Source: Sediminispirochaeta bajacaliforniensis DSM 16054 (GTDB lineage: Bacteria > Spirochaetota > Spirochaetia > DSM-16054 > Sediminispirochaetaceae). Taken from it: a stretch of DNA of 64,000 nucleotides. Below the pieces are notes generated by a model, which was not told where the DNA came from, did no database searches, and worked only from the letters and a program-made list of their open reading frames with translations. Of the stretch, positions 1-64,000 are shown piece by piece (the first letter of the stretch is position 1; each line of letters starts with the position of its first letter). Location: assembly GCF_000378205.1 (NCBI RefSeq), contig NZ_KB899414.1, forward strand, positions 1 through 64,000, written 5' to 3'. A program made the position numbers and the translations under genes.

Positions 1-2
1 AG

Positions 3-107
3 TCTGTATACCAGGCGGAGGTTTTTCTTACGGAACCAGCCCATGAATCGGAGTGGGAGGGAGCTGTGGGTCAGGTGCATTCCCACGGCCTTACGGTGGA
101 TGATTGA
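3..107 (+). CDS. C-terminal end of an unidentified gene
   Basis: The window opens inside an open frame that runs from base 3 to a TGA at 105-107, giving 34 residues that end in His-Ser-His-Gly-Leu-Thr-Val-Asp-Asp. The start lies outside the window. The piece is rich in Glu and His and has no hydrophobic stretch. I do not recognise the family. Its reality rests only on the open frame and on natural-looking composition. The other two frames also stay open or close nearby, so this is a weak call. Confidence 0.35.
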   Translation, partial: SVYQAEVFLTEPAHESEWEGAVGQVHSHGLTVDD

Positions 108-244
108 CTATCTTCCTTCTTATGCATGGGCTTAAAGGTAAAGGAATCACCACGATTCCGGACAGTAAGAAAGCCGTCCGATCAACGACCGAACGGCAGA
201 GCATACGTACCCTCTTTCGGGGGCATTATTCGCCAAACAAAAAA

Positions 245-1582
245 TTAGTAACCAAGATCGAGCATCGCATCGGCCACTTTCTTGAAACCGGCGATATTCG
301 CCCCTTTTACATAGTTGATGTATCCATCCTCCGTACGTCCATCACGCACGCAAGCGTCGTGGATGTCTCCCATGATTCGTTTCAACTTTTCATCCACCTC
401 TTCGGCTGGCCAGGAAAGTTTCATGGAGTTCTGGCTCATCTCCAAACCGGAAACAGCGACCCCGCCGGCATTAGCGGCCTTTCCGGGAACAAAGGGGACT
501 TTCGCTGCAAGGAATTTTTCTACGGCCTCGGCGGTACAGCCCATATTACTGGTTTCGACCACGAATTTGACACCGTTTGCCATCAGTTTGTCCGCATCAT
601 CTCCGTGCAACTCATTCTGGATGGCACAGGGGACAGCAATGTCTACGGGAACATCCCAAGGACGCTTTCCGGGGAAAAACTTTGCCCCGAACTTAGCGGC
701 ATAAGGCTCAACCACGTCGTTATTGCTGGCACGCAGTTCGAGCATATAGTTCCACTTTTCCTCGGTATTGACTCCCTCTTCGTCGAGAATATATCCATCG
801 GGCCCCGAAATGGTGATGACCTTTGCCCCCAATTCGGAAGCCTTCATGCAGGCCCCCCAGGCTACGTTGCCGAATCCGGAAACAGCAATTCTCTTGCCTT
901 TCATGGATTCTCCGGTACTTTCCACCATCTGCCGAGTAAAATACATCGAACCAAAACCGGTGGCTTCCGGCCTGATCAAAGAACCGCCCCAGTTTCTTCC
1001 TTTCCCTGTCAACACGCCGGCATTTACCAACTGGAGGCGTTTATATTGTCCGTAAAGGTATCCGATCTCTCTGCCACCGACACCGATATCGCCTGCAGGT
1101 ACATCGGTATCGGGACCAATGTAACGCCAAAGGCTTGTCATGAAGCTACGGCAAAACCGCATAATTTCATTATCGCTTTTTCCTTTGGGGTTGAAATCAC
1201 TTCCCCCTTTTGCACCTCCCATAGGAAGGGTCGTCAGACTATTTTTAAAGGTCTGTTCGAAACCAAGGAATTTCAACGTACCCAATGTTACGCTGGGGTG
1301 GAAACGCAAACCACCTTTATACGGACCAATAGCGTTATTGAACTGTACACGATAGCCACGATTTACCTGAACATCCCCGTTATCATCTTCCCATTCGACC
1401 TTGAAGGTGTAGATGCGATCCGGTTCGGTAATTCGTTCAAGTATTTTCGCATTCAGATATGCCGGATTATCGTTTACAACATCGATAACCGATTCTATTA
1501 CTTCCTGAACAGCCTGAATAAATTCAGGTTCGGCCGGATTCTTTTTTTCAAGCTCGGCCATAAATTCTTTTATGTTGTACAC
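245..1582 (-). CDS. gdhA: NADP-type glutamate dehydrogenase
   Basis: The 445-residue protein interconverts glutamate with 2-oxoglutarate and ammonia in the cytoplasm, linking ammonia assimilation to central carbon. It follows the E. coli GdhA layout throughout and has nearly the same length (447 in E. coli). Visible landmarks are the GPYKGGLRFHP block, LPMGGAKGG with the catalytic lysine at about residue 125, PAGDIGVGGRE at about 165, and a Rossmann segment GFGNVAWGA in the second domain. The start chosen is GTG at 1582, because GGAGG lies six bases upstream; the longer frame to 1657 overlaps the promoter. The NADP preference is inferred from similarity to the small hexameric class. Confidence 0.96.
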   Translation of the reverse strand: MYNIKEFMAELEKKNPAEPEFIQAVQEVIESVIDVVNDNPAYLNAKILERITEPDRIYTFKVEWEDDNGDVQVNRGYRVQFNNAIGPYKGGLRFHPSVTLGTLKFLGFEQTFKNSLTTLPMGGAKGGSDFNPKGKSDNEIMRFCRSFMTSLWRYIGPDTDVPAGDIGVGGREIGYLYGQYKRLQLVNAGVLTGKGRNWGGSLIRPEATGFGSMYFTRQMVESTGESMKGKRIAVSGFGNVAWGACMKASELGAKVITISGPDGYILDEEGVNTEEKWNYMLELRASNNDVVEPYAAKFGAKFFPGKRPWDVPVDIAVPCAIQNELHGDDADKLMANGVKFVVETSNMGCTAEAVEKFLAAKVPFVPGKAANAGGVAVSGLEMSQNSMKLSWPAEEVDEKLKRIMGDIHDACVRDGRTEDGYINYVKGANIAGFKKVADAMLDLGY

Positions 1583-1628
1583 TCTCGTCCTCCATACGGT
1601 ATGTCTCTTGGCGTTGGGACACGTTGTT

Positions 1629-1657
1629 ACTCTAACGCTCAAAACAAGCGCAGTCAA
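1629..1657 (-). promoter_or_regulatory. Promoter of gdhA
   Basis: On the minus strand TTGACT (1652-1657) and TAGAGT (1629-1634) are separated by exactly 17 bases. Transcription would start near 1622, giving a leader of about 40 bases that carries the GGAGG ribosome-binding site. Confidence 0.6.
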
Positions 1658-1792
1658 GTATTATTTCGTATTTTGTTAATTTACGGCTTTATAATCATTT
1701 ATTTACGCAAGAATGTTTTTAAAAATAGCGGTTTTTCACAACAGATATAAGTCTCGCATCCGACACTCAAATATGATATTCTTCAGAACATT

Positions 1793-4735
1793 ATGGAACA
1801 ATATTTTTTTAGAGAGACATCTTTTAAACTTCTCATGCAAAAGAGAGTTGCGGATATATTGCTGGTCTGCAGCCCCTACGATAAATTTATGCTCGAAGAG
1901 GACGGAAGAATCGATGAGCTGTTGTTTCAGGAATATGTCAGCCTGAATCTTCGCTATCCACCGAAATTCACCCAAGCATCTTCTGCAAAAGACGCCTTTG
2001 CCATGCTCGAAAAACGTCATTTCGACCTGGTCATTACCATGCTGAATATAGGGGATTTGAATGCCATTGATCTCGCGAAGCGGATTAAGGCCAAATATCC
2101 AAATAAACCCATCATTGTTCTTACACCGATCTCGACACGAGAAACCATGCAACGCCTTCACAATGAGGATATATCATCCATCGATTATATTTTCAGCTGG
2201 CAGGGTAATCCGAATATCCTTCTGGCAATGGTAAAATTGATAGAAGACAGAATGAATGTTGCCGACGATGTTGCTACTGCCGGGGTCCAGACAATCATTC
2301 TGGTAGAGGATTCGGTACGATATTACTCAAGCTATCTGCCCATGATCTATCAAACGCTTTTCAGTCAGGCCCGATGTCTCATGACCGAAGGGCTCAACGA
2401 ATGGCAGCAAACCATGCGCATGCGGGGACGCCCCAAAATTCTCCTGGCAAGGAACTATGAAGAAGCTATAGCCCTTTATGAGGCCTACAAGAGCAATCTT
2501 CTCGGCATTATCACCGATGTTACGTACAAAAAAGAGGGAATAATCGATCGTTCCGCAGGGCTTAAACTATGTGAACACATCAGGAAAGAAAATCGAGAAC
2601 TCCCCATCCTTCTCCAGTCGAGTCACCAGGAGCATACAAAGGATGCCGAGAGCCATCAGGCCTCCTTCATCTACAAACACTCCAAGGGATTGCTCAAAGA
2701 GCTGGAAGAGTATATCAGATCAAACTACGGTTTTGGAGACTTTGTCTTTCGGGACCCGGTAACCCAGGCCCCGATCATGCGGGCCCATGATCTCTGGGAG
2801 CTCCAACACCGCATCGCGGAAATTCCCGATGACTCCTTTGTTGCCCATGTGAATAACAACGATATATCGAAGTGGCTCAAGGCACGTGCACTTTTTTCTC
2901 TTGCCGAATACCTCCGCCCTAAACAGCTTTCGGACTTCGACCACGCACAAGAGCTTCGTGACTTTATCATCGGCGCTATAAAGCAGTTTCGCACACAGGA
3001 AGGTCGAGGTACCATAGCCGAATTCCAGAGGGATCGGTTTGACGAGTTATCCCTATTCAGCAGGATCGGAAACGGCAGTCTGGGAGGCAAGGGGCGAGGT
3101 CTTGCCTTTATCGATTTACAGTTGAAACAGAAACGGCTCAACATAAAATATCCCGGGGTTATCGTCTCGATACCCCGGACGGTCGTGCTGACCACCGAAA
3201 TATTCGAAGAATTCATGGAGACAAACAGACTCTACGATATAGCACTCTCCGATCACAGCGACAAAGAAATTCTCGACGCATTTCTTGCCGCAAAGCTGCC
3301 GGTAAAGATAAGCGAGGACCTTTCCGCCCTTCTTCAGGTGGTACACAATCCCATAGCCGTCCGCTCTTCCAGCCTGTTGGAGGACAGCCACTACCAACCC
3401 TTTGCCGGCATTTATTCCACCTTTATGCTTCCAAACAACCACATCGATCTCTCCCGAAGGTTCCAGGATCTCGCCGAAGCGATACGGTGCGTTTTTGCTT
3501 CGACCTACTACCAGGCAAGCAAAGATTACATGCGTGCTACAAATAATCTGGTTGAGGAAGAAAAGATGGCGGTCATTATCCAGGAAATAACCGGTTCCGT
3601 TCATAATGATCGTTGTTATCCTCACATTTCTGGTGTTGCCCGTAGTCTCAATTTTTACCCAATCGAAAATGAGAAACCGGAGGACGGGATCGTCAACATT
3701 GCGTTAGGCCTGGGAAAAACCGTTGTGGAGGGTGGTATATCTCTTAGATTCAGCCCCCGCTACCCCAAAAAAATTATTCAACTCTCCGATACCAAAACCG
3801 CCATGAAGGAGACTCAGAAAAACTTTTTCGCCCTTTCCATGGATTCCGAATCCTTCTCTGTTACCCACAAAGAAGAATCCAATATCATCAGCCTGGATCT
3901 CTCCGCTGCAGAAGAGGATGGGATGCTGAAGAATCTCGCCTCTACCTACGACATGGAAAATCATATACTACGGGACGGTAGCGGATACAAAGGCCCGAGG
4001 GTCCTTACCTTCTCCGGTATCCTCCGCTACGGCATGTTTCCCTTGGCCGACATCATTACTGAATTGCTGAAGATGGGGAAACAGGCCATGAACGTCCCCA
4101 TTGAAATAGAGTTCGCCGTCAACCTAAAGCCGGTAGGAGGAAGGCTTCCCACCTTCAGCTTCCTTCAAATCAGACCAATTGTCGAAAACGCAGAGGCCGA
4201 GGATCTGGTTATTGAAGAACCTGATCCTAAAACGGCTCTTGTCTTTAGCAACAAAGCGATGGGGAACGGCAACTACCGGGAAATTCGTGATTTCGTCTAT
4301 ATCAACCCGGACCGTTTCGATCCCTCCAAAACAAAGGAGATGGCAACAAGCATAGCCGAGATCAATGCAGCGTTGGATGATGAAGATAGGGGATACATTC
4401 TTGTGGTTCCCGGTCGACTCGGATCAAGCGACAGGTGGCTGGGTATCCCTATCAACTGGAGTCAAATATCCAATGCCCGGGTCATTGTAGAGTCGGGACT
4501 GAAAAATTTCAGGGTGGATCCGAGCCAAGGCACCCATTTTTTTCAGAACATCACAAGCCTGAGAAATGCCTACCTCACCATCAATCCCTTTATGGACGAC
4601 GGACTCTTCAATGTCGAGTATCTCAACAAGATGAAAGCCGCCAAGGAGGATAAATTCCTGCGACACATACGCTTTTCATCCCCCTTAACGGTAAAGATCG
4701 ACGGAAAGACAGGAAGGGGATTGATTACCCTTTAA
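1793..4735 (+). CDS. Two receiver domains fused to a PEP/pyruvate-binding (PPDK_N) domain
   Basis: This 980-residue protein begins with a receiver-like domain (about residues 20-135, a degenerate acidic pocket). A second, longer receiver-like region follows (about 165-310; VEDS start, ITD at the acceptor strand, YKHSKG at the lysine strand). The remainder resembles the nucleotide/pyruvate-binding domain of pyruvate phosphate dikinase and PEP synthase: SLGGKGRGLAF near 425, AVRSSSLLEDS near 525, and Arg-rich substrate loops. The swivelling phosphohistidine domain and the PEP-binding barrel of complete enzymes are absent. It is therefore probably a signalling or regulatory relative, not a full PEP synthase. 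No ribosome-binding site precedes ATG 1793; ATG 1835 is an alternative start. The 3' end overlaps the convergent aminotransferase gene by 11 bases. Confidence 0.8.
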   Translation: MEQYFFRETSFKLLMQKRVADILLVCSPYDKFMLEEDGRIDELLFQEYVSLNLRYPPKFTQASSAKDAFAMLEKRHFDLVITMLNIGDLNAIDLAKRIKAKYPNKPIIVLTPISTRETMQRLHNEDISSIDYIFSWQGNPNILLAMVKLIEDRMNVADDVATAGVQTIILVEDSVRYYSSYLPMIYQTLFSQARCLMTEGLNEWQQTMRMRGRPKILLARNYEEAIALYEAYKSNLLGIITDVTYKKEGIIDRSAGLKLCEHIRKENRELPILLQSSHQEHTKDAESHQASFIYKHSKGLLKELEEYIRSNYGFGDFVFRDPVTQAPIMRAHDLWELQHRIAEIPDDSFVAHVNNNDISKWLKARALFSLAEYLRPKQLSDFDHAQELRDFIIGAIKQFRTQEGRGTIAEFQRDRFDELSLFSRIGNGSLGGKGRGLAFIDLQLKQKRLNIKYPGVIVSIPRTVVLTTEIFEEFMETNRLYDIALSDHSDKEILDAFLAAKLPVKISEDLSALLQVVHNPIAVRSSSLLEDSHYQPFAGIYSTFMLPNNHIDLSRRFQDLAEAIRCVFASTYYQASKDYMRATNNLVEEEKMAVIIQEITGSVHNDRCYPHISGVARSLNFYPIENEKPEDGIVNIALGLGKTVVEGGISLRFSPRYPKKIIQLSDTKTAMKETQKNFFALSMDSESFSVTHKEESNIISLDLSAAEEDGMLKNLASTYDMENHILRDGSGYKGPRVLTFSGILRYGMFPLADIITELLKMGKQAMNVPIEIEFAVNLKPVGGRLPTFSFLQIRPIVENAEAEDLVIEEPDPKTALVFSNKAMGNGNYREIRDFVYINPDRFDPSKTKEMATSIAEINAALDDEDRGYILVVPGRLGSSDRWLGIPINWSQISNARVIVESGLKNFRVDPSQGTHFFQNITSLRNAYLTINPFMDDGLFNVEYLNKMKAAKEDKFLRHIRFSSPLTVKIDGKTGRGLITL

Positions 4736-5927
4736 GTCGGCGATACTCCTTGAGTCCCTCGTCAATGATATGAATAGCATTCCCGAGTGCTTCCCGATTT
4801 AAGACATAGGCGATTCTGATTTGATTCTTTCCCAGTCCCGGGCTTGCGTAAAAGCCTGCGGCAGGGGCCACCATAGTGGTGGCTCCGTTTAAGCGAAAAT
4901 CGCGGAGGAGCCAAATGGCGAAGGCCTCCGCGTCATCTACCGGAAGCTGGGCAATCAAGTAAAAGGCTCCTTCGGGTTTTTTGACCACAACACCGTCGAT
5001 CTTCGACAAGGCCTCAACCGCAAGGTCCCGGCGAAGCTTATACTCCGCCACAACATCCCGCAGGTATTCTGGCGGTGTATCCAGAGCCCGCTCGGCGGCA
5101 ATTTGCTCAACAGCCGGAGGGCAGAGGCGGGCCTGCCCGAACTTCATGACCAAAGAGTAGATATCCCGGTTTTTCGTCACCAAAGCCCCAATCCTTGCTC
5201 CACAAGCAGAGAAGCGCTTACTCACCGAGTCGATCATGACAGCGTGCTCTTCCAGCCCGGGAATGGAAAGAATCGAAGCAGGCTTTTCCTCTCCGTAGAA
5301 AAAATCGCGGTAGACCTCGTCGCTAAGTACAAAAAGATTGTGCCGTTTGGCGAAAGCTGCCAGCTGCTCAAGTTGCGGGCGGGTAAAAATGGCGCCGGTG
5401 GGGTTTCCCGGAGAGGTAATCAGAATTGCCCTACTCCGTTCAGTAATGACAGCCTCAAAAGCTTCGATAGAAGGAAGACGAAATCCATCGTCGATGGTGG
5501 CAGTAACAGGCACTATCGACGCCCCGGCCATAACGGCAAAACCGTTGTAATTGGTGTAATAGGGCTCGGCAATGATCAGTTCATCTCCAGGAGAGAGAAC
5601 GGCCATCATGGCAAAAATCAAGGCTTCGCTTCCGCCGGTGGTAACGAAGATATCGTCGACACCGACATGAACACCAATAGTCCGATAGTAATCGGCAAGT
5701 TTGCGCCTGTAACTTTCGACTCCTGGAGAAGGCCCGTAGGCAATAATATCCGGTGCTTCGGTGTAGGCCTTTACCATGGCATCCGGCGTTTTTATATCCG
5801 GCTGCCCAATATTGAGATGGTATACGGCAACGCCTGCCGCCTTGGCCGCATCGGCGTAAGGAGCCAATTTACGAATAGAGCTCTCTTGCATTTGATTGTT
5901 GCGGTTAGAAAGGGGCAGTGTTCCCAT
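4725..5927 (-). CDS. Class I/II pyridoxal-phosphate aminotransferase (aspartate aminotransferase-like)
   Basis: A cytoplasmic, dimeric fold-type I aminotransferase of 400 residues. Seen in the sequence: SPGNPTG with its Asn at about 175, the LSDEVY block with Asp at about 203 and Tyr at about 206, the PLP-binding lysine in SVSKRFS at about 237, and the phosphate-binding Arg in CGARIG at about 245. The family transfers amino groups between amino acids such as aspartate and 2-oxoglutarate; the actual substrate here cannot be read from sequence. The start is ATG 5927 because GGAGG sits five bases before it; an in-frame ATG at 5945 lies upstream of that site. It ends convergently inside the preceding gene. 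Confidence 0.9.
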   Translation of the reverse strand: MGTLPLSNRNNQMQESSIRKLAPYADAAKAAGVAVYHLNIGQPDIKTPDAMVKAYTEAPDIIAYGPSPGVESYRRKLADYYRTIGVHVGVDDIFVTTGGSEALIFAMMAVLSPGDELIIAEPYYTNYNGFAVMAGASIVPVTATIDDGFRLPSIEAFEAVITERSRAILITSPGNPTGAIFTRPQLEQLAAFAKRHNLFVLSDEVYRDFFYGEEKPASILSIPGLEEHAVMIDSVSKRFSACGARIGALVTKNRDIYSLVMKFGQARLCPPAVEQIAAERALDTPPEYLRDVVAEYKLRRDLAVEALSKIDGVVVKKPEGAFYLIAQLPVDDAEAFAIWLLRDFRLNGATTMVAPAAGFYASPGLGKNQIRIAYVLNREALGNAIHIIDEGLKEYRRLKG

Positions 5928-5964
5928 GAGTACCTCCGAAATCAAGTATGGTTAATGGAGAGAA

Positions 5965-5994
5965 AGCCTATCATAGCAAAATAATGGTGGTCAA
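5965..5994 (-). promoter_or_regulatory. Probable promoter of the aminotransferase gene
   Basis: TTGACC (5989-5994) and TAGGCT (5965-5970) on the minus strand are 18 bases apart, about 38 bases before the start codon. The -10 match is moderate. Confidence 0.4.
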
Positions 5995-6055
5995 CGGAGC
6001 GAAGGCCCAGAAAAGGGGTCATGTGAAAAGAAATCAGGGAAGATAGGGGCCAATT

Positions 6056-7153
6056 CTACGAAAAGGCAGGAAGGGTAACGGTAAAAACAGAGCCTTCACC
6101 AGGATGACTTTCTACCGAGAGGCAGCCGTTACTTCGATCGAGGAACTCTTTACTCAGGATAAGCCCCAGGCCAGACCCCTCCTCCTGCTCCGTGCCTTTC
6201 GTATTTTGCCTCGAATCGATCTTGAAAAGCGATGCAAGCTGCTTTTCACTCATTCCGACACCGGAATCGCGAACAATGAGACGACAAACCTCTCCACCCT
6301 CTTCTCCGATTAGCTCAATCCGTCCGCCTCTGGGGGTAAATTTGACAGCATTGGAAAGCAAATTGCGAATAACAGTGTCCACTACACGGGCATCTGCATA
6401 GGCCCGGATATTCTCCGGTACCTTGTTTTCAACCGAGAGATCTTTCGCTGCAATGTTAACCCCTAAAAGACCGATGTTGTCCCGAACGGATGAGGCAAGT
6501 TCGACATCTTCGGGGACAAAAACAGCTGTTCCAATCTGGACCCTTGACCACTGCAGCAAATTTTCCAGGAGGTCGAAGGCATTTTTGCTTGCACTATGAA
6601 TCCCCCCGATAAGCTCCTTGGCAGTTTCGGGGCTTAGCTCGTCGATTCCATCCCGCAGATACTGACTTACCCCAAGCAGAGCGGTAAATGGGCTACGAAG
6701 GTCGTGGGCAATAATGGAAAAAAAGCGATCTTTTGCGGCATTAGCCTCTTTCAACTTGCGCTCGGTAATTCGCAGATGCACATGGGTACGGACCCTGGCC
6801 AACAGTTCTGCGGCTTGAAAAGGTTTTGTCAGATAATCGACGGCACCAAGATCGAAACCACGTACAATGCTTTCGGTATCATTTTTCGCCGTCAAAAAAA
6901 TGACTGGAATATCGGCGGTCTCCGGCTTCTCTTTCAGAAGTGAACAGACCGAAAACCCATCAAGATCAGGCATCATGATATCCAGCAGAATCAGATCGAC
7001 ACCGCCTTCCCGTGCAACGCGCAGAGCAGTTTTACCATCGGTGGCAAAGGAAAAATGAAAATTTTCTTGCTTAAGGATTGCTCCTGCAAGCTGAATATTC
7101 CTGTACACATCATCGACAATCAGTATCCGCGAGGATTGGTACTCATCGCCCAT
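6056..7153 (-). CDS. Receiver-histidine kinase hybrid
   Basis: The 365-residue soluble protein has an N-terminal receiver domain (acidic DD near 14-15, phosphoacceptor Asp58 in LLDIMMP, Lys110 in YLTKPF). A HisKA dimerisation helix follows, with the phosphorylated His at about 150 in IIAHDLRSPF. The C-terminal ATP-binding domain shows NLLSNAVKF, DSGVGMS and GSGLGL. There is no membrane segment or PAS domain, so it must be driven by another phosphodonor or by cytoplasmic signals through the receiver. AAGGACGG lies a few bases before the ATG. It is the last gene of a run of phosphorelay genes on this strand, 26 bases after the lone receiver. Confidence 0.92.
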   Translation of the reverse strand: MGDEYQSSRILIVDDVYRNIQLAGAILKQENFHFSFATDGKTALRVAREGGVDLILLDIMMPDLDGFSVCSLLKEKPETADIPVIFLTAKNDTESIVRGFDLGAVDYLTKPFQAAELLARVRTHVHLRITERKLKEANAAKDRFFSIIAHDLRSPFTALLGVSQYLRDGIDELSPETAKELIGGIHSASKNAFDLLENLLQWSRVQIGTAVFVPEDVELASSVRDNIGLLGVNIAAKDLSVENKVPENIRAYADARVVDTVIRNLLSNAVKFTPRGGRIELIGEEGGEVCRLIVRDSGVGMSEKQLASLFKIDSRQNTKGTEQEEGSGLGLILSKEFLDRSNGCLSVESHPGEGSVFTVTLPAFS

Positions 7154-7179
7154 CTATACCGTCCTTTCTACCGGAAATC

Positions 7180-7590
7180 TTACGCAAGCAATTTCTCCAT
7201 TCGCTCTTGCAACGCCGTAACATCAATCGTAACTGTTGAAGATTTCCCCATAGGCTTTGCCATGACGTCGGAAGCCCCTAACATTTTGGCTCTACGAATA
7301 TTTTCATCGTTTTCGTACATTGTTCCGCTTAAAATGATAACAGGTAAACTTTTTAGAATTTCTCCCGACCGTTTTTTCGAACCGATTTCTTTCAAAGTGG
7401 CGAGTCCATCCATTTCCGGCATCTCAATATCCATAATCACGATATCAGGTTTTTCGGATAGAATTTTCTCAAGGCCGATCTTTCCATTCTCCGCCAGCGA
7501 AATCTCCCATTTTCCACTTTTTTTAAATGCCCCTTCCAGTCCCGACCGGACAAGAAAAGAGTCATCGATTATCAATAATTTCTTTGCCAT
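7180..7590 (-). CDS. Single-domain response regulator
   Basis: This 136-residue CheY-like protein has IIDDS at the acidic pocket, phosphoacceptor Asp54 in IMDIEMP, Thr/Ser in ILSGT near 88-90 and Lys112 in MAKPMG. No output domain follows, so it should act by binding a partner or as a relay between the HPt protein and a kinase. TTAGGAGAT before ATG 7590 is a good ribosome-binding site. It lies 22 bases after the HPt gene. Confidence 0.92.
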   Translation of the reverse strand: MAKKLLIIDDSFLVRSGLEGAFKKSGKWEISLAENGKIGLEKILSEKPDIVIMDIEMPEMDGLATLKEIGSKKRSGEILKSLPVIILSGTMYENDENIRRAKMLGASDVMAKPMGKSSTVTIDVTALQERMEKLLA

Positions 7591-7612
7591 ATCAATCTCC
7601 TAACCTTCGTTG

Positions 7613-8734
7613 TCAACTCAGGGAAGTCGCTATCCCAATGATCCCGGAAAGAACATCTTTATGAACATCAGGATATACGGCCCCTATACTTTGGCCAAGC
7701 AGTTGAGCAGCCTTCGCAAGAACCCCGGGGTTTGCGTGAAGAAAGCAAACAGGCCCCTTGCGCTCCTCTTTGAGCCGCCGACACTGATTAAAAAGGTCCG
7801 CACTGCGAAGGAAAGCTTCCTCCGATATGTGCAGTTCGACCACAAGCACATCTTCCTTTTCTTCTTCGATTTCCAAACCGACCAGATTGCGTAGCTGGAT
7901 CGGTTCCTCCACTTGCTCAACTCTGAACCAGGGAACCCGTTTCAGCAGAGTTCTCAGACGATCTTCAATCTCATCAAGCAGCACATAAAGGAGCTCGAAG
8001 GTGATCTCTTCATATTCGGCCTGAAGACGTAAAAGAGCGGTAACAAACTTTTCCAGATAGATGGCGACACGTCCCAATTCGCCTTCATCCAGCTGCACAC
8101 CAAGGTCCCGAAGATCAAGGGCAAGCATTCCGAGATCAAGAAGCTGTTCAATGCTCTTGTCGCTATCTGCGAATTGTATCTCCCCGGCAAGCTCAACGGC
8201 TCGGCCGTAACTTCCCGCAAAACGCAGGAAAAGAGCCTTTCCAGAAATAAAATCCGCACGCTGTGTTGCCTTGCTGTCTTCTGCTTCTGTTTCAGTTACT
8301 TCGGAGACCGCAGGAGCAGAGAGTGGTTCGGAAGCAGAAACCTTTTCGGCACTCCTTCCCCCCCCCTCCTCAAGTTGCCCGACTATTTGAGAAATATGAT
8401 CATCAAAAGGTGCCGCATCCGCACGAGCGGCAATCTGCCCCAAGAGATCGATAACCTCAAAGCTATGCTGCAGCATGCTTTCGTCAAGAGGGGCCGTACC
8501 TTTCCTCACACCGTCGAGGATAGATTCCAGAGCATGGCAAAGTCGGCCGACCGATTCGATACCAACCATATTGGCATTTCCCTTAAGGGTGTGGAAAACA
8601 CGAAAAAGGGCATTAAGCTGTTCGGTATCGCCGTTTCCGTCCTCCAGGGCCAGGAGAATCGCTTCGCCGCTATTTAAAAGATCTGAGGCATCTTCGTAAA
8701 ATTGCGACTGGAGGGAAGCAAGATCATCAAGCAT
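7613..8734 (-). CDS. HPt-domain protein with an uncharacterised C-terminal region
   Basis: A 373-residue protein whose first 110 residues form a CheA-P1-type histidine phosphotransfer domain, with His48 in FHTLKGNANM. After an acidic, low-complexity linker (about 125-165) come two further segments. The second (about 265-373) alternates hydrophobic strands and helices and could be a STAS-like domain, but this is inference. No kinase ATP-binding domain is present, so it can only pass phosphate on. The ATG at 8734 is preferred to 8749 because AGGAG lies just before it. It overlaps the upstream receiver gene by eight bases, implying co-translation. Confidence 0.85.
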   Translation of the reverse strand: MLDDLASLQSQFYEDASDLLNSGEAILLALEDGNGDTEQLNALFRVFHTLKGNANMVGIESVGRLCHALESILDGVRKGTAPLDESMLQHSFEVIDLLGQIAARADAAPFDDHISQIVGQLEEGGGRSAEKVSASEPLSAPAVSEVTETEAEDSKATQRADFISGKALFLRFAGSYGRAVELAGEIQFADSDKSIEQLLDLGMLALDLRDLGVQLDEGELGRVAIYLEKFVTALLRLQAEYEEITFELLYVLLDEIEDRLRTLLKRVPWFRVEQVEEPIQLRNLVGLEIEEEKEDVLVVELHISEEAFLRSADLFNQCRRLKEERKGPVCFLHANPGVLAKAAQLLGQSIGAVYPDVHKDVLSGIIGIATSLS

Positions 8735-9161
8735 GGTCTCCTGCCTCATAGGTTTTTCGGGCCGTCTCTTTTAGTACCTTATTCCACCGTTCCCAGCGGG
8801 CAACGGAACCCTCGACAATTTCGACAATGTCATGTTCATCCTGAAACGGCTTCATGACAAAATCCAGCGCGCCGCTTCCAAGAGAATCAATCACCCGCCC
8901 AAGGGTGGCGTCGGAGGTCATCATGACCACATGAGTCAAGGGATCGATCTTTTTGGCCTCTCGTAATAGGGTAATTCCATCCATTATCGGCATGACGATA
9001 TCAAGAATGAGAAGATGAATTTTCTCATGTCTGATAATCTCAAGGGCCTTGGGTGCACTATCCACCGTTTGTATATCCAGCATTTTCAGAGGAGACAAAT
9101 AGGCCTTCAGAAGCGCCAGCACCATAGGGTCATCATCACAAATGATTGTTTTTACGATCAT
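8727..9161 (-). CDS. Single-domain response regulator
   Basis: The 144-residue receiver starts with the acidic triad CDDD, carries phosphoacceptor Asp54 in ILDIVMP, and has Thr in MMTSD and Lys104 in VMKPF. A short charged helix of about 35 residues follows the receiver but no DNA-binding domain does. Starts at 9176 or 9200 are possible; none has a clear ribosome-binding site, and 9161 is chosen because receivers normally begin one strand before the acidic pocket. It overlaps the HPt gene and lies 57 bases after the large unknown gene, in the same direction. Confidence 0.85.
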   Translation of the reverse strand: MIVKTIICDDDPMVLALLKAYLSPLKMLDIQTVDSAPKALEIIRHEKIHLLILDIVMPIMDGITLLREAKKIDPLTHVVMMTSDATLGRVIDSLGSGALDFVMKPFQDEHDIVEIVEGSVARWERWNKVLKETARKTYEAGDHA

Positions 9162-9218
9162 AACACTGTTTATCATAGGTGCCGGTACACGCCATGTCAA
9201 ATGGCTCCACAGGCATGA

Positions 9219-11249
9219 TTATTTCTTTCCAAGTTGTTCGATCATATAAAGCTCGATATACCTGGTGAGCGGATCCTTGCGTTTGATCTCCTTCAGGGCG
9301 TCCGATTCCGCAACTTTTTCCGCCAAATTTCTGATTCGATCCTGGTCCGGAGGAGAAATGGAAAAGCCCCGTTTGAGGCGACGCATAAAATCACGAACCA
9401 TGGCATTAACATCCTCGATCAAGTCGGCTTTTGCCTGGGGCTCGACCAAGGGATTCCACGCCTCAATCAGCTCCTTCATATCGGTACGAAGATCCCCACC
9501 TTCTCCGACATATGCAACCTTTAGCGCATGGACCGCTTTCCGGTACTGCTGCAGGGCAGCCTCCCGTGATTTTTTTCCGGGAAGTGGAGCAGCGGGCTCC
9601 TGCCTTTCCGGCAGCTTATGAAAACCCTCGCCAATATCACTCTTCTTACCCGTAGAACGGGGTTGAGAAGAGCTTCCGGAAGCTTGTTTATCAGAACCGG
9701 AAAAGCGGGCATAAAGCTCCGCAGGGTCTTTAATCGAACCGGCCTTTGACCCCATCCCCCGGAATAAACGCATCAGCATAACGCCAAGCCGACCGACGAT
9801 AGGAATACTCTTCCACAAAGGGATAAGGGTTCTAGCCTCAAGCAGAACGGTCTTTCGGTCGAACCGAAGGATTTCATCGATGGGGATCAAGGCATTCTTC
9901 TTTACATCCAACAGCCGCTCGGTTTCGATGAAGACCTCTTTCGACGGCTTTGTCTCGTGAAGAGTCATCAGCAAAAGCTCAAATTTGAGAAGGGCAAAGA
10001 GTAAGGGGTCACGATTCTTTACCCTAAGCCAAAGATCGGATTCCAGAGCCTCTCGCCGGATCATCTCAGGAACCTTTCGGAATTCTCCAAGATGCTCCGC
10101 CCATTCCCTGCTTACCTCTCTGCGGATATTCCGGCTGATTTCAACCACCTTTTTCAAGGTGAGCTGAAGCAGACGATCCTTTGGAATATAAAACTCGTGA
10201 CCCGCGGCATCACGTATCCTGATGATGTCGGGAAGCGGCCCCGATTCTTTTAGCTCGGTACGCCGTTCAAGATAGGTTGCAAGCTCTTTCTGCTTTATGG
10301 TTCTGCTGACGGGAAAGCCCTTCGGATCCCTAAAACTGCTGATATCAAGAAAGGTATGATAAAAAGGAGCACTTTTAATGCCTTTCTCCACCACCTGAAA
10401 GGCATGCTCTTTTTCCTGCTTTGTTCGCTTGTTTCCCTTAAAGAAAAGATTATACATCCCCACAAGGTATGAGGCTTGGCTGAAAGCGTGCTCTCGTTCG
10501 AGTTTTGTCTCTTTTTCACGAAAATCCTTCATAATAACGCTCATGAAATGAGACCAAAACTGAAAGGTGAAGTCATCCGGATCTTTGACAATGGAAAGGG
10601 CCGTATCACGCTGGGTAAGGATATTGTTGATCATGTCCCTGATACTTCGCTCTTTCCCCGGAAAGGCCGCCAGGAGCCGATGGTTCACATAATCGACATT
10701 CTTTTTGATGGTTAAGTATTGACGCATCTTGGAAATACAAAGGTTCAGGAGCTTTTCTTCCGCCATCTCCGGTAAAAGGAGCATGGAACGGATACCTTCG
10801 GGAAAGGTCAGTTTCAGAATCGGATGCTCTATCTTTAACTGACCTCTGAGCAGATCGACAAACTCAGCCTTAACATCAAGCACCTGGAGCACTTCTATTG
10901 GAAAAGAAAAGCGAAAACTTTCCTCACAAGGAAAGGGACGATCGTTATCGGCCTCCATCTCCTCATAGGCTCCACGAACAGCATATACAAAATAGCCAAG
11001 ATAGTAGACGATCCGCCCTGCAGGCTCATTTTGAACGACCGCGATATTCTTAGCCTTCGCCTGATCCAGCAGCTCCGAAAGCATAACAGGCGAATACGAG
11101 GAGAAATCGGTGAAATCCTGCTTTGTTTGGCGTACCTCGCCCGACCACTTTCCGATGCCCCGCATCAGCGTGGCCAAAGCGATCGAAGCGGTACGTCGTT
11201 TGCGAGTATATGCGCGAAGCAGCTGCTCAAAATCGTTAAGGGCATTCAT
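9219..11249 (-). CDS. Large protein of unknown function
   Basis: I do not recognise this 676-residue protein. It is predicted soluble and largely helical, rich in Lys, Arg and Glu, with no signal peptide or membrane span. A long helical first part (about 1-520) is followed by a Ser/Gly/Gln-rich linker at about 535-595 and a charged helical end (about 600-676). A GAGG motif lies about ten bases before ATG 11249 and the gene has its own promoter. It heads the run of phosphorelay genes on the minus strand, so a regulatory or structural role linked to that relay is possible, but this rests on position only. Confidence 0.8.
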   Translation of the reverse strand: MNALNDFEQLLRAYTRKRRTASIALATLMRGIGKWSGEVRQTKQDFTDFSSYSPVMLSELLDQAKAKNIAVVQNEPAGRIVYYLGYFVYAVRGAYEEMEADNDRPFPCEESFRFSFPIEVLQVLDVKAEFVDLLRGQLKIEHPILKLTFPEGIRSMLLLPEMAEEKLLNLCISKMRQYLTIKKNVDYVNHRLLAAFPGKERSIRDMINNILTQRDTALSIVKDPDDFTFQFWSHFMSVIMKDFREKETKLEREHAFSQASYLVGMYNLFFKGNKRTKQEKEHAFQVVEKGIKSAPFYHTFLDISSFRDPKGFPVSRTIKQKELATYLERRTELKESGPLPDIIRIRDAAGHEFYIPKDRLLQLTLKKVVEISRNIRREVSREWAEHLGEFRKVPEMIRREALESDLWLRVKNRDPLLFALLKFELLLMTLHETKPSKEVFIETERLLDVKKNALIPIDEILRFDRKTVLLEARTLIPLWKSIPIVGRLGVMLMRLFRGMGSKAGSIKDPAELYARFSGSDKQASGSSSQPRSTGKKSDIGEGFHKLPERQEPAAPLPGKKSREAALQQYRKAVHALKVAYVGEGGDLRTDMKELIEAWNPLVEPQAKADLIEDVNAMVRDFMRRLKRGFSISPPDQDRIRNLAEKVAESDALKEIKRKDPLTRYIELYMIEQLGKK

Positions 11250-11264
11250 CGGTTTAGTGCCTCA

Positions 11265-11293
11265 AGTATAGGCCTGGGGAGGCCTTTTTGCAA
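11265..11293 (-). promoter_or_regulatory. Promoter of the 676-aa gene
   Basis: TTGCAA (11288-11293) and TATACT (11265-11270) on the minus strand are 17 bases apart. The spacer contains the inverted repeat AGGCCTCCCCAGGCCT. The start codon is only 15 bases past the -10, so the leader would be about eight bases. Confidence 0.6.
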
Positions 11294-11315
11294 CAGAGAT
11301 CGGATGACTACACTC

Positions 11316-12005
11316 TTAGCCCTCCTCAAGGCGAAGGAACTCCCCCCATAAAGGATCCCCGGAGGGAGGATCCGCCGTGATGGTGATCCGATTCCGTTCC
11401 CCCACAGGATGGTCGAGGGAAACCTTTCTGGCATGAAGATGTATCCCCCCGTCCCGGTTACTCCGGGGATAACCGTATTTCAAGTCTCCACGGATTCGGC
11501 AGCCGACGGCCGCCAACTGAGCACGGATCTGGTGATGCCGGCCGGTAAGTAGCTCTATTTCCAATAGATAGTACCTATTTGTCGCTCCGACAAGTCGATA
11601 ACGCATTTTTGCCTCCTGACTATCGGCTGTTGGAGTATCGGAAGCAAAAGACTTGTTTTTCTTTCTGTCCCGGCGAAGATAGTGAACGAGGGTGCCGGAC
11701 TCTGCGGGAGGCATCTTGTCAACAACGGCCCAATAGATCTTCTCAACATGCTGCTCACGAAACGAAAGAGAAAGTCTCCTAAGGGCTTTTTCCGTACGGG
11801 CATACAGCACAACGCCGCTTGTAGGGCGGTCAAGGCGATGGGGAATTCCAAGGAAGACATTTCCCGGCTTGTTGTATTTCGCTCTCAGATATTCTTTTAC
11901 CTCATCGGCAAGTGTAGGATCGCCACTCTTATCCCCCTGCACAATATCACCGCACCGCTTATTCACCACAATCAAGTGATTATCTTCATATAACACTTCA
12001 AGCAT
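11316..12005 (-). CDS. RluA-family RNA pseudouridine synthase
   Basis: A 229-residue enzyme that isomerises uridine to pseudouridine in rRNA or tRNA. The catalytic aspartate is Asp59 in the family signature HRLDRPTSG; the later LLTGRHHQIRAQLA block is the second family hallmark. It lacks the N-terminal S4 RNA-binding domain of RluC/RluD, so it resembles the shorter RluA/TruC/RsuA-like members; the target base is not readable. It overlaps the end of the topoisomerase IV A gene by eight bases, and translation is probably coupled. Confidence 0.93.
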   Translation of the reverse strand: MLEVLYEDNHLIVVNKRCGDIVQGDKSGDPTLADEVKEYLRAKYNKPGNVFLGIPHRLDRPTSGVVLYARTEKALRRLSLSFREQHVEKIYWAVVDKMPPAESGTLVHYLRRDRKKNKSFASDTPTADSQEAKMRYRLVGATNRYYLLEIELLTGRHHQIRAQLAAVGCRIRGDLKYGYPRSNRDGGIHLHARKVSLDHPVGERNRITITADPPSGDPLWGEFLRLEEG

Positions 12006-13929
12006 CTTCCGCCTTCTTTTTTGCCTTTCGAAGCTTAAGGCTCTTTACTTCCTTGGTGGAAAGCCTGACGCCTCCGGCCTTCACGCTTTTCACCAAAAAA
12101 TCGGAAATCCGAAAATACTCCTCCAAAATCTTAAGGCGAGGCTTTGGTTTATAGTTCAGAACGATCTCCTGATCCTCACGAGTGGTAAAGGCAAGGGGTT
12201 TTGCGTTCTCGGGCAAAAGATCGTAATCCTTCTCCAGGATAAACTGCTCGATGGTACATCGCTTAATATAGAGATGCTTGGTTACCGTATCCTGATACAC
12301 AATGGAAAAGTGACAGTCGGCCAGCTCTTCTTTGTCCGCGATACCGCAGTACATCAATCCCTTACCGACAAACATCTTTTCGGGAACATCGGTTACCCGG
12401 TAGGTCCCGTCTCCCCGAATAATCAGCACCCGATCGTACTGATTGACCGCAAAAAGAGAGTCGCCGCCTTTCAGATCGTAGCCAAGATATCCTGTCTTGG
12501 CGTCATAACGCAGATCAAGATCACGAGCGGCAACCTCACGGACATCCACCTTCTCAAAACGGCCCACCTTTGTCCTGCGGGGAAACATTCCAGCGGTATC
12601 CTTCAGGACCCCCTCGATAAAACCGATGGCGTAGGCCACCAGATTTTTCAAATGATAACGGACCTCTTTCAGGCGTCCCTGCAGCTCGGCCAACTCCTTA
12701 CGTGCCTTTTCGATATCGTAGAGGCTGATTCGCCGGATCGGAATTTTCAAAAGCCGTTCCACATCCTCTTCCGTCACTTCCCGCGGAATCTCTTTTTTAA
12801 AGGGTTTAAATCCTTCGATAACCGCAGAAATCACCGTCTCTCTCGTCTTCATCTCTTCGATACGTTTATAAATTCTCTCTTCGATGAAGATACGCTCCAG
12901 GGTTCTTGCATGGATCTTTTCCTTCAGATCGGCCTCTTCGACCTTCAGCTCCGCCTCAAGAACAGCCACAAGCTGACGTGCATAGTAGCGAATCACCTCG
13001 GTGACGGTCATCTGGGTAGGCAGTCCCTCCTTTATGACAAGAAGGTTTACGCTGACCGAATACTCACAGTCGGTGTAGGCAAAAAGGCTGTCCATCACCT
13101 CTTTGGTATAGACACCTCTGGCAAGTTTAATTTCGATCTCGACCTCTTCACTGGTATAGTCGTTGATTTGACTGATTTTGACCCTTCCCTTTCGGGCCGC
13201 CGCCTCTATGGAAGCGATGAGGCTTTCGGTAGTAGTTCCGAAGGGAATTTCCTTAATGATGATCCGCTTTGGATCCTTGGTGTCCAGCTTTGCCCGGATG
13301 AGGACCTTTCCAAGACCGTCCTGGTAATCGGAAACATCGACCAATCCACCGTTTGGGAAATCAGGGAAAAGCTGAAAAGGCTCTCCTTTCAACTCGCAAA
13401 CAACCGCCCGAAGCACCTCTTCAAAGTTATGGGGCAGGATCTTGGTCGACATACCAACGGCGATACCCTCGGCGCCTTGAATGAGAAGTACGGGAATCTT
13501 TGAAGGAAAGACTACAGGCTCACGGTTTCGGCCGTCATAGCTGTCCACATACTCTGTTACCTGAGGGCTGTAGAGCACCTTCTTCGCAAAGGGCAGGACA
13601 CGACATTCGATATATCGGGCAGCGGACGCCTCGTCTCCTGTTATGGGATTACCGAAATTCCCCTGCTTGTCGATGAATAGGTCCTTATTGGCAAGGACAA
13701 CCAATGCGGAATAGATGCTTGCATCCCCGTGAGGATGATACTTCATGCAGTGGCCAACGATATTGGCCACCTTGTGGAATTTCCCGTCGTCGACCTCAAA
13801 GAGCGAATGGAGAATACGCCGCTGTACCGGCTTAAGACCGTCGCCGATATCGGGGATGGCCCGATCCTTGATGACATAGGATGCATACTCGAGGAAGTTA
13901 CGATTAAAGAGGGTCTTTACATAACTCAT
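11998..13929 (-). CDS. parC: DNA topoisomerase IV subunit A
   Basis: This 643-residue subunit breaks and rejoins DNA, with the active-site tyrosine at 106 in AARYIE. Upstream are the winged-helix block GLKPVQRRIL and the YHPHGDAS motif, and EGIAVGMST follows. Residues from about 480 form a short C-terminal domain, far smaller than the six-bladed domain of GyrA, so the protein is shorter than typical ParC (about 750). A GyrA box is not evident, which supports topoisomerase IV over gyrase. Its ATG directly abuts the TAA of the subunit B gene (no intervening base), so the two are translated together. Assignment as ParC and not a gyrase paralogue is partly inference. Confidence 0.9.
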   Translation of the reverse strand: MSYVKTLFNRNFLEYASYVIKDRAIPDIGDGLKPVQRRILHSLFEVDDGKFHKVANIVGHCMKYHPHGDASIYSALVVLANKDLFIDKQGNFGNPITGDEASAARYIECRVLPFAKKVLYSPQVTEYVDSYDGRNREPVVFPSKIPVLLIQGAEGIAVGMSTKILPHNFEEVLRAVVCELKGEPFQLFPDFPNGGLVDVSDYQDGLGKVLIRAKLDTKDPKRIIIKEIPFGTTTESLIASIEAAARKGRVKISQINDYTSEEVEIEIKLARGVYTKEVMDSLFAYTDCEYSVSVNLLVIKEGLPTQMTVTEVIRYYARQLVAVLEAELKVEEADLKEKIHARTLERIFIEERIYKRIEEMKTRETVISAVIEGFKPFKKEIPREVTEEDVERLLKIPIRRISLYDIEKARKELAELQGRLKEVRYHLKNLVAYAIGFIEGVLKDTAGMFPRRTKVGRFEKVDVREVAARDLDLRYDAKTGYLGYDLKGGDSLFAVNQYDRVLIIRGDGTYRVTDVPEKMFVGKGLMYCGIADKEELADCHFSIVYQDTVTKHLYIKRCTIEQFILEKDYDLLPENAKPLAFTTREDQEIVLNYKPKPRLKILEEYFRISDFLVKSVKAGGVRLSTKEVKSLKLRKAKKKAEDA

Positions 13930-15723
13930 TTAGATCAAATTCTCCATGATAAAGCTTCGGCGATGCGGGGTATTTTTCCCCATGTAAAATTCCAGGGTAT
14001 CGGGGATGGTTTGGAGGCTCTTGATGCTGACATTCACCAGACGCATATCCTCGCCGATGAATTGTCCGAATTCACTTGGGCTGATCTCTCCGAGCCCTTT
14101 AAAGCGGGTAACCTCATGGTTGGAAAGAGAGCCCATGGCTTCGTCCCGCTCTTTGATGTTATAGCAATACCGGGTCTCCTTTTTGTTTCGTACCCGAAAA
14201 ATGGGTGTTTCGAGAATGAAAACCCGTCCCTGATGCACAAGTTCCTCGAAATAGTTGAGGAAAAAGGTAAGAAGCAGATTACGAATATGAAAACCGTCGT
14301 GATCGGCATCGGTTGCAATGACAATCTTTGCATAGCGCAGTTCCGCGACATCGTTCTCTATGCCCAGGGCCATCATCATATTGTATAGCTCTTCATTTTT
14401 GTAGAGATCGGCTTTCTTCTTTCCCCATGTATTTTGCGGCTTTCCCCTAAGACTGAAAATTGCCTGATGGTAGACATCCCGGCTGGATACCATGGCTCCG
14501 GTGGCTGAAGCACCCTCGGTAAGAAAGATCATCGTTTCATCACCCTCTTTGTCTCCAAGGTGATATTTGCAATCCTTCAACTTCGGAATTTTGAGGGCGA
14601 TTTTCTTGGCTGCCTCCCGGGCCTCCTTTTTTACCGAATTAAGCTCTTTACGTAGTCGTTCGTTGTTTCGGATCTTGTCCTCAAGTTTTTTTGCGGCTTC
14701 CTGATCCTTATGGAGAAAATCGGCCACCGCATCTTTGACCTCATTAACGATCCAGCCCCTGACCTCGGTATTACCCAACTTGTTTTTTGTCTGGCTCTCA
14801 AAGACGGGATTCATCAACTTGACGGCGATAGCCCCGGCAATACCCTCGCGGACATCGACTCCCGAGTAATTTTTCTTGTAAAACTCGTTCACCCCTTTTA
14901 GAAGCCCCTCTCGAAAGGCACTCTGATGGGTCCCTCCGTCACTGGTATACTGGCCGTTGACAAAAGAGAAGTAGGTTTCTCCGTAGGTCTCCGTATGGGT
15001 AAAGGCAAATTCCAGTTTTTCGCCACGATAGTAGCCAATCTCGTAGAGGGTTTTCTCTCCGATTTCCGAAGCGAGGAGGTCGAGAAGGCCTTTTTCACTT
15101 TTGAATCGCTTTTTGTTGAATTCGAGGGACAGTCCCGCATTTAGGCAAGCATAGTTCCACATCCGCTGTTCGACGAATTCCTGATTGAATAGATAATCAC
15201 CAAAGATATCGGGATCCGCTTCGAATTCCGTATAGGTCCCGTTTTTTTCCTTCGGGGCCTTTCCTTTTTTCTGGCTTTTCAGCTCTCCTCGTTCAAATAT
15301 TGCCTCAAAATAGGCACCGTTCCGAAAACTCACTACCCGAAAGCGTTTTGAAAGTGCGTTTACGGCCTTGGTACCGACCCCATTTAGGCCCACAGAAAAC
15401 TGGAAAACCTCATCATTGTATTTTGCTCCGGTATTGATAATCGAAACACACTCAATCACCTTACCAAGAGGAATTCCACGTCCGAAATCTCTTACTCGGA
15501 CGACATTATCGGCAAGCTGAACCTTTATGAGATTTCCGGATCCCATAATATATTCATCAATACTATTGTCGATGATCTCTTTCAGAAGAATGTAGATACC
15601 GTCGTCAAAGTTGCTGCCGTCGCCGAGCCGACCGATGTACATCCCGGTTCTCAGCCGAATATGTTCGAGACTAGATAGTGTTTTTATCTTACTTTCGTCA
15701 TAACTAGTAGATTTCTTCGCCAT
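13930..15723 (-). CDS. parE: DNA topoisomerase IV subunit B
   Basis: A 597-residue GHKL ATPase subunit. The N-terminal part shows SLEHIRLRTGMYIG, the Asn-containing EIIDNSIDE, GRGIPLG and the ATP-lid GLNGVGTKAVNALS. The C-terminal TOPRIM domain has FLTEGASA and DADHDGFHI, which bind Mg2+. ATG 15723 is chosen because family members begin a few residues before this conserved block; the open frame to 15867 would lie within the upstream kinase gene. No Shine-Dalgarno sequence precedes it, and a promoter ends seven bases upstream, so the mRNA may be leaderless. It forms an operon with parC and the pseudouridine synthase. Confidence 0.93.
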   Translation of the reverse strand: MAKKSTSYDESKIKTLSSLEHIRLRTGMYIGRLGDGSNFDDGIYILLKEIIDNSIDEYIMGSGNLIKVQLADNVVRVRDFGRGIPLGKVIECVSIINTGAKYNDEVFQFSVGLNGVGTKAVNALSKRFRVVSFRNGAYFEAIFERGELKSQKKGKAPKEKNGTYTEFEADPDIFGDYLFNQEFVEQRMWNYACLNAGLSLEFNKKRFKSEKGLLDLLASEIGEKTLYEIGYYRGEKLEFAFTHTETYGETYFSFVNGQYTSDGGTHQSAFREGLLKGVNEFYKKNYSGVDVREGIAGAIAVKLMNPVFESQTKNKLGNTEVRGWIVNEVKDAVADFLHKDQEAAKKLEDKIRNNERLRKELNSVKKEAREAAKKIALKIPKLKDCKYHLGDKEGDETMIFLTEGASATGAMVSSRDVYHQAIFSLRGKPQNTWGKKKADLYKNEELYNMMMALGIENDVAELRYAKIVIATDADHDGFHIRNLLLTFFLNYFEELVHQGRVFILETPIFRVRNKKETRYCYNIKERDEAMGSLSNHEVTRFKGLGEISPSEFGQFIGEDMRLVNVSIKSLQTIPDTLEFYMGKNTPHRRSFIMENLI

Positions 15724-15730
15724 GAATGCA

Positions 15731-15758
15731 TTTGTATCACGTTTTTTCGTTGTTTCAA
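15731..15758 (-). promoter_or_regulatory. Promoter of parE, probably giving a leaderless mRNA
   Basis: TTGAAA (15753-15758) and TACAAA (15731-15736) lie 16 bases apart on the minus strand, overlapping the stop codon of the upstream kinase gene. Only seven bases separate the -10 from the ATG, and no Shine-Dalgarno sequence is present. Confidence 0.5.
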
Positions 15759-18205
15759 AGTAGTGATGAAAAACGGTCCTGCATAATTCGGTGAAAGAGG
15801 CGGAGATTTTCAATAAGCCGGCGAAACTCATCTTCGCTGCATAACCCTGCGGCAAGCTGTTCCTCACAGCCCCGGATCATTCCCGCAAGAGCGCCCTCTC
15901 CGACGGCACTCACATAATTACACATAGAATGCATTCGATTGCATAGCAGATCTTTGTCCGGAGGTGTCTGGCTCAATTCTTTTTCAAAGGCAAAGAGCAG
16001 CTGTGGAAACTCTTTCACAAAGAGAGAGGCCATCTCCTTAAGATATTCCCGGTCCCTGCCGGAAGCCAACTTGATCTTTTCGAAAAACCGATCGACGAGG
16101 GCTTCATAATCGGCCTCTCCCAGGTCTCCACATCCATACTCTTTGAAAGAGGAAGAAGAAACGGTTCGAAGTGCCCCCGCAAGGCAGGAATAAAGCCGAC
16201 TTCGGGAAACCGGCTTTATCAAAACTGCGACATAGCCCGAATCAAGTAGTTTTTTCTGTTCCTCCTCACTGATCCAGGCAGTGACCGCAAGGACAGGAAT
16301 ATCGGGAGAACAGAGCGTACGTGTCTCCTGTAATAAATCGACCCCCTCCGATCCAGGCATTTTTATATCAAGAATCACAGCATCGGGACAGGCAGCTCCG
16401 GCAGCGGCAAGGGCCTCTCCGCCATCCCGCGCTTCAACGACCCGGCAGCCGGCATCACGGAGAGCCCAGCCAATGGAAAGGCGATGCAATTTATTATCGT
16501 CTGCAAGGAGAATACGAGGCATGGCGTTTTCCAGAAACTGGGAATCGTCCTTTTCCAAGGGAGGAATATCCTCACAAACCTCATCGGAAGCATCCTGTTC
16601 CGGATGCATCAGGTCAAGATGGATACGGAACATCGCCCCGGATTCCGGGTCACTATGGACCTCTATCTTTCCACCCATGGCATCGACGATCCGCTTTACC
16701 ACCGCAAGGCCAAGACCACTACCTTCCCTCCTTTGCTGATCAGGACTTGAAGAGCGGGTAAAAAAGTCAAACAAGGTTCCCTGCACATCATCCGGAATAC
16801 CATTACCGGTATCGGATACCGAGAAAACCAGGGCCTGGCGGCCTTTCTCCGGAAAAAGCGGAGTATCCTGTTCTACGGAAAACAAAACCCGTCCATGATC
16901 GGTATACTTAACAGCATTACCGATAAGATTGTAAAAAATCTGGCGAAGCCGTAATGTGTCGCCCAAAAGCAGGGTAGGAACACCTGGAGCCACACGAACT
17001 TCCAATTTCAGCCCCTTCGCCCTGGCCAAAGGTTCCATTAAACGACGAACAGGGCCCACAAGATCCTTTCCGAGGTGAAAGGCGGAAGCATTGATATCGG
17101 GGAAAAAGCCATTCATATTGGTAACCCCGACAAGATCGTCGACTAAGGCCAAAAGAGTTTGAGCAGCATCCCGAAGGAGAGAAAGTTCTTCATGCACTCC
17201 TGGGGCACGACCGGATGAAAGGAGAGCGTCCACAACCCCAAGCATACCCGAGAGGGGAGTCCTCAGCTCATGCGTCACGGTTCCAAGAAATACACCTTTC
17301 TGAAGTTCGGCAGAGGCAGCTCTCTGCCTGACCTCCAAGAGTTCAAGCTCTCTTACCTTATAGTCGGTCACATCGTTTCCGATGGAAAGGAAGCCATAGC
17401 AGCGTCCTTCGGTATCATAGAGGGGCCGATTCGACCAGGAAATGTAGAGATGCTCGCCCAATCTGGTAACACTCTCTTCGATGGTTTTGCCGTCGCAGCA
17501 CTGATCGGGCACCTTTCGAAAAAAGTCATCGTTTTTTTTATCCGAAACGATGGTCCCAACGGCATTCTTGTGATAAAGCTCATCCATGGTGTAGCCAAAC
17601 AGATCAAGGCCAAAATGATTCATGAAAAGAATTTGTCCCGAGAGATCAACCTTTACGATGATCGAAGCAGCCTGCTCTACAATCCTGTGATACTCCTCCT
17701 CACGTTCCTGGAGTGCCTCGACCATCCGCCGTTCATCGGTAACAACCCTGCCGCAGCCGACGGTCCCTATGATCTCTCCGGCTTCATCGCGAAAGGGGGC
17801 CTTGTAAACGTCCAGAAAGAGGAACTCACCACGGACATTCCCGAACTCGTCAAAGCGTCCCGCCTGTCCGGTCTGACGAACCACAAGATCGCTGTCCCGG
17901 CATATCTCTCCGAAGGTATGCCAATCAGGCTGTTCAGGATGATTTTTTCGTTCACGCAGAGCAAAAAACATGTCGGTTTTTCCGATCGGCTCATTGGTAT
18001 CACGGGCACAAAGGAGTTTATCGCACATTGCCTGATTAACGAAAAGAAAGCGGTTGTTCAAATCCTTTGCCCAAAGCAGGTCGGGAACATTGTCACACAT
18101 GAGACGCAACATTCGGGCATACGGGGAATCAAAAACCCCGTGGGCTTCCCGAACGAAAGATGATAAACTGTCAAGAAAATTTTCGTTCTTATCCATGAAT
18201 CCCAT
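15755..18205 (-). CDS. PAS-PAS hybrid histidine kinase with receiver and HPt domains
   Basis: An 816-residue cytoplasmic sensor with all parts of a phosphorelay in one chain. Two PAS-type sensing domains occupy about 25-160 and 165-285. The HisKA helix has THELRTPLSG near 315, and the ATP-binding domain has NLIGNAVKY, DTGNGIP and GSGLGLAV. The receiver at about 555-675 carries LLADD and ILDIKMPG and has KPVSRS at the lysine strand. The last 110 residues form an HPt domain with His in RMHSMCNYVS. There are no membrane spans. A promoter lies just upstream, so the leader is only about five bases; MDKN, three codons downstream, is an alternative start. The signal is unknown. Confidence 0.92.
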   Translation of the reverse strand: MGFMDKNENFLDSLSSFVREAHGVFDSPYARMLRLMCDNVPDLLWAKDLNNRFLFVNQAMCDKLLCARDTNEPIGKTDMFFALRERKNHPEQPDWHTFGEICRDSDLVVRQTGQAGRFDEFGNVRGEFLFLDVYKAPFRDEAGEIIGTVGCGRVVTDERRMVEALQEREEEYHRIVEQAASIIVKVDLSGQILFMNHFGLDLFGYTMDELYHKNAVGTIVSDKKNDDFFRKVPDQCCDGKTIEESVTRLGEHLYISWSNRPLYDTEGRCYGFLSIGNDVTDYKVRELELLEVRQRAASAELQKGVFLGTVTHELRTPLSGMLGVVDALLSSGRAPGVHEELSLLRDAAQTLLALVDDLVGVTNMNGFFPDINASAFHLGKDLVGPVRRLMEPLARAKGLKLEVRVAPGVPTLLLGDTLRLRQIFYNLIGNAVKYTDHGRVLFSVEQDTPLFPEKGRQALVFSVSDTGNGIPDDVQGTLFDFFTRSSSPDQQRREGSGLGLAVVKRIVDAMGGKIEVHSDPESGAMFRIHLDLMHPEQDASDEVCEDIPPLEKDDSQFLENAMPRILLADDNKLHRLSIGWALRDAGCRVVEARDGGEALAAAGAACPDAVILDIKMPGSEGVDLLQETRTLCSPDIPVLAVTAWISEEEQKKLLDSGYVAVLIKPVSRSRLYSCLAGALRTVSSSSFKEYGCGDLGEADYEALVDRFFEKIKLASGRDREYLKEMASLFVKEFPQLLFAFEKELSQTPPDKDLLCNRMHSMCNYVSAVGEGALAGMIRGCEEQLAAGLCSEDEFRRLIENLRLFHRIMQDRFSSLL

Positions 18206-18217
18206 TATCCGTTAGGA

Positions 18218-18246
18218 AGTATAAGGGGGCGAATCACAGGACTCAA
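18218..18246 (-). promoter_or_regulatory. Promoter of the hybrid kinase gene
   Basis: TTGAGT (18241-18246) and TATACT (18218-18223) on the minus strand are 17 bases apart. The -10 ends 12 bases before the ATG, so the untranslated leader should be about five bases and lacks a Shine-Dalgarno site. Confidence 0.6.
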
Positions 18247-18302
18247 CGGTAAATGAAAAGATTTTTGCAATTCCGGACGATTTCAAGATAAGCAACACCT
18301 CG

Positions 18303-18331
18303 TTGCCTTTTCCCCGGCGGAAAAGTATCTT
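18303..18331 (+). promoter_or_regulatory. Promoter of the nucleotidyltransferase-fold gene and TPM/LemA cluster
   Basis: TTGCCT (18303-18308) and TATCTT (18326-18331) are 17 bases apart, about 40 bases before an ATG with a good GGAGG site. It probably serves the following plus-strand genes as well. Confidence 0.5.
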
Positions 18332-18371
18332 AAACTAAGCTTGTTCAAACCTGAAAAATCATGGAGGAATC

Positions 18372-19103
18372 ATGAATAACCCACAGCTGTCCGCTATTGC
18401 TTCGGTGAAAAAGCATTTCATACCGTCTCTGCAGCAGATTTTTAAGGAAAGCCTCCTATCGGTAATGCTGTATGGCAGTGCGGCCGGCACAGAATACAAT
18501 CCGGGAACATCGGATATCAACCTCATGGCTTTGATCGAGGCACCAGCGCCCCGAAATATTATAGAGCTGGGCAGGCAGCAGTCACGCTATATACGAAAAC
18601 AGAGGATCAGCCTCCAGATCCAAACCGTAGAGGAATTTCTCAACGCCGCGGATGTCTTTCCCATGGAATATCTCGACCTCATAGCCCGACGGCAGCTCCT
18701 CTTCGGCAAGGACTACGCCGAAACAATTACTGTAGACAAACGGCATTTGCGCCATCAGGTGGAAGAGCGGCTGCGGGGAAGTATCAATGCCATACGACAG
18801 GCGATTCTTGCCTCAAAGGGATCCCCGCGCAGACTAAAATCGGTTCTGATAGAGTGGTTCGGGGCCCAAACCGCGCTGCTTCGGGGTTTGCTGCGGCTCA
18901 AGGAAGCAGCTCATATTCCGTTTGGGGCGGATGCGCTTGCCGGGGATGTGGCGGAGGCATACGGTATCGACGGAACCCCATTCGCCGAACTCTCGGCCCT
19001 TCGCGATGGGGAACACAAGACAGCCACGGCGACAGAAACGGCCGAGGCTATCCTGGTAGCCCTCACTCAACTTTCCGGTATCGTCGATAAGTTGGAGGCA
19101 TAA
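18372..19103 (+). CDS. Nucleotidyltransferase-fold protein
   Basis: The 243-residue protein begins with a helical segment and then LYGSAAGTEYNPGTSDINLM at 33-52, the pol-beta/MNT nucleotidyltransferase signature (Gly-Ser, then Asp-x-Asp). The second metal-binding Asp is replaced by Asn50, so nucleotidyl transfer may be weak or lost. The rest is helical and ends in an Ala/Thr-rich segment, with no recognised partner domain. GGAGG sits four bases before the ATG. It ends four bases before the TPM gene, so the cluster may be one operon. The function is not known. Confidence 0.8.
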   Translation: MNNPQLSAIASVKKHFIPSLQQIFKESLLSVMLYGSAAGTEYNPGTSDINLMALIEAPAPRNIIELGRQQSRYIRKQRISLQIQTVEEFLNAADVFPMEYLDLIARRQLLFGKDYAETITVDKRHLRHQVEERLRGSINAIRQAILASKGSPRRLKSVLIEWFGAQTALLRGLLRLKEAAHIPFGADALAGDVAEAYGIDGTPFAELSALRDGEHKTATATETAEAILVALTQLSGIVDKLEA

Positions 19104-19107
19104 ATAC

Positions 19108-19908
19108 ATGGCAGCAGTAAAACGCGACCGGAATATTCATCTGCTTCTTTGTATCATCTTCCTTCTCTTTGCTTCGGCAGCTGCTTTTTCACAGAAGCTT
19201 CCCGATCCGGTGGGAACGGTAAACGACTTTGCCGGAATCATTGCCGATTCCGATAAACGGGAAATCGAACAGGTCGCCGCATCGGTCAAACAAGCAACTG
19301 GAGCAGAAATCGCCGTTGCAACGGTACAGTCATACGCTCCCTATGGATCCATCGAAGAGTATTCCGTTGCTTTGGCACAGAAATGGGGCATTGGGGCAAA
19401 GAAAGAAGATAACGGCGTTCTCCTTATCCTGGCCATGCAGGAACGAAAATTGAGAATCGAGGTCGGTTACGGCCTTGAAGGAGCTCTTCCCGACGGTCTT
19501 GTGGGGGAGATAATGGATACCTCCATGGTGCCCTATTTCCAGAAAGGGGACTACGGAGAAGGTTTTGTAAGAGCGGTCAACGGCATAGCGGGCATTATTG
19601 CCGACGAATACGGTGTAAGCCTTTCACAAGTTGATATGCACGAAAGCAGCCGCTACGATTACGGAAGGGAGAACGGCGGCAGTTCCATGGCGGAACTCTT
19701 CAAGGTACTTTTTGTCCTTTTTATCATTTTTAGCGGCGGCGGACGATTCCTCTGGCCGCTGCTGTTCTTTGGCGGCGGCGGGCATCGTCACTATAGGGGA
19801 GGCTTCGGAAGCGGAGGATTCGGTTCCGGAGGATTCGGAGGCGGAGGTGGTTTTTCCGGTTTCGGAGGCGGAAGCTTCGGAGGCGGAGGAGCCAGCCGAG
19901 GATTTTAA
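19108..19908 (+). CDS. TPM-domain protein (YgcG family) with glycine-rich C-terminus
   Basis: A 266-residue envelope protein. A Sec signal sequence covers about residues 10-30, ending at AAAFS. The TPM domain (about 35-170) starts with VNDFAGIIADSDK and contains the GVLLILAMQERKLRIEVGYGLEG block seen in the family. One membrane segment lies at about 195-215, followed by a tail of GGFGSGG-type repeats that is typical of YgcG relatives. TPM proteins are often encoded beside LemA and are thought to act in envelope or membrane quality control; their biochemical activity is disputed (acid phosphatase reported for plant members). It lies four bases after the preceding gene and 29 bases before lemA. 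Confidence 0.9.
   Translation: MAAVKRDRNIHLLLCIIFLLFASAAAFSQKLPDPVGTVNDFAGIIADSDKREIEQVAASVKQATGAEIAVATVQSYAPYGSIEEYSVALAQKWGIGAKKEDNGVLLILAMQERKLRIEVGYGLEGALPDGLVGEIMDTSMVPYFQKGDYGEGFVRAVNGIAGIIADEYGVSLSQVDMHESSRYDYGRENGGSSMAELFKVLFVLFIIFSGGGRFLWPLLFFGGGGHRHYRGGFGSGGFGSGGFGGGGGFSGFGGGSFGGGGASRGF
19797..19893 (+). repeat. Glycine-codon micro-repeats in the TPM gene
   Basis: Tandem imperfect units of about 15 bases (GGA TTC GGA GGC GGA and variants) encode the Gly-Phe-Gly tail of the TPM protein. They are coding and typical of this protein family. Confidence 0.8.
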
Positions 19909-19937
19909 ACAGAAATTATGGATAAGGAGCAAACGAG

Positions 19938-20522
19938 ATGAGCGGAAGAAGCAGAGCAAGCATTATCATGGTTGTCGCGCTTATAGGTGTGCTGGTATTC
20001 GCTTTCGGATCCTGGTACATCGGGACTCGAAACAACCTGGTACAGCTTGAAGAGGGAATCGATGCGGCGTGGGCGGAAATCGACAATCAGTTACAGCGAC
20101 GAAGCGATTTGATTCCCAATCTGGTATCGACGGTAAAAGGCTATGCAAGCCATGAGGAAGGGGTGTTTACCAATATTGCGAACGCCAGGGCAAAGCTTGC
20201 GGGCGCTGGAAGCGTTACGGAAAAGGCCGAAGGATACAACGAGATGCAGGGAGCACTTTCCAGGCTACTGGTTGTGGCGGAAAACTACCCGGAACTAAAG
20301 GCCGATGGCAATTTCACCAGGCTTCAGGATGAACTGGCAGGAAGCGAAAATCGTCTGGCCGTGGCCAGAAAGCGTTACAACGACCAGGTAAAGCAGTTCA
20401 ACACCAAGATACGGATTTTTCCCGGATCTATCATCGCCGGTTCCATGGGTTTTGAAAAACGTGATTACTTCGAAATCGACGAGGCAGCAAGAACGGCACC
20501 GAAAGTCGATTTCGGAAACTAA
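19938..20522 (+). CDS. lemA: LemA family protein
   Basis: The 194-residue protein has an N-terminal transmembrane helix (about 9-28) and then a coiled, helical LemA domain. Family landmarks are the NNLV..EE segment, DAAWAEIDNQLQRRSDLIPNL, VKGYASHE, NFTRLQDEL..SENRLAVAR and FPGSIIAG near the end. The family is membrane-anchored with an unknown biochemical role and is usually encoded with a TPM protein, as here. AAGGAGC lies ten bases before the ATG. Confidence 0.95.
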   Translation: MSGRSRASIIMVVALIGVLVFAFGSWYIGTRNNLVQLEEGIDAAWAEIDNQLQRRSDLIPNLVSTVKGYASHEEGVFTNIANARAKLAGAGSVTEKAEGYNEMQGALSRLLVVAENYPELKADGNFTRLQDELAGSENRLAVARKRYNDQVKQFNTKIRIFPGSIIAGSMGFEKRDYFEIDEAARTAPKVDFGN

Positions 20523-20547
20523 AGAAACAGAGGCTAAGGAGAGCATA

Positions 20548-20823
20548 ATGGAGTGGAGAGCAAGTCACATTCTGGTAAAGGACCAAAATCTGGCTAAAGA
20601 ACTGGTAAAACGGGCAAAAAAAGGAGCGGATTTCGCTGCACTTGCCAGAGAGTACTCAACCTGCCCAAGCAAATCCAAGGGAGGAGATCTCGGCTGGTTC
20701 GGGAGCGGTAAGATGGTACCGGAATTCGAACGGGCCTGCTCAAATATGGGTGTCGGCAGCATCAGCGATGTGGTACGAACCCAGTTTGGATTTCATGTTA
20801 TCAAATTGACAGGAAGAAAGTAG
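20548..20823 (+). CDS. Small parvulin-type peptidyl-prolyl isomerase
   Basis: A 91-residue single-domain parvulin with no signal peptide, so it is cytoplasmic. RASHILVK at the N-terminus, FAALAREYSTCPSKSKGGDLGWFG in the middle and FGFHVIKLT at the end are the classic rotamase signature, and it matches E. coli PpiC (93 residues) in length. It catalyses cis-trans isomerisation of peptidyl-proline bonds. ATG 20548 is chosen because AAGGAGAG precedes it and the signature starts at residue 3. It follows lemA by 25 bases. Confidence 0.93.
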   Translation: MEWRASHILVKDQNLAKELVKRAKKGADFAALAREYSTCPSKSKGGDLGWFGSGKMVPEFERACSNMGVGSISDVVRTQFGFHVIKLTGRK

Positions 20824-20893
20824 CCTCCGGACATCCGGATCATGTGCTCACTTGATTTTTCCGTCGACCTGGAATAGACTCAGAAATAAGACG

Positions 20894-20923
20894 TTGAGTG
20901 TCGTATACTCTTTTTCCTATGAT
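20894..20923 (+). promoter_or_regulatory. Promoter of the first RRM gene
   Basis: TTGAGT (20894-20899) and TATGAT (20918-20923) are 18 bases apart. Transcription would begin near 20930 and leave an AU-rich leader of about 150 bases before the ATG, reminiscent of long cold-shock leaders, though no known element is recognised. Confidence 0.5.
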
Positions 20924-21082
20924 TGAATCGTTTTGCAATTGTAATGAGAGAGACAAGGAAGCATTTTTCTATCCTTTATCTTTTTTTTCAATTCCACTAC
21001 TCCTTCAACGTATGATCAAAGATTATCGATCTTTCCCGTTTATTTTTATTTTCCGGTAAGGACACCGGATCAAGGAGTTAGT

Positions 21083-21364
21083 ATGTCGAAGAAGATTTAT
21101 GTGGGAAATCTTAGCTATGAAGCACGAGAAGAGGATTTGGAATCAATGTTTTCACAATACGGTAGCGTCAGCAGTGCCCGTATCATAACCGACAGGGACA
21201 CGAACCGTTCCAAAGGCTTTGGTTTTGTTGAAATGGAAGACTCATCCGCAGCCGATGCTGCTATCTCCGCTCTAAATGGAACAGAGTGGAAGAACAGGGA
21301 GCTGAAAGTAAACGAAGCCAGGGATAGAAACGACAGACCTCAAAGAGGTGGTTACAGATATTAA
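21083..21364 (+). CDS. RRM RNA-binding protein
   Basis: A 93-residue single RNA-recognition-motif protein. RNP2 is KIYVGNL at 4-10 and RNP1 is KGFGFVEM near 44-51; the aromatic residues that stack on RNA bases are all present. A short basic, Arg/Gly-rich tail follows. Such small RRM proteins in bacteria bind single-stranded RNA and are often cold-induced. CAAGGAG lies before the ATG, at the end of a long leader. A paralogue is encoded at 54106-54372, and an intrinsic terminator follows this gene. Confidence 0.95.
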   Translation: MSKKIYVGNLSYEAREEDLESMFSQYGSVSSARIITDRDTNRSKGFGFVEMEDSSAADAAISALNGTEWKNRELKVNEARDRNDRPQRGGYRY

Positions 21365-21383
21365 ATCTGAGCCCCCATTAGGA

Positions 21384-21413
21384 AGCAGCCAGCCTACGGC
21401 TGCTTTATTTTTT
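21384..21413 (+). terminator. Intrinsic terminator after the RRM gene
   Basis: A 7-bp stem (AGCAGCC, 21384-21390, with GGCTGCT, 21398-21404) with a seven-base loop is followed by TTATTTTTT. Confidence 0.8.
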
Positions 21414-21430
21414 ACTACGGGAGGAACCTT

Positions 21431-21595
21431 TTGGCAAAAAATTTTTATTCCTACGAAAAACGGCAACAAGAACTAAAAAAGAAAAAGAAAAAACAGGAAA
21501 AGTTGGAAAAAAAGCGGGCAAAAAGCAAAAACAAAAACTCAGAAGAGGAGCCACAGGAGAATTCCTCTGATGCCGAAACGAACAATAACGATTAA
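21431..21595 (+). CDS. Small lysine-rich protein
   Basis: A 54-residue frame starting at TTG 21431, which has GGGAGGA five bases upstream. About a third of the residues are Lys, with Gln, Glu and Asn making up most of the rest; the last 20 residues are acidic. It is predicted to be a charged helix with no membrane segment. Two intrinsic terminators flank it, the downstream one 32 bases after the stop, so it seems to be a real small gene expressed by read-through from the RRM promoter or from its own weak promoter. I do not know its function. Confidence 0.6.
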   Translation: MAKNFYSYEKRQQELKKKKKKQEKLEKKRAKSKNKNSEEEPQENSSDAETNNND

Positions 21596-21626
21596 ACCTG
21601 CGCAACAAAGGCACAGATCAATTGGA

Positions 21627-21660
21627 CCCGCATCGGAAGAAGCCGAATGCGGGTTTTTTA
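21627..21660 (+). terminator. Intrinsic terminator after the lysine-rich ORF
   Basis: CCCGCAT (21627-21633) pairs with ATGCGGG (21647-21653), with an inner CGG/CCG extension, and is followed by six T. Confidence 0.85.
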
Positions 21661-21682
21661 TTGTGGCCTTACCCACCGTTTT

Positions 21683-24058
21683 TCATTCAGGTCGGTAAGG
21701 GGTCAAGGAATAAAGATATTCTCCCCGCTGAGAACCTTCGCGTAACAATTCAAGCTCCCGGTCAACGGAGGAAGATAACGGCAGCCATACACTTCCAAGC
21801 CCATTATAGGTAGTCACCAGAAATGGGGTCAGGAAAGGCAGTCGTAAAACTCGTTCCGGTATCGTATAATCTGCCAGTTCAATTGCTCCCTGGCGCCCTG
21901 AGAGTTCGGCTGCCCGTTTAACCGCCGCGTCCATCCCTCCGATTTCATCGACCAGGCCCCTCTCCTGCGCGGCCGAACCGCTCCAGACTCGCCCCTGGGC
22001 AATACGATCGACCTCTTCTTTCTTCATATTCCTACCTTCGGCAACGTTTTCGATAAAGTGGTCGTATCCGGACGCAATCATCGCTTTAATCTTTTCCCGT
22101 TCCTCCGCCAGTAAGGGCCGATAAGGAGATCCGAAATCGGCTTCGGGGGATTGTTTCACCGTTTCCACAGCGATCTTATGTTCCTCAAGCAGTCGTGAAA
22201 TATCCGGAGTCATCGCAACAACGCCAATTGAACCGGTCACCGTTTCAGGATAGGCAAAAACGGCATTGGCCCTGGCAGCAATATAATAGGCGCCGGAAGC
22301 CGCCATGCTGCCCATCGAAACGACAACTGGCTTGGCATTCTCTCCGGAAACGGTACGGGAAACCGCCCGGGCGATGGAGTCGGAGGCAAGCAGCCCCCCT
22401 CCTCCAGAATTGATTCTCAGTACGATAGCATCAATACTATCGTCTTCCCTGGCAAGGGCGATGGAACGGAGAGCGGTATCGGCCCCGACAGACTCTCCGG
22501 GAACCCCTTCTCCGCTGTGAATATTTCCGGTCAGATTGATGATGGCAATAGTAAGGGGACGAGGATCACTCCAATCGCGCCGGACCGGTTTTGCAGGAAG
22601 CTCATAGGTTTCGACAACATCCATCGCATCCTCTAGTTCATCCCGATACAGAAGCTTATCTACCAGTCCCGCATCCAGGGCCCTCGAAGCCCGAAGATAA
22701 GGCCCCCCGGCAAGGATCGTTCCCGCATCTCCGGCCAAACGATCTCCTCGGCCTTCCTGAAGGAGCTGCACAACGGCACGTTCCATGTCGGCAACCAAAA
22801 CCGTAAGCTCTTCCCGTTCAGGCTCCCGCATGCCCCCTTCGGTAAACGTATCGAAACCGCTTTTGTATGGATGACTTCTAAAATTCTCAAAATTGATGCC
22901 GTAGGTATCGAGAAAAGCCGCAAAATAGCTCCTCGTTACCGAGACGCCCTTTAGATCAACGCTTCCCTCGGGATGAAGGTATATCTCGGCACCGCAGGCA
23001 GCCGCAAGGAGATAGTCGTCGGTATCAGCGGTATCAAAGTAAAACATCACCTTTTTTCCCTTTTCCCGAAAGTGTTTCAAGGGAACAAGCAATTCCCGAG
23101 CCACAGATAGGGATGAAGCAGGGTGTTCGTTGACAAAGATAATCCCGTCGACGAGGGGATCATCCGCAAGCTCGTTCAGACGGCGAATGTGCTCGCGAAG
23201 CGTAATGGAATCATCGCCCAAAAGCCGGCGGCCAAATCGTACTACCGAGGGGACCTCACGAACAGGCCCGCCGAAACGATAGCGAACGATGGTATCGTTA
23301 TGTGCAAGTCTCGGTCGACTCAAGGCATCGGATGCGACCCTCACGAAGAGACTGCTCTCTTTCCCGGCAGCAAGAGGATCACCATCGGTATTCCGCATGG
23401 TTCCTCCCACCTGAGTACTATAGAGGGCCAGAGATGCTCCGAGACGTACCGTCTCCGACTCCAGATCGTAGGAAGCATACAGTTCGAGACCCTCGACCGG
23501 CTCACTTCGAAGGGAGAGCAGGGGGGCGGAAACACCGGAATCGTCAACGGTGAGATCAAATCCCAGGCCGAGAAACGATGCCGATCCCCCGAGAAGGGCC
23601 AGAGGGCGGAAAGCCACTCCTGCAGTGGCGGAAGAAGAGCCTGAAGAGGGGATATCCCACCGCAGGCCGAAACCGAATCCGTCGGAAGGACGCAGCAGAA
23701 AACCTCCGGTCCAGGAAGGGGCCGAAGAGCCAAAATCGGTTTCAAGAAGCGCTCCCATATAGGCATTGCGAAAAATAGGGAAGGCAAGATAGAACGCATG
23801 GCTCCACGAACATCCTTCCCAGGAAGGGATATATCCCAGATGCCGACCATTAACATAGAAAGCCCCATCGTCGAAGTCTCCATCCGAGTAGCCGGAAAGC
23901 TCCAGGGCGAAGCCGGAGGCCCCTCCCCAGGCAGGCAAAGCGGGGTTGACCAAGGGAGCCCGATACCCATTGCCGAGGGCAACCCCTCCTTCCGACGGAG
24001 CGGCAAAAAGGGATAAGGCAAAGCAAAGCAACAAACAAAGAATAAAAAAACGCTTCAT
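21683..24058 (-). CDS. sppA: SppA-type (S49) signal peptide peptidase with an extra N-terminal domain
   Basis: A 791-residue exported protease. Residues 1-20 are a Sec signal peptide. Residues about 25-260 are rich in Gly, Ser and aromatic residues in alternating pattern, resembling an outer-membrane beta-strand domain. The rest has the double-length SppA (67K) layout. The first S49 half holds the catalytic lysine (Lys399 in HPYKSGFD) and the second half the nucleophile (Ser588 in SMAASGAYY), as in E. coli SppA. SppA degrades cleaved signal peptides; the added domain suggests another location or substrate. ATG 24058 overlaps the upstream receptor's TGA as ATGA, so translation is coupled. Confidence 0.88.
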   Translation of the reverse strand: MKRFFILCLLLCFALSLFAAPSEGGVALGNGYRAPLVNPALPAWGGASGFALELSGYSDGDFDDGAFYVNGRHLGYIPSWEGCSWSHAFYLAFPIFRNAYMGALLETDFGSSAPSWTGGFLLRPSDGFGFGLRWDIPSSGSSSATAGVAFRPLALLGGSASFLGLGFDLTVDDSGVSAPLLSLRSEPVEGLELYASYDLESETVRLGASLALYSTQVGGTMRNTDGDPLAAGKESSLFVRVASDALSRPRLAHNDTIVRYRFGGPVREVPSVVRFGRRLLGDDSITLREHIRRLNELADDPLVDGIIFVNEHPASSLSVARELLVPLKHFREKGKKVMFYFDTADTDDYLLAAACGAEIYLHPEGSVDLKGVSVTRSYFAAFLDTYGINFENFRSHPYKSGFDTFTEGGMREPEREELTVLVADMERAVVQLLQEGRGDRLAGDAGTILAGGPYLRASRALDAGLVDKLLYRDELEDAMDVVETYELPAKPVRRDWSDPRPLTIAIINLTGNIHSGEGVPGESVGADTALRSIALAREDDSIDAIVLRINSGGGGLLASDSIARAVSRTVSGENAKPVVVSMGSMAASGAYYIAARANAVFAYPETVTGSIGVVAMTPDISRLLEEHKIAVETVKQSPEADFGSPYRPLLAEEREKIKAMIASGYDHFIENVAEGRNMKKEEVDRIAQGRVWSGSAAQERGLVDEIGGMDAAVKRAAELSGRQGAIELADYTIPERVLRLPFLTPFLVTTYNGLGSVWLPLSSSVDRELELLREGSQRGEYLYSLTPYRPE

Positions 24059-26250
24059 TTTTCCGTTCCTATGCAAGGCGTCTCATCAGCTTCCTCATCT
24101 TCCTTAAAAAGGAACTTTTCCATGGCCTCGTGGGCACCCTCGGCAGAACGAAGGTTCTCTTCCGCACTCTGTCCCGCACCTTTCACGACCGAATTTAGGT
24201 TCTGACTACTCTCATGAACCCGAACAATACTATCGCTGATTCCCCGACTATTCTCTTCGAGGGTATCGATCTCGTGTTTGATGGCCTCGGCACCGGAAGC
24301 TATCTCGCCGGCATCTTCCCTGATGGCGGTTGTCGACTCCTTCAGACCATCCAAAGCGACCTGAATCTCCTTACTGCTGACATCCTGCTCCTGCATTGAA
24401 GATTTTATCTCCGCCTCAATCCGTACCACCGTACGGATGAGCTCTCTAATGGAAGAGAAATTCGAACCGGCCTGACGCGCCGATCCGGTGATCTCCTGAA
24501 ATGCGGCGACAATTTCTCGGAGGCTCTGCTCCGTAGATCTGGACTGTTCGGAGGTGTCTTCCGCAAGTTTTCGAATTTCGTCGGCAACAACGGCAAATCC
24601 CTTTCCGGCTTCTCCTGCATGGGCGGCCTCTATGGCTGCATTCATCGAAAGAAGGTTGGTCTGGCCGGCTATGGCGGATATCAGCGTATTGGTTTCGAGA
24701 AGCTCCTCCGAACGTTCGTTGATTCCTTCGATCATGGCGATGACGGAAGCAAGCTGCTCCTCTCCCACCTGAGAGGTCTCCGAAAGCTGGTCGAAATGCG
24801 TACTGGAGGTTATGACCGAATTGCTGACCGACTCGATATTGGCAAGCATCTCCTCGATTGCAGAGGAAGATTGGAGAATAGCATTCGATTGATCTTGCAG
24901 TCGCTCACCCAATGTACGGATCCGTCCGGAAATAATCTTTACCGAAGAAGAGACCTCATTCAGTCCTCTTGTATTGTCGGACCCCTTCATAATGACCTCG
25001 GTAATGGCGTCGCCTATCAAAGAAAAGGCCTCGTCGGCAGCCTTCATATCCTCACTGAATGCTTCCGCCCTACCGCGCATAGAAACGGTAATATCGCGTA
25101 ACTTTCGAAAGCTGCAGTTCAACATGCTACTCAGCTCATTAAAATCATGTGCAAGCTTTCCGAACTCATCGGAACGATTGGTTTTTATGGATGAACGAAA
25201 ATCACCCGATGCGATGAGGCCGAAGTGCGAAGAGACTTCTTTGAGGGGTTTTACAATATGTCTCGAACTGGCCGCAACGGAAAAAGCGAGTAGAAATAGT
25301 GCCGCACATGCCATAAGAAGCATAACAAGGGCAATCCTTCGGGGAACCGCGTTGATGAGGCTTTGGGGAATCGAAACGATATAGGTCCAACCGGTATATT
25401 GTCCGGCGATCTCGATTGCACTGATCATCTGGCGAACCTGTTCCTTGCTGACTTTGTGCTCGGTTACCGTCTCTTCCGTCGTCCATTCTGCCACAGCCCG
25501 GGAAGCGGCACTTACTGTATCCGCAGAATGTATGTCGGAGAGATACCGGCCAATACTTTCAGAAAAGGAGTCCGCAACAATTAAACCGCTCTCGGAAGCG
25601 ATGGTCGTGAAACCACCGCTGAACTTCTCAATGGCATCGATCATCTCCCCGAGTCCCTTCAGAACAAGATCGCACCCGACAACCCCGAGAAATTGTCCTT
25701 TGGAATCAAGAAGCGGCAGAGACATTTTTGTCATATAGACAACGCCGTTCCCTCCCGCCTGCGCGACCTTGGGTTCCGACAGTACAAGCCCGCCGCGCTT
25801 TTTGGAAAGCTGGTAATAATCGGCCTTGTAGGCCTCACTTCCCGGGCTTTCCCGTGAGGACCTGATCTGTCCGGATACTCTATCCGCCGAGATGCCGGGA
25901 ATATCACCACATACTTCAGGTTCAAAAAGGGTCCAAACCGACGAGAGGTCCTCATGGTCCTTCACCATTCCGACCATGAGAGTTTCCATCCGGTCACCCA
26001 AAAAGACGTCATTGTCCTCCGATATGAGAGCTTCGCATAAAAAACGAAGTTGAGATAACAAGACATAACTTTTTTCCAGTTCCGCCTCAACAATTCTGGC
26101 GCCCTGATCCGCATACATTTTTGCTTCCTGGTCGGCATACGTATGCAGTGCGTCTTCCACCGTCAGACCAACGAAGAGGAAGGTCCCGGCAAACAGGAAC
26201 GCCCCTATGCCGAGAAAGGTCAACAAGAGACGACTTCGTAAGCTTTTCAT
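24055..26250 (-). CDS. Methyl-accepting chemotaxis protein
   Basis: A 731-residue chemoreceptor: first membrane helix at about 7-28, a Cache-type periplasmic sensing domain to about 295, a second helix near 297-320, a HAMP segment, and a long cytoplasmic coiled coil. The signalling tip reads [24 protein letters not shown], followed by [14 protein letters not shown]. No C-terminal CheR-tethering pentapeptide is seen. ATG 26250 is chosen because a -10 element lies six bases upstream and no Shine-Dalgarno site precedes any candidate, so the mRNA is probably leaderless. The ligand is unknown. sppA overlaps its stop. Confidence 0.95.
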
Positions 26251-26256
26251 TGTATT

Positions 26257-26286
26257 ATTGTACGGTAGAAATCCCGTATGGTACAA
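26257..26286 (-). promoter_or_regulatory. Promoter of the first chemoreceptor gene, predicted leaderless
   Basis: TTGTAC (26281-26286) and TACAAT (26257-26262) on the minus strand, 18 bases apart. The -10 ends six bases before the ATG, so transcription should begin at the start codon itself. Confidence 0.5.
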
Positions 26287-26332
26287 CAGAGAAAGAAAAA
26301 GAAAACTCCTTCGACTTCTATAAAATAAAATC

Positions 26333-26361
26333 TTGCACCCCCTGATAATTCGGAGTATACT
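26333..26361 (+). promoter_or_regulatory. Strong promoter of a structured leader
   Basis: TTGCAC (26333-26338) and TATACT (26356-26361) are 17 bases apart. Transcription would begin near 26368, more than 200 bases before the next start codon. Confidence 0.75.
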
Positions 26362-26367
26362 GGGTAC

Positions 26368-26560
26368 GGATAAGTCGTACAGGGTCTTGTAATCCCCCTT
26401 GTATGGAAAGTCGGGTAACCTGCAGATGCAGGAGAACCACCTGATTTTACCGTGAATGCGAAAACCGACAATAGAATGAGCTCATCTGTTGACAGGATGT
26501 ACCTCGTGGCGCAATAGCTTTCGTCCTGGGTTTCTCTGTCTCCGTCGACTTGCATCTGAA
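26368..26560 (+). ncRNA. Candidate structured RNA or leader upstream of the radical-SAM gene
   Basis: The 190-base segment between the promoter and the following gene folds by eye around a closing stem: AAGTCG (26372-26377) with CGACTT (26546-26551), plus ACAG/CTGT inside. Inner helices are a GTCGG/CCGAC arm (26410-26414, 26465-26469) capped by the CCTGC-AGAT-GCAGG hairpin (26419-26432), and a 7-bp arm CAGGATG/CGTCCTG (26493-26499, 26522-26528). No terminator separates it from the gene, and its CCCCCTT could pair with the ribosome-binding site. It could be a 6S-like RNA, given its length and closing stem, or a riboswitch. I could not match it to a known class. Confidence 0.45.
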
Positions 26561-26585
26561 AAATAGATATGAAGGAAGGTATTTC

Positions 26586-27971
26586 ATGAAACCGAAGAGA
26601 TTCAGGTCCTATTCTGCCGCTAATATTGACTCAATTACTCAACTAAAACGACTTTCGGAATCCCAACTGAGGGAGATGCTGGCCGTTGCAAAGGTTTTGC
26701 CTTTTCGAACCAACAATTACGTCGTCGAAGAGCTGATAGACTGGAACAACATTCCCGAGGATCCACTCTTTCAACTTACCTTTCCTCAGCCGCAGATGCT
26801 TCACCAAAGTGATCTCGGACGAATAACAAAGCATCTTGCAACCGGAACCGGCTATTCCCCGGAACAGCTGAAAAGAGAACAGTATCGTATCAGAACCGCC
26901 ATGAATCCACATCCGGCCGGGCAACTACAGCTTAACGTTCCCGAAGAGCAAGGAGAAATGCTCCAGGGTATGCAACATAAGTACGACGAAACCGTACTTT
27001 TTTTCCCAAAGCAGGGACAAACCTGTCATGCATATTGCACCTATTGCTTTCGATGGGCACAATTTATCGGTAACAAAGAGCTGCAGATGGCTTCAGGTGA
27101 AGTCGAACCGCTGATTAGATATCTCGATAGACATCCCGAGGTAAGCGACCTCCTTATTACCGGAGGCGATCCCATGTTTATGCGAAGCAATGTTCTACGA
27201 CGGTATATCGAACCGCTGCTTCGTCATCGTCCCGGGAATCTCCAAACCATACGTATAGGAACGAAAAGCCTTTCGTACTGGCCCTATCGCTATCTCTCAG
27301 ATAAAGATAGCGATGATTTGATTTCACTTTTTCATGAAATTACCACAGCAGGATATCACCTTTCGATCATGGCCCATTTCACGCATATTCGAGAGCTGTC
27401 CACCAAGGCGGTGGAAGCCGCAATACGAAGGATCAGGGGAACCGGTGCGATTATCCGCTGTCAGTCGCCAATCGTACGTCACATAAACGACGACGCCTCA
27501 ATGTGGGCGCAAATGTGGCGTCGCGAGGTACAGCTTGGAATGGTTCCCTATTATATGTTTATTGCCCGGGATACCGGCCCAAAGGCTTACTTCGACATCC
27601 CCATTGCCGAAACTTTCAAGCTTTTCTCCGATGCATACCGACAGGTATCGGGGCTGGCACGGACGGTACGAGGACCAAGCATGTCCGCAAAGCCCGGGAA
27701 AATCCTCGTCGACGGAATCACGGAGATCGAAGGGAAAAAATACTTCGTACTCAAAATGATACAGGGCAGAGAAGCCGCCTGGGTAAACAAGGTGTTTTAT
27801 GCCAGGTATGACCCGAAGGCAAGCTGGATCACCGAACTAAAGCCCGCTTTTGGAGAAAGATGCTTCTTTTTCGAGCCAAACGGCAGAGGACCTCAAATGC
27901 CATTGAAGCAATTGCGAAACGCCGCAATGGAAGCTATCCCCGAAGCAGCAATCTCCATACACCGAAGCTGA
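26586..27971 (+). CDS. Lysine 2,3-aminomutase-like radical SAM protein
   Basis: A 461-residue KamA-family enzyme. The radical-SAM cysteines are 147, 151 and 154 in CHAYCTYCF; LLITGGDPMFM binds SAM, and KPGKILVDG near residue 335 is the probable PLP-lysine loop. KamA enzymes use a 5'-deoxyadenosyl radical and PLP to move amino groups between carbons 2 and 3. The zinc-binding cysteines that make classical lysine 2,3-aminomutase a tetramer are not seen, so this is a divergent relative; its substrate may be lysine, glutamate or another amine. GAAGGAAGG precedes ATG 26586. It lies behind a structured leader with its own promoter. Confidence 0.85.
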   Translation: MKPKRFRSYSAANIDSITQLKRLSESQLREMLAVAKVLPFRTNNYVVEELIDWNNIPEDPLFQLTFPQPQMLHQSDLGRITKHLATGTGYSPEQLKREQYRIRTAMNPHPAGQLQLNVPEEQGEMLQGMQHKYDETVLFFPKQGQTCHAYCTYCFRWAQFIGNKELQMASGEVEPLIRYLDRHPEVSDLLITGGDPMFMRSNVLRRYIEPLLRHRPGNLQTIRIGTKSLSYWPYRYLSDKDSDDLISLFHEITTAGYHLSIMAHFTHIRELSTKAVEAAIRRIRGTGAIIRCQSPIVRHINDDASMWAQMWRREVQLGMVPYYMFIARDTGPKAYFDIPIAETFKLFSDAYRQVSGLARTVRGPSMSAKPGKILVDGITEIEGKKYFVLKMIQGREAAWVNKVFYARYDPKASWITELKPAFGERCFFFEPNGRGPQMPLKQLRNAAMEAIPEAAISIHRS

Positions 27972-28017
27972 CCATCCCGTACCGAAAAAAGTTTCCGGTA
28001 AATAAACCCGGCAAAGC

Positions 28018-28047
28018 TTGCACAATCGTCACGAGCGGTCTTACAAT
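28018..28047 (+). promoter_or_regulatory. Promoter of the GlpA-like gene
   Basis: TTGCAC (28018-28023) and TACAAT (28042-28047) are 18 bases apart, 21 bases before the GTG start and its AGGTAGGA ribosome-binding site. Confidence 0.6.
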
Positions 28048-28068
28048 GGTTCAAAAGGTAGGAATATC

Positions 28069-29277
28069 GTGGATCAGAAACGAATCGTTATCATAGGTGG
28101 AGGAGGAACGGGAGCCGCTGTCGCACGAGATCTCGGGCTGCGAGGCCACTCAGTACTCCTGCTGGAGCGAGATGAGTTCACCGGCGGCACCACGGGAAGA
28201 CACCATGGTCAGCTCCATTCGGGGGCCCGGTATGCCGTGGGTGATAGAGAAATCGCCAGAGAATGCCTGCGGGAAACCGAAATTCTCAGACGCATTGCCC
28301 CCGACTTGATCGAGGACAACGGGGGCCTCTTCGTTGCGGTCACCGATGAAGAGGCCGATTACGCGTCTCAGTTTCGGAGCGCGTGTGCCGAAGCAGATAT
28401 CCGGACGGAACTGATTTCGGGCAAGCAGGCAAGGGAGATCGAACCGGCACTTTCACAGACGGTACGATGTGCCGTCACGGTGCCAGCAGACGGCTCCTTC
28501 GATGCCTGGAGACTTCCTGCGGCATTTTTTGCATCGGCCATGGAGCATGGTGCAAAACTTTTTCGTTATGCAAACGTTATCGGCATTGAGACATCCGGCG
28601 GTTCGGTTTCCGCCGTCCGGGTACTGGATCGCATGACCAATAAAGAACATAAGATCGAAGCCGACGTCGTTATCAATGCGGGAGGCCCCTGGGTCGGAAA
28701 GATTGCCGCTCTTGCAGGATTGGATATGGAGGTGACACCCAGTCCGGGTACCATGGTAGCGGTCCAGGGACGTTTTGCAGACAAGGTCATAAGCAGACTC
28801 AGGCCGCCCAACGATGGCGACATTATCGTGCCCCAACGCTCCTTTTCGATCATAGGAACCACCCAATGGATCACCGATGATCCCGATCGAATCGAAACAC
28901 CCCCTGAAGAGATACCACGTATGCTTCGCCTTGCGGATGAGATGATTCCCGCCTTCTCGTCCGCTCCGTTTCGCGCTGCATGGAGCGCTGCACGGCCTTT
29001 GGCGAAACGGGCGTATGAGGTAAAAGCGGCACGGGCCCTTTCAAGAGACTTCGATTGTGTTCATCATAAAGAAGAGGGAGCGGCAGGGCTCTTCAGTCTG
29101 GTCGGTGGTAAGGCCACGGTCCTGCGGGCAATGGGAGAGATCGTGGCAGACCAAGTCTGCTCCTACATCGGAGAGGAGAGACCGGGGTCTTCGGATCAAG
29201 AAAAACTCCCCCCCTATCGCCGCTTTTATCGACTCTTAAAAGAACAGGAATCTGAAAGGAAATTCTCATGGATATAA
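28069..29277 (+). CDS. GlpA-like FAD-dependent dehydrogenase subunit
   Basis: A 402-residue flavoprotein of the DAO/glycerol-3-phosphate dehydrogenase family. It has the FAD-binding GGGGTGAAVARDL at the N-terminus, GTTGRHHGQLHSGARY at about 40-55, ADVVINAGGPW near 203, and LVGGKATVLRAMGE near the end. It resembles anaerobic GlpA but lacks the C-terminal [2Fe-2S] domain of that protein. GTG 28069 is chosen from AGGTAGGA five bases upstream and because the Rossmann motif starts six residues later; the open frame to 28018 overlaps the promoter. The last ten bases overlap the iron-sulfur gene. The substrate may be glycerol-3-phosphate or a related hydroxy acid. Confidence 0.85.
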   Translation: MDQKRIVIIGGGGTGAAVARDLGLRGHSVLLLERDEFTGGTTGRHHGQLHSGARYAVGDREIARECLRETEILRRIAPDLIEDNGGLFVAVTDEEADYASQFRSACAEADIRTELISGKQAREIEPALSQTVRCAVTVPADGSFDAWRLPAAFFASAMEHGAKLFRYANVIGIETSGGSVSAVRVLDRMTNKEHKIEADVVINAGGPWVGKIAALAGLDMEVTPSPGTMVAVQGRFADKVISRLRPPNDGDIIVPQRSFSIIGTTQWITDDPDRIETPPEEIPRMLRLADEMIPAFSSAPFRAAWSAARPLAKRAYEVKAARALSRDFDCVHHKEEGAAGLFSLVGGKATVLRAMGEIVADQVCSYIGEERPGSSDQEKLPPYRRFYRLLKEQESERKFSWI

Positions 29278-29918
29278 GCTTACGAATTTTTCGAGGTATC
29301 GGGCCGATAACAGAAAGTAGAGACGAAGAATTCTCGGACTTTCACTTCACTGCCAAAGAATCGGATACCATTCTTGATCTTCTGATGAAAGCGGGCCTTG
29401 AGGATGCATCGCTGCTTTTCCGCCACTCCTGTCATCATGGCTCCTGCGGTACCTGTGCCTGTATCATCGACGGTACGGAACGCCTTGCCTGCAGAACCTC
29501 TGTTTCGGAATTCCAAGCCGCCTCGCGCATTGAGATACGTCCCCTGAATGGTTTTCCCCGGATTAGGGATCTGGTGGTCGATATGTCCCCGTTGTTTGAA
29601 AAAACGGATGAAACATGGCGTTACCTCCGCCGAAGCGAAAGAGACGGAAGACGATTTGAAGATTGTATCGAATGCGGAGCCTGCATGTCCGCCTGTCCAG
29701 TGACCGAACCCTTTCAGGGACCGGCCCCGCTTGCCTTTCTCCATCGCAGACTTGAAAGCCTGGATGCAAAAGCGGAAGAGGAACGGAAAAATCTGTTGTC
29801 GCGGGCAGGAGAGAGCGACGCTGTTCCAGCATGCCAAGAGCACTTTGCATGCAGCAGGGTTTGTCCTCAGCGTGTCGCACCCGGCCGAAGGATTCGAGAG
29901 CTTCGAAATTTGCTCTGA
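29268..29918 (+). CDS. FrdB/SdhB-type iron-sulfur subunit
   Basis: A 216-residue electron-transfer protein. The N-terminal ferredoxin domain binds a [2Fe-2S] cluster through Cys55, 60, 63 and 75. The C-terminal domain has Cys133, 136, 139 and 143 and then Cys189, 195 and 199, in the arrangement used for [4Fe-4S] and [3Fe-4S] clusters in fumarate reductase subunit B. AAGGAAA precedes ATG 29268, which lies inside the end of the flavoprotein gene. Together they should form a two-subunit dehydrogenase passing electrons to quinone or another carrier; no membrane anchor is encoded nearby. Confidence 0.9.
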   Translation: MDISLRIFRGIGPITESRDEEFSDFHFTAKESDTILDLLMKAGLEDASLLFRHSCHHGSCGTCACIIDGTERLACRTSVSEFQAASRIEIRPLNGFPRIRDLVVDMSPLFEKTDETWRYLRRSERDGRRFEDCIECGACMSACPVTEPFQGPAPLAFLHRRLESLDAKAEEERKNLLSRAGESDAVPACQEHFACSRVCPQRVAPGRRIRELRNLL

Positions 29919-30085
29919 TACCTGCGACTTTCCAAACCACACATCAAGAAAAGCCATCTCATCACCACAAGTACCTCTTGAAAGCATCCTTGCCTACCAG
30001 CTATAGTAGGCTCAGGTATTAATCCCTTGAATAGTAAAGATTTCTAGGGGTAACACACAAAGAACAACCTACCAAGGAGCAATAT

Positions 30086-30298
30086 GTGATAGGACAAGGT
30101 TTAACGCTCATGGTCGTGGGTATGGCAGTAGTATTTGTATTATTGGTACTACTAGTGTACGTCATGAAGTTGCTTTCCTTTGTTGTTAATCGGTTTTTTC
30201 CTGATAAAGAGGAAGAGGTCCAACCGAAGACACAAAGGGCAGGAGAGGCTGACATTCTTGCAGCCATCGCTTCGGCGGCAGCATACCACAACAGTTAA
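30086..30298 (+). CDS. oadG: Oxaloacetate decarboxylase gamma chain-like protein
   Basis: A 70-residue protein with one transmembrane helix (about 5-30, MVVGMAVVFVLLVLLVYVMKL) and a short charged tail, the usual form of OadG, which scaffolds the alpha and beta subunits at the membrane. GTG 30086 is used because CAAGGAGC lies five bases before it. The gene precedes the alpha and beta subunits, the standard oadGAB order. Identity rests on size, topology and position. Confidence 0.88.
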   Translation: MIGQGLTLMVVGMAVVFVLLVLLVYVMKLLSFVVNRFFPDKEEEVQPKTQRAGEADILAAIASAAAYHNS

Positions 30299-30315
30299 AG
30301 GTTAAAGGGGATTTC

Positions 30316-32112
30316 ATGAAAAAGCGCGTAGATTTTATGGTAACGGCCTTCCGAGACGGTTTCCAATCGGCTTTCGGAGCACGAGTGCTGACCAAAGACT
30401 TCCTTCCCGCGGTCGAAGCGGCCGTTGATGCAGGAATTACCCACTTCGAGGCAGGCGGCGGAGCCCGTTTTCAAAGCCTCTATTTTTATTGTAATGAAGA
30501 TGCATTCGACATGATGGATCAGTTTCGCCAGGCGGCGGGACCAGATGCCAACCTCCAGACCCTTGCGAGGGGGGTGAATGTCGTCGGGCTGGACAGTCAG
30601 TCGAGAGATATCATCAATCTTCATGCAAAGATGTTCAAAAAGCACGGAATGACCACCATCAGGAACTTCGACGCCCTCAACGACGTCAACAACCTGATCT
30701 ATTCCGGCCAATGTATCGTTGATGCCGGTCTGAAACACGAAGTGACCGTCACCATGATGGAACTTCCTCCGGGAGCAAAAGGTGCCCACACACCGGAATT
30801 CTACATGACTGTTTTGAAACAGATACTCGATGCCGGTATCAAGTTCGATAGCATCTGTTTCAAAGATGCATCGGGAACAAGCGTCCCCAGCAAGGTCTAC
30901 GAAACCATCAAACAGGCACGGGCAATGCTCGGTGCGGATGCCCACATAGTGTTCCACAGCCATGAAACCGCAGGAACAAGCATATTGGCTTACAAGGCCG
31001 CATTGGATGCCGGTGCAAATCAGGTCGATCTTTCCATGGCACCCGTATCGGGCGGGACTTGTCAGCCCGACATCATCACCATGTGGCACGCCCTTCGGGG
31101 AACCGAGTACGATCTCGGCATCGATATCGAAAAGGTACGAAAGGCCGAAGCCGTCTTCAAGGAGTGCATGAAGGATTATTTTGTTCCACCTGAGGCAACC
31201 GCTGTCGAACCGCTGATTCCTTTCAGCCCCATGCCGGGAGGAGCCCTTACCGCCAACACCCAGATGATGCGCGATAACGGCATCCTGGATAAATACTCTG
31301 AGGTTGCAGCAGCCATGGGCGAAGTCGTCATGAAAGGTGGCTACGGAACATCCGTTACCCCAGTCAGTCAGTTCTATTTCCAGCAGGCCTTCAATAACGT
31401 GATGGTAGGCCCTTGGAAAAAGATTGCGGACGGCTACGGGAAGATGGTTCTTGGATATTTTGGAAAGACTCCGGTCGCACCGGACCCTGAAATCGTTAAG
31501 CTTGCTAGCGAGCAGCTGGGACTGGAACCCACAACCAGAATCCCGGTGGACATCAATGATGAAGATCCTTCCAAGGGCATAGGAGCCGCAAAGAAGATGC
31601 TCGAAGAGGCGAAACTGCCGATGAGTGACGAAAATATCTTCATTGCCGCAGCCTGTAAGGAAAAAGGAATTCAGTTTCTCAAGGGAGAAGCCAAGGTCAA
31701 CGTACGAAAGATCGATCCGAAGGCCGCGAAGGCAGCCGGAGGAGAGGCTAAATCGGGAGCCGGAAACTATACCGTCAACGTGGGCGGCAAACGGTTCAAC
31801 GTCAAGCTCGAAGGGAATACCGCCCTTGTCAACGGCAAAAGCTACACCGTTGAAGTGGGCGAGGGAACGGATGCAGGAACACCGGCAGCCGGCGGAGCAG
31901 GACAGAATGTCGAAGCCCCCATGCCCGGCCTGGTACTCCGCATCGAGAAAGAGGTTGGCGACACCATTGAAGAGGGTGAGTTGCTTCTTGTTCTCGAAGC
32001 CATGAAGATGGAAACCGAAATTCACGCACCCTGTTCCGGAACCATTACGGAAATTCCGGTTAAGCAGGGCGATCAAATGAAAGCGGGCGACATCCTGGCC
32101 GTCATCTCCTAA
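30316..32112 (+). CDS. oadA: Biotin-dependent decarboxylase alpha subunit (OadA-like)
   Basis: A 598-residue carboxyltransferase with a C-terminal biotin carrier. The TIM-barrel domain has FRDGFQS at 13-19 (Arg, Asp and Gln conserved; the usual sequence is RDAHQS), the carboxylated Lys in CFKDASG near 178, metal-binding His-Ser-His near 213-215 and GGTCQPD. A Gly/Ala-rich linker leads to the biotinyl domain with Lys564 in EAMKM. It removes CO2 from a 2-oxo acid such as oxaloacetate, and the beta subunit couples this to Na+ export. The changed motif sets it apart from standard OadA, so its substrate may differ. It lies 17 bases after oadG. Confidence 0.9.
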   Translation: MKKRVDFMVTAFRDGFQSAFGARVLTKDFLPAVEAAVDAGITHFEAGGGARFQSLYFYCNEDAFDMMDQFRQAAGPDANLQTLARGVNVVGLDSQSRDIINLHAKMFKKHGMTTIRNFDALNDVNNLIYSGQCIVDAGLKHEVTVTMMELPPGAKGAHTPEFYMTVLKQILDAGIKFDSICFKDASGTSVPSKVYETIKQARAMLGADAHIVFHSHETAGTSILAYKAALDAGANQVDLSMAPVSGGTCQPDIITMWHALRGTEYDLGIDIEKVRKAEAVFKECMKDYFVPPEATAVEPLIPFSPMPGGALTANTQMMRDNGILDKYSEVAAAMGEVVMKGGYGTSVTPVSQFYFQQAFNNVMVGPWKKIADGYGKMVLGYFGKTPVAPDPEIVKLASEQLGLEPTTRIPVDINDEDPSKGIGAAKKMLEEAKLPMSDENIFIAAACKEKGIQFLKGEAKVNVRKIDPKAAKAAGGEAKSGAGNYTVNVGGKRFNVKLEGNTALVNGKSYTVEVGEGTDAGTPAAGGAGQNVEAPMPGLVLRIEKEVGDTIEEGELLLVLEAMKMETEIHAPCSGTITEIPVKQGDQMKAGDILAVIS

Positions 32113-32130
32113 GAAAGAAACGAGGTAGCT

Positions 32131-33288
32131 ATGAATTTAGGAAGTGCTTTGCACAATCTATGGATATCCACGGGGCTCGTAAATTTTGAAGTCGGCCAAG
32201 TTATCATGATCCTGGTCGGCTGCCTGCTCATCTTTCTGGCCATCAACAAGAAATTCGAACCCCTTCTGTTGTTGCCGATCGGTTTCGGCGGCATACTTGC
32301 CAATATTCCCCTTGCGGGGATCGCCGAGCATACCGGATTTATCGGCATGATATACGGCGTCGGTATAGATACCGGTATTTTCCCTCTGCTCATTTTTATG
32401 GGTGTCGGAGCAATGACCGATTTCGGCCCGCTGATTGCAAACCCGAAGACGGCCCTGCTCGGGGCGGCCGCACAGTTTGGAATCTTCACTACTCTGCTCG
32501 GAGCCTTGGCATTGGGAACCCTTCCGATTTTCGGATTTAATCTTTCCGATGCGGCGGCAATCGGAATCATCGGCGGAGCCGATGGACCAACCTCCATTTT
32601 TCTCGCAAGTCAGTTATCGCCGCGATTATTGGGGGCCATTGCCGTAGCAGCCTACAGTTACATGGCCCTGGTGCCGATCATACAGCCGCCCATCATGAAA
32701 TTGCTTACCACCAAGGAAGAACGATCCATCAAGATGGAACAGCTCAGGCCGGTTTCAAAGAAGGAAAAGATTCTTTTCCCCATTGCCGTTCTCGGTATCT
32801 GCATCATTCTTCTGCCCAGTGCCACACCGCTTATTGGTATGTTGATGTTCGGGAACCTGCTCAAGGAGTCTATGGTTACCGAAAGGCTCTCCAATGCTGC
32901 ACAAAACGAACTGATGAATATTGTCACCATCATGCTGGGACTTACCGTAGGTTCCAAACTTCAGGCCGATAAGTTTCTCAATTTTGAAACCCTCGGGATT
33001 CTCATCCTTGGGCTTATTGCCTTCTCAATCGGGACAGCCGCAGGTGTGCTGCTTGCAAAGTTGATGAATAAGCTCAGCAAGAAGCACCCGATCAATCCCC
33101 TCATCGGTGCCGCCGGTGTATCCGCAGTACCGATGGCCGCCAGAGTTGCCAACAAGGTAGGAAAAGAAGCAAACCCCCAGAACTACCTTTTGATGCACGC
33201 CATGGGGCCGAATGTTGCCGGTGTTATCGGATCCGCCGTTGCGGCCGGTGTTCTGCTTTCCATTGTCCCTGTGATGATGGGCGGTTGA
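32131..33288 (+). CDS. oadB: Sodium-pumping decarboxylase beta subunit
   Basis: A 385-residue polytopic membrane protein with about ten hydrophobic segments. Family motifs are [20 protein letters not shown] near 98-117 and [13 protein letters not shown] with Asp151, the Na+/H+ binding aspartate. It decarboxylates carboxybiotin and exports Na+, building a sodium gradient that can serve flagellar motion and transport. AACGAGGT lies before the ATG, 18 bases after the alpha subunit. A strong terminator follows. Confidence 0.96.
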
Positions 33289-33326
33289 TATACGTAGTAT
33301 TTCAAGCAAATTTAGTCATTAGATGG

Positions 33327-33359
33327 GGCTGACCGAGAAGTAATCTTGGTCAGCCTTTT
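33327..33359 (+). terminator. Intrinsic terminator of the oad operon
   Basis: GGCTGACC (33327-33334) pairs with GGTCAGCC (33348-33355) and is followed by TTTT. Confidence 0.85.
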
Positions 33360-33394
33360 GTTGTCATTTCTCCATTGTAATAGTAACTTAGGAT

Positions 33395-34216
33395 ATGAGC
33401 TTGAGTTGTTTTTTTAAATTTAATAAAAAAGGTGCAAAGGCTTGTCCTGAGCAAAAACCTTCGGAAACCCCAAAAGTTTTTCCCTTATTCACCACCCAGA
33501 TAACCGTCCCCTACTATGATGTCGGTTTCGACTTTGAACTCACGCCGGCTGCAGTTCTTCACTATGCAGAAAATGCGGCCGCGGGCCATTGTGCCGCCAT
33601 TGGAAAGCCAATTCCGTTATTGTTGGAAGAGGGGTTCATCTGGATGCTGGCCAGAGGGCAAATGGAAATGAAACGTTATCCCCGTTATGGAGAGACAATC
33701 ACGATAGAAACATGGCTAAGCGAGCGGTCGGCAGTCCATGCATGGCGTGAATACCATATTATCGATTCGACAGGAACCCTTATCGGATACTGTCGCGGGG
33801 ATTGGGTCTTCATCGATATAAAAAAGCGACGCCCCTGCCGAATCATCGATGCTTTCATCCAGGGGTGGCCCTTGAATCAGGTAAAGGCATTGGACCGACC
33901 GATGAGTAAGCAGCTCCAAGAACATGAAGAATTTGAATTCAAGATGGAGTTTATGGTCCGCAGAGGAGATATCGATACAAATCGGCATGTAAATAATGTG
34001 CGTTACCTGGAGTGGGCCACGGAAGCCATACCGCAGCAGTGGTATGAATCGAAAAAGCTTACCTATATCGAGGGCAACTTTGTGCAAGAGACAGGCTACG
34101 GGCATACCGTGGTTTCAGCGGTCACCCCCTACGACAAGGGCTTCATCCACGTCGTATCCGATAAGGAAGCCGGGATAGCCCTTGCAAACGCAATAAGCGA
34201 ATGGAACGATCGATAG
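33395..34216 (+). CDS. Acyl-ACP thioesterase
   Basis: A 273-residue double hot-dog protein of the FatA/FatB-related family. The first half has LHYAENAAAGHC near 55-66, and the second half has DIDTNRHVNNVRYLEW near 192-207, with the catalytic-site Asn196 and His198. The family releases free fatty acids from acyl carrier protein in the cytoplasm. A 30-residue basic N-terminal extension is unusual. A start at this ATG has only a short AGGA before it, and a TTGTTG/TAGTAA pair 17 bases apart lies just upstream, so the leader may be very short. Confidence 0.9.
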   Translation: MSLSCFFKFNKKGAKACPEQKPSETPKVFPLFTTQITVPYYDVGFDFELTPAAVLHYAENAAAGHCAAIGKPIPLLLEEGFIWMLARGQMEMKRYPRYGETITIETWLSERSAVHAWREYHIIDSTGTLIGYCRGDWVFIDIKKRRPCRIIDAFIQGWPLNQVKALDRPMSKQLQEHEEFEFKMEFMVRRGDIDTNRHVNNVRYLEWATEAIPQQWYESKKLTYIEGNFVQETGYGHTVVSAVTPYDKGFIHVVSDKEAGIALANAISEWNDR

Positions 34217-34220
34217 CGAC

Positions 34221-34249
34221 TTGCCTTTCGCTTTTTTATTCACTACTGT
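34221..34249 (+). promoter_or_regulatory. Possible promoter of the hydroxyacid dehydrogenase gene
   Basis: TTGCCT (34221-34226) and TACTGT (34244-34249) are 17 bases apart and the -10 ends six bases before the ATG. The -10 is weak, so this leaderless arrangement is less certain than the others. Confidence 0.3.
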
Positions 34250-34255
34250 TATAGT

Positions 34256-35311
34256 ATGAAAAAGAAACTTCGCGTTGCGTTTTTTGATACAAAGCCCTAT
34301 GATCGCCACTTTTTCGATCTGGCGAACAATGAGAAAGCGTCGTACGAGATCAACTACATACCTGAACGTCTCTCTCGAAGAACAGCTCACCTTGTAGAAG
34401 GGGTTGATGCCGTCTGTGCCTTTGTGAACGACGACCTTTCAAAGCCTGTTTTAGACCGTCTTGTCAAAGCCGAGGTGCCGGTGGTCGCGCTGCGGAGTGC
34501 AGGCTACAACAATGTGGATCTCCAGGCTGCCTGGGAGAGGGTTCACATTCTTCGAGTCCCTGCTTACTCACCCTATGCCGTTGCCGAACATGCCGTTGCC
34601 ATGATGCTTAGCCTAAATAGAAAACTTCACAGAGCCTATTACCGAACCCGTGACAACAACTTTTCCATCAACGGTTTCCTCGGATTTGATATGAACGGAA
34701 AAACGGCAGGTGTTATCGGGACAGGAAAAATCGGGCGCACCTTAATATCAATTCTAAAAGGCTTCGGCATGCGGGTTGTCGCTTATGATGCCTTTCCAAA
34801 CGAAAAAGCCGCCGAGGAGATCGGATTTACTTATCACAATCTCGAAGAATTATATGGAGAAAGCGATATCATCAGCCTCCATTGTCCACTGACACCGGAT
34901 ACACACCATCTCATCAACCACGATGCAATCTCCCGGATGAAACCCTCGGTAATGATTATCAACACCAGCCGAGGGCAGTTGGTAGATACCGACGCCCTTC
35001 TCGACGGGCTGAGGGAGAAACGGATAGGATCCGCCGGACTCGATGTCTACGAAGAAGAGGGTGAATACTTTTTCGAAGATCTCTCAAATGAGGCCCTCGA
35101 TGATGATCGTCTCGCCCGACTGCTTACGCTTCCCAACGTACTGGTTACCAGTCATCAGGCCTTCTTCACGGAAGAAGCACTCAGGAAGATTGCCTCCACC
35201 ACCCTATCCAACCTGGATGCATGGTTTGCCGGAGAAGCACTTGAAAACGAAATTTGCTATCGTTGTAATGAACCGGAATGCAGAAAAGAGAAGGCAGGCC
35301 GCTGTTTTTAA
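34256..35311 (+). CDS. D-lactate dehydrogenase-like 2-hydroxyacid dehydrogenase
   Basis: A 351-residue NAD-dependent enzyme of the D-2-hydroxyacid family. RSAGYNNVD near 81, the Rossmann motif VIGTGKIGRT near 145, LHCPLTPDTHHLIN, INTSRGQLVDTDAL with the catalytic Arg, and SHQAFFTEEA with the catalytic His all match LdhA-type D-lactate dehydrogenase. It reduces pyruvate to D-lactate to regenerate NAD+ in fermentation. The last 25 residues add four Cys (YRCNEPECRKEKAGRC), an uncommon tail that might bind metal. No ribosome-binding site precedes the ATG. Confidence 0.9.
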   Translation: MKKKLRVAFFDTKPYDRHFFDLANNEKASYEINYIPERLSRRTAHLVEGVDAVCAFVNDDLSKPVLDRLVKAEVPVVALRSAGYNNVDLQAAWERVHILRVPAYSPYAVAEHAVAMMLSLNRKLHRAYYRTRDNNFSINGFLGFDMNGKTAGVIGTGKIGRTLISILKGFGMRVVAYDAFPNEKAAEEIGFTYHNLEELYGESDIISLHCPLTPDTHHLINHDAISRMKPSVMIINTSRGQLVDTDALLDGLREKRIGSAGLDVYEEEGEYFFEDLSNEALDDDRLARLLTLPNVLVTSHQAFFTEEALRKIASTTLSNLDAWFAGEALENEICYRCNEPECRKEKAGRCF

Positions 35312-35320
35312 GCCGTAAGG

Positions 35321-36040
35321 TTATGTCACTGGAATAACAAATTTAAAGCGGTCTCCCCGAATCAGCTGTCTGCATCGATGGATAGGTCTGCTATTGCCGT
35401 CATACACATAGTCTTCCATAAGAATGAGTGCACTCTTATTCTTAATTCCCAAAAGTTCCGCCTCATTGGGCGAAGCATAACACAACTCGATGATCTTTGT
35501 AGCCTTTTGGGGTACAATTCCTCTCTCACGCAATATCCCATAGAGTGATTCTTCCAAATTCTCTTTGAGCAGAAACAAAAACTCCTGCGTAAAATGAAGA
35601 TATTCGATAATGACAGGTTCATCATCGGCATAGCGAACTCTAATCACTTCAATGATCTTCTGATCCGGAGAAGCATTGAGGACGTCCGTATCAATATCAT
35701 CCGGATTAATCATTTTCACGCTGATAACCCGTGCGGAGGGAATCATGTTTTTAAGCTGGCAGATATCGGAAAAGCCCATAAACTCTTCAATATTACGTTC
35801 TATTTTCTTATTAATGACAAAGGTGCCTTTCCCCTGCTTTTTGACCAATAGATGCTCTTCTACAAGCTTATTTATCGAGTTACGCACAGTAATCCTGCTG
35901 ACATCAAACTCTTTGCTCAACTCCGTTTCCGACGGTATGCGAGTATCGTAAGCGTATGTTCCATCTGCAATTCTTTTTCGTATCACCTGAACAATTTGTT
36001 CATACAGAGGCACACTATTGGACTTACTTATATCGTCCAT
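35321..36040 (-). CDS. GntR/HutC-type regulator (likely fructosamine-responsive)
   Basis: A 239-residue repressor-type protein. The N-terminal winged helix (about 11-75) contains IPSETELSKEFDVSRITVR and KQGKGTFV, typical of GntR regulators, and the C-terminal UTRA domain (about 95-235) would bind a small phosphorylated ligand. It is the last gene of the minus-strand Amadori-compound operon, and E. coli frl has a UTRA regulator (FrlR) in a similar place. A fructosamine phosphate as ligand is inference. It converges with the upstream dehydrogenase gene, nine bases away. Confidence 0.9.
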   Translation of the reverse strand: MDDISKSNSVPLYEQIVQVIRKRIADGTYAYDTRIPSETELSKEFDVSRITVRNSINKLVEEHLLVKKQGKGTFVINKKIERNIEEFMGFSDICQLKNMIPSARVISVKMINPDDIDTDVLNASPDQKIIEVIRVRYADDEPVIIEYLHFTQEFLFLLKENLEESLYGILRERGIVPQKATKIIELCYASPNEAELLGIKNKSALILMEDYVYDGNSRPIHRCRQLIRGDRFKFVIPVT

Positions 36041-36134
36041 ATTCCTAAATCCTTTTCTTTGTCGAAATTACCTAATATGTAGTGTACCCAAATATCCCAT
36101 AAAAAGCTATTGTTGTCGGTGTGTGCAGTTGGTG

Positions 36135-37025
36135 TTACGAATATTGGTGGTTATCATGCCTGAATACCAGTACCACTTCAAGCAATAACGATACAATGAT
36201 GATCAATAAAAAGAGAACATCTGTCAATGAAGGAGCCTCTCCCAATATAAGCAGGACCCAAAGGGGATTCATCACAGGCTCAATCAAAGTGATACAAGAA
36301 GCTTCCAAAGAGGAAATGCTCTTGATCCCAAGCCCGAACAGGATATAGGAAACCACATTTACCGTTACAGAGGCAAAAAAAATGATGAAAAGCTCATCTT
36401 TTGTAATAAGAAGTACATGATAATTATCATAAGGATGTGCAAGCAGGAAAAAAACGAGTGCACTGGCAGCATTAACCACCGCTACCACAAAAAAGGTATC
36501 AAGATCGGCAAGGCGTTTCATGGCTCTGGTAAAAAGAGCAAAACCGATTCCGCAACAGAATGCCGGTAGCAGCATGGGAAAAGAAAAATCCCGAATCGTT
36601 GCAATGGCATTCATAACAACACCACATAGCATGAGTAGTTTCGGGTATTCCTGCCGTATCGAAATATATCGATTTCGAAAAAGATAAAAGATGAAAAGAT
36701 AGACGGGAGCAGTATATTGCATAGCAATAGCGGTGGCAGCCCCCAAGAGCCGAGTTGCAATGACAAAGCCCCCTACATAAAGGGAATAGCTAAGGCTTAC
36801 CACCACCAGGGGTTTCCAAGCAGATCTGATTTGTTTTAGCTTGTGCCCTCCGCAAAAGGGCCACAAAATGGCTGCCGTAAGGCTATTCCGATACAAAAGA
36901 TAGATAAAAGGGAGTGTTTTAATCCCTCTTACAACAACCCCGGAGGTACTCCACAGTAGTGCTGCAAAAAGGACCTGCAACACCCCTTTTGTTGCAGCAG
37001 GAGTCCTGTGTTCTCTTTGTTCCAT
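36135..37025 (-). CDS. EamA/DMT-family transporter
   Basis: A 296-residue inner-membrane protein with ten hydrophobic helices in two EamA repeats of about 140 residues; each opens with an LLWSTSGVVVR-type or FALFTRAMK-type segment. DMT proteins mainly export amino acids and metabolites. It lies 21 bases after the second sugar permease in the same direction, so it belongs to the fructosamine operon. Export of the amino acid released from the Amadori compound is a plausible but untested role. Confidence 0.88.
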   Translation of the reverse strand: MEQREHRTPAATKGVLQVLFAALLWSTSGVVVRGIKTLPFIYLLYRNSLTAAILWPFCGGHKLKQIRSAWKPLVVVSLSYSLYVGGFVIATRLLGAATAIAMQYTAPVYLFIFYLFRNRYISIRQEYPKLLMLCGVVMNAIATIRDFSFPMLLPAFCCGIGFALFTRAMKRLADLDTFFVVAVVNAASALVFFLLAHPYDNYHVLLITKDELFIIFFASVTVNVVSYILFGLGIKSISSLEASCITLIEPVMNPLWVLLILGEAPSLTDVLFLLIIIVSLLLEVVLVFRHDNHQYS

Positions 37026-37046
37026 GCTCTTTGCTCTTGTATTACC

Positions 37047-37919
37047 TTATCCTTTTACGGCTCCAGAGGTGAGCCCTCGGATAAAGTGTTTCTGAAGAAG
37101 CATAAAGACAACAATCATCGGAAGTGTTGCGATGATGATTCCGGATAAAAGTACTACATAATCAATACGGAGCTGTCCTTTGAATGCCATAAGGCCAACA
37201 GGAATGGTCATCTTTTTTATATCCTCAATGAACACCAAGGCAAACATAAACTCATTCCAGACAAACTGGAGGTTTACCAACGCACAGGAAGCGAGTATGG
37301 GTTTACTCAAAGGAATGATGATGCTTTTAAAAACCTGCCAGCTATTGTATCCGTCAATGTAGGCGGCATCCTCCAGCTCTCCGGGAATCGACAGCATGTA
37401 GGCCCGTATGAGAAATGTCGAAAACGGTATTCTGAAAGCAATATAGGGAAGAATCAATGCCGCATAGGTATTATACATGCCAAGTTTTGTAAGCATCTTA
37501 AACAGAGGAACCAGGGCGACCTGTTCTGAAAGGGTCATTCCTCCAAGAATGATAAAGAAAATAAGCCTGTTGCCTTTAAAGGAAAATCTGCTGATTCCAT
37601 AGGCTGTCAAAGCACTGACCATAACAATCAGGATCAGGGAGACGGAACTGACGACAATCGAGTTCTTGTAATAGGCGGATAGTCCTTGAATCCACGCGTT
37701 TTGATAGTTTTCAAAATGGAGTCCCTCAGGAAGGGACAAAGAGTTGAGAAATAATTGATTGTTCGTTTTAAGTGAATTGATGATCATCCACCCAAAAGGA
37801 AGAAGAACCAACACCACAAGCAAAAGCATCAGGACATGTAATGCTATACCAAGTAACAGACTCTTTCGCTTTTGCACGCTCCAAGAAGGAATAACACGAA
37901 AATCTTTGGTCGACTCCAT
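37047..37919 (-). CDS. ABC sugar transporter permease (MalG type)
   Basis: A 290-residue membrane subunit with six predicted helices. The EAA loop (ELEDAAYIDGYNSWQVFKSI, about 190-210) is the contact for the ATPase. It starts one base after the stop of its partner permease. No ATPase gene is present in the operon, so a shared MsiK/UgpC-type ATPase from elsewhere is expected. Confidence 0.95.
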   Translation of the reverse strand: MESTKDFRVIPSWSVQKRKSLLLGIALHVLMLLLVVLVLLPFGWMIINSLKTNNQLFLNSLSLPEGLHFENYQNAWIQGLSAYYKNSIVVSSVSLILIVMVSALTAYGISRFSFKGNRLIFFIILGGMTLSEQVALVPLFKMLTKLGMYNTYAALILPYIAFRIPFSTFLIRAYMLSIPGELEDAAYIDGYNSWQVFKSIIIPLSKPILASCALVNLQFVWNEFMFALVFIEDIKKMTIPVGLMAFKGQLRIDYVVLLSGIIIATLPMIVVFMLLQKHFIRGLTSGAVKG

Positions 37920-37920
37920 A

Positions 37921-38796
37921 CTACTCCTCCCCCGACCTTGCTATGCGTAGATTCAACAACGAAATAGTAAACGTTATGATTAAAATGACTATGCCGACGG
38001 ATGCGGCCATACCAAGATCATCATAGAGAAAGGCTTGCTGATACAGATATGTCCCTAAAACCTGAGTACTGTTGCCCGGTCCACCTGAGGTAGTGACATA
38101 CACTTCGGTGAAGAGCTTAAATGCACCGATGATGGTAATAATAGAACAAACGACAAGTTGCTCTTTCACAGAAGGTATCGTGATATTGATAACGCGCTGA
38201 AAAGAATTCGCCCCGTCGATTCGGGCGGCTTCATAGTACTCCTGAGGAACCTTTTGAATCGCGACAATCATCAATATTGTGATATATCCGGTAAATTGCC
38301 ACTGACTCATGGCTATGATTGCGAAGATTGCTATCTGGCCCTCGCCAAGCCATGCATGCTGCAGGGAATCGAGACCGATACTCCTGAGTAGGGAATTCAA
38401 TAATCCCATCTTAGGTGTATACACAAATTGCCACAGCAAACCAACCGCAGTCAAGGACATCAGGGCTGGAAAAAAGAAAACGTTCCGATACAAAACACGT
38501 AACGGACCGCATAACTTCGACTCAATTAAGATAGCAAGGAAGGTACCGAATCCTACCTGGACAATTAAGGAAATAAGAACATAGAGAATATTATTCCGTA
38601 AAATAACCAGAATGATCGGATCAGTACATAACCTCTGATAGTTTTTTAGCCCGACACATGTCATCCCTCGGGAATAGGAACTCAAAGAAAAAAAGCTGTA
38701 CACAAAGTTTGCAAAAACAGGAATATAGACAAAGCCCATAACAAGCAGTAGACCGGGAAGTACATACAGATATGGTGTCGATTGTTTGACTTTCAT
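37921..38796 (-). CDS. ABC sugar transporter permease (MalF type)
   Basis: A 291-residue permease with six predicted helices and the EAA loop EYYEAARIDGANSFQRVINI near 195-215. ATG 38796 is chosen because GAGG precedes it; the frame to 38829 starts upstream of that site. It follows the binding-protein gene by 62 bases. Confidence 0.95.
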   Translation of the reverse strand: MKVKQSTPYLYVLPGLLLVMGFVYIPVFANFVYSFFSLSSYSRGMTCVGLKNYQRLCTDPIILVILRNNILYVLISLIVQVGFGTFLAILIESKLCGPLRVLYRNVFFFPALMSLTAVGLLWQFVYTPKMGLLNSLLRSIGLDSLQHAWLGEGQIAIFAIIAMSQWQFTGYITILMIVAIQKVPQEYYEAARIDGANSFQRVINITIPSVKEQLVVCSIITIIGAFKLFTEVYVTTSGGPGNSTQVLGTYLYQQAFLYDDLGMAASVGIVILIITFTISLLNLRIARSGEE

Positions 38797-38858
38797 GAAA
38801 ACCTCAAAGAGGTACCGGGCATGCCACAATACTCGGTACCCGTATATTGAATTACAAA

Positions 38859-40145
38859 CTAAAATTCCGATCTGACGATCTTTGCCAGATCCTGAATATC
38901 CTTCATAAGGGCTTCCGGCGTGATATCTCCGTTTGTCAGCTCAGATACACCGGTAAGATATCTGTCTACCAATTTCGCGTGGAGATCATTATCAAGCCAA
39001 TAGGCAAGCCCGGAAGCATTAAGAATCATGTTGTATGCATCGCGGATCGGCTCATCGGTAAATGAGCCGTCAATTTGCCCCTTTGTCCCGTTGAACCAGC
39101 GAATCTCTCTAATCTGCTTTTTCCCGACCTCCGGGCCTGTCAGGTATTTAAGAAATGCCACAGCCTCATCGGGATATTTCGTCTTACTCGAACACCAGAA
39201 CCCCTCTGGAGCACCTGTAATATATCCCTGATCACCCTTACCATCGATAACGGCAGGAAATGGAAACATCCCATATTTAAAGGGTGTTGTCATAGCATCT
39301 TCAAGGTAATTCACCTCAATTGTTTCCATATACATCATCGCGGTTTCCTGATTCGCGAAGCTTTGTCGGGCCATCTCATGGGACAATCCGTTGGGATAAT
39401 CATTTACATACTGCATAAGTTCTTGATACAGTTCTAACGCCCTGACATATCCGGGATCAGTAAAGCTCCCCGTCTCCGGATTGTAATCCCGTAGGCGGGT
39501 CTCGTTATCTACAACTTTCTGATTCAATGTACCAATGTAATGTGATGAAGGCCAAATCTCTTGGTTCCCATATGCGATGGGAGTGATGCCTTTGGCTTTA
39601 AAGGCTTTGCAGACGGCTATCAGTTCTTTATAGGTCTTCGGTATCGTTATTCCGTATTTATTAAAAAGTGCTTTGTTATAGTAGAAGGCTTTACCGCTTA
39701 CCCGAAAGGGCATACCATACAGTTTTTCCTTGTAGTAAAAGGGTTCGACCAAACTGGTGATCATATAATTCTGCCATTGTGAGTCCCCCTCGTAATAAGG
39801 GGTCAGATCCAAGACCAGATTTTCACGGATGAATCGATTTGAAAAATCACCTACCCAACCAAAAAAAATATCAGGACCTTGTTCAGAGCCGAGAACAACT
39901 TTCAGTTTTTCCTTGTAAGGAGCATTTGCCGCCGATACCACTTCAATGTGCACATTCGGGTGGGATGTTTCATACTCTTTAATTACCTGAGCAATGAAAG
40001 CACTGTAATTGGCTTCCGGAAAACGATGAAACAACTTAAGGGTAATAGTATCTCCACTATTCGCTTCCTGTTTACCTTCCGACCACACAAGCGGGATCGA
40101 AAAAACTACAACCAAAACCGCCAATAATACCACTCTCTTTTTCAC
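38859..40145 (-). CDS. ABC transporter sugar-binding protein
   Basis: A 428-residue family-1 extracellular solute-binding protein. Residues 1-22 form a Sec signal peptide ending near LVWSEG; there is no lipobox cysteine, so it is probably soluble in the periplasm. LKLFHRFPEAN at the mature start and KLYGMPFRVSGKAFYYNKALF near 155 are typical of the family. The start is GTG 40145 with GGGAGGTAATT directly before it. By context it should bind a fructosamine, but sugar specificity is not readable. Confidence 0.93.
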   Translation of the reverse strand: MKKRVVLLAVLVVVFSIPLVWSEGKQEANSGDTITLKLFHRFPEANYSAFIAQVIKEYETSHPNVHIEVVSAANAPYKEKLKVVLGSEQGPDIFFGWVGDFSNRFIRENLVLDLTPYYEGDSQWQNYMITSLVEPFYYKEKLYGMPFRVSGKAFYYNKALFNKYGITIPKTYKELIAVCKAFKAKGITPIAYGNQEIWPSSHYIGTLNQKVVDNETRLRDYNPETGSFTDPGYVRALELYQELMQYVNDYPNGLSHEMARQSFANQETAMMYMETIEVNYLEDAMTTPFKYGMFPFPAVIDGKGDQGYITGAPEGFWCSSKTKYPDEAVAFLKYLTGPEVGKKQIREIRWFNGTKGQIDGSFTDEPIRDAYNMILNASGLAYWLDNDLHAKLVDRYLTGVSELTNGDITPEALMKDIQDLAKIVRSEF

Positions 40146-40245
40146 AATTACCTCCCTGTGAATGATGGAATCATCCTTTTTGGTTTTATTTCTTTGCCTG
40201 TGAAAATCTTTTTCAGTATCCCTCCTTCAAAACCTTGATTTTCTA

Positions 40246-41106
40246 TCAATACTGGCATCCGTACCCAAAGGAGCCGTGCTTCATGCAATTTTGTGTCGCA
40301 AAAACAACGGCTGCGGCCAAGGCGAGCCGGATCTTGCTCTCCTCCATATCCTCAGGGTGTTTTCCATCGGCCCTGCGCTTCAAAATTTCAAGAGAGTGGA
40401 CTAAAAAGGCCGTTAACAAGGAATCTCCGGCTCCCATGGAATCGACGATATGTATAGGAATCGCATTCTGATTAATCCGAAGATCACCTACGGCAACAGA
40501 GACTCCACGCATTCCTTTCGAGGCTATAATAATCTTGCACCCAAACTTCTGTATGGATGTAATGAGCTCATCGATCTCGTCATCAGGTAAATGGCTACAG
40601 GATAAGGCAGCCGAGAAAATATAAGGACAAACCTTTTCGCATCTCTCCGCGGTAAAACTGGTCGAAAAATCATAGGATAGATACGGATTCAACGAGCTAA
40701 TGTGCGGCAAAAAATCGTCAAGATAGCTAAAACAGCTTGTATGAATCAAATCAAAGGTTTTTATGTATTGGTCATCTATATAGTTCAGTATGATCGGATG
40801 TGTTTTCGCAACACCTCCTTTGTTGGATCCCACAAAAACCCTATCTCCGTTGCGAATCTCTACTTCGGCAAATCCGTTTTCTCCGGCTTCTACTCTTGTC
40901 CTTGAAATATCAATATCAAGTTCACGTAAAACAGAGAAAATATGCCATGCAGGCAGATCATCCCCTATAACTCCCATATATGCGGAATGGCAATGCAGGT
41001 GCTTTGCATATACGCTGAAATTCAGGGCGTTCCCACCCGGATACATGATCCGATCCGTCCGATATTTGTCTACAACATTATCTCCGAGTCCCAATACTCT
41101 CAGCAT
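40246..41106 (-). CDS. frlD: PfkB-family kinase, fructoselysine 6-kinase-like
   Basis: A 286-residue sugar kinase. It matches E. coli FrlD at the ends and in its motifs: GDNVVDKY near 8, GGNALNFSVY near 24, GDDLPAW near 49, ASKGMRGV and the catalytic GAGD in SMGAGDSLLTAF near 225, and an HGSF-type end. FrlD phosphorylates fructoselysine at O6 with ATP in the cytoplasm. It lies 27 bases after the FrlB-like gene and 100 bases before the binding-protein gene. The attached amine (lysine, asparagine or other) cannot be told. Confidence 0.8.
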   Translation of the reverse strand: MLRVLGLGDNVVDKYRTDRIMYPGGNALNFSVYAKHLHCHSAYMGVIGDDLPAWHIFSVLRELDIDISRTRVEAGENGFAEVEIRNGDRVFVGSNKGGVAKTHPIILNYIDDQYIKTFDLIHTSCFSYLDDFLPHISSLNPYLSYDFSTSFTAERCEKVCPYIFSAALSCSHLPDDEIDELITSIQKFGCKIIIASKGMRGVSVAVGDLRINQNAIPIHIVDSMGAGDSLLTAFLVHSLEILKRRADGKHPEDMEESKIRLALAAAVVFATQNCMKHGSFGYGCQY

Positions 41107-41133
41107 GCCTTATCCCTCGCCTTTACGTCTCAG

Positions 41134-42111
41134 TTAATATTTGACTTTCCACATGTATCGTCTGGTCATCAATGGATGCTTACGAATATATGCCAGCTCC
41201 TCATTGTAAAGGGCAACAATGTTCGTCAACACAAGAGGAGAAAAATATTCGGAAACGGTATCATCAATTACATTAATTCCTAAATCCCGAACATCGATCG
41301 TGTAGATCTTTGCGGCGTAACGTTTCAGAAATGAAAGCACACGCTCATCAAGAGGGCGAGTCCTCCCCTCACTTAAAAACAGCAAGAACGGGGTCTGCGT
41401 ATCTGCGATTTCCAGGGGGCCATGAAAAAATTCCCCGCTGTGGATGCTTGAGGAATGGATCCACTGCATCTCTTTTAGAATGCAGATATCCTCGATATAT
41501 GCGGAACCAAAACTTGCTCCGCTGCCGATCGTGTAGATAAGCTTTTCAAGCGCATTTTCCTGTGCAAATTTTCTTGCCGCAGGCCGTACCATCTCTTTGG
41601 CCCTGGTAACGACGGAATCAAGCGCCTCGAATCCCTTCATTGCGGCATCGTAATACTTCCACCCCTCAAGTTGATTGAGGACCTCAATCGCAATTCTGAG
41701 TCCCTTACTGGCTTTCTGTTGCGCCTCAGACGAAGCAGGTCCCCATTCATAAATAATTGTCCGGTCGCCGTATTTTGTAATTTCCGATCCTTCGGCATAG
41801 CTAAAGGCTATGGTCGAGGCACCCTTCGATCTTGCAAGCTTAATGGCTTCAATCGTCTCGGGTGTGGTGCCCTGATGAGAACAGGCAATGACAAGAGAAT
41901 TTTTGTCCAACGATGCGGGAGTTGCATGGACAAATTCATTAGCAGAGTAGTAGCCGATCCTCCTAAGTTTTCGGCTTTCGCTCTCCAGAAGGAACTTACA
42001 GGGATAAAAGGCTGCAATCGATCCACCACAGGCGGTAAAAAATACCTTGTCGATTCCACCTACATCTTTTTTTGCCTTCAAAATATCGGCAATAATTTGT
42101 TCTTCAAGCAC
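41134..42111 (-). CDS. frlB: SIS-domain deglycase, fructoselysine-6-phosphate FrlB-like
   Basis: A 325-residue protein with two sugar-isomerase domains related to GlmS. FrlB-type features are SHQGTTPET near 95, SEAQQKASKGLRIAIEVL near 145, and EMQWIHSSSIHSGEFFHGPLEIAD near 230, containing the catalytic Glu and His region. FrlB cleaves a fructosamine 6-phosphate to glucose 6-phosphate and a free amine. The start is GTG 42111 with AAGGAGAG before it. It is the first gene of the operon, directly behind the promoter. Other SIS deglycases (FraB, GfrF) act on fructose-asparagine or glucoselysine, so the substrate stays open. Confidence 0.82.
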   Translation of the reverse strand: MLEEQIIADILKAKKDVGGIDKVFFTACGGSIAAFYPCKFLLESESRKLRRIGYYSANEFVHATPASLDKNSLVIACSHQGTTPETIEAIKLARSKGASTIAFSYAEGSEITKYGDRTIIYEWGPASSEAQQKASKGLRIAIEVLNQLEGWKYYDAAMKGFEALDSVVTRAKEMVRPAARKFAQENALEKLIYTIGSGASFGSAYIEDICILKEMQWIHSSSIHSGEFFHGPLEIADTQTPFLLFLSEGRTRPLDERVLSFLKRYAAKIYTIDVRDLGINVIDDTVSEYFSPLVLTNIVALYNEELAYIRKHPLMTRRYMWKVKY

Positions 42112-42133
42112 GACTCTCTCCTTATGTTATATT

Positions 42134-42174
42134 ATGTTTAAAGACATCTTATAACGTATTATTACTATTTGCAA
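42134..42174 (-). promoter_or_regulatory. Promoter and candidate operator of the fructosamine operon
   Basis: TTGCAA (42169-42174) and TAAGAT (42146-42151) on the minus strand are 17 bases apart. The imperfect palindrome ATGTTTAAAGACAT (42134-42147) covers the end of the -10 and the start site, a position suited to repression by the GntR protein of this operon. Confidence 0.5.
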
Positions 42175-42214
42175 GTCAATATTGCTGTCGTGCTGCTTTT
42201 TGGTGAATGGGCAT

Positions 42215-42243
42215 AAAAAAACCGCCCCCGAAAGAGGGCGGTT
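42215..42243 (-). terminator. Intrinsic terminator of pckG
   Basis: On the minus strand an 8-bp GC-rich stem (AACCGCCC/GGGCGGTT) is followed by seven T; it lies 23 bases after the pckG stop. Confidence 0.9.
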
Positions 42244-42266
42244 GATAGTAACAGTGAAGTAGGGAA

Positions 42267-44165
42267 TTAACCCTTGTAGTCTCCCGGCTTGATTTCGTCG
42301 CCGTACTTCTCTTTTGCCGCATTGATCTTGGCAATGGCCGCATCCCAGTAATCGTAGATCTCTTTGGGAGTATTGGCATCCATCTTTTCATAGAAGGCCT
42401 TGGTCCGTTCGAGCTTCTGGACCCATTTACTGCAGCGGAAGGTAAAGAGATAGGTGTAATCGGCCTCGGAGAAGTCCTCATCCAGGTACTTCTTGAAAAG
42501 TTCCTTCACATCCTTGTACAGAGGAATCTTTCCGGTAGGCGTATCGTAGGTCTCGTATTCTCCGTGGATTCGTCCTTCGGCCCAGTGGAGCCACACCTTC
42601 TTGGCAAGCTTGCTGGTCATGAACTCGCCCTTGGGGCCTCTCATGAAGTAGTTGGTGCTGAACACCTTGGGACAGTTCTTTACAGATTCACCGAACTTGA
42701 TATTGTTGATGGTGTATTCGCCCAAAGGATAGGAAACAAAGTCCATGTTTGCCATGGGAGAAGGCTTTCGAACCCCCTCGGCACCAAGGGTTGCGGAAGT
42801 GGTTTCAGATTCCAGGGTGGCAGCCTTCAGGAGAATACCATCCTTCCAGTTGGGGGACTCTTCGACAGGAACGGTAGTGTCGCTGTCGCGGCCTCCGTAC
42901 AGGATGCCTTCGACCTTTACACCATCCTTGGCATTGAACCCCTTCTCGTCGATATTGTCGAGGTAATCAAGGCGCATGGTGTAGCGGGCGTTACCATGTG
43001 CGATACCGACCTCGTTTCCTTTTGCATCCTTTACACCCTTCTTCCATTCGCCGAAATGGTTAAGCCCCTCGTCGGGAGCATCGACACCCTGGCCGAGCCA
43101 GTAGGGTTTCTTGTCTTTACCGAGAAGGATGTTGGAGAAGATTACTTCCTGGTCCTTCATCAGGTTTTCGTAGATAACAGGATCGTCTTTGGCGTTTACA
43201 TCCTTGATGATACCGAACATACCGAACTCAACGTTTACGGCCCGGAATTCACCATTGATGTTGCGGAAGTAGGCAATATCGTCACCGACAATCTGCTCGC
43301 CGGGAATCATGGCAGTGGAGGTCTTTCCACAGGCAGAAGGATAGGCACCGGTAAAATAGGTCTTTCTATTCTTCTCTTTGTTCACACACGCCATGACGAA
43401 CATGTGCTCACACAGCCATCCCTCTTTACCGGATTTACTGATGGCAAGGCGCATGGAGTGTTTCTTCAGTCCGACGGAGTTTCCGGCATACTGATCATTC
43501 ATCGAGTAGACGATGTTATTCTGAGTGTCCATGTAGATCCGACGATTGTCGAGATCTACCGAGCAACCTCGATCATCGAGCTTTCCGGCAGAATGAATAA
43601 AGCGGAAAAAGTCGCCTTTCTCACTCTCTTTCATGTTGAGAAAGTGCTCATAAGCGGTACGATAGAGGATCGATTCTGAATGAGCAACGTACCAGCTGTC
43701 GGTAAACTGGACACAGGGGATGGTAAAAACGCTGCCGGTAGGTCCTTCGGCGAAAAACTTAACCACCGCATCCTTTCCCTTCATGTTGTCTTTTGCAATG
43801 CCCATGATCTCTTTATAGCCCTCATCATAGGCTACAGAGTTGAGGGTTTTCATCTTTTCGAGGTTTTCGGGATAGACCATGTAACGGGTATTAACCTTGT
43901 CCCGGGCCTGATCACCGTAGCCGTCCCAGTGGATGGTCTGCTTGGAGAGGGCCATGGAATGCTCTTCTCCCTTTGCCAGAGCCTGATCACGAATGTACTG
44001 ATTATCTTTTTCGCTGTCGTCACAGACGAAAATAGAGGCGGGATCGCAATGTTCGGCAAATTCGCCGACAAAATCGTACACCTTTTGATTCTTGAGTGCG
44101 GTAAGCTTAGCATAGCTTTCGGCGCTCATCTTGCTTTTCAGCAGATCGTCATATTTTGGATTCAT
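42267..44165 (-). CDS. pckG: GTP-type phosphoenolpyruvate carboxykinase
   Basis: A 632-residue enzyme converting oxaloacetate and GTP to PEP and CO2, or the reverse. The hyper-reactive Cys279 lies in the P-loop YPSACGKTS, the hallmark of the GTP class. VGDDIAYFR (kinase-2 motif) follows, then the Mn2+ site, and FTIPCVQFTDSWYVAHS near 147-163. In fermenters it often runs toward oxaloacetate, feeding succinate or, here, the sodium-pumping decarboxylase. AGGAGAGG lies before ATG 44165, and a strong terminator follows. Confidence 0.96.
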   Translation of the reverse strand: MNPKYDDLLKSKMSAESYAKLTALKNQKVYDFVGEFAEHCDPASIFVCDDSEKDNQYIRDQALAKGEEHSMALSKQTIHWDGYGDQARDKVNTRYMVYPENLEKMKTLNSVAYDEGYKEIMGIAKDNMKGKDAVVKFFAEGPTGSVFTIPCVQFTDSWYVAHSESILYRTAYEHFLNMKESEKGDFFRFIHSAGKLDDRGCSVDLDNRRIYMDTQNNIVYSMNDQYAGNSVGLKKHSMRLAISKSGKEGWLCEHMFVMACVNKEKNRKTYFTGAYPSACGKTSTAMIPGEQIVGDDIAYFRNINGEFRAVNVEFGMFGIIKDVNAKDDPVIYENLMKDQEVIFSNILLGKDKKPYWLGQGVDAPDEGLNHFGEWKKGVKDAKGNEVGIAHGNARYTMRLDYLDNIDEKGFNAKDGVKVEGILYGGRDSDTTVPVEESPNWKDGILLKAATLESETTSATLGAEGVRKPSPMANMDFVSYPLGEYTINNIKFGESVKNCPKVFSTNYFMRGPKGEFMTSKLAKKVWLHWAEGRIHGEYETYDTPTGKIPLYKDVKELFKKYLDEDFSEADYTYLFTFRCSKWVQKLERTKAFYEKMDANTPKEIYDYWDAAIAKINAAKEKYGDEIKPGDYKG

Positions 44166-44323
44166 AGAACCTCTCCTTACATAGTAGGTGTTCGTATTTT
44201 ACTACGTAATATCTTACCTTTTTTTTCACCTTTGTTTCAAGGTATTAACTATTTACAAGAGAAAAAGTAACACGCCTTTAAAGAGATGTTGACTTCCACC
44301 TTAACCTAGCTCAGGATGGAGGA

Positions 44324-45295
44324 ATGACGTTATTGGTATGGCTTACAAGTAAGGAAACGGAATGCTGGAACCTTTCGTACAATCAGGAAATACGGCTGAA
44401 GAAAGCGTTACCCCAATGGAAGATCATAGTTGTTCGTGATGCAGACGCCTTCGTTTCCGCATTGCCAAGGGCCGATGCAATAGCTTCATGGCTTTTTCGT
44501 CAGGAGTGGTTTGCCCTTGCTTCGTCGCTTCAACTGTTGAAAACTCCGGCCGCCGGGCTCGATTATTTTGAGATCTCCCCACCTGGACATATAATCTTCG
44601 AAGGAAGCAGATTCCACGGCCTTCTGATGGCGGAAACGGCAATAGGCTACCTCCTGGCTCATGCCAGAGGAATTTGCAGAGCCGAACGGAGCATGAGCAA
44701 GGAGTCCGCACAGGAAAAAAGCTGGCCCCGCTGGGAGCTTGCCGGACAGATGCGGACCTTGAAAGGGAGCAGACTGACAATTCTCGGCTTTGGGGCCATT
44801 GGCAGCGAAGCAGGCCGCAGGGCCTCACTACTCGGCTGTAAGGTCACCGGTATCAAACAAAGACCGATATCGCATCTGCCTGTATGGTTCGGTCCGGAGG
44901 ATCGGCTTTTTGCAACAGAAAAGGAACCTTTGGCATCGCTTTTTCTGCGAATTCTCCCCAGGACCGACCACCTGCTCATCGTTTTGCCGGGAGATAGGAA
45001 GACCGATGCGATCATCGGCAAGAAAGAACTTTCCCTTCTGCCTGATAACGCCGGAATCTATAATATCGGAAGGGGAAACGCCATAGAAGAATCGGCATTG
45101 ATAGACCATTTAGCAAAGCACCCAGCAGCAGAGGCCTTCCTCGATGTATTTGAACGGGAACCACTGCCTGCAGCATCTCCGCTAAGGGCCTGCAACAATG
45201 CCTATCTCATGCCCCACCTCTCGGCCGCAGCGCCCGAATATCTGGATCTATTTATCGACGAGCTGGCGGCGAGATGTCTTGCCCTTGTGTATTGA
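44324..45295 (+). CDS. D-2-hydroxyacid dehydrogenase family protein
   Basis: A 323-residue NAD(P)-binding protein. The Rossmann motif is LGFGAIGSEAGRR near 150; catalytic residues are Arg in YNIGRGNAIEE, Glu in FEREPLP and His in MPHLSAA. The N-terminal half is poorly conserved, and the arrangement resembles GhrA/phosphoglycerate dehydrogenase-like proteins, with no way to name a substrate. GGAGG sits just one base before the ATG. It converges with the HATPase/cNMP gene three bases away. Confidence 0.85.
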   Translation: MTLLVWLTSKETECWNLSYNQEIRLKKALPQWKIIVVRDADAFVSALPRADAIASWLFRQEWFALASSLQLLKTPAAGLDYFEISPPGHIIFEGSRFHGLLMAETAIGYLLAHARGICRAERSMSKESAQEKSWPRWELAGQMRTLKGSRLTILGFGAIGSEAGRRASLLGCKVTGIKQRPISHLPVWFGPEDRLFATEKEPLASLFLRILPRTDHLLIVLPGDRKTDAIIGKKELSLLPDNAGIYNIGRGNAIEESALIDHLAKHPAAEAFLDVFEREPLPAASPLRACNNAYLMPHLSAAAPEYLDLFIDELAARCLALVY

Positions 45296-45297
45296 TT

Positions 45298-46593
45298 TCA
45301 GGCAAGGGCCGTGCGTTCTTCGTTCGAACGGGCAAGCTTCCTGGCAAGTAGTTTTGAAAGGAAAATGCCGTAATAGGGATAGTGCTTCATTACCTCAACA
45401 AAAGACTTTCGGCTGATCTTTACCAGCTTGGCATCCTCATCGGCAATGACGGTTGCACTCCGCCGATTATTCAGCAAAAAGCTCATTTCTCCCATGAATA
45501 TATCCGCTGGAGTCAGGATTCCTACCTGATGTCCCTTGTGATAAACGGAAAAATGGCCGCTGGAGATGTAATAAAGGAAATCCCCCTGCTCTCCCTCGCT
45601 GAATATTTGATCACCCTTACTGGGACATATGACCTCTTCTCCCGAGAACCCTTCCGGGGTCTGACGGCCGTCCCCCTCAGAATGGTAGACCGTAAAGCTC
45701 ACCTCATTTCCTTTGTCATTATAGGAAAGTTCGCTGCAAAATAACTCCGCCATCTTTATTCCACGGCCGTGAAAAGCATAGGGGTCCTGAGATGCAGTCT
45801 TTTGGCGCATCGAAGAAACATCGAAGCCCAGCCCCTCATCCCGGATTACAAACTTCGTCTTTTTCTTGTCGCTTTCCCAGGTAAAGCGTACCCGCTTTTT
45901 GTTGATCTCCGGATCAGTACATTTTTCCATTACCAGGTCGACCACGCTCAGGCCATGCGCCATTCCCGCGCTTTTCTCTTCATAGGTAATGCCGCAGTTG
46001 CCATGCTCAATGGCGTTGACAATCAGTTCGGAAAGGGCAAGCTGTAATCCCATCTTATCCTCGGAATGTAAAAAGCCCATCTGAACCAGGTTGGTAACGG
46101 GAATGCTCGCATAGATAGGGACCGCCAGGGTATCGTTCTCAATAAGGAAAGAACCGCTCATATTCTCAACGAGGCGATTGGATACCTCTTTCTGGAAAAT
46201 AAGTTGCCAGTTCTCAATGATAATGGAGACACATTTTAAGAGATGGCTCCTGATCCTGCTGTAATCAAGCATCACTAAAAGATTGAGGTCCCGAAGTTCT
46301 TCGGCAAGGGCCTTTTCGTCCTGCTTCGAGGAATCGTAAAGCCCGATAATACCGAAGCTGTGGAGCCAGGAATCTCTCCTGACCTGATCCGCAATGGCGG
46401 ATAAACGAATAACCGGATCCCCGCAATTTATCATCACAAGCTCCGGTAAGTCATAATTCAAAGACTCCTGCACCCTATGCTCGGCAGCAATCACACGAAC
46501 CGAGTATCCGAGATTTTTTCCACCTCGACGGAAGGCCCCTCGAACCTTTCCCAGCACCGTCCTGTCGGAGTTCACCAATGCAATGAGTCCCAT
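45298..46593 (-). CDS. Pseudo-receiver, anti-sigma-type HATPase and cyclic-nucleotide-binding fusion
   Basis: A 431-residue cytoplasmic protein with three parts. About 1-125 resemble a receiver that lacks an obvious phosphoacceptor (LVMINCGDP where an Asp is expected). About 160-300 form a GHKL ATPase of RsbW/anti-sigma-kinase type, with LALSELIVNAIEHGN and RDEGLGFD. About 320-425 form a cyclic-nucleotide-binding domain with GEMSFLLNNRRSATV. The sequence suggests a kinase or anti-sigma switch gated by cNMP. ATG 46593 is chosen from GGGGAATAGG before it; the frame to 46671 overlaps a promoter region. No sigma factor or antagonist gene is adjacent. Confidence 0.82.
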   Translation of the reverse strand: MGLIALVNSDRTVLGKVRGAFRRGGKNLGYSVRVIAAEHRVQESLNYDLPELVMINCGDPVIRLSAIADQVRRDSWLHSFGIIGLYDSSKQDEKALAEELRDLNLLVMLDYSRIRSHLLKCVSIIIENWQLIFQKEVSNRLVENMSGSFLIENDTLAVPIYASIPVTNLVQMGFLHSEDKMGLQLALSELIVNAIEHGNCGITYEEKSAGMAHGLSVVDLVMEKCTDPEINKKRVRFTWESDKKKTKFVIRDEGLGFDVSSMRQKTASQDPYAFHGRGIKMAELFCSELSYNDKGNEVSFTVYHSEGDGRQTPEGFSGEEVICPSKGDQIFSEGEQGDFLYYISSGHFSVYHKGHQVGILTPADIFMGEMSFLLNNRRSATVIADEDAKLVKISRKSFVEVMKHYPYYGIFLSKLLARKLARSNEERTALA

Positions 46594-46650
46594 CCTATTC
46601 CCCTTTTTTCGTTTATCCTCTTTATATAGTTGTAATGGGGAAATGATTTC

Positions 46651-46678
46651 TTGACAAGTTACGGGATTCATGTAATAG
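46651..46678 (+). promoter_or_regulatory. Promoter of a structured transcript
   Basis: A perfect TTGACA (46651-46656) is followed 16 bases later by TAATAG (46673-46678). Transcription would start near 46685, before a long hairpin and terminator. Confidence 0.55.
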
Positions 46679-46728
46679 ATTAAGTATCTTTTTACATACT
46701 AAGAAGAAATCTTAGGAAGGAGACGGAT

Positions 46729-46824
46729 ATGGATAAGATGTTTGTTATGTGCCGGCACATTCTCACCGGTCCGACTGTTTTGTTCGTAAACATATCGCCA
46801 TATCCGTGTCTGCAAATCCAGTAA
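46729..46824 (+). CDS. Possible 31-residue peptide inside the structured RNA
   Basis: The frame ATG 46729 to TAA 46822-46824 has AAGGAGA before it but lies wholly within the long hairpin, so its translation would compete with folding. It could be a leader peptide, or simply an accident of the hairpin. It contains three Cys and no clear run of one amino acid. Confidence 0.25.
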   Translation: MDKMFVMCRHILTGPTVLFVNISPYPCLQIQ

Positions 46825-46847
46825 AGAGAACTTCATAAGCACGGTTT

Positions 46848-46880
46848 ACCGCGGTCTGTTACGGACCGCGGTTTTTTTTT
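46848..46880 (+). terminator. Strong intrinsic terminator
   Basis: ACCGCGGTC (46848-46856) pairs with GACCGCGGT (46864-46872) and is followed by nine T. Confidence 0.9.
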
Positions 46881-46911
46881 GCTCCGTTATCGATGTACAA
46901 GGAGGTACACC

Positions 46912-47103
46912 ATGTTTAACGACGGGCTTATGGATCATCTTGCGAAAATCAGACAGCAGGAACTCCTGGCCTCGGCCAGAAGTTCCAGGCCCGCTTCCCG
47001 ACAAGGGAAGGGGGCGTCATTCCCCGGGCCGATCACCAGGGCAATTGCCCTCGGAATGATTACTCTCGGAATCAAACTACTCAGACAAGAAGGCAAGATG
47101 TAA
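46912..47103 (+). CDS. Small protein of unknown function (63 aa)
   Basis: A 63-residue frame with one of the best ribosome-binding sites in the window (AAGGAGGT, five bases before ATG 46912). It has a charged N-terminal helix with Gln/Glu/Arg, a basic Ser/Arg/Gly-rich middle and a hydrophobic helix (about 42-57) near the end that could associate with a membrane. It sits 30 bases after a terminator and is followed by a long hairpin (47114-47145). I do not recognise it. The strong site suggests it is translated. Confidence 0.6.
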   Translation: MFNDGLMDHLAKIRQQELLASARSSRPASRQGKGASFPGPITRAIALGMITLGIKLLRQEGKM

Positions 47104-47113
47104 CACAACGTTG

Positions 47114-47145
47114 GCCCCTGTCCGATTTTGTCACAGGACAGGGGC
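47114..47145. terminator. Long hairpin between the 63-aa gene and asd
   Basis: GCCCCTGTCC (47114-47123) pairs perfectly with GGACAGGGGC (47136-47145). On the plus strand only TTTAT follows, so it is a weak intrinsic terminator; it overlaps the 3' region of the convergent asd gene. Confidence 0.5.
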
Positions 47146-47146
47146 T

Positions 47147-48181
47147 TTATGCATCGTAATAGCGCCTGACAAAGGCTTCGGCATTCTGAATTGATCCGCC
47201 GGCAGCCCCTTTAACCACATTGTTGACCATCAACATAAAACCGATACGGTTCCTTTCCTCTTTAATTCGTCCGGTATACACAACCATCCCCTTGGGATTG
47301 CCGTAAAAGGCATGCTTTGACTGGGGGAAGTTCTCTTGGGGAAGATAGGTAACGGGATGCTTCGGAGAGGATGGTAACGCAGGATCCACCAGGATAAAAT
47401 CTTCCCAGGTATGTAAAACATCCTTAGGGCTCGGATTCGTCTCGAATTCCACCCATACGGACTCTATATGCCCGAACATCACGGGGACTCTAACGCAAAA
47501 GGGAAAAATTCGGGGATCAATCTCAAGAATTTTCTTAAGCTCCTTCACCATCTTCTCTTCTTCCCCACCGATAAAGGGAATAACGTTATCGGTAATATCA
47601 AAGGCGGAAAGTCCCGGATATCCGGCACCGCTTACCGACTGATAGGTACTTACGGTAACCTCTTTGATACCAAATTTGCGGAGAGGAGCAAGGGCAACGG
47701 CAAGTCCCGTGGTACTGCAATTGGCATTGGTAACGACGAAGCCGTTAGAAGGATACCCCTGTCGTTCAATCCATGAAAGCTGCGATAGATTGGCCTCAGG
47801 GATAAGAATGGGTACATCCTCTTGGTAACGCATTGCGCTGGCATTAGAAAAGACAAAAAAGCCGGCGTCCCGTAACTTGGGCTCCCATTCGGAGGCGAGA
47901 TCAGCGGGCATTGCGGAAAAAACGATCTCAATACCTTCTTTTTTCATGAGGTCGATATCCAACTCGTTGAGTTCGAGATTCATCATCGAATGAGGAATTT
48001 CCTGAGGGACAACCCAATGCACCTCATCCCCATATAGATTGCCCTTTCTGGAAGAGGAGGCTGTGATGTGGCAGGTCTCAAACCAAGGGTGGTCCTGAAG
48101 CATCCACATAAAGACCTGGCCCACAGCGCCTGTAGCCCCAAGGACCGCCGTTTTTATTTTTTTTTCGCGCGTAAAATCCAT
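47147..48181 (-). CDS. asd: Aspartate-semialdehyde dehydrogenase
   Basis: A 344-residue NADPH-dependent enzyme making aspartate 4-semialdehyde for lysine, threonine, methionine and cell-wall diaminopimelate or ornithine routes. GATGAVGQ near 16 binds NADP, and the catalytic Cys155 lies in NANCSTTG. It resembles the archaeal/fungal-type Asd group (GFVVTNANCSTTGL, VSGAGYPG). ATG 48181 is chosen from AGGAGG four bases upstream; the frame to 48211 starts before this site. Confidence 0.95.
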   Translation of the reverse strand: MDFTREKKIKTAVLGATGAVGQVFMWMLQDHPWFETCHITASSSRKGNLYGDEVHWVVPQEIPHSMMNLELNELDIDLMKKEGIEIVFSAMPADLASEWEPKLRDAGFFVFSNASAMRYQEDVPILIPEANLSQLSWIERQGYPSNGFVVTNANCSTTGLAVALAPLRKFGIKEVTVSTYQSVSGAGYPGLSAFDITDNVIPFIGGEEEKMVKELKKILEIDPRIFPFCVRVPVMFGHIESVWVEFETNPSPKDVLHTWEDFILVDPALPSSPKHPVTYLPQENFPQSKHAFYGNPKGMVVYTGRIKEERNRIGFMLMVNNVVKGAAGGSIQNAEAFVRRYYDA

Positions 48182-48281
48182 AGAACCTCCTGTTGTCCAA
48201 AAACTTACCATTCAGTTTCATTATCTGAACAACAAATCGGTCCTCTGTCAACCAACAGAAGCCAACAGGAACCAAAAACAC

Positions 48282-48310
48282 TTGCCCTGCCTCAAGAAGA
48301 AACGTATACT
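48282..48310 (+). promoter_or_regulatory. Promoter of the 79-aa gene
   Basis: TTGCCC (48282-48287) and TATACT (48305-48310) are 17 bases apart; transcription would start near 48317, 27 bases before the ATG. Confidence 0.55.
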
Positions 48311-48343
48311 TGCATATACTTATTGCGAATGGGAGGCTTGCAA

Positions 48344-48583
48344 ATGGGAGCTCCGATCTACAACGAACGAGTTAAGGAAAATGGAGAGGCCTACACCTTT
48401 CAGATATTCCGTGATGCAGCAGGGATCCGCGTCATAGTCTTTGACGCCTGCGGTGAAGCCCTTGCATCTTCCGTCCTTGCCGAGGCCAACGATGAGAAAA
48501 TAAAAACGGCAGCAAGGGATTTTTGTGAAAATTATGCTATCGACCGTGAAGACAGAATGAACTATCGCGGCATTGCCTGTTAA
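48344..48583 (+). CDS. Small protein of unknown function (79 aa)
   Basis: A 79-residue soluble protein with GGGAGG seven bases before ATG 48344 and its own promoter. The first half alternates charged and hydrophobic residues as in a small beta-rich domain (AYTFQIFRDAAGIRVIVFDA) and the second half is helical with three Cys in total. It has no recognised family. It is flanked by asd and the mlaD gene, both on the other strand, so it is transcribed alone. Confidence 0.65.
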   Translation: MGAPIYNERVKENGEAYTFQIFRDAAGIRVIVFDACGEALASSVLAEANDEKIKTAARDFCENYAIDREDRMNYRGIAC

Positions 48584-48618
48584 AACGCGGTGATGGATTT
48601 CCGGCAACGGATCTCTTT

Positions 48619-50031
48619 TTAGGGCGAAGGAACGTACTGAATGATCCCTTTAAGATCATTATCAAAGAAGCGAAGTCCTACGCCGAAGTGGTAATCAAAG
48701 TCATCCTGAATCACAAAATCCCTCACCCCTGCAGTCATATACAGCCACCGAAGGGGATTTTCACTTGTGGGGTCGAAGAAGGGGTAGAAGGTTCCCGAAG
48801 CGTCCATTACCGGACCAGCATCCCTGCCCAAACGGTACATCTGGGTAGACAGTTCCACCTGGCGAAGCGGCCGCAGATCAAAACCGATTCCACCGCTGCT
48901 TTCGATAATCCCCCCCCGAATGGCTAATGGACCATACCGGCGAACAAGTTCCGCTGATATGTTTACGTCGGCATCGGAATAATCATCGCTACCCGGTGGA
49001 ACGGTAACCCCGACCCAATATTCTTTAGGCTTTTCTCCGGGGATAAGGCGGAGTTCGGCACGGGTTTCCATTCCCGAGGCCTGCACCATATAGTCACCCT
49101 GCAAGCCAAGCTCAACATTCATCCCCACCGTTGAGTCGACAAAGCCTTCAACATTCTCGGTGATACCGACTATTCGATGATAGAGCTCTTCATCATTTAC
49201 CAATTTTCCGAGATTTCCCTCACCGTCGTCGATCTTTCTGGCAATTGATCGTGTCGATTCCAAAACTGCAGTAAGGGTTTCCGCACTTTTTCTCATCTCT
49301 GCAACGGCCCGCTCCAGATTCCTATCATTTTCGGCCAACATCGTATCCAGCCGCTCGGTAAGACGAGCGGTATGATCGAGGATAGCGGAAATATCGTCGC
49401 TTTCCGCCTCGCTCTGGGAATTTATTCGTTCGGCAACGGCAGCTATATCGGTCATTGCCGAACGAAGGATGAGAAGGTTTTGCTGCACAAGATCTCCCGT
49501 GACCGCCACGGTGCTCTTTGCAGAAACAAGGATGTCGTTCATTTCCGAATAGCCTGAATTGTTCATGAATGTTCGAAACTCCGCAAGGAGCTGCTCCAGT
49601 TCCTCCGCCACCTTCTGGGTTGATTCAAAGGCCTTATTCATCACCGTGGAGCTTTCGACATACCGGACGACCCCATTGGGAGGAATTATTCCCGTATTCA
49701 TATTTCCAGGCACAATGGAAACGATCGAGTTTCCGAGAATCGAGTCCATCTTTTTCACTACCCGGGCATCCTGATAGATGGGAACCTCGGCATTCACCTC
49801 CATGGTGACCTTTGCTTTTCCGTCTTCAAGTACGATCTTCGTAACCTTTCCGATGTTTACCCCGGAAAGGCGGACGAGGCTCTCGGGCAAGAGGCCGCTG
49901 GCATCATCCATATAGGCATGAATCAACTTTGTCTCATCCGCATCAATCGCTTCCACGGTCTGCATGATGTAGACAATAGAAACAGTACCGGTGATAGCAA
50001 CAAAGAGCCCTATTTTCAGGAGTCTCGACAT
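48619..50031 (-). CDS. mlaD: MlaD/MCE-family lipid transport protein
   Basis: A 470-residue protein with one N-terminal transmembrane helix (about 5-23) and then an MCE domain (about 35-115) opening with DDASGLLPESLVRLSGVNIGKV. A long helical region (about 150-290) follows, and the last 160 residues carry beta-rich, aromatic sequence resembling an outer-membrane segment. MCE proteins form rings that carry phospholipid between membranes. The 3' location next to mlaF and mlaE supports the assignment. Its length and tail differ from the 183-residue E. coli MlaD and resemble the larger MCE proteins of other phyla. Confidence 0.88.
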   Translation of the reverse strand: MSRLLKIGLFVAITGTVSIVYIMQTVEAIDADETKLIHAYMDDASGLLPESLVRLSGVNIGKVTKIVLEDGKAKVTMEVNAEVPIYQDARVVKKMDSILGNSIVSIVPGNMNTGIIPPNGVVRYVESSTVMNKAFESTQKVAEELEQLLAEFRTFMNNSGYSEMNDILVSAKSTVAVTGDLVQQNLLILRSAMTDIAAVAERINSQSEAESDDISAILDHTARLTERLDTMLAENDRNLERAVAEMRKSAETLTAVLESTRSIARKIDDGEGNLGKLVNDEELYHRIVGITENVEGFVDSTVGMNVELGLQGDYMVQASGMETRAELRLIPGEKPKEYWVGVTVPPGSDDYSDADVNISAELVRRYGPLAIRGGIIESSGGIGFDLRPLRQVELSTQMYRLGRDAGPVMDASGTFYPFFDPTSENPLRWLYMTAGVRDFVIQDDFDYHFGVGLRFFDNDLKGIIQYVPSP

Positions 50032-50795
50032 TGGTTGTCCTCATAAGCGTCAAAGTTGGTAAAGGAATACTCGAGAAATTTACGCAAAACAGGGTGATTC
50101 GATCGTGCAAGTTCTCCCGGTTTTCCTTTAGCCGCAATCTTTCCATCGGCAAGGAACGCAATGGTATCGGCATAGGCAAACATGCCGGCAATATCATGAC
50201 TGATAACGATACAGGTCATCCCCAACTCCCGGTTAACTCTGCTTATTAACTCATTAATGCTTTCGGACAAAACCGGATCAAGCCCCGTAGTGGGTTCGTC
50301 AAAAAGAAGAATATCGGGTTCGGGCGCCAAGGTGCGGGCGAAACCCACGCGTTTTCGCATACCACCGGAGAGTTCGGCAGGAAACTTTTTTTCAATCCCT
50401 TCAAGATCTACCCAGGAAAGCATCTCCCGTACCCGCTCCCGGATTTTTTTTCGGTCTTTTATTCCCAGCATCTCCCGCAAGGGAAAAGCTATATTCTGTT
50501 CCACGGTCATGGAATCAAAAAGCGCAGCATTCTGAAAAAGATAACCGAATCGCCGCCGGGCCTCTAAGAGCTCTTTTTCTTCCATCGATTCCATAGGTTT
50601 TCCGTCAAGTGCAATGGAACCTTCATCAGCTTGAAGAATTCCGTTGACCGTTTTCAAGAGAACGCTTTTGCCGGTCCCGCTCTGGCCTATAATGGCGGTT
50701 ACTTTCTTTGCTTCAAAATCAAGATCAATACCGTCAAGGACGACATTAGCTCCGAATCGTTTTTTCAGGCCAGAAATATGAATAATTTTAGCCAT
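50016..50795 (-). CDS. mlaF: ABC transporter ATPase of the Mla system
   Basis: A 259-residue ATPase with Walker A GQSGTGKSVLLK near 36, signature LSGGMRKRVGFAR near 141, Walker B DILLFDEPTTGLDP and the switch His in VISHD. It powers lipid transport with MlaE and MlaD. ATG 50795 starts the conserved domain; the frame to 50879 would enter mlaE. It overlaps mlaD by 16 bases and follows mlaE by ten bases. Confidence 0.94.
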   Translation of the reverse strand: MAKIIHISGLKKRFGANVVLDGIDLDFEAKKVTAIIGQSGTGKSVLLKTVNGILQADEGSIALDGKPMESMEEKELLEARRRFGYLFQNAALFDSMTVEQNIAFPLREMLGIKDRKKIRERVREMLSWVDLEGIEKKFPAELSGGMRKRVGFARTLAPEPDILLFDEPTTGLDPVLSESINELISRVNRELGMTCIVISHDIAGMFAYADTIAFLADGKIAAKGKPGELARSNHPVLRKFLEYSFTNFDAYEDNQCRDS

Positions 50796-50805
50796 AAATT
50801 CGCCG

Positions 50806-51567
50806 TCAATAAAGTATTTTAAGCATGATATCGGACATAATATAGTCGGAAACGAGCACCGCGACGGAAGCGGTAACAACAGCCTTTGTCGAAGCTGTCC
50901 CTACCTCCTTGGAACCTCCGCTGGTCGTAAAACCGAAAAAACAACAGATTAGACTCACGAGGGCACCCATTATCGCTGCTTTTATAAAACCGGACCAAAT
51001 ATCGACGGGATCGACAAAGCGATATAGTTGATCAAGATAACCGGCGGGGTCCACCCCCTTCATGTGGATCGAAACAACATAACTGCCCAGCACACCGACC
51101 ACGTTCGATAGAGCCGTAAGAATAGGAAATACAATGATCGATCCTATGATCCTTGGAACCACAAGATATTGAATAGGGTTGACCGACATCGTTTCCATGG
51201 CATCGATTTGCTCGCTTACCCGCATGGTACCTATCTCGGCAGCCATTGCAGAACCGTTTTTCGCCACAAGCATCAGACTGGTAAAAACAGGGGCAAGCTC
51301 TCTGCCCATAGTCATAGCGACGGCCGATCCGACCATGGTCTCCGCGCGAAACATGGCCATAAGATCGGTAACCTGCAATGAAAAAATCATTCCAATGGAA
51401 AGACTGGAAAGAGCGATAATCAGAACCGAATCGACACCAATGTGCTCTGCCTGCTCAAGAACAAGCCCAGGCCTCCATGGACGTCGAAATGTCCAGCGAA
51501 AAGAATCTAAAGCAAAAAGGCAAAAAGAACCGAATTGCTCAAAGGTTCGAACAAGTCTCCGCTCCAT
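50806..51567 (-). CDS. mlaE: ABC transporter permease of the Mla system
   Basis: A 253-residue membrane protein of the MlaE family with about five hydrophobic segments. Landmarks are GMIFSLQVTDLMAMF, VTVG-type GRELAPVFTSLMLVAKNGSAMAAEIGTM near 86-113 and EQIDAMETMSVNPIQYLVVPRI. It forms the inner-membrane channel of an MCE lipid transporter. The three-gene order mlaE-mlaF-mlaD is standard. Confidence 0.95.
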   Translation of the reverse strand: MERRLVRTFEQFGSFCLFALDSFRWTFRRPWRPGLVLEQAEHIGVDSVLIIALSSLSIGMIFSLQVTDLMAMFRAETMVGSAVAMTMGRELAPVFTSLMLVAKNGSAMAAEIGTMRVSEQIDAMETMSVNPIQYLVVPRIIGSIIVFPILTALSNVVGVLGSYVVSIHMKGVDPAGYLDQLYRFVDPVDIWSGFIKAAIMGALVSLICCFFGFTTSGGSKEVGTASTKAVVTASVAVLVSDYIMSDIMLKILY

Positions 51568-51617
51568 GGAGTAAAAATACTACCATCATGTTAGAAAACC
51601 AACAGGTAAATATTAAA

Positions 51618-51842
51618 TCAAGCTATTCCGCTAGCCGCTTTTTCTTCTTCTCCGGCATCAGATAGAAAATAACCGGTTCGAATACAGGTTTCAAACAACT
51701 CTCTACTAAGCATATCGGTGGTTTCCGAGCTCCCCCACTCATCTTCACGGATCATCCGTATCCGATACCCTTCGGAACTTTGGTGGAGAACTTCCACAAA
51801 GGTCTTCTTATTTCCCGTTCCCTTTATTCGATAGCGCTGCAT
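51618..51842 (-). CDS. Small conserved-looking protein of unknown function (74 aa)
   Basis: A 74-residue frame starting at ATG 51842 with AGGAGG seven bases before it. It is predicted to be a small soluble beta-rich domain: [18 protein letters not shown] followed by an acidic region, ending in a Glu-rich tail. It lies 50 bases upstream of mlaE in the same direction and may share its transcript. No known function. Confidence 0.6.
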
Positions 51843-51888
51843 TGGCAATCCTCCTGTTGTATCTATTTTCGGCAGCTATTGCTCGGTC

Positions 51889-51917
51889 TTGACTCCGGGA
51901 ATTCCACTATCGATACT
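51889..51917 (+). promoter_or_regulatory. Promoter of the second chemoreceptor gene, predicted leaderless
   Basis: TTGACT (51889-51894) and GATACT (51912-51917) are 17 bases apart, and the -10 ends seven bases before the ATG. There is no Shine-Dalgarno sequence. Confidence 0.6.
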
Positions 51918-51924
51918 AGATAGC

Positions 51925-54066
51925 ATGAAAGCGCAACAGAAACAGAAAAGAGGCATAGGATATAGGTTAATGATGGTCATAGTCCCCCTTGTCTCAATCG
52001 TTGTACTGGTAATTGGAATTCTCGACACGAAACGGATTACCGGAAATCAGCTGGAACTGACCAATCAACTCATCGATGCCCAGACCCGCCAATATAAGCT
52101 TATTCTCGAAGAGTTTATCAATGAGCATGTCGAACGGCTGACGAAAGTAGCGGCCGCATTCTCCGGCAAAGAGCACGTCAACGCCGAAGCCCTCCGGACC
52201 GAGGCCAGTCTTATCCACCGTTTTGTTCCCGATGTTACGACAGATAATTTCTTCTATGTAAATGAGGAGGGAATACTGCGGCAGGGAGATCTCAGACTCG
52301 ATGTCTCCGACCGTGACTATTTCACAAAGGCAAAGGAAAGCGGAAAACCCGCCATAGGTAACGTTCTCATCAGCAGAGAAGATGGGAAATCGCTCATTAC
52401 CGGCTTTTCCGCTCCCATCATCGGTTCAGGTGGGCAGTTTCAGGGAGTCTTGGCAGAAGCTCTCAATCTCACCGAACTCCAACAGAAATTTAGCGATATG
52501 GATCTTGCAGGAGCCAGCTACTTTTACCTTTTTGATCCGCAGGGAACCGTCATCGCCCACACAAATCATGATTTCGTCGGGAAAAAGGTACAAGACATCA
52601 TCCATCCTTCCCTTCTCAAACGCTTTCAGGAAACACTTTTCGTACAAGATTCAGGAAACATCGAATACAGCTTCAACGGTACCAGCGTCATTGCCCACTA
52701 TAAGACTATAACCCCGTCAGATTGGAAGATTGCCGTTGCATTTGATAAGCAGATCATTATCGATAAAAGAAATCAGGCTATCCTTTTCGCTCTCGGCCAG
52801 TTTTTGATTGCAGGCGGAGGTACGATTTTGTTGATCTTCCTGCTGATCAGACCGATAACGCGAAGGATTAAACGAGTCGGAGGGCGTCTCGAGGAAATCA
52901 GCAAGGGAGAGGGTGATCTGACCAGAAGAGTGCACGTTTCTTCCGACGACGAACTGGCCGACCTTGCCGAGGCATTCAACCAATTTGCTGAAACAATGAG
53001 AGAGATGATCGGCAGCATCAAATTCGAGACAAGAAAACTTCTTGCTGTCGGAGAAGAGCTTTCCGCTAATACAGAGCAAAGTACGGCATCGATAAACGAA
53101 ATCACTGCAACGATCGAAAGCATCTCCGAACTCTCGGAGAGCCAGAGCGAAAGTGTCGGAAAAGCATCATCTTCCGTAGATCAGATAACCGGCGCCATTA
53201 ATAATCTTGGAGAGCTTATCGAGCGGCAGGCTACAAGCGTAACAGAGTCCTCTTCCGCCATTGAAGAGATGATTGCAAACATCAGAAGCCTTGCCGAGCA
53301 TACCGAACAAATTGGAATGCATATGGAATCTCTCGTCGACGCCTCCCGTAACGGCAAAGAAAAGCAGCGGGAAACCGACGAGTTGATAGCCCAGGTGGCG
53401 GAACGATCGAAAAAGCTACAGGAAACCAACGTGGTTATTGCAAAGGTGGCCGCCCAAACAAACCTCCTTGCCATGAATGCAGCCATCGAAGCAGCTCATG
53501 CAGGAAATGCAGGAAGAGGATTTGCCGTGGTTGCCGAAGAAATTCGAAGACTTGCCGAACAATCTTCAGGACAGTCAAAGGGAATCAAATCGAGCCTTGG
53601 GGAGATCAAAACCTTCATCGATCGCATCGTGGAATCCAGCACTGAAACAGGCTCCGCTTTCGAATCGGTACTGGAAGCCGTGGAAACAGTCAGAAACCTT
53701 ATAGAAGAAGACAGAGCAGCCATGCAGGAACAGGCATCCGGGGGGAGGCAGGTCCTCGAAGCGCTGACGGAAATCAACAACATTACCGAACAGGTACGGC
53801 AGGGAAGCGAAGAGATGAAGGAAGGCGGTACGGCCATCCTTAAAAATATCGGTTCGGTTTCACGACTCAGTCAGGAGATGCAATCGAGCCTATCCGAGAT
53901 TAACAATAGTGCGGTGGAAATCAACCATGCCATAGAAGAAGTACGGGAACTCACCCGGTCCAACAAAGAGGGAATAGAACTGGTAGGAAATAGTGTCGGC
54001 CGTTTCAAGACTGAAGAAGAAACAAATGAAGAAGAGATAAACAAAGAGAAGCCAGAAAAAACATAA
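51925..54066 (+). CDS. Methyl-accepting chemotaxis protein with dCache-type sensor
   Basis: A 713-residue receptor: transmembrane helix at about 11-32, a large periplasmic double-Cache-type domain (about 40-285) with the [20 protein letters not shown] block near 132-151, a second helix near 285-305, a HAMP domain opening with [10 protein letters not shown], and a long cytoplasmic coiled coil. The tip is [25 protein letters not shown], followed by [17 protein letters not shown]. Double-Cache domains usually bind amino acids or organic acids. The Glu/Lys-rich end lacks a CheR-tethering pentapeptide. The start and leaderless promoter are argued above. Confidence 0.95.
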
Positions 54067-54087
54067 AGGCGGGCAAAGCCCGCCTTT
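54065..54087. terminator. Bidirectional terminator between the chemoreceptor and RRM genes
   Basis: AAAGGCGGGC (54065-54074) pairs perfectly with GCCCGCCTTT (54078-54087) around a three-base loop. It lies between convergent genes and has short T-runs on both strands. Confidence 0.75.
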
Positions 54088-54105
54088 CATCGCCATAAAA
54101 ATCGC

Positions 54106-54372
54106 TTAGAAGCGGGGTCTTCTTTCCCGTTCCTTGGCTTCGTTTACACGCAGTTCTCTACCGTCAAGAGAAGTTCCGTCGAGAGCAGAAATCGCTGCTT
54201 CGGCTGCATCCATCTCTTCCATCTCAACGAATCCGAATCCCTTGCTCTGACCCGTGTACCGATCGGTAATAATGTTCACGCTGTTAACCTGACCATACTG
54301 ACCGAAAAGATCCTGAAGACTCTCCTCTCGAGTCGAATAATTCAGGTTCCCAACATAGATTTTTTTAGCCAT
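54106..54372 (-). CDS. RRM RNA-binding protein (second copy)
   Basis: An 88-residue single-RRM protein with RNP2 KIYVGNLNY at 4-12 and RNP1 KGFGFVEM near 44-51, and a basic Arg-rich tail. It is about 60% identical by eye to the protein at 21083-21364. AAAGGAG precedes ATG 54372. The two copies may respond to different conditions. Confidence 0.95.
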   Translation of the reverse strand: MAKKIYVGNLNYSTREESLQDLFGQYGQVNSVNIITDRYTGQSKGFGFVEMEEMDAAEAAISALDGTSLDGRELRVNEAKERERRPRF

Positions 54373-54575
54373 AAAAGCTCCTTTGTGTCTCTACACTATA
54401 GAGAAGCACAGTACTGATTTCCTCTGTTTCGCGATTAGTCAATTGGCAGGATGTTCAGGTGAAGCATGAAAACGACAGGCTACCGAAAAGGTCCAGAAAC
54501 AATTGCAACCGAAGAAAAGAAGTTACTTACTGTATAGCATGCCCCGGGGCATACGTCAAGGCTTCTTTTTCTACC

Positions 54576-54602
54576 AAAAAAAGCCGCTCTGTTGAGCGGC
54601 TT
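54576..54602 (-). terminator. Intrinsic terminator of tRNA-Leu
   Basis: On the minus strand AAGCCGCTC pairs with GAGCGGCTT around four bases, followed by seven T, just after the tRNA gene. Confidence 0.9.
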
Positions 54603-54603
54603 C

Positions 54604-54687
54604 TGCCCGGAAGAGGACTCGAACCTCCATGCTCCATTGAGCACCAGACCCTGAACCTGGCGTGTCTACCAATTTCACCATCCGGGC
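54604..54687 (-). tRNA. tRNA-Leu (anticodon CAG)
   Basis: Read on the minus strand the acceptor arm is GCCCGGA at the 5' end and TCCGGGC at the 3' end, with discriminator A (54604). The D-arm begins TGGTGAAATTGGTAGACAC as in leucine tRNAs. The anticodon stem CCAGG/TCTGG flanks the loop TTCAGGG, so the anticodon is CAG, reading CUG. A long variable arm (TGCTCAATGGAGCA) confirms a type II tRNA, and GGTTCGAGTCC is the T-arm. CCA is not encoded. Confidence 0.97.
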
Positions 54688-54700
54688 ATATTGTGGACAG

Positions 54701-54729
54701 ATAGTACAAATTTCATCACGAGATGTCAA
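54701..54729 (-). promoter_or_regulatory. Promoter of tRNA-Leu
   Basis: TTGACA (54724-54729) and TACTAT (54701-54706) on the minus strand are 17 bases apart; the start site would be near 54694, seven bases before the mature 5' end. Confidence 0.75.
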
Positions 54730-54769
54730 GGCGTCGGGAGGATCCGGCCTCCCGACATACACTCACTAT

Positions 54770-54898
54770 CTATTCCCATCGTCCCCGGTCGTCTCTGTGA
54801 TTATCACGAAGCGATCTTACGATCCGGCCGACCACTCTATCAAGCTGAGGTTTGAAAAAATATCCCAAAACAACTCCGACAAGAATCCAGAAAATCAT
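54770..54898 (-). CDS. 42-residue membrane protein coupled to the Hsp20 gene
   Basis: A short frame too small for most gene callers. GGGAGG lies seven bases before ATG 54898. The first 14 residues (IFWILVGVVLGYFF) form a membrane helix and the rest is basic and then acidic (DNHRDDRGRWE). The ATG shares one base with the Hsp20 stop codon (TAATG), so translation is probably coupled. Its function is unknown; its position suggests a stress-related membrane role. Confidence 0.65.
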   Translation of the reverse strand: MIFWILVGVVLGYFFKPQLDRVVGRIVRSLRDNHRDDRGRWE

Positions 54899-55383
54899 TA
54901 TGCATCCTCCCTGACAATTTCGATCTTGATTCCATCTTTTGTTTCGATGATCTCGTTCGGCGGGATGACGACCCTAAGGACGCCGTTTATGAAGGTTGCC
55001 TTTACTTTTTCCCGATCGTACTTATCTTCGGGAACAAAATAGCGCTGTGCCTCAATCGCTTTGAGTTTCAAGCGTCGTTTGAAATAATGCACTTCCCCTT
55101 CAGGCTCAAGGTTCGGGCTCTCTGCCGAGAAGATCATATAATCGCCTTGAAAACGAAGATCCAGATCTTCTTCCCGAAATCCCGCAAGTGCGAATTCAAG
55201 AACCATGCTTTTATCGGCTGTAATGTAGACGTTAACGGGAGGATATGAGTAAGAAGGGTAAAAATCGACCTTCTCATTCCAACCGCGTTTCATCTCCTCC
55301 TGAAACGACTCGCCAAAGTTACGAGTGGCTTCAAAGACCTCATCGAGTATCTGTCCGAGATCAATGACGAAATTCTCTTTCAT
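54898..55383 (-). CDS. Hsp20/alpha-crystallin-family small heat-shock protein
   Basis: A 161-residue chaperone. The alpha-crystallin core (about 48-155) starts with PPVNVYITADKSMVLEFALAGF and ends with the ATFINGVLRVVIPP block, the family A-x-x-x-n-G-v-L motif. The family binds unfolding proteins without ATP. A short C-terminal tail reads IKIEIVREDA, which contains an IxI-type anchor. GAGAGGTGACGT lies before ATG 55383. The mini-membrane protein gene follows and overlaps the stop. Confidence 0.93.
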   Translation of the reverse strand: MKENFVIDLGQILDEVFEATRNFGESFQEEMKRGWNEKVDFYPSYSYPPVNVYITADKSMVLEFALAGFREEDLDLRFQGDYMIFSAESPNLEPEGEVHYFKRRLKLKAIEAQRYFVPEDKYDREKVKATFINGVLRVVIPPNEIIETKDGIKIEIVREDA

Positions 55384-55536
55384 ACGTCACCTCTCATTGA
55401 GCGTGATATCGGTCCCTCATACGAGGCGACCAGAACAAAATAGTCCCAAACGGCGGCTATCGTTCATCTTTAATATACGAAATCCACACAAAGAAGGAAA
55501 GAAAATATGCAAGTTGAGAGAGCGTGAGCCATATGC

Positions 55537-55565
55537 TTGGCCAAAGCTGTCAATTCTGGTAGGCT
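55537..55565 (+). promoter_or_regulatory. Promoter of the YmdB-like gene, predicted leaderless
   Basis: TTGGCC (55537-55542) and TAGGCT (55560-55565) are 17 bases apart, eight bases before ATG 55574. No Shine-Dalgarno sequence precedes that ATG. Confidence 0.45.
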
Positions 55566-55573
55566 TTTCATCT

Positions 55574-56389
55574 ATGCCAGTACGAGTCCTTTACATAGGC
55601 GAAATCGTCGGGAAACCCGGCATCCATTGCATAAAAAAGGCCCTCCCCCTCTTGAAAGAACAACATCGTATCGACTTTGTAATTGCCAATGGTGAGGGAG
55701 CCACAGGTGGTTTTGGTATTGGAAAAAATCATTCAATCCAGATCCACAAATTGGGAGTCAATGTCATTACGGCCGGTGAAAAGGTCTACTATAAAAAGGA
55801 TATGGTCACCCATATTCCGAAGTCTCCCTACCTCATTCGGGCGGCCAATTTTCCCTACGGCAACCCGGGACGGGGATGGAGGACCTATACCGCAGGGGGG
55901 ATGAAACTTGCCGTAGTAGTCCTTCTCGGTCAGTCGGGGTTTCAACGAGTTCATCCGGCAAATCCTCATCTCATGCTCCCTCAGCTGGCCTCCAAGCTGA
56001 GAGAAGAGCATGACGCGATCATCGTCGATTTTCATGCCTGCACGACGGCAGAGAAGGCAAACCTCTTCTATCGAATGGACGGAGAGGTAGCGGCAATCTT
56101 GGGTAGCCACACAAAAACTTTGTCGGCAGATGAACGAGTTTTACAAGGGGGAACAGCCGTTATCAGCGATACGGGCCGAACAGGAAGCCTTTTTGGTATC
56201 GGAGGACTCGAACCTCAAACAGAAATTGGCAAATTCCTTACCCAAATCCCGGAACGATCGAAAGAGTATTGGGAAGAGCTGGAGTTACAGGGTGCCGTTG
56301 TCGAAATAAACGAAAAGGGAACGGCAAACGAGATTTACACCGTCAGGTTTCCGGTTTCCACCGAAAACCGTATGGAGGATGATTCATGA
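55574..56389 (+). CDS. YmdB-family (TIGR00282) metallophosphoesterase homologue with altered metal site
   Basis: A 271-residue protein that follows B. subtilis YmdB from end to end: GEIVGKPG, ANGEGATGGFG, RAANFPYGNPGRG, VDFHACTTAEK, LGSHTKTLSAD, SDTGRTG. YmdB hydrolyses 2',3'-cyclic nucleotides with a two-metal centre. Compared with YmdB the ligands change here: Asp8 to Glu10, Asn40 to Gly42, Asn67 to Glu69, the catalytic His68 to Lys70 and His177 to Lys181, while Glu41, His154 and His179 remain. It may be inactive or use another metal. ATG 55574 fits the conserved start. It overlaps the next gene by ATGA. Confidence 0.88.
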   Translation: MPVRVLYIGEIVGKPGIHCIKKALPLLKEQHRIDFVIANGEGATGGFGIGKNHSIQIHKLGVNVITAGEKVYYKKDMVTHIPKSPYLIRAANFPYGNPGRGWRTYTAGGMKLAVVVLLGQSGFQRVHPANPHLMLPQLASKLREEHDAIIVDFHACTTAEKANLFYRMDGEVAAILGSHTKTLSADERVLQGGTAVISDTGRTGSLFGIGGLEPQTEIGKFLTQIPERSKEYWEELELQGAVVEINEKGTANEIYTVRFPVSTENRMEDDS

Positions 56390-56802
56390 CGGAAACAGTA
56401 ACGATAGTTTCAATTTCGGGACGACTTGCAAACGTCACTTGTTTGGAAAGCGACAGTTGCAAAGGCTGTGCCGGTAATTCATTTTGTAACGTGAAAGGAC
56501 GCAGCTTCGAAGCGAAAGTTCCCAGAGAACTGGCCCAAAGCCTTATTCCGGGAGACAAAGCAGAGGTTTTGATTCCTCCCGGAAAGACCATTTTTGCAGG
56601 ATTCATGGTATTGATAGTGCCGCTACTGCTTTTTATTGCCGGATTTCTGCTCGCATCAATTCTGATTCCGGACTCGGGCGAGGGGACTCAGGCTATTATG
56701 GGAATTATCGGGCTGGGACTGGGCTTTTTGCTTGCCTTTGCTTACAACAAACTGACGGGAACCAAAAACCTACCCATCGTTGTAGGAAAAGTCACGGAAT
56801 AG
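56386..56802 (+). CDS. RseC/MucC-family (SoxR-reducing) protein
   Basis: A 138-residue membrane protein with an N-terminal cytoplasmic domain carrying four Cys (C-x5-C-x2-C-x5-C in CLESDSCKGCAGNSFC), then two transmembrane helices (about 68-88 and 102-120). It matches the RseC/SoxR-reducing layout: beta-rich domain, Cys cluster, two helices. Relatives act in sigma-E regulation or in Rnf-linked redox control. The ATG overlaps the previous gene's TGA, so the two are coupled; a shared role is unknown. Confidence 0.8.
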   Translation: MTETVTIVSISGRLANVTCLESDSCKGCAGNSFCNVKGRSFEAKVPRELAQSLIPGDKAEVLIPPGKTIFAGFMVLIVPLLLFIAGFLLASILIPDSGEGTQAIMGIIGLGLGFLLAFAYNKLTGTKNLPIVVGKVTE

Positions 56803-57985
56803 AGGCGGAAAATTCTTTCGCCTTTGTCGAAAGGACCGAAGCCATCTCACTAAGCGGGACAATATGCTGTATATGCCCTAGCTCCGCCGCAACCTTTGGC
56901 ATACCGTATACGATACTGGAAGCAGCGTCCTGAGCAATGGTAATTCCACCTTTGCGGTGGATTTCGCCAATCTTCCGAGCCCCGTCACGTCCCATTCCGG
57001 TCATGATGACGGCAAGAGCCCTCCCCCCGAACTCTTCAGCCACCGACTCAAAAAGTACATCGGCAGAAGGCCGATGGCCGTTTACGGGATCGGCGCTTGA
57101 AAGCGAAACGACCGCCGCAAGGCGCCGCCTGTGCACCTGGATATGAAAATTACCAGGGGCAATAAGCACCCTACCCCGTTTCACCAAATCACCTTCCTCG
57201 GCCTCTTTGACCTCCAAAGCGCAGATTCGATCGAGACTCCTGGCAAATTCCAGAGTGAAACCGGCAGGCATGTGCTGGACGACCAAAATGGGAAGGGGGA
57301 AATCGGCAGGAAGCTCGGAGAAAACGTTACGCAAGGCATTCGGGCCACCGGTAGAGATACCGATGGCACAAATTTCCAAAGGCCCGGCATCCTGTCTGGC
57401 AACTGGAGAGGCCACTTCTCTCGGTTCAAGTTTTCCGGCACCGGGAACAAGTTCGGAACGCAGGATCTCAGGAACGATAGTACGCTCTACTTTTCGAATG
57501 GGCCGTTCGGCAGGAGAAGGAATCGGCCGCTCCTGATCCCGTTTTTTCCTTTCGGCAACCGACAGAGACCGGCGGTACTGGAGGCCGTAAGCATACACCG
57601 TTTCCACAACCTGCTTTTCGACCAGGTGGATGTCTTCGCTGACGGAACCGGAAGGCTTCATGATAAAGTCGGAGGCACCGAGAGACAGCGCCTCCATGGT
57701 TATCTTTGCACCGCGTTTCGCTATGGATGAAAGAATCACAACAGGAATATCAATTCCGAGTCGCTTTCGTTCTTTTAAAAACTCGATACCGTTCATTTCC
57801 GGCATCTCTAGATCAAGGATAATCACATCGGGGTTCAGCCGCGGGATTTTCTGGAGCAAGAATTTGCCGTTCATTGCTTTTCCGACAAGCTCAAGCCCTT
57901 CCGCCTTTTCCACCATTCTGCCGACAAGATTCCTCATCAGAGCCGAATCATCACATATCATTACGGAAACGATTTCTTTATCCAC
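56792..57985 (-). CDS. cheB: Chemotaxis protein-glutamate methylesterase
   Basis: A 397-residue enzyme removing methyl groups from chemoreceptors. The receiver domain has CDDSA near 11-15, Asp58 in ILDLEMP and Lys near 108. A linker of about 70 residues leads to the esterase domain: catalytic Ser in GISTGGPNALR, His in VVQHMPAGFT and Asp in MGRDGA. Phosphorylation of the receiver by CheA relieves autoinhibition. The start is GTG 57985 with AGAGG before it, 12 bases after cheR. Confidence 0.96.
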   Translation of the reverse strand: MDKEIVSVMICDDSALMRNLVGRMVEKAEGLELVGKAMNGKFLLQKIPRLNPDVIILDLEMPEMNGIEFLKERKRLGIDIPVVILSSIAKRGAKITMEALSLGASDFIMKPSGSVSEDIHLVEKQVVETVYAYGLQYRRSLSVAERKKRDQERPIPSPAERPIRKVERTIVPEILRSELVPGAGKLEPREVASPVARQDAGPLEICAIGISTGGPNALRNVFSELPADFPLPILVVQHMPAGFTLEFARSLDRICALEVKEAEEGDLVKRGRVLIAPGNFHIQVHRRRLAAVVSLSSADPVNGHRPSADVLFESVAEEFGGRALAVIMTGMGRDGARKIGEIHRKGGITIAQDAASSIVYGMPKVAAELGHIQHIVPLSEMASVLSTKAKEFSASIP

Positions 57986-57997
57986 AAAAAGCCTCTG

Positions 57998-58813
57998 CTA
58001 CAAAAATTTCCGATAAATACAGGCCCAGTCGGTTTTCAAAAATTCAAATTTTGTTTCCATACCGAACAGGGATTCACTGTGCCCTATAAAAAGATAGGAA
58101 TGGCGGCTGAGCGCATCCCAGAATTTATTGATGACCGCCTGTTGGGCGGCCTCATCAAAATAGATGATGACGTTACGACAAAATACCACATCGAGACTTC
58201 GTTTCCCGCTATCGTTCTTCAGATTATGGTAATCGAAGGTCACCATCTTTTTTATTTCATCCTTAACCGTATAGCCGTTACTGACTCGCTCAAAATAGCG
58301 TTTCAAATAATGCTCGGGTACCCCGTTCATACGATTATCCGGATAAAACCCCTCTTTTGCCGTCATGAGTGATTTCAGACTCAGATCGCTTGCGGTAACC
58401 TCCCCGGAAAAACCTGCAGGCAACTGATCCTTCAGCATCATTGCGATTGAATAGGGTTCCTCACCGGTTGAACACCCTGCGCTCCATATTCTGACAACCT
58501 TATCACCAGCCTCACGCTTAAAAGAGACGAGATCGGGAATGACATAGTGCTTCAGCGTATCAAAATGAGCGGTATTTCGAAAAAACCGAGTGAGGTTCGT
58601 CGTCACCGAGTCGAGAAGAATTTTCATCTCCTCGTCCTTCATGCTGATCAGTTTAAAGTAGTCATCGATCGTTTCCAGTCCCGATTTTCGCAGACGTTCC
58701 TTCAGCCTGCTTTCGAGAATCGTTCGATTCGAGGGGGAAAAGTGTATACCGCTTTCGTCGTAAATACGATCACGAAATTTCTTAAACTGTACTTCCGAAA
58801 GAAATCTTTCCAT
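57998..58813 (-). CDS. cheR: Chemotaxis receptor methyltransferase
   Basis: A 271-residue S-adenosylmethionine-dependent enzyme methylating receptor glutamates. The N-terminal helical domain ends with RFFRNTAHFD, and the SAM site is RIWSAGCSTGEEPYSIAMML near 110-130; NVIIYFDE and LFIGHSESL follow. ATG 58813 is chosen because a promoter covers the stretch to TTG 58864; GGTGAGG lies 11 bases before it. It starts a cheR-cheB operon. Confidence 0.95.
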   Translation of the reverse strand: MERFLSEVQFKKFRDRIYDESGIHFSPSNRTILESRLKERLRKSGLETIDDYFKLISMKDEEMKILLDSVTTNLTRFFRNTAHFDTLKHYVIPDLVSFKREAGDKVVRIWSAGCSTGEEPYSIAMMLKDQLPAGFSGEVTASDLSLKSLMTAKEGFYPDNRMNGVPEHYLKRYFERVSNGYTVKDEIKKMVTFDYHNLKNDSGKRSLDVVFCRNVIIYFDEAAQQAVINKFWDALSRHSYLFIGHSESLFGMETKFEFLKTDWACIYRKFL

Positions 58814-58835
58814 TCTGCTTCGTGCCTCACCTAAA

Positions 58836-58864
58836 AGTGTAGGGTCCAGCTTTTCCGGTGTCAA
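58836..58864 (-). promoter_or_regulatory. Promoter of cheR-cheB
   Basis: A perfect TTGACA (58859-58864) and TACACT (58836-58841) on the minus strand are 17 bases apart. It rules out the upstream TTG as a start. Confidence 0.7.
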
Positions 58865-58907
58865 TAGAACAGGTTTTTTCAGGTGATCGTGCTATATTAA
58901 AAATACC

Positions 58908-59399
58908 ATGAAAAGATTCCTGTACTGCTTTTCCGTTCAAGGAATTGCTCTCGACGAAATAACCGAATCGCCCTTTGTGATTCTACACGATGTAAAACAT
59001 GATATCACCCTCCCCCTGCAGATCGGAGCATCGGAAGCAAGTTCTCTTATCCTTGCTATGGAATGCAGAGAGAAGCAGGAAGAAGAAAGCGGATACGACC
59101 TTGCGGTAGAGTTGTTTCGAAAACATCGTTTTGCCCTTCGCGGCCTTGAAGTCCGCCGCAATAAAGGGGGTCATCACAAAGGAACCCTTGTATACAAGAA
59201 AGGTATACGGACCTTTCGAACCGAGGTCAACCCGAGTACCGGCATTGTACTCTGTGCAAAGCTTGGTGCTCCTATTTTCTTCGATAAAGAAGCAGCGGAT
59301 GCCGCTGATTATGATAACAGGGTACTCATTGAACTCGCGGGAGGAAGTGCGGAGCTTCTCTATCTCGACCCGACCCATCATCCGATGCAAATCATGTAG
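58908..59399 (+). CDS. DUF151 (bifunctional nuclease-domain) protein
   Basis: A 163-residue protein. The segment ITLPLQIGASEASSLILAME and the later IVLCAKLGAPIFFDKEAAD match the bifunctional nuclease (DUF151) domain, here with an extra C-terminal stretch. Members of this family in plants and Thermotoga show nuclease activity; bacterial roles are unclear. A TATATT element (58893-58898) lies nine bases before ATG 58908 and there is no Shine-Dalgarno sequence, so it may also be leaderless; its -35 is poor. It is divergent from cheR. Confidence 0.75.
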   Translation: MKRFLYCFSVQGIALDEITESPFVILHDVKHDITLPLQIGASEASSLILAMECREKQEEESGYDLAVELFRKHRFALRGLEVRRNKGGHHKGTLVYKKGIRTFRTEVNPSTGIVLCAKLGAPIFFDKEAADAADYDNRVLIELAGGSAELLYLDPTHHPMQIM

Positions 59400-59418
59400 C
59401 CGTGTAGCTTCCCGCGGA

Positions 59419-59447
59419 TTGCGTAACAGCTCCCCCTTAAGTATAAT
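59419..59447 (+). promoter_or_regulatory. Promoter of pyrG, predicted leaderless
   Basis: TTGCGT (59419-59424) and a perfect TATAAT (59442-59447) are 17 bases apart. The -10 ends eight bases before the ATG and the intervening CAACCCAC has no Shine-Dalgarno character. Confidence 0.65.
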
Positions 59448-59455
59448 CAACCCAC

Positions 59456-61072
59456 ATGAAGAAATACGTATTCGTCACCGGCGGAGTATGTTCCAGCCTG
59501 GGCAAAGGAGTCGCAGCGACTTCTCTCGGCAACCTTCTCGAGAGTAGAGGGTTGCAGATTCGTATGGTCAAGATCGATCCGTACATCAATGTTGATGCCG
59601 GAACGATGAGTCCCTTTCAACACGGTGAGGTTTACGTCACCGACGACGGCGCGGAAACCGATCTGGATCTCGGAAACTACGCTCGTTTCACCAATGCTCC
59701 TCTCTCAAAGGTAAACTCCATAACCACCGGCCAAGTCTACCAAGAAGTGATAAAACGGGAACGGGAAGGCCGTTACCTCGGTCGAACCGTACAGGTAATC
59801 CCCCATATCACCGACGAAATCAAGCGAAGGATCTATCTTGCAAGTGAAGATCCCGAGGTGGATGTTACCATCATTGAAATAGGAGGGACGGTTGGTGACA
59901 TCGAATCCGTCCCATACCTGGAAGCAGCCCGTCAGTTCATTCACGATCTCGGAAAAGAGCATGTACTCTTTGTTCATCTCACGCTCATACCCCTTACGGT
60001 AGGAGGAGAGCTCAAAACAAAGCCGACCCAGCACTCGGTAAAAGAGCTGCTGGAAATAGGTATCCAGCCGGACATCCTTCTTTGCAGGGCTCCTTACGCC
60101 CTTGAAGATGAGATGATTCGCAAAATCAGCCTCTTTACAAACGTGGAAAAAAGAGCCGTTATTTCGGCTTATGACGTAAAGACCACCATCTATGAACTGC
60201 CGATTGTGTTCCATCAACAGCATCTCGACGAAATCGTGTTGGAAAAATTCGCCATTGAATGCAAAGACGCTGATCTTCGCTGCTGGACCAGAATGGTCGA
60301 AACAATTAAGAAGGCAAAAAGAACGGTAACGATTGGTGTGGTCGGCAAGTATATCGAGCTCCACGACTCCTACAAATCGGTCTACGAGGCTCTGGTCCAC
60401 GGCGGTATAGCCAATCAGACCAAGGTCGTGCTTCGGAAAATCGACAGTGAAGAGATCGAAACCAATGAAAAGGCAGCCGAACTTCTTGCAGGCATAGACG
60501 GCCTCCTTGTTCCCGGAGGCTTTGGAGAACGCGGTATTGCAGGGATGGTCAAGGCGGTCAAATGGGCCAGGGAAAATAAGATTCCCTGTTTCGGTATCTG
60601 CCTCGGAATGCAAGTCATGGTCATCGAATACAGCAGATCGGTACTTGGCCACGACGATGCAAATAGTACCGAATTTTCCCACCAGACGACCTACCCCGTT
60701 ATCAGCCTGCTCGAAGAGCAGATTGACGTAAAGGCCTACGGCGGAACTATGCGACTGGGCAGGAGTGCCTCGAAGCTATGCTCGGGAACGATGATATCCA
60801 ACATCTATGACACCGAACTCATCTACGAACGCCATCGGCACAGATACGAGGTAAACAACACCCACAGAAAGGAGCTTGAAGAAGGAGGCCTCATCATTGC
60901 AGCGACCACTCCCGAAGATGAGCTGGTTGAATCGGTTCAGTGGCCTGATCATCCCTGGGGAATTGGGGTACAATATCATCCCGAATTTAAATCAACACCA
61001 ATTCTTCCGCATCCCCTCTTTTCCAGTTTTATCGGTGCAAGCCTGAAACATGCGGAAGTTGAAAAGAAATAA
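59456..61072 (+). CDS. pyrG: CTP synthase
   Basis: A 538-residue enzyme making CTP from UTP, ATP and glutamine. The N-terminal amidoligase domain opens with FVTGGVCSSLGKGVAATSLG and has the MSPFQHGEVYVTDDGAE block. The C-terminal glutamine amidotransferase domain carries the catalytic Cys in CFGICLGMQ and the His-x-Glu pair in QYHPEFKS. The start begins directly at the family's conserved first residues. Its last 23 bases overlap lptC. Confidence 0.97.
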   Translation: MKKYVFVTGGVCSSLGKGVAATSLGNLLESRGLQIRMVKIDPYINVDAGTMSPFQHGEVYVTDDGAETDLDLGNYARFTNAPLSKVNSITTGQVYQEVIKREREGRYLGRTVQVIPHITDEIKRRIYLASEDPEVDVTIIEIGGTVGDIESVPYLEAARQFIHDLGKEHVLFVHLTLIPLTVGGELKTKPTQHSVKELLEIGIQPDILLCRAPYALEDEMIRKISLFTNVEKRAVISAYDVKTTIYELPIVFHQQHLDEIVLEKFAIECKDADLRCWTRMVETIKKAKRTVTIGVVGKYIELHDSYKSVYEALVHGGIANQTKVVLRKIDSEEIETNEKAAELLAGIDGLLVPGGFGERGIAGMVKAVKWARENKIPCFGICLGMQVMVIEYSRSVLGHDDANSTEFSHQTTYPVISLLEEQIDVKAYGGTMRLGRSASKLCSGTMISNIYDTELIYERHRHRYEVNNTHRKELEEGGLIIAATTPEDELVESVQWPDHPWGIGVQYHPEFKSTPILPHPLFSSFIGASLKHAEVEKK

Positions 61073-61679
61073 ACAAAGTCCATATATCAAGGGAAGGGGG
61101 CTTCTCCTTCCCGGCTTTTTTCGTGTTTCCGCTCTTCTCTTCATTGTATTGATCGTTGCCGCTTGCTCGGTGGACTACGAAAAGGCAAAAATGGCCGAAG
61201 ACCTTGGAGAAGAGACGCCGGAAACAGTCATGCATGGTTTTAGGCAGGCAAACGTCATAGGCCATCACACTGTGTACGAAATAGAGGCTACTCAGGTAGA
61301 AAGTTATCCTCGCCAGAAGGTTCTAAAATTATCGGATGTTGCGCTTCGGGAATTCGATCAAAACGGCGATCAGGTATTCCTCAGTACGGCGGGGAGGATG
61401 AAGTATGATCTCCGCGAAAAACGTATCGATTTGGAATCGGGGGTAAAAATTCTCAAAACAAATGAGAACGGTTCTACGAAAATTGATGGAGAGGCTTTTT
61501 CCTTTGATGAAAAGGAAAAGCTGATAACGGCCCCCCCCGCCTCCCTGGTACGCTTCTCCGATGAAGAGAGTGGAGGAGAGTTGACGGGACGCGGCTTCTC
61601 GGCGGAAACCGACAGTGGAACGATCCGCTTCAGCGGAGGGGCATCGGGAACATACGGAGAGGACCCCCATGAGCCGTAA
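61050..61679 (+). CDS. lptC: LptC-like lipoprotein
   Basis: A 209-residue protein whose hydrophobic segment (about 24-38) ends in a lipobox LIVAAC with Cys39, so it is probably a lipoprotein. The remainder is beta-rich with repeating hydrophobic strands as in the LptC/OstA-like fold that forms the periplasmic bridge for lipopolysaccharide. Order lptC-lptA-lptB-rpoN supports the call; sequence identity to E. coli LptC is low. The start lies in the end of pyrG. Confidence 0.75.
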   Translation: MRKLKRNKQSPYIKGRGLLLPGFFRVSALLFIVLIVAACSVDYEKAKMAEDLGEETPETVMHGFRQANVIGHHTVYEIEATQVESYPRQKVLKLSDVALREFDQNGDQVFLSTAGRMKYDLREKRIDLESGVKILKTNENGSTKIDGEAFSFDEKEKLITAPPASLVRFSDEESGGELTGRGFSAETDSGTIRFSGGASGTYGEDPHEP

Positions 61680-62343
61680 GACGTTTTTATCCCTCTCTCT
61701 TTTTTTGGTCATCCTTGCTCCCCTGGTCGCGGCGACCGAGGAAGAGAATACAGATAAAGGGAATTCTTTTTCCTTTAGCGGGAATACAACCACCATTACC
61801 CTCCAGGAGGGAGAGCGGAAAACGGTTCTTAGCGGAGATGCCCGCATCACATTTGACGAAACAAGCATAAAAGCCGATGAGATTACCCTTTCGGGCCCGG
61901 ATTTCCGTTATATCGAATGTACGGGGGCTGTCCTCATGGAGGATACAGAAAAGGGGATTACATTAAAAACAAAGAAGCTGCTACACGATCGAACCCTTCG
62001 CCAAACACGGGGCAGCGGCTATACCGAAATTGTCGATGCTGAAAACGAACTCAGCGCCCGTTGTTACTACTTCGAACAGGAGGAGGAGACCGAGACAATG
62101 GTGCTTCAGGTGGGGGTGCGTATCGACACAGTCAGCGCCGGGAAAGCAGTGGTGTGCCAATCGGAGCTTGCCCGCTATAACAGAGGGGAAAAAAGCCTTG
62201 AGCTGATCGGTTCTCCGTCCGTAGAATGGAAGGGAGACGAATACCAGGCCGACAGGATTCTGATCAATATGGGAAACGACACCATTGTCATGGAGGGATC
62301 TGTGTCAGGCTCTCTTACCGAAGAAGAGGAGAAGGCAGAGTGA
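61669..62343 (+). CDS. lptA: LptA/OstA-like periplasmic protein
   Basis: A 224-residue protein with a signal peptide ending near LAPLVAA and a beta-jellyroll-type domain with repeated strands (VLSGDARITFDETSIKADEI and later RYNRGEKSLELIG-type repeats), typical of OstA/LptA. ATG 61669 has GGAGAGG nearby and overlaps lptC by 11 bases. Members transfer lipopolysaccharide across the periplasm; some spirochaetes lack LPS, so the cargo here is open. Confidence 0.75.
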   Translation: MSRKTFLSLSLFLVILAPLVAATEEENTDKGNSFSFSGNTTTITLQEGERKTVLSGDARITFDETSIKADEITLSGPDFRYIECTGAVLMEDTEKGITLKTKKLLHDRTLRQTRGSGYTEIVDAENELSARCYYFEQEEETETMVLQVGVRIDTVSAGKAVVCQSELARYNRGEKSLELIGSPSVEWKGDEYQADRILINMGNDTIVMEGSVSGSLTEEEEKAE

Positions 62344-63089
62344 ATCAGTCTCAAAGCCCGCAATCGGATATATTACGAGTGGAGGGCCTTGTCAAACGCT
62401 ACGGAAAGAAAAAGGTGGTATGTGACGTAGGGTTTTCCATGAAACGGGGAGAGATCGTGGGACTGCTGGGGCCGAATGGTGCCGGAAAAACCACCATCTT
62501 CTACATGATTGCCGGTTTCCTCACCCCCTCGGCAGGAACTATTTTTCTGAACAACGATAAACTCACCCGTTTGCCCATGTTCAAGAGGGCCAGAAAGGGC
62601 ATCAGCTATCTCCCTCAGGAAGCATCTGTATTTCGAAAACTCAGTGTCGAAAACAATATCATGGCTATCCTGGAAACAAGGAAAAAACTGAGCAGGCGAG
62701 AACGATTATTGCGCCTGGAATCGCTGCTCGATGAATTTGGGATTCAGGCAATACGAAAGCAGCCTGCCTATACCCTCTCTGGAGGAGAACGCAGGAGGAC
62801 AGAAATTGCGAGGTCCCTGGCCATCGATCCAAAATTTCTTCTTTTGGACGAACCCCTTGCAGGAATCGATCCCATTGCCGTACATGAAATTAAAACCATT
62901 ATTCGGGGTCTGTCGGAAAAATCCATTGGAGTTTTGATAACCGATCACAATGTCCGCGACACCTTGGAGATTACCAACCGGGCATACATTATCAACAGGG
63001 GAGAGCTCGTCGTGAGCGGAGACAGGGAGACCCTTCTGAACGATCCCATTGCCCGTCAGATCTATCTCGGTGATTCCTTTCGCATGTGA
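62340..63089 (+). CDS. lptB: Lipopolysaccharide-export ATPase LptB
   Basis: A 249-residue ABC ATPase with Walker A GPNGAGKTT near 48, signature LSGGERRRTEIARSL near 148, Walker B LLLDEPLAGIDP and switch His in LITDHNVRDT. The VHEIKTIIRGL segment and the NRGELVVSGD end are typical of LptB. The GTG start at 62340 overlaps the preceding TGA as GTGA, with GGAGAAGG before it. It is followed by rpoN, the classic order. Confidence 0.95.
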   Translation: MNQSQSPQSDILRVEGLVKRYGKKKVVCDVGFSMKRGEIVGLLGPNGAGKTTIFYMIAGFLTPSAGTIFLNNDKLTRLPMFKRARKGISYLPQEASVFRKLSVENNIMAILETRKKLSRRERLLRLESLLDEFGIQAIRKQPAYTLSGGERRRTEIARSLAIDPKFLLLDEPLAGIDPIAVHEIKTIIRGLSEKSIGVLITDHNVRDTLEITNRAYIINRGELVVSGDRETLLNDPIARQIYLGDSFRM

Positions 63090-63097
63090 ATGCAGCA

Positions 63098-63126
63098 TTG
63101 ACAATTACCACTACCAGTAGCATCAT
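63098..63126 (+). promoter_or_regulatory. Possible promoter of rpoN
   Basis: A perfect TTGACA (63098-63103) and CATCAT (63121-63126) are 17 bases apart. The GTG start follows nine bases after, so rpoN may have its own near-leaderless transcript as well as read-through from lptB. Confidence 0.45.
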
Positions 63127-63135
63127 ACAGAAGTC

Positions 63136-64000
63136 GTGCAGTATCAGAAACCGGTATTAATACAGGAACAGAGACTCAAACTGAGCCCCCAGATGCTTCA
63201 GTCTATCCAGTTGATGGCCCTGCCGATCACCGAGCTTAAACTTCGTATAGCAGAGGAAATTGAACGGAACCCTGCTCTTGAAGTGCTTGAAGATCGTTCG
63301 CAGGTGAGCTACGACGAGATTGATCATTCTACAAGGTCTGAGGAGTACGATTTTTTCGAAAATAGTTCTGATCCCGGCTATTCGGAAAGCTACGACAGCG
63401 AAGCTTCGGATGCAAAGCAGAAATTTCTCGAAGGCGCCATTGCCCGCTCCGAGTCTCTCCATGATCACCTTTTGTGGCAGCTGCGGCTGCAGCCCCTCGA
63501 CAAGGAAGATTTTGCCGTTGGGGAAAAGCTTATCCTCAATCTCGATGACAATGGGTTTCACATCGAACCGATAGAAGAACTTTTTCAGGATTCCGAACGC
63601 CAGCGGGTCCGACGCATGATCGCTCTTATCCACGAGTTCGAACCGACGGGAATCTGTGTGGCCGACTTTCGTGAGTCCTTGCTTCTTCAGATTTCTCTTG
63701 ATCCGGAAGCCCCACCCTATGCAGACGACATTGTTGCAGACTATCTTCCCGCACTGGAGAAAAACAGGATACAGGAAATTGCCCGGGACCTTTCCGTTTC
63801 TGTCCAAGAGATAGAAGAGGCCGTTGCCTTTATTCGCCGCCTAACCCCCTTCCCCGGACGCCTCTACAGTAATGAAACACCCCACTATGTGGTCCCGGAT
63901 GTTTCGGTACGCTTGGAAGAGGGAGAGTTCAAGATCTATCTTAACGACATAGAGATTCCGGTCCTTGGCATCTCCGCATTCTACGCGGGCCTGCAAAACG
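63136..64000 (+). CDS. rpoN: RNA polymerase sigma-54 factor (partial, 5' portion)
   Basis: The first 288 codons are present and the gene continues past the window. Region I starts with LSPQMLQSIQLMALPITEL (Gln-rich, binds activators), followed by an acidic region II and the core-binding region III opening near HDHLLWQLRLQPLDKED. Region III motifs LNLDDNGFH and FEPTGICVADF are evident. It would direct transcription from -24/-12 promoters with enhancer-binding proteins. GTG 63136 is the only start consistent with region I; no Shine-Dalgarno sequence is clear. Confidence 0.95.
   Translation, partial: MQYQKPVLIQEQRLKLSPQMLQSIQLMALPITELKLRIAEEIERNPALEVLEDRSQVSYDEIDHSTRSEEYDFFENSSDPGYSESYDSEASDAKQKFLEGAIARSESLHDHLLWQLRLQPLDKEDFAVGEKLILNLDDNGFHIEPIEELFQDSERQRVRRMIALIHEFEPTGICVADFRESLLLQISLDPEAPPYADDIVADYLPALEKNRIQEIARDLSVSVQEIEEAVAFIRRLTPFPGRLYSNETPHYVVPDVSVRLEEGEFKIYLNDIEIPVLGISAFYAGLQN

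Follow-up and report, generated by a model that had tools for sequence, protein, structure and literature searches.

The stretch analysed here, hereafter the window, comprises 64,000 nucleotides of contig 9 of the 4.57-Mb genome of Sediminispirochaeta bajacaliforniensis DSM 16054 (G000). Its genus is represented in the genome collection by this genome and one other, the relative G001 (4,653,970 bases). A divergent chemotaxis-receptor gene (24055–26286, minus strand, extent by longest frame) and a kamA-like gene (26586–27971, plus strand) are separated by an intergenic region, most of which (26368–26585, plus strand) appears to encode a structured 5′ leader for the kamA-like mRNA, to judge from the 87% identical counterpart preceding this gene in G001 and from structure-keeping changes between the two. 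Upstream lies a promoter-like site read from the sequence, TTGCAC-17-TATACT (26333–26361, plus strand), with the −35 hexamer at 26333–26338, a 17-nt spacer and the −10 hexamer at 26356–26361, both hexamers being identical in G001. A preliminary description of this DNA had called the promoter near-consensus, which is an overstatement; the site is plausible and its −10 good, but the −35 matches at three of six positions and a consensus promoter scan scored the site below its cut-off and did not list it. The transcript would start near 26368, giving a leader of ~218 nt, and the placement of this RNA before the ribosome-binding site of the kamA-like gene was correct.

The product of the downstream gene (461 aa) is, as had been proposed, a KamA-like radical-SAM protein (NCBIfam; PDB 2a5h, lysine 2,3-aminomutase, E 5.5e-17). 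Its score falls far short of what any named aminomutase model in NCBIfam requires, that of lysine 2,3-aminomutase included (TIGR03820, 94.9 bits against a curated cut-off of 525.4), and it is a distant relative of the 2a5h enzyme. Genes for a GlpA-like flavoprotein and an SdhB-like Fe-S protein lie between the kamA-like gene and oadG (30086–30298, assigned by position and a hydrophobic start). The likely oadG (70 aa), oadA and oadB of a Na+-pumping decarboxylase span 30086–33288, 3′ of the kamA-like gene. Positions 29988–30315, covering oadG and the spacer before it, are 98.8% identical in G001, above the surrounding genes, and the spacer has an ordinary fold (z −0.8). Elsewhere in the window, ~7 kb carrying seven minus-strand genes (35321–42256) has no counterpart at the same place in G001.

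Taken as a whole, 26368–26560 of the window genome folds at −55.6 kcal/mol, which is not beyond chance (z −1.15, 32 of 200 shuffles). Lower values were obtained for 26376–26460 (z −2.48; −3.17 for the corresponding stretch of G001) and 26368–26500 (z −2.06; −2.62 in G001), and the full G001 leader reached −2.49. As z is low there while the full window fold gives only −1.15, the structural signal is carried by the 5′ two thirds of the leader. In the consensus fold of both species this part begins with a 10-bp hairpin, P2 (26375–26406, plus strand; 26375–26384 paired with 26397–26406), in which G-U to G-C and U-G to U-A replacements keep the pairs. This arm is retained in G001. The capped side arm also reported, P3 (26407–26448, plus strand), was recovered at 26409–26448 as an outer helix (26409–26416/26439–26446) with an inner hairpin (26419–26423/26428–26432, spanning 26419–26432), and all of its pairs are kept in both species, within a 5′ half that has the z values of −2.48 and −3.17 given above. 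A 59-nt core (26437–26495, plus strand) follows, overlapping the end of P3.

Further on, a three-way junction (26466–26547, plus strand) is predicted from closing pairs 26466–26469/26544–26547 and hairpins 26470–26490 and 26491–26540. It appears in the two-sequence consensus and in G001 folded alone, with less certainty when only the window sequence is folded; the predicted folds of the 3′ half of the leader differ between the two species when each is folded by itself. The closing stem AAGUCG/CGACUU of the preliminary description is not intact in G001 (CGGCCU), and the consensus places its 3′ strand in the three-way junction. Coding explanations of the region were also considered. Short frames in the core (e.g. 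GTG 26452 to TAG 26517) have no recognisable Shine-Dalgarno (SD) sequence, and an indel between the species puts the longer of them out of frame, hence a leader peptide was rejected, as was a 102-aa minus-strand frame over the leader (26247–26555), where changes show no codon-position bias (13/10/12).

The leader occupies the same place before the same gene in G000 and G001 and was found nowhere else, so the linkage is conserved, in two genomes only. At 87% identity, compared with 95.4% over the whole aligned window, its sequence changes faster than its neighbourhood, and the changes are structure-friendly. All 63 pairs of the two-sequence consensus form in both species, about ten of them having changed on one side. 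Compensatory changes in related spirochaetes had been put forward as a test of the structure; between the two sequences compared, one-sided pair-keeping changes were present, but two-sided changes affected none of the 63 pairs. One-sided changes of this kind favour the structure without proving it. As this consensus came from the very sequences being compared, an independent control was run: substitutions identical to the observed ones, together with indels matched in size, were placed randomly along the window sequence. For the real pair the expected number of shared base pairs is 33.5, compared with 18.2 ± 7.5 in the controls (reached by 12 of 400), and the G001 leader folds at −67.1 against −54.0 ± 4.5 (reached by 1 of 400), hence structure is kept better than under random mutation. 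Changes also avoid the core, where a single difference separates the species; it is the longest such run, equalled 18 times when the alignment columns were shuffled 10,000 times. Together, the controls and the unchanged core support selection on the leader RNA, short of proof by covariation. The position of the leader, its linkage to the gene and the structure-favouring substitutions are borne out by the sequences.

Beyond these two genomes the leader was not recovered. When 297 genomes of the class were searched with a covariance model of its core (R1, 131 positions), G000 and G001 alone gave matches beyond chance. Weaker matches in other spirochaetes were at chance level for 297 genomes (E 0.02–0.6 per genome), the best two (G473 and G353) overlap reading frames, and all were discarded. 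The model had no match ahead of the genes for 80 KamA-like homologues sampled across many phyla, nothing was found in viral and plasmid collections, and no kinship to the leaders of the homologues was detected by nhmmer, by blastn or by covariance models run each way.

Three Spirochaetaceae/Spirochaetes MAGs (L039:2846–2985, L047:2846–2985 and L051:2846–2984), whose kamA-like proteins are about 58–60% identical, carry another folded leader before the orthologous gene. This one is ~140 nt long, runs up to the SD and is preceded by a TTGCAT or TTGCAA promoter-like site with a 17-nt spacer. In its consensus 5–6 pairs have changed on both sides among the three sequences, and four of five measures were reached by <5% of shuffles, which for three sequences is no more than suggestive. 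Rfam holds no match to this leader at gathering score, and its own model (R2) matched neither the window, even without filters, nor any of 393 genomes of the phylum. Both this leader and that of the window are strongly folded, lie directly before the SD of an orthologous kamA-like gene and follow a TTGCA-type −35 with a 17-nt spacer; however, they show no detectable relation by sequence or covariance model in either direction. Because orthologues in these three MAGs carry folded leaders, the comparison suggests that leaders may control the kamA-like gene in at least two lineages. In L047 oadG and then oadA follow the kamA-like gene, and in L051 oadA does. The closest homologue (L032) likewise has a strongly folded leader (z −2.6). 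Across 82 leaders of homologues, however, the mean z was −0.84 against −0.47 in upstream controls computed with fewer shuffles, hence the excess of folding is only weak and the KamA-like family as a whole is not marked by folded leaders. Separately, Desulfoluna and a related MAG (L048, L049, L052, L057 and L063, at about 2790–3010) share a conserved 200-nt leader before the kamA-like gene, with a strong promoter (TTGACA) and only one-sided pair changes.

No Rfam 15 family matches the stretch at gathering score, and at E ≤ 10 an 18-nt chance match was the sole hit in 26240–26620, with neither 6S RNA nor a riboswitch among the results. Known riboswitch classes in Rfam 15 were found neither in the window nor at 20 homologous loci, in line with the earlier failure to match lysine, cobalamin or other classes. 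Paper searches returned none linking lysine aminomutase with a riboswitch, those naming aminomutase, riboswitch and radical SAM being off-topic by title. The leader resembles the unclassified structured 5′ leaders and candidate riboswitches among the cis-regulatory families of Rfam in that a folded RNA lies between a promoter and the SD of a metabolic gene, with a conserved core and structure-keeping changes. It differs from these in being known from one genus, in having no Rfam match or demonstrated ligand, and in having no terminator or clear anti-SD switch.

The SD sequence GAAGGAAGG (26571–26579, plus strand; ATG at 26586) is invariant in G001. In the predicted folds part of it is paired in the window sequence, and the pairing is stronger in G001; its partners are the sequence just upstream (leader positions about 183–189) and the gene start. 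Pairing with a CCCCCTT run, which had been thought to mask the site, is predicted in neither species. There is no intrinsic terminator-like site between the leader RNA and the gene, and a transcription attenuator was rejected as the leader contains no terminator. For the same reason, control of translation or mRNA stability would be the likeliest. The leader is most likely the folded 5′ untranslated part of the kamA-like mRNA and a lineage-specific cis-regulatory element. Transcribed from near 26368, it would form a hairpin, a capped arm and the conserved core, with a three-way junction immediately ahead of the ribosome-binding site, and would tune translation start or mRNA stability and not transcription ending. 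The trigger could be a ligand or a protein, or else a rearrangement that depends on temperature or ions. The start site and this regulation, with its mechanism and signal, are what we infer.

We hold with moderate confidence that the kamA-like mRNA carries a lineage-specific, folded cis-regulatory leader through which translation or mRNA stability is controlled. Against it count the reliance on two sequences, with no two-sided change and 87% against 95% identity, and the unexceptional full fold, the differing 3′ folds and the lack of a strong trend across the family. An ordinary long 5′ UTR that folds incidentally and has no dedicated regulatory role would suit the z of only −1.15, a sequence changing faster than its surroundings, confinement to one genus and a two-sequence consensus lacking two-sided changes. 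We regard such a UTR as rather unlikely, since it accords poorly with the random-mutation controls (12 and 1 of 400), the uneven spread of changes around the 59-nt core and the low z in G001. The leader is real, genus-restricted and probably functional; it is ordinary in kind, with no named family.

A special case of the cis-regulatory leader would be a riboswitch of an undescribed class, sensing the substrate, product or cofactor of the KamA-like enzyme. The conserved core flanked by more variable helices, the metabolic gene downstream with GlpA-like, SdhB-like and Na+ decarboxylase genes after it, and the absence of an Rfam match would all fit. Known riboswitch classes are usually spread across many taxa, however, and this leader was not found in the 295 other genomes of the class or before the 80 homologues, which makes such a riboswitch doubtful. 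A slightly smaller chance still is given to the fuller version, a new class restricted to the genus that senses a metabolite of a KamA-family enzyme linked to the Na+-pumping decarboxylase, with an unrelated RNA in the same role in sister spirochaetes. The preliminary description had also raised 6S RNA (RF00013), which the leader recalls in its length of ~190 nt and possible end-to-end stem. Unlike 6S RNA, it has no covariance-model match and is continuous with an mRNA, and the ordinary 6S RNA of this genome lies on contig 14 (G000:C14:19687–19867, 63.8 bits). We reject 6S identity because no model matches at E ≤ 10, the genome has its own 6S elsewhere, and no terminator would yield a free 190-nt RNA, although processing in place of a terminator may give the leader RNA a free 3′ end. 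For the same reasons, and with the closing stem not kept in G001, it is very improbable that the promoter of the gene also serves a divergent second 6S-like RNA or another trans-acting RNA.

Should the cis-regulatory leader prove regulatory, it would offer a way towards the substrate of a KamA-family enzyme that is widespread but unnamed, and the two folded leaders, unrelated yet placed ahead of one and the same gene, would represent independently evolved RNA control.
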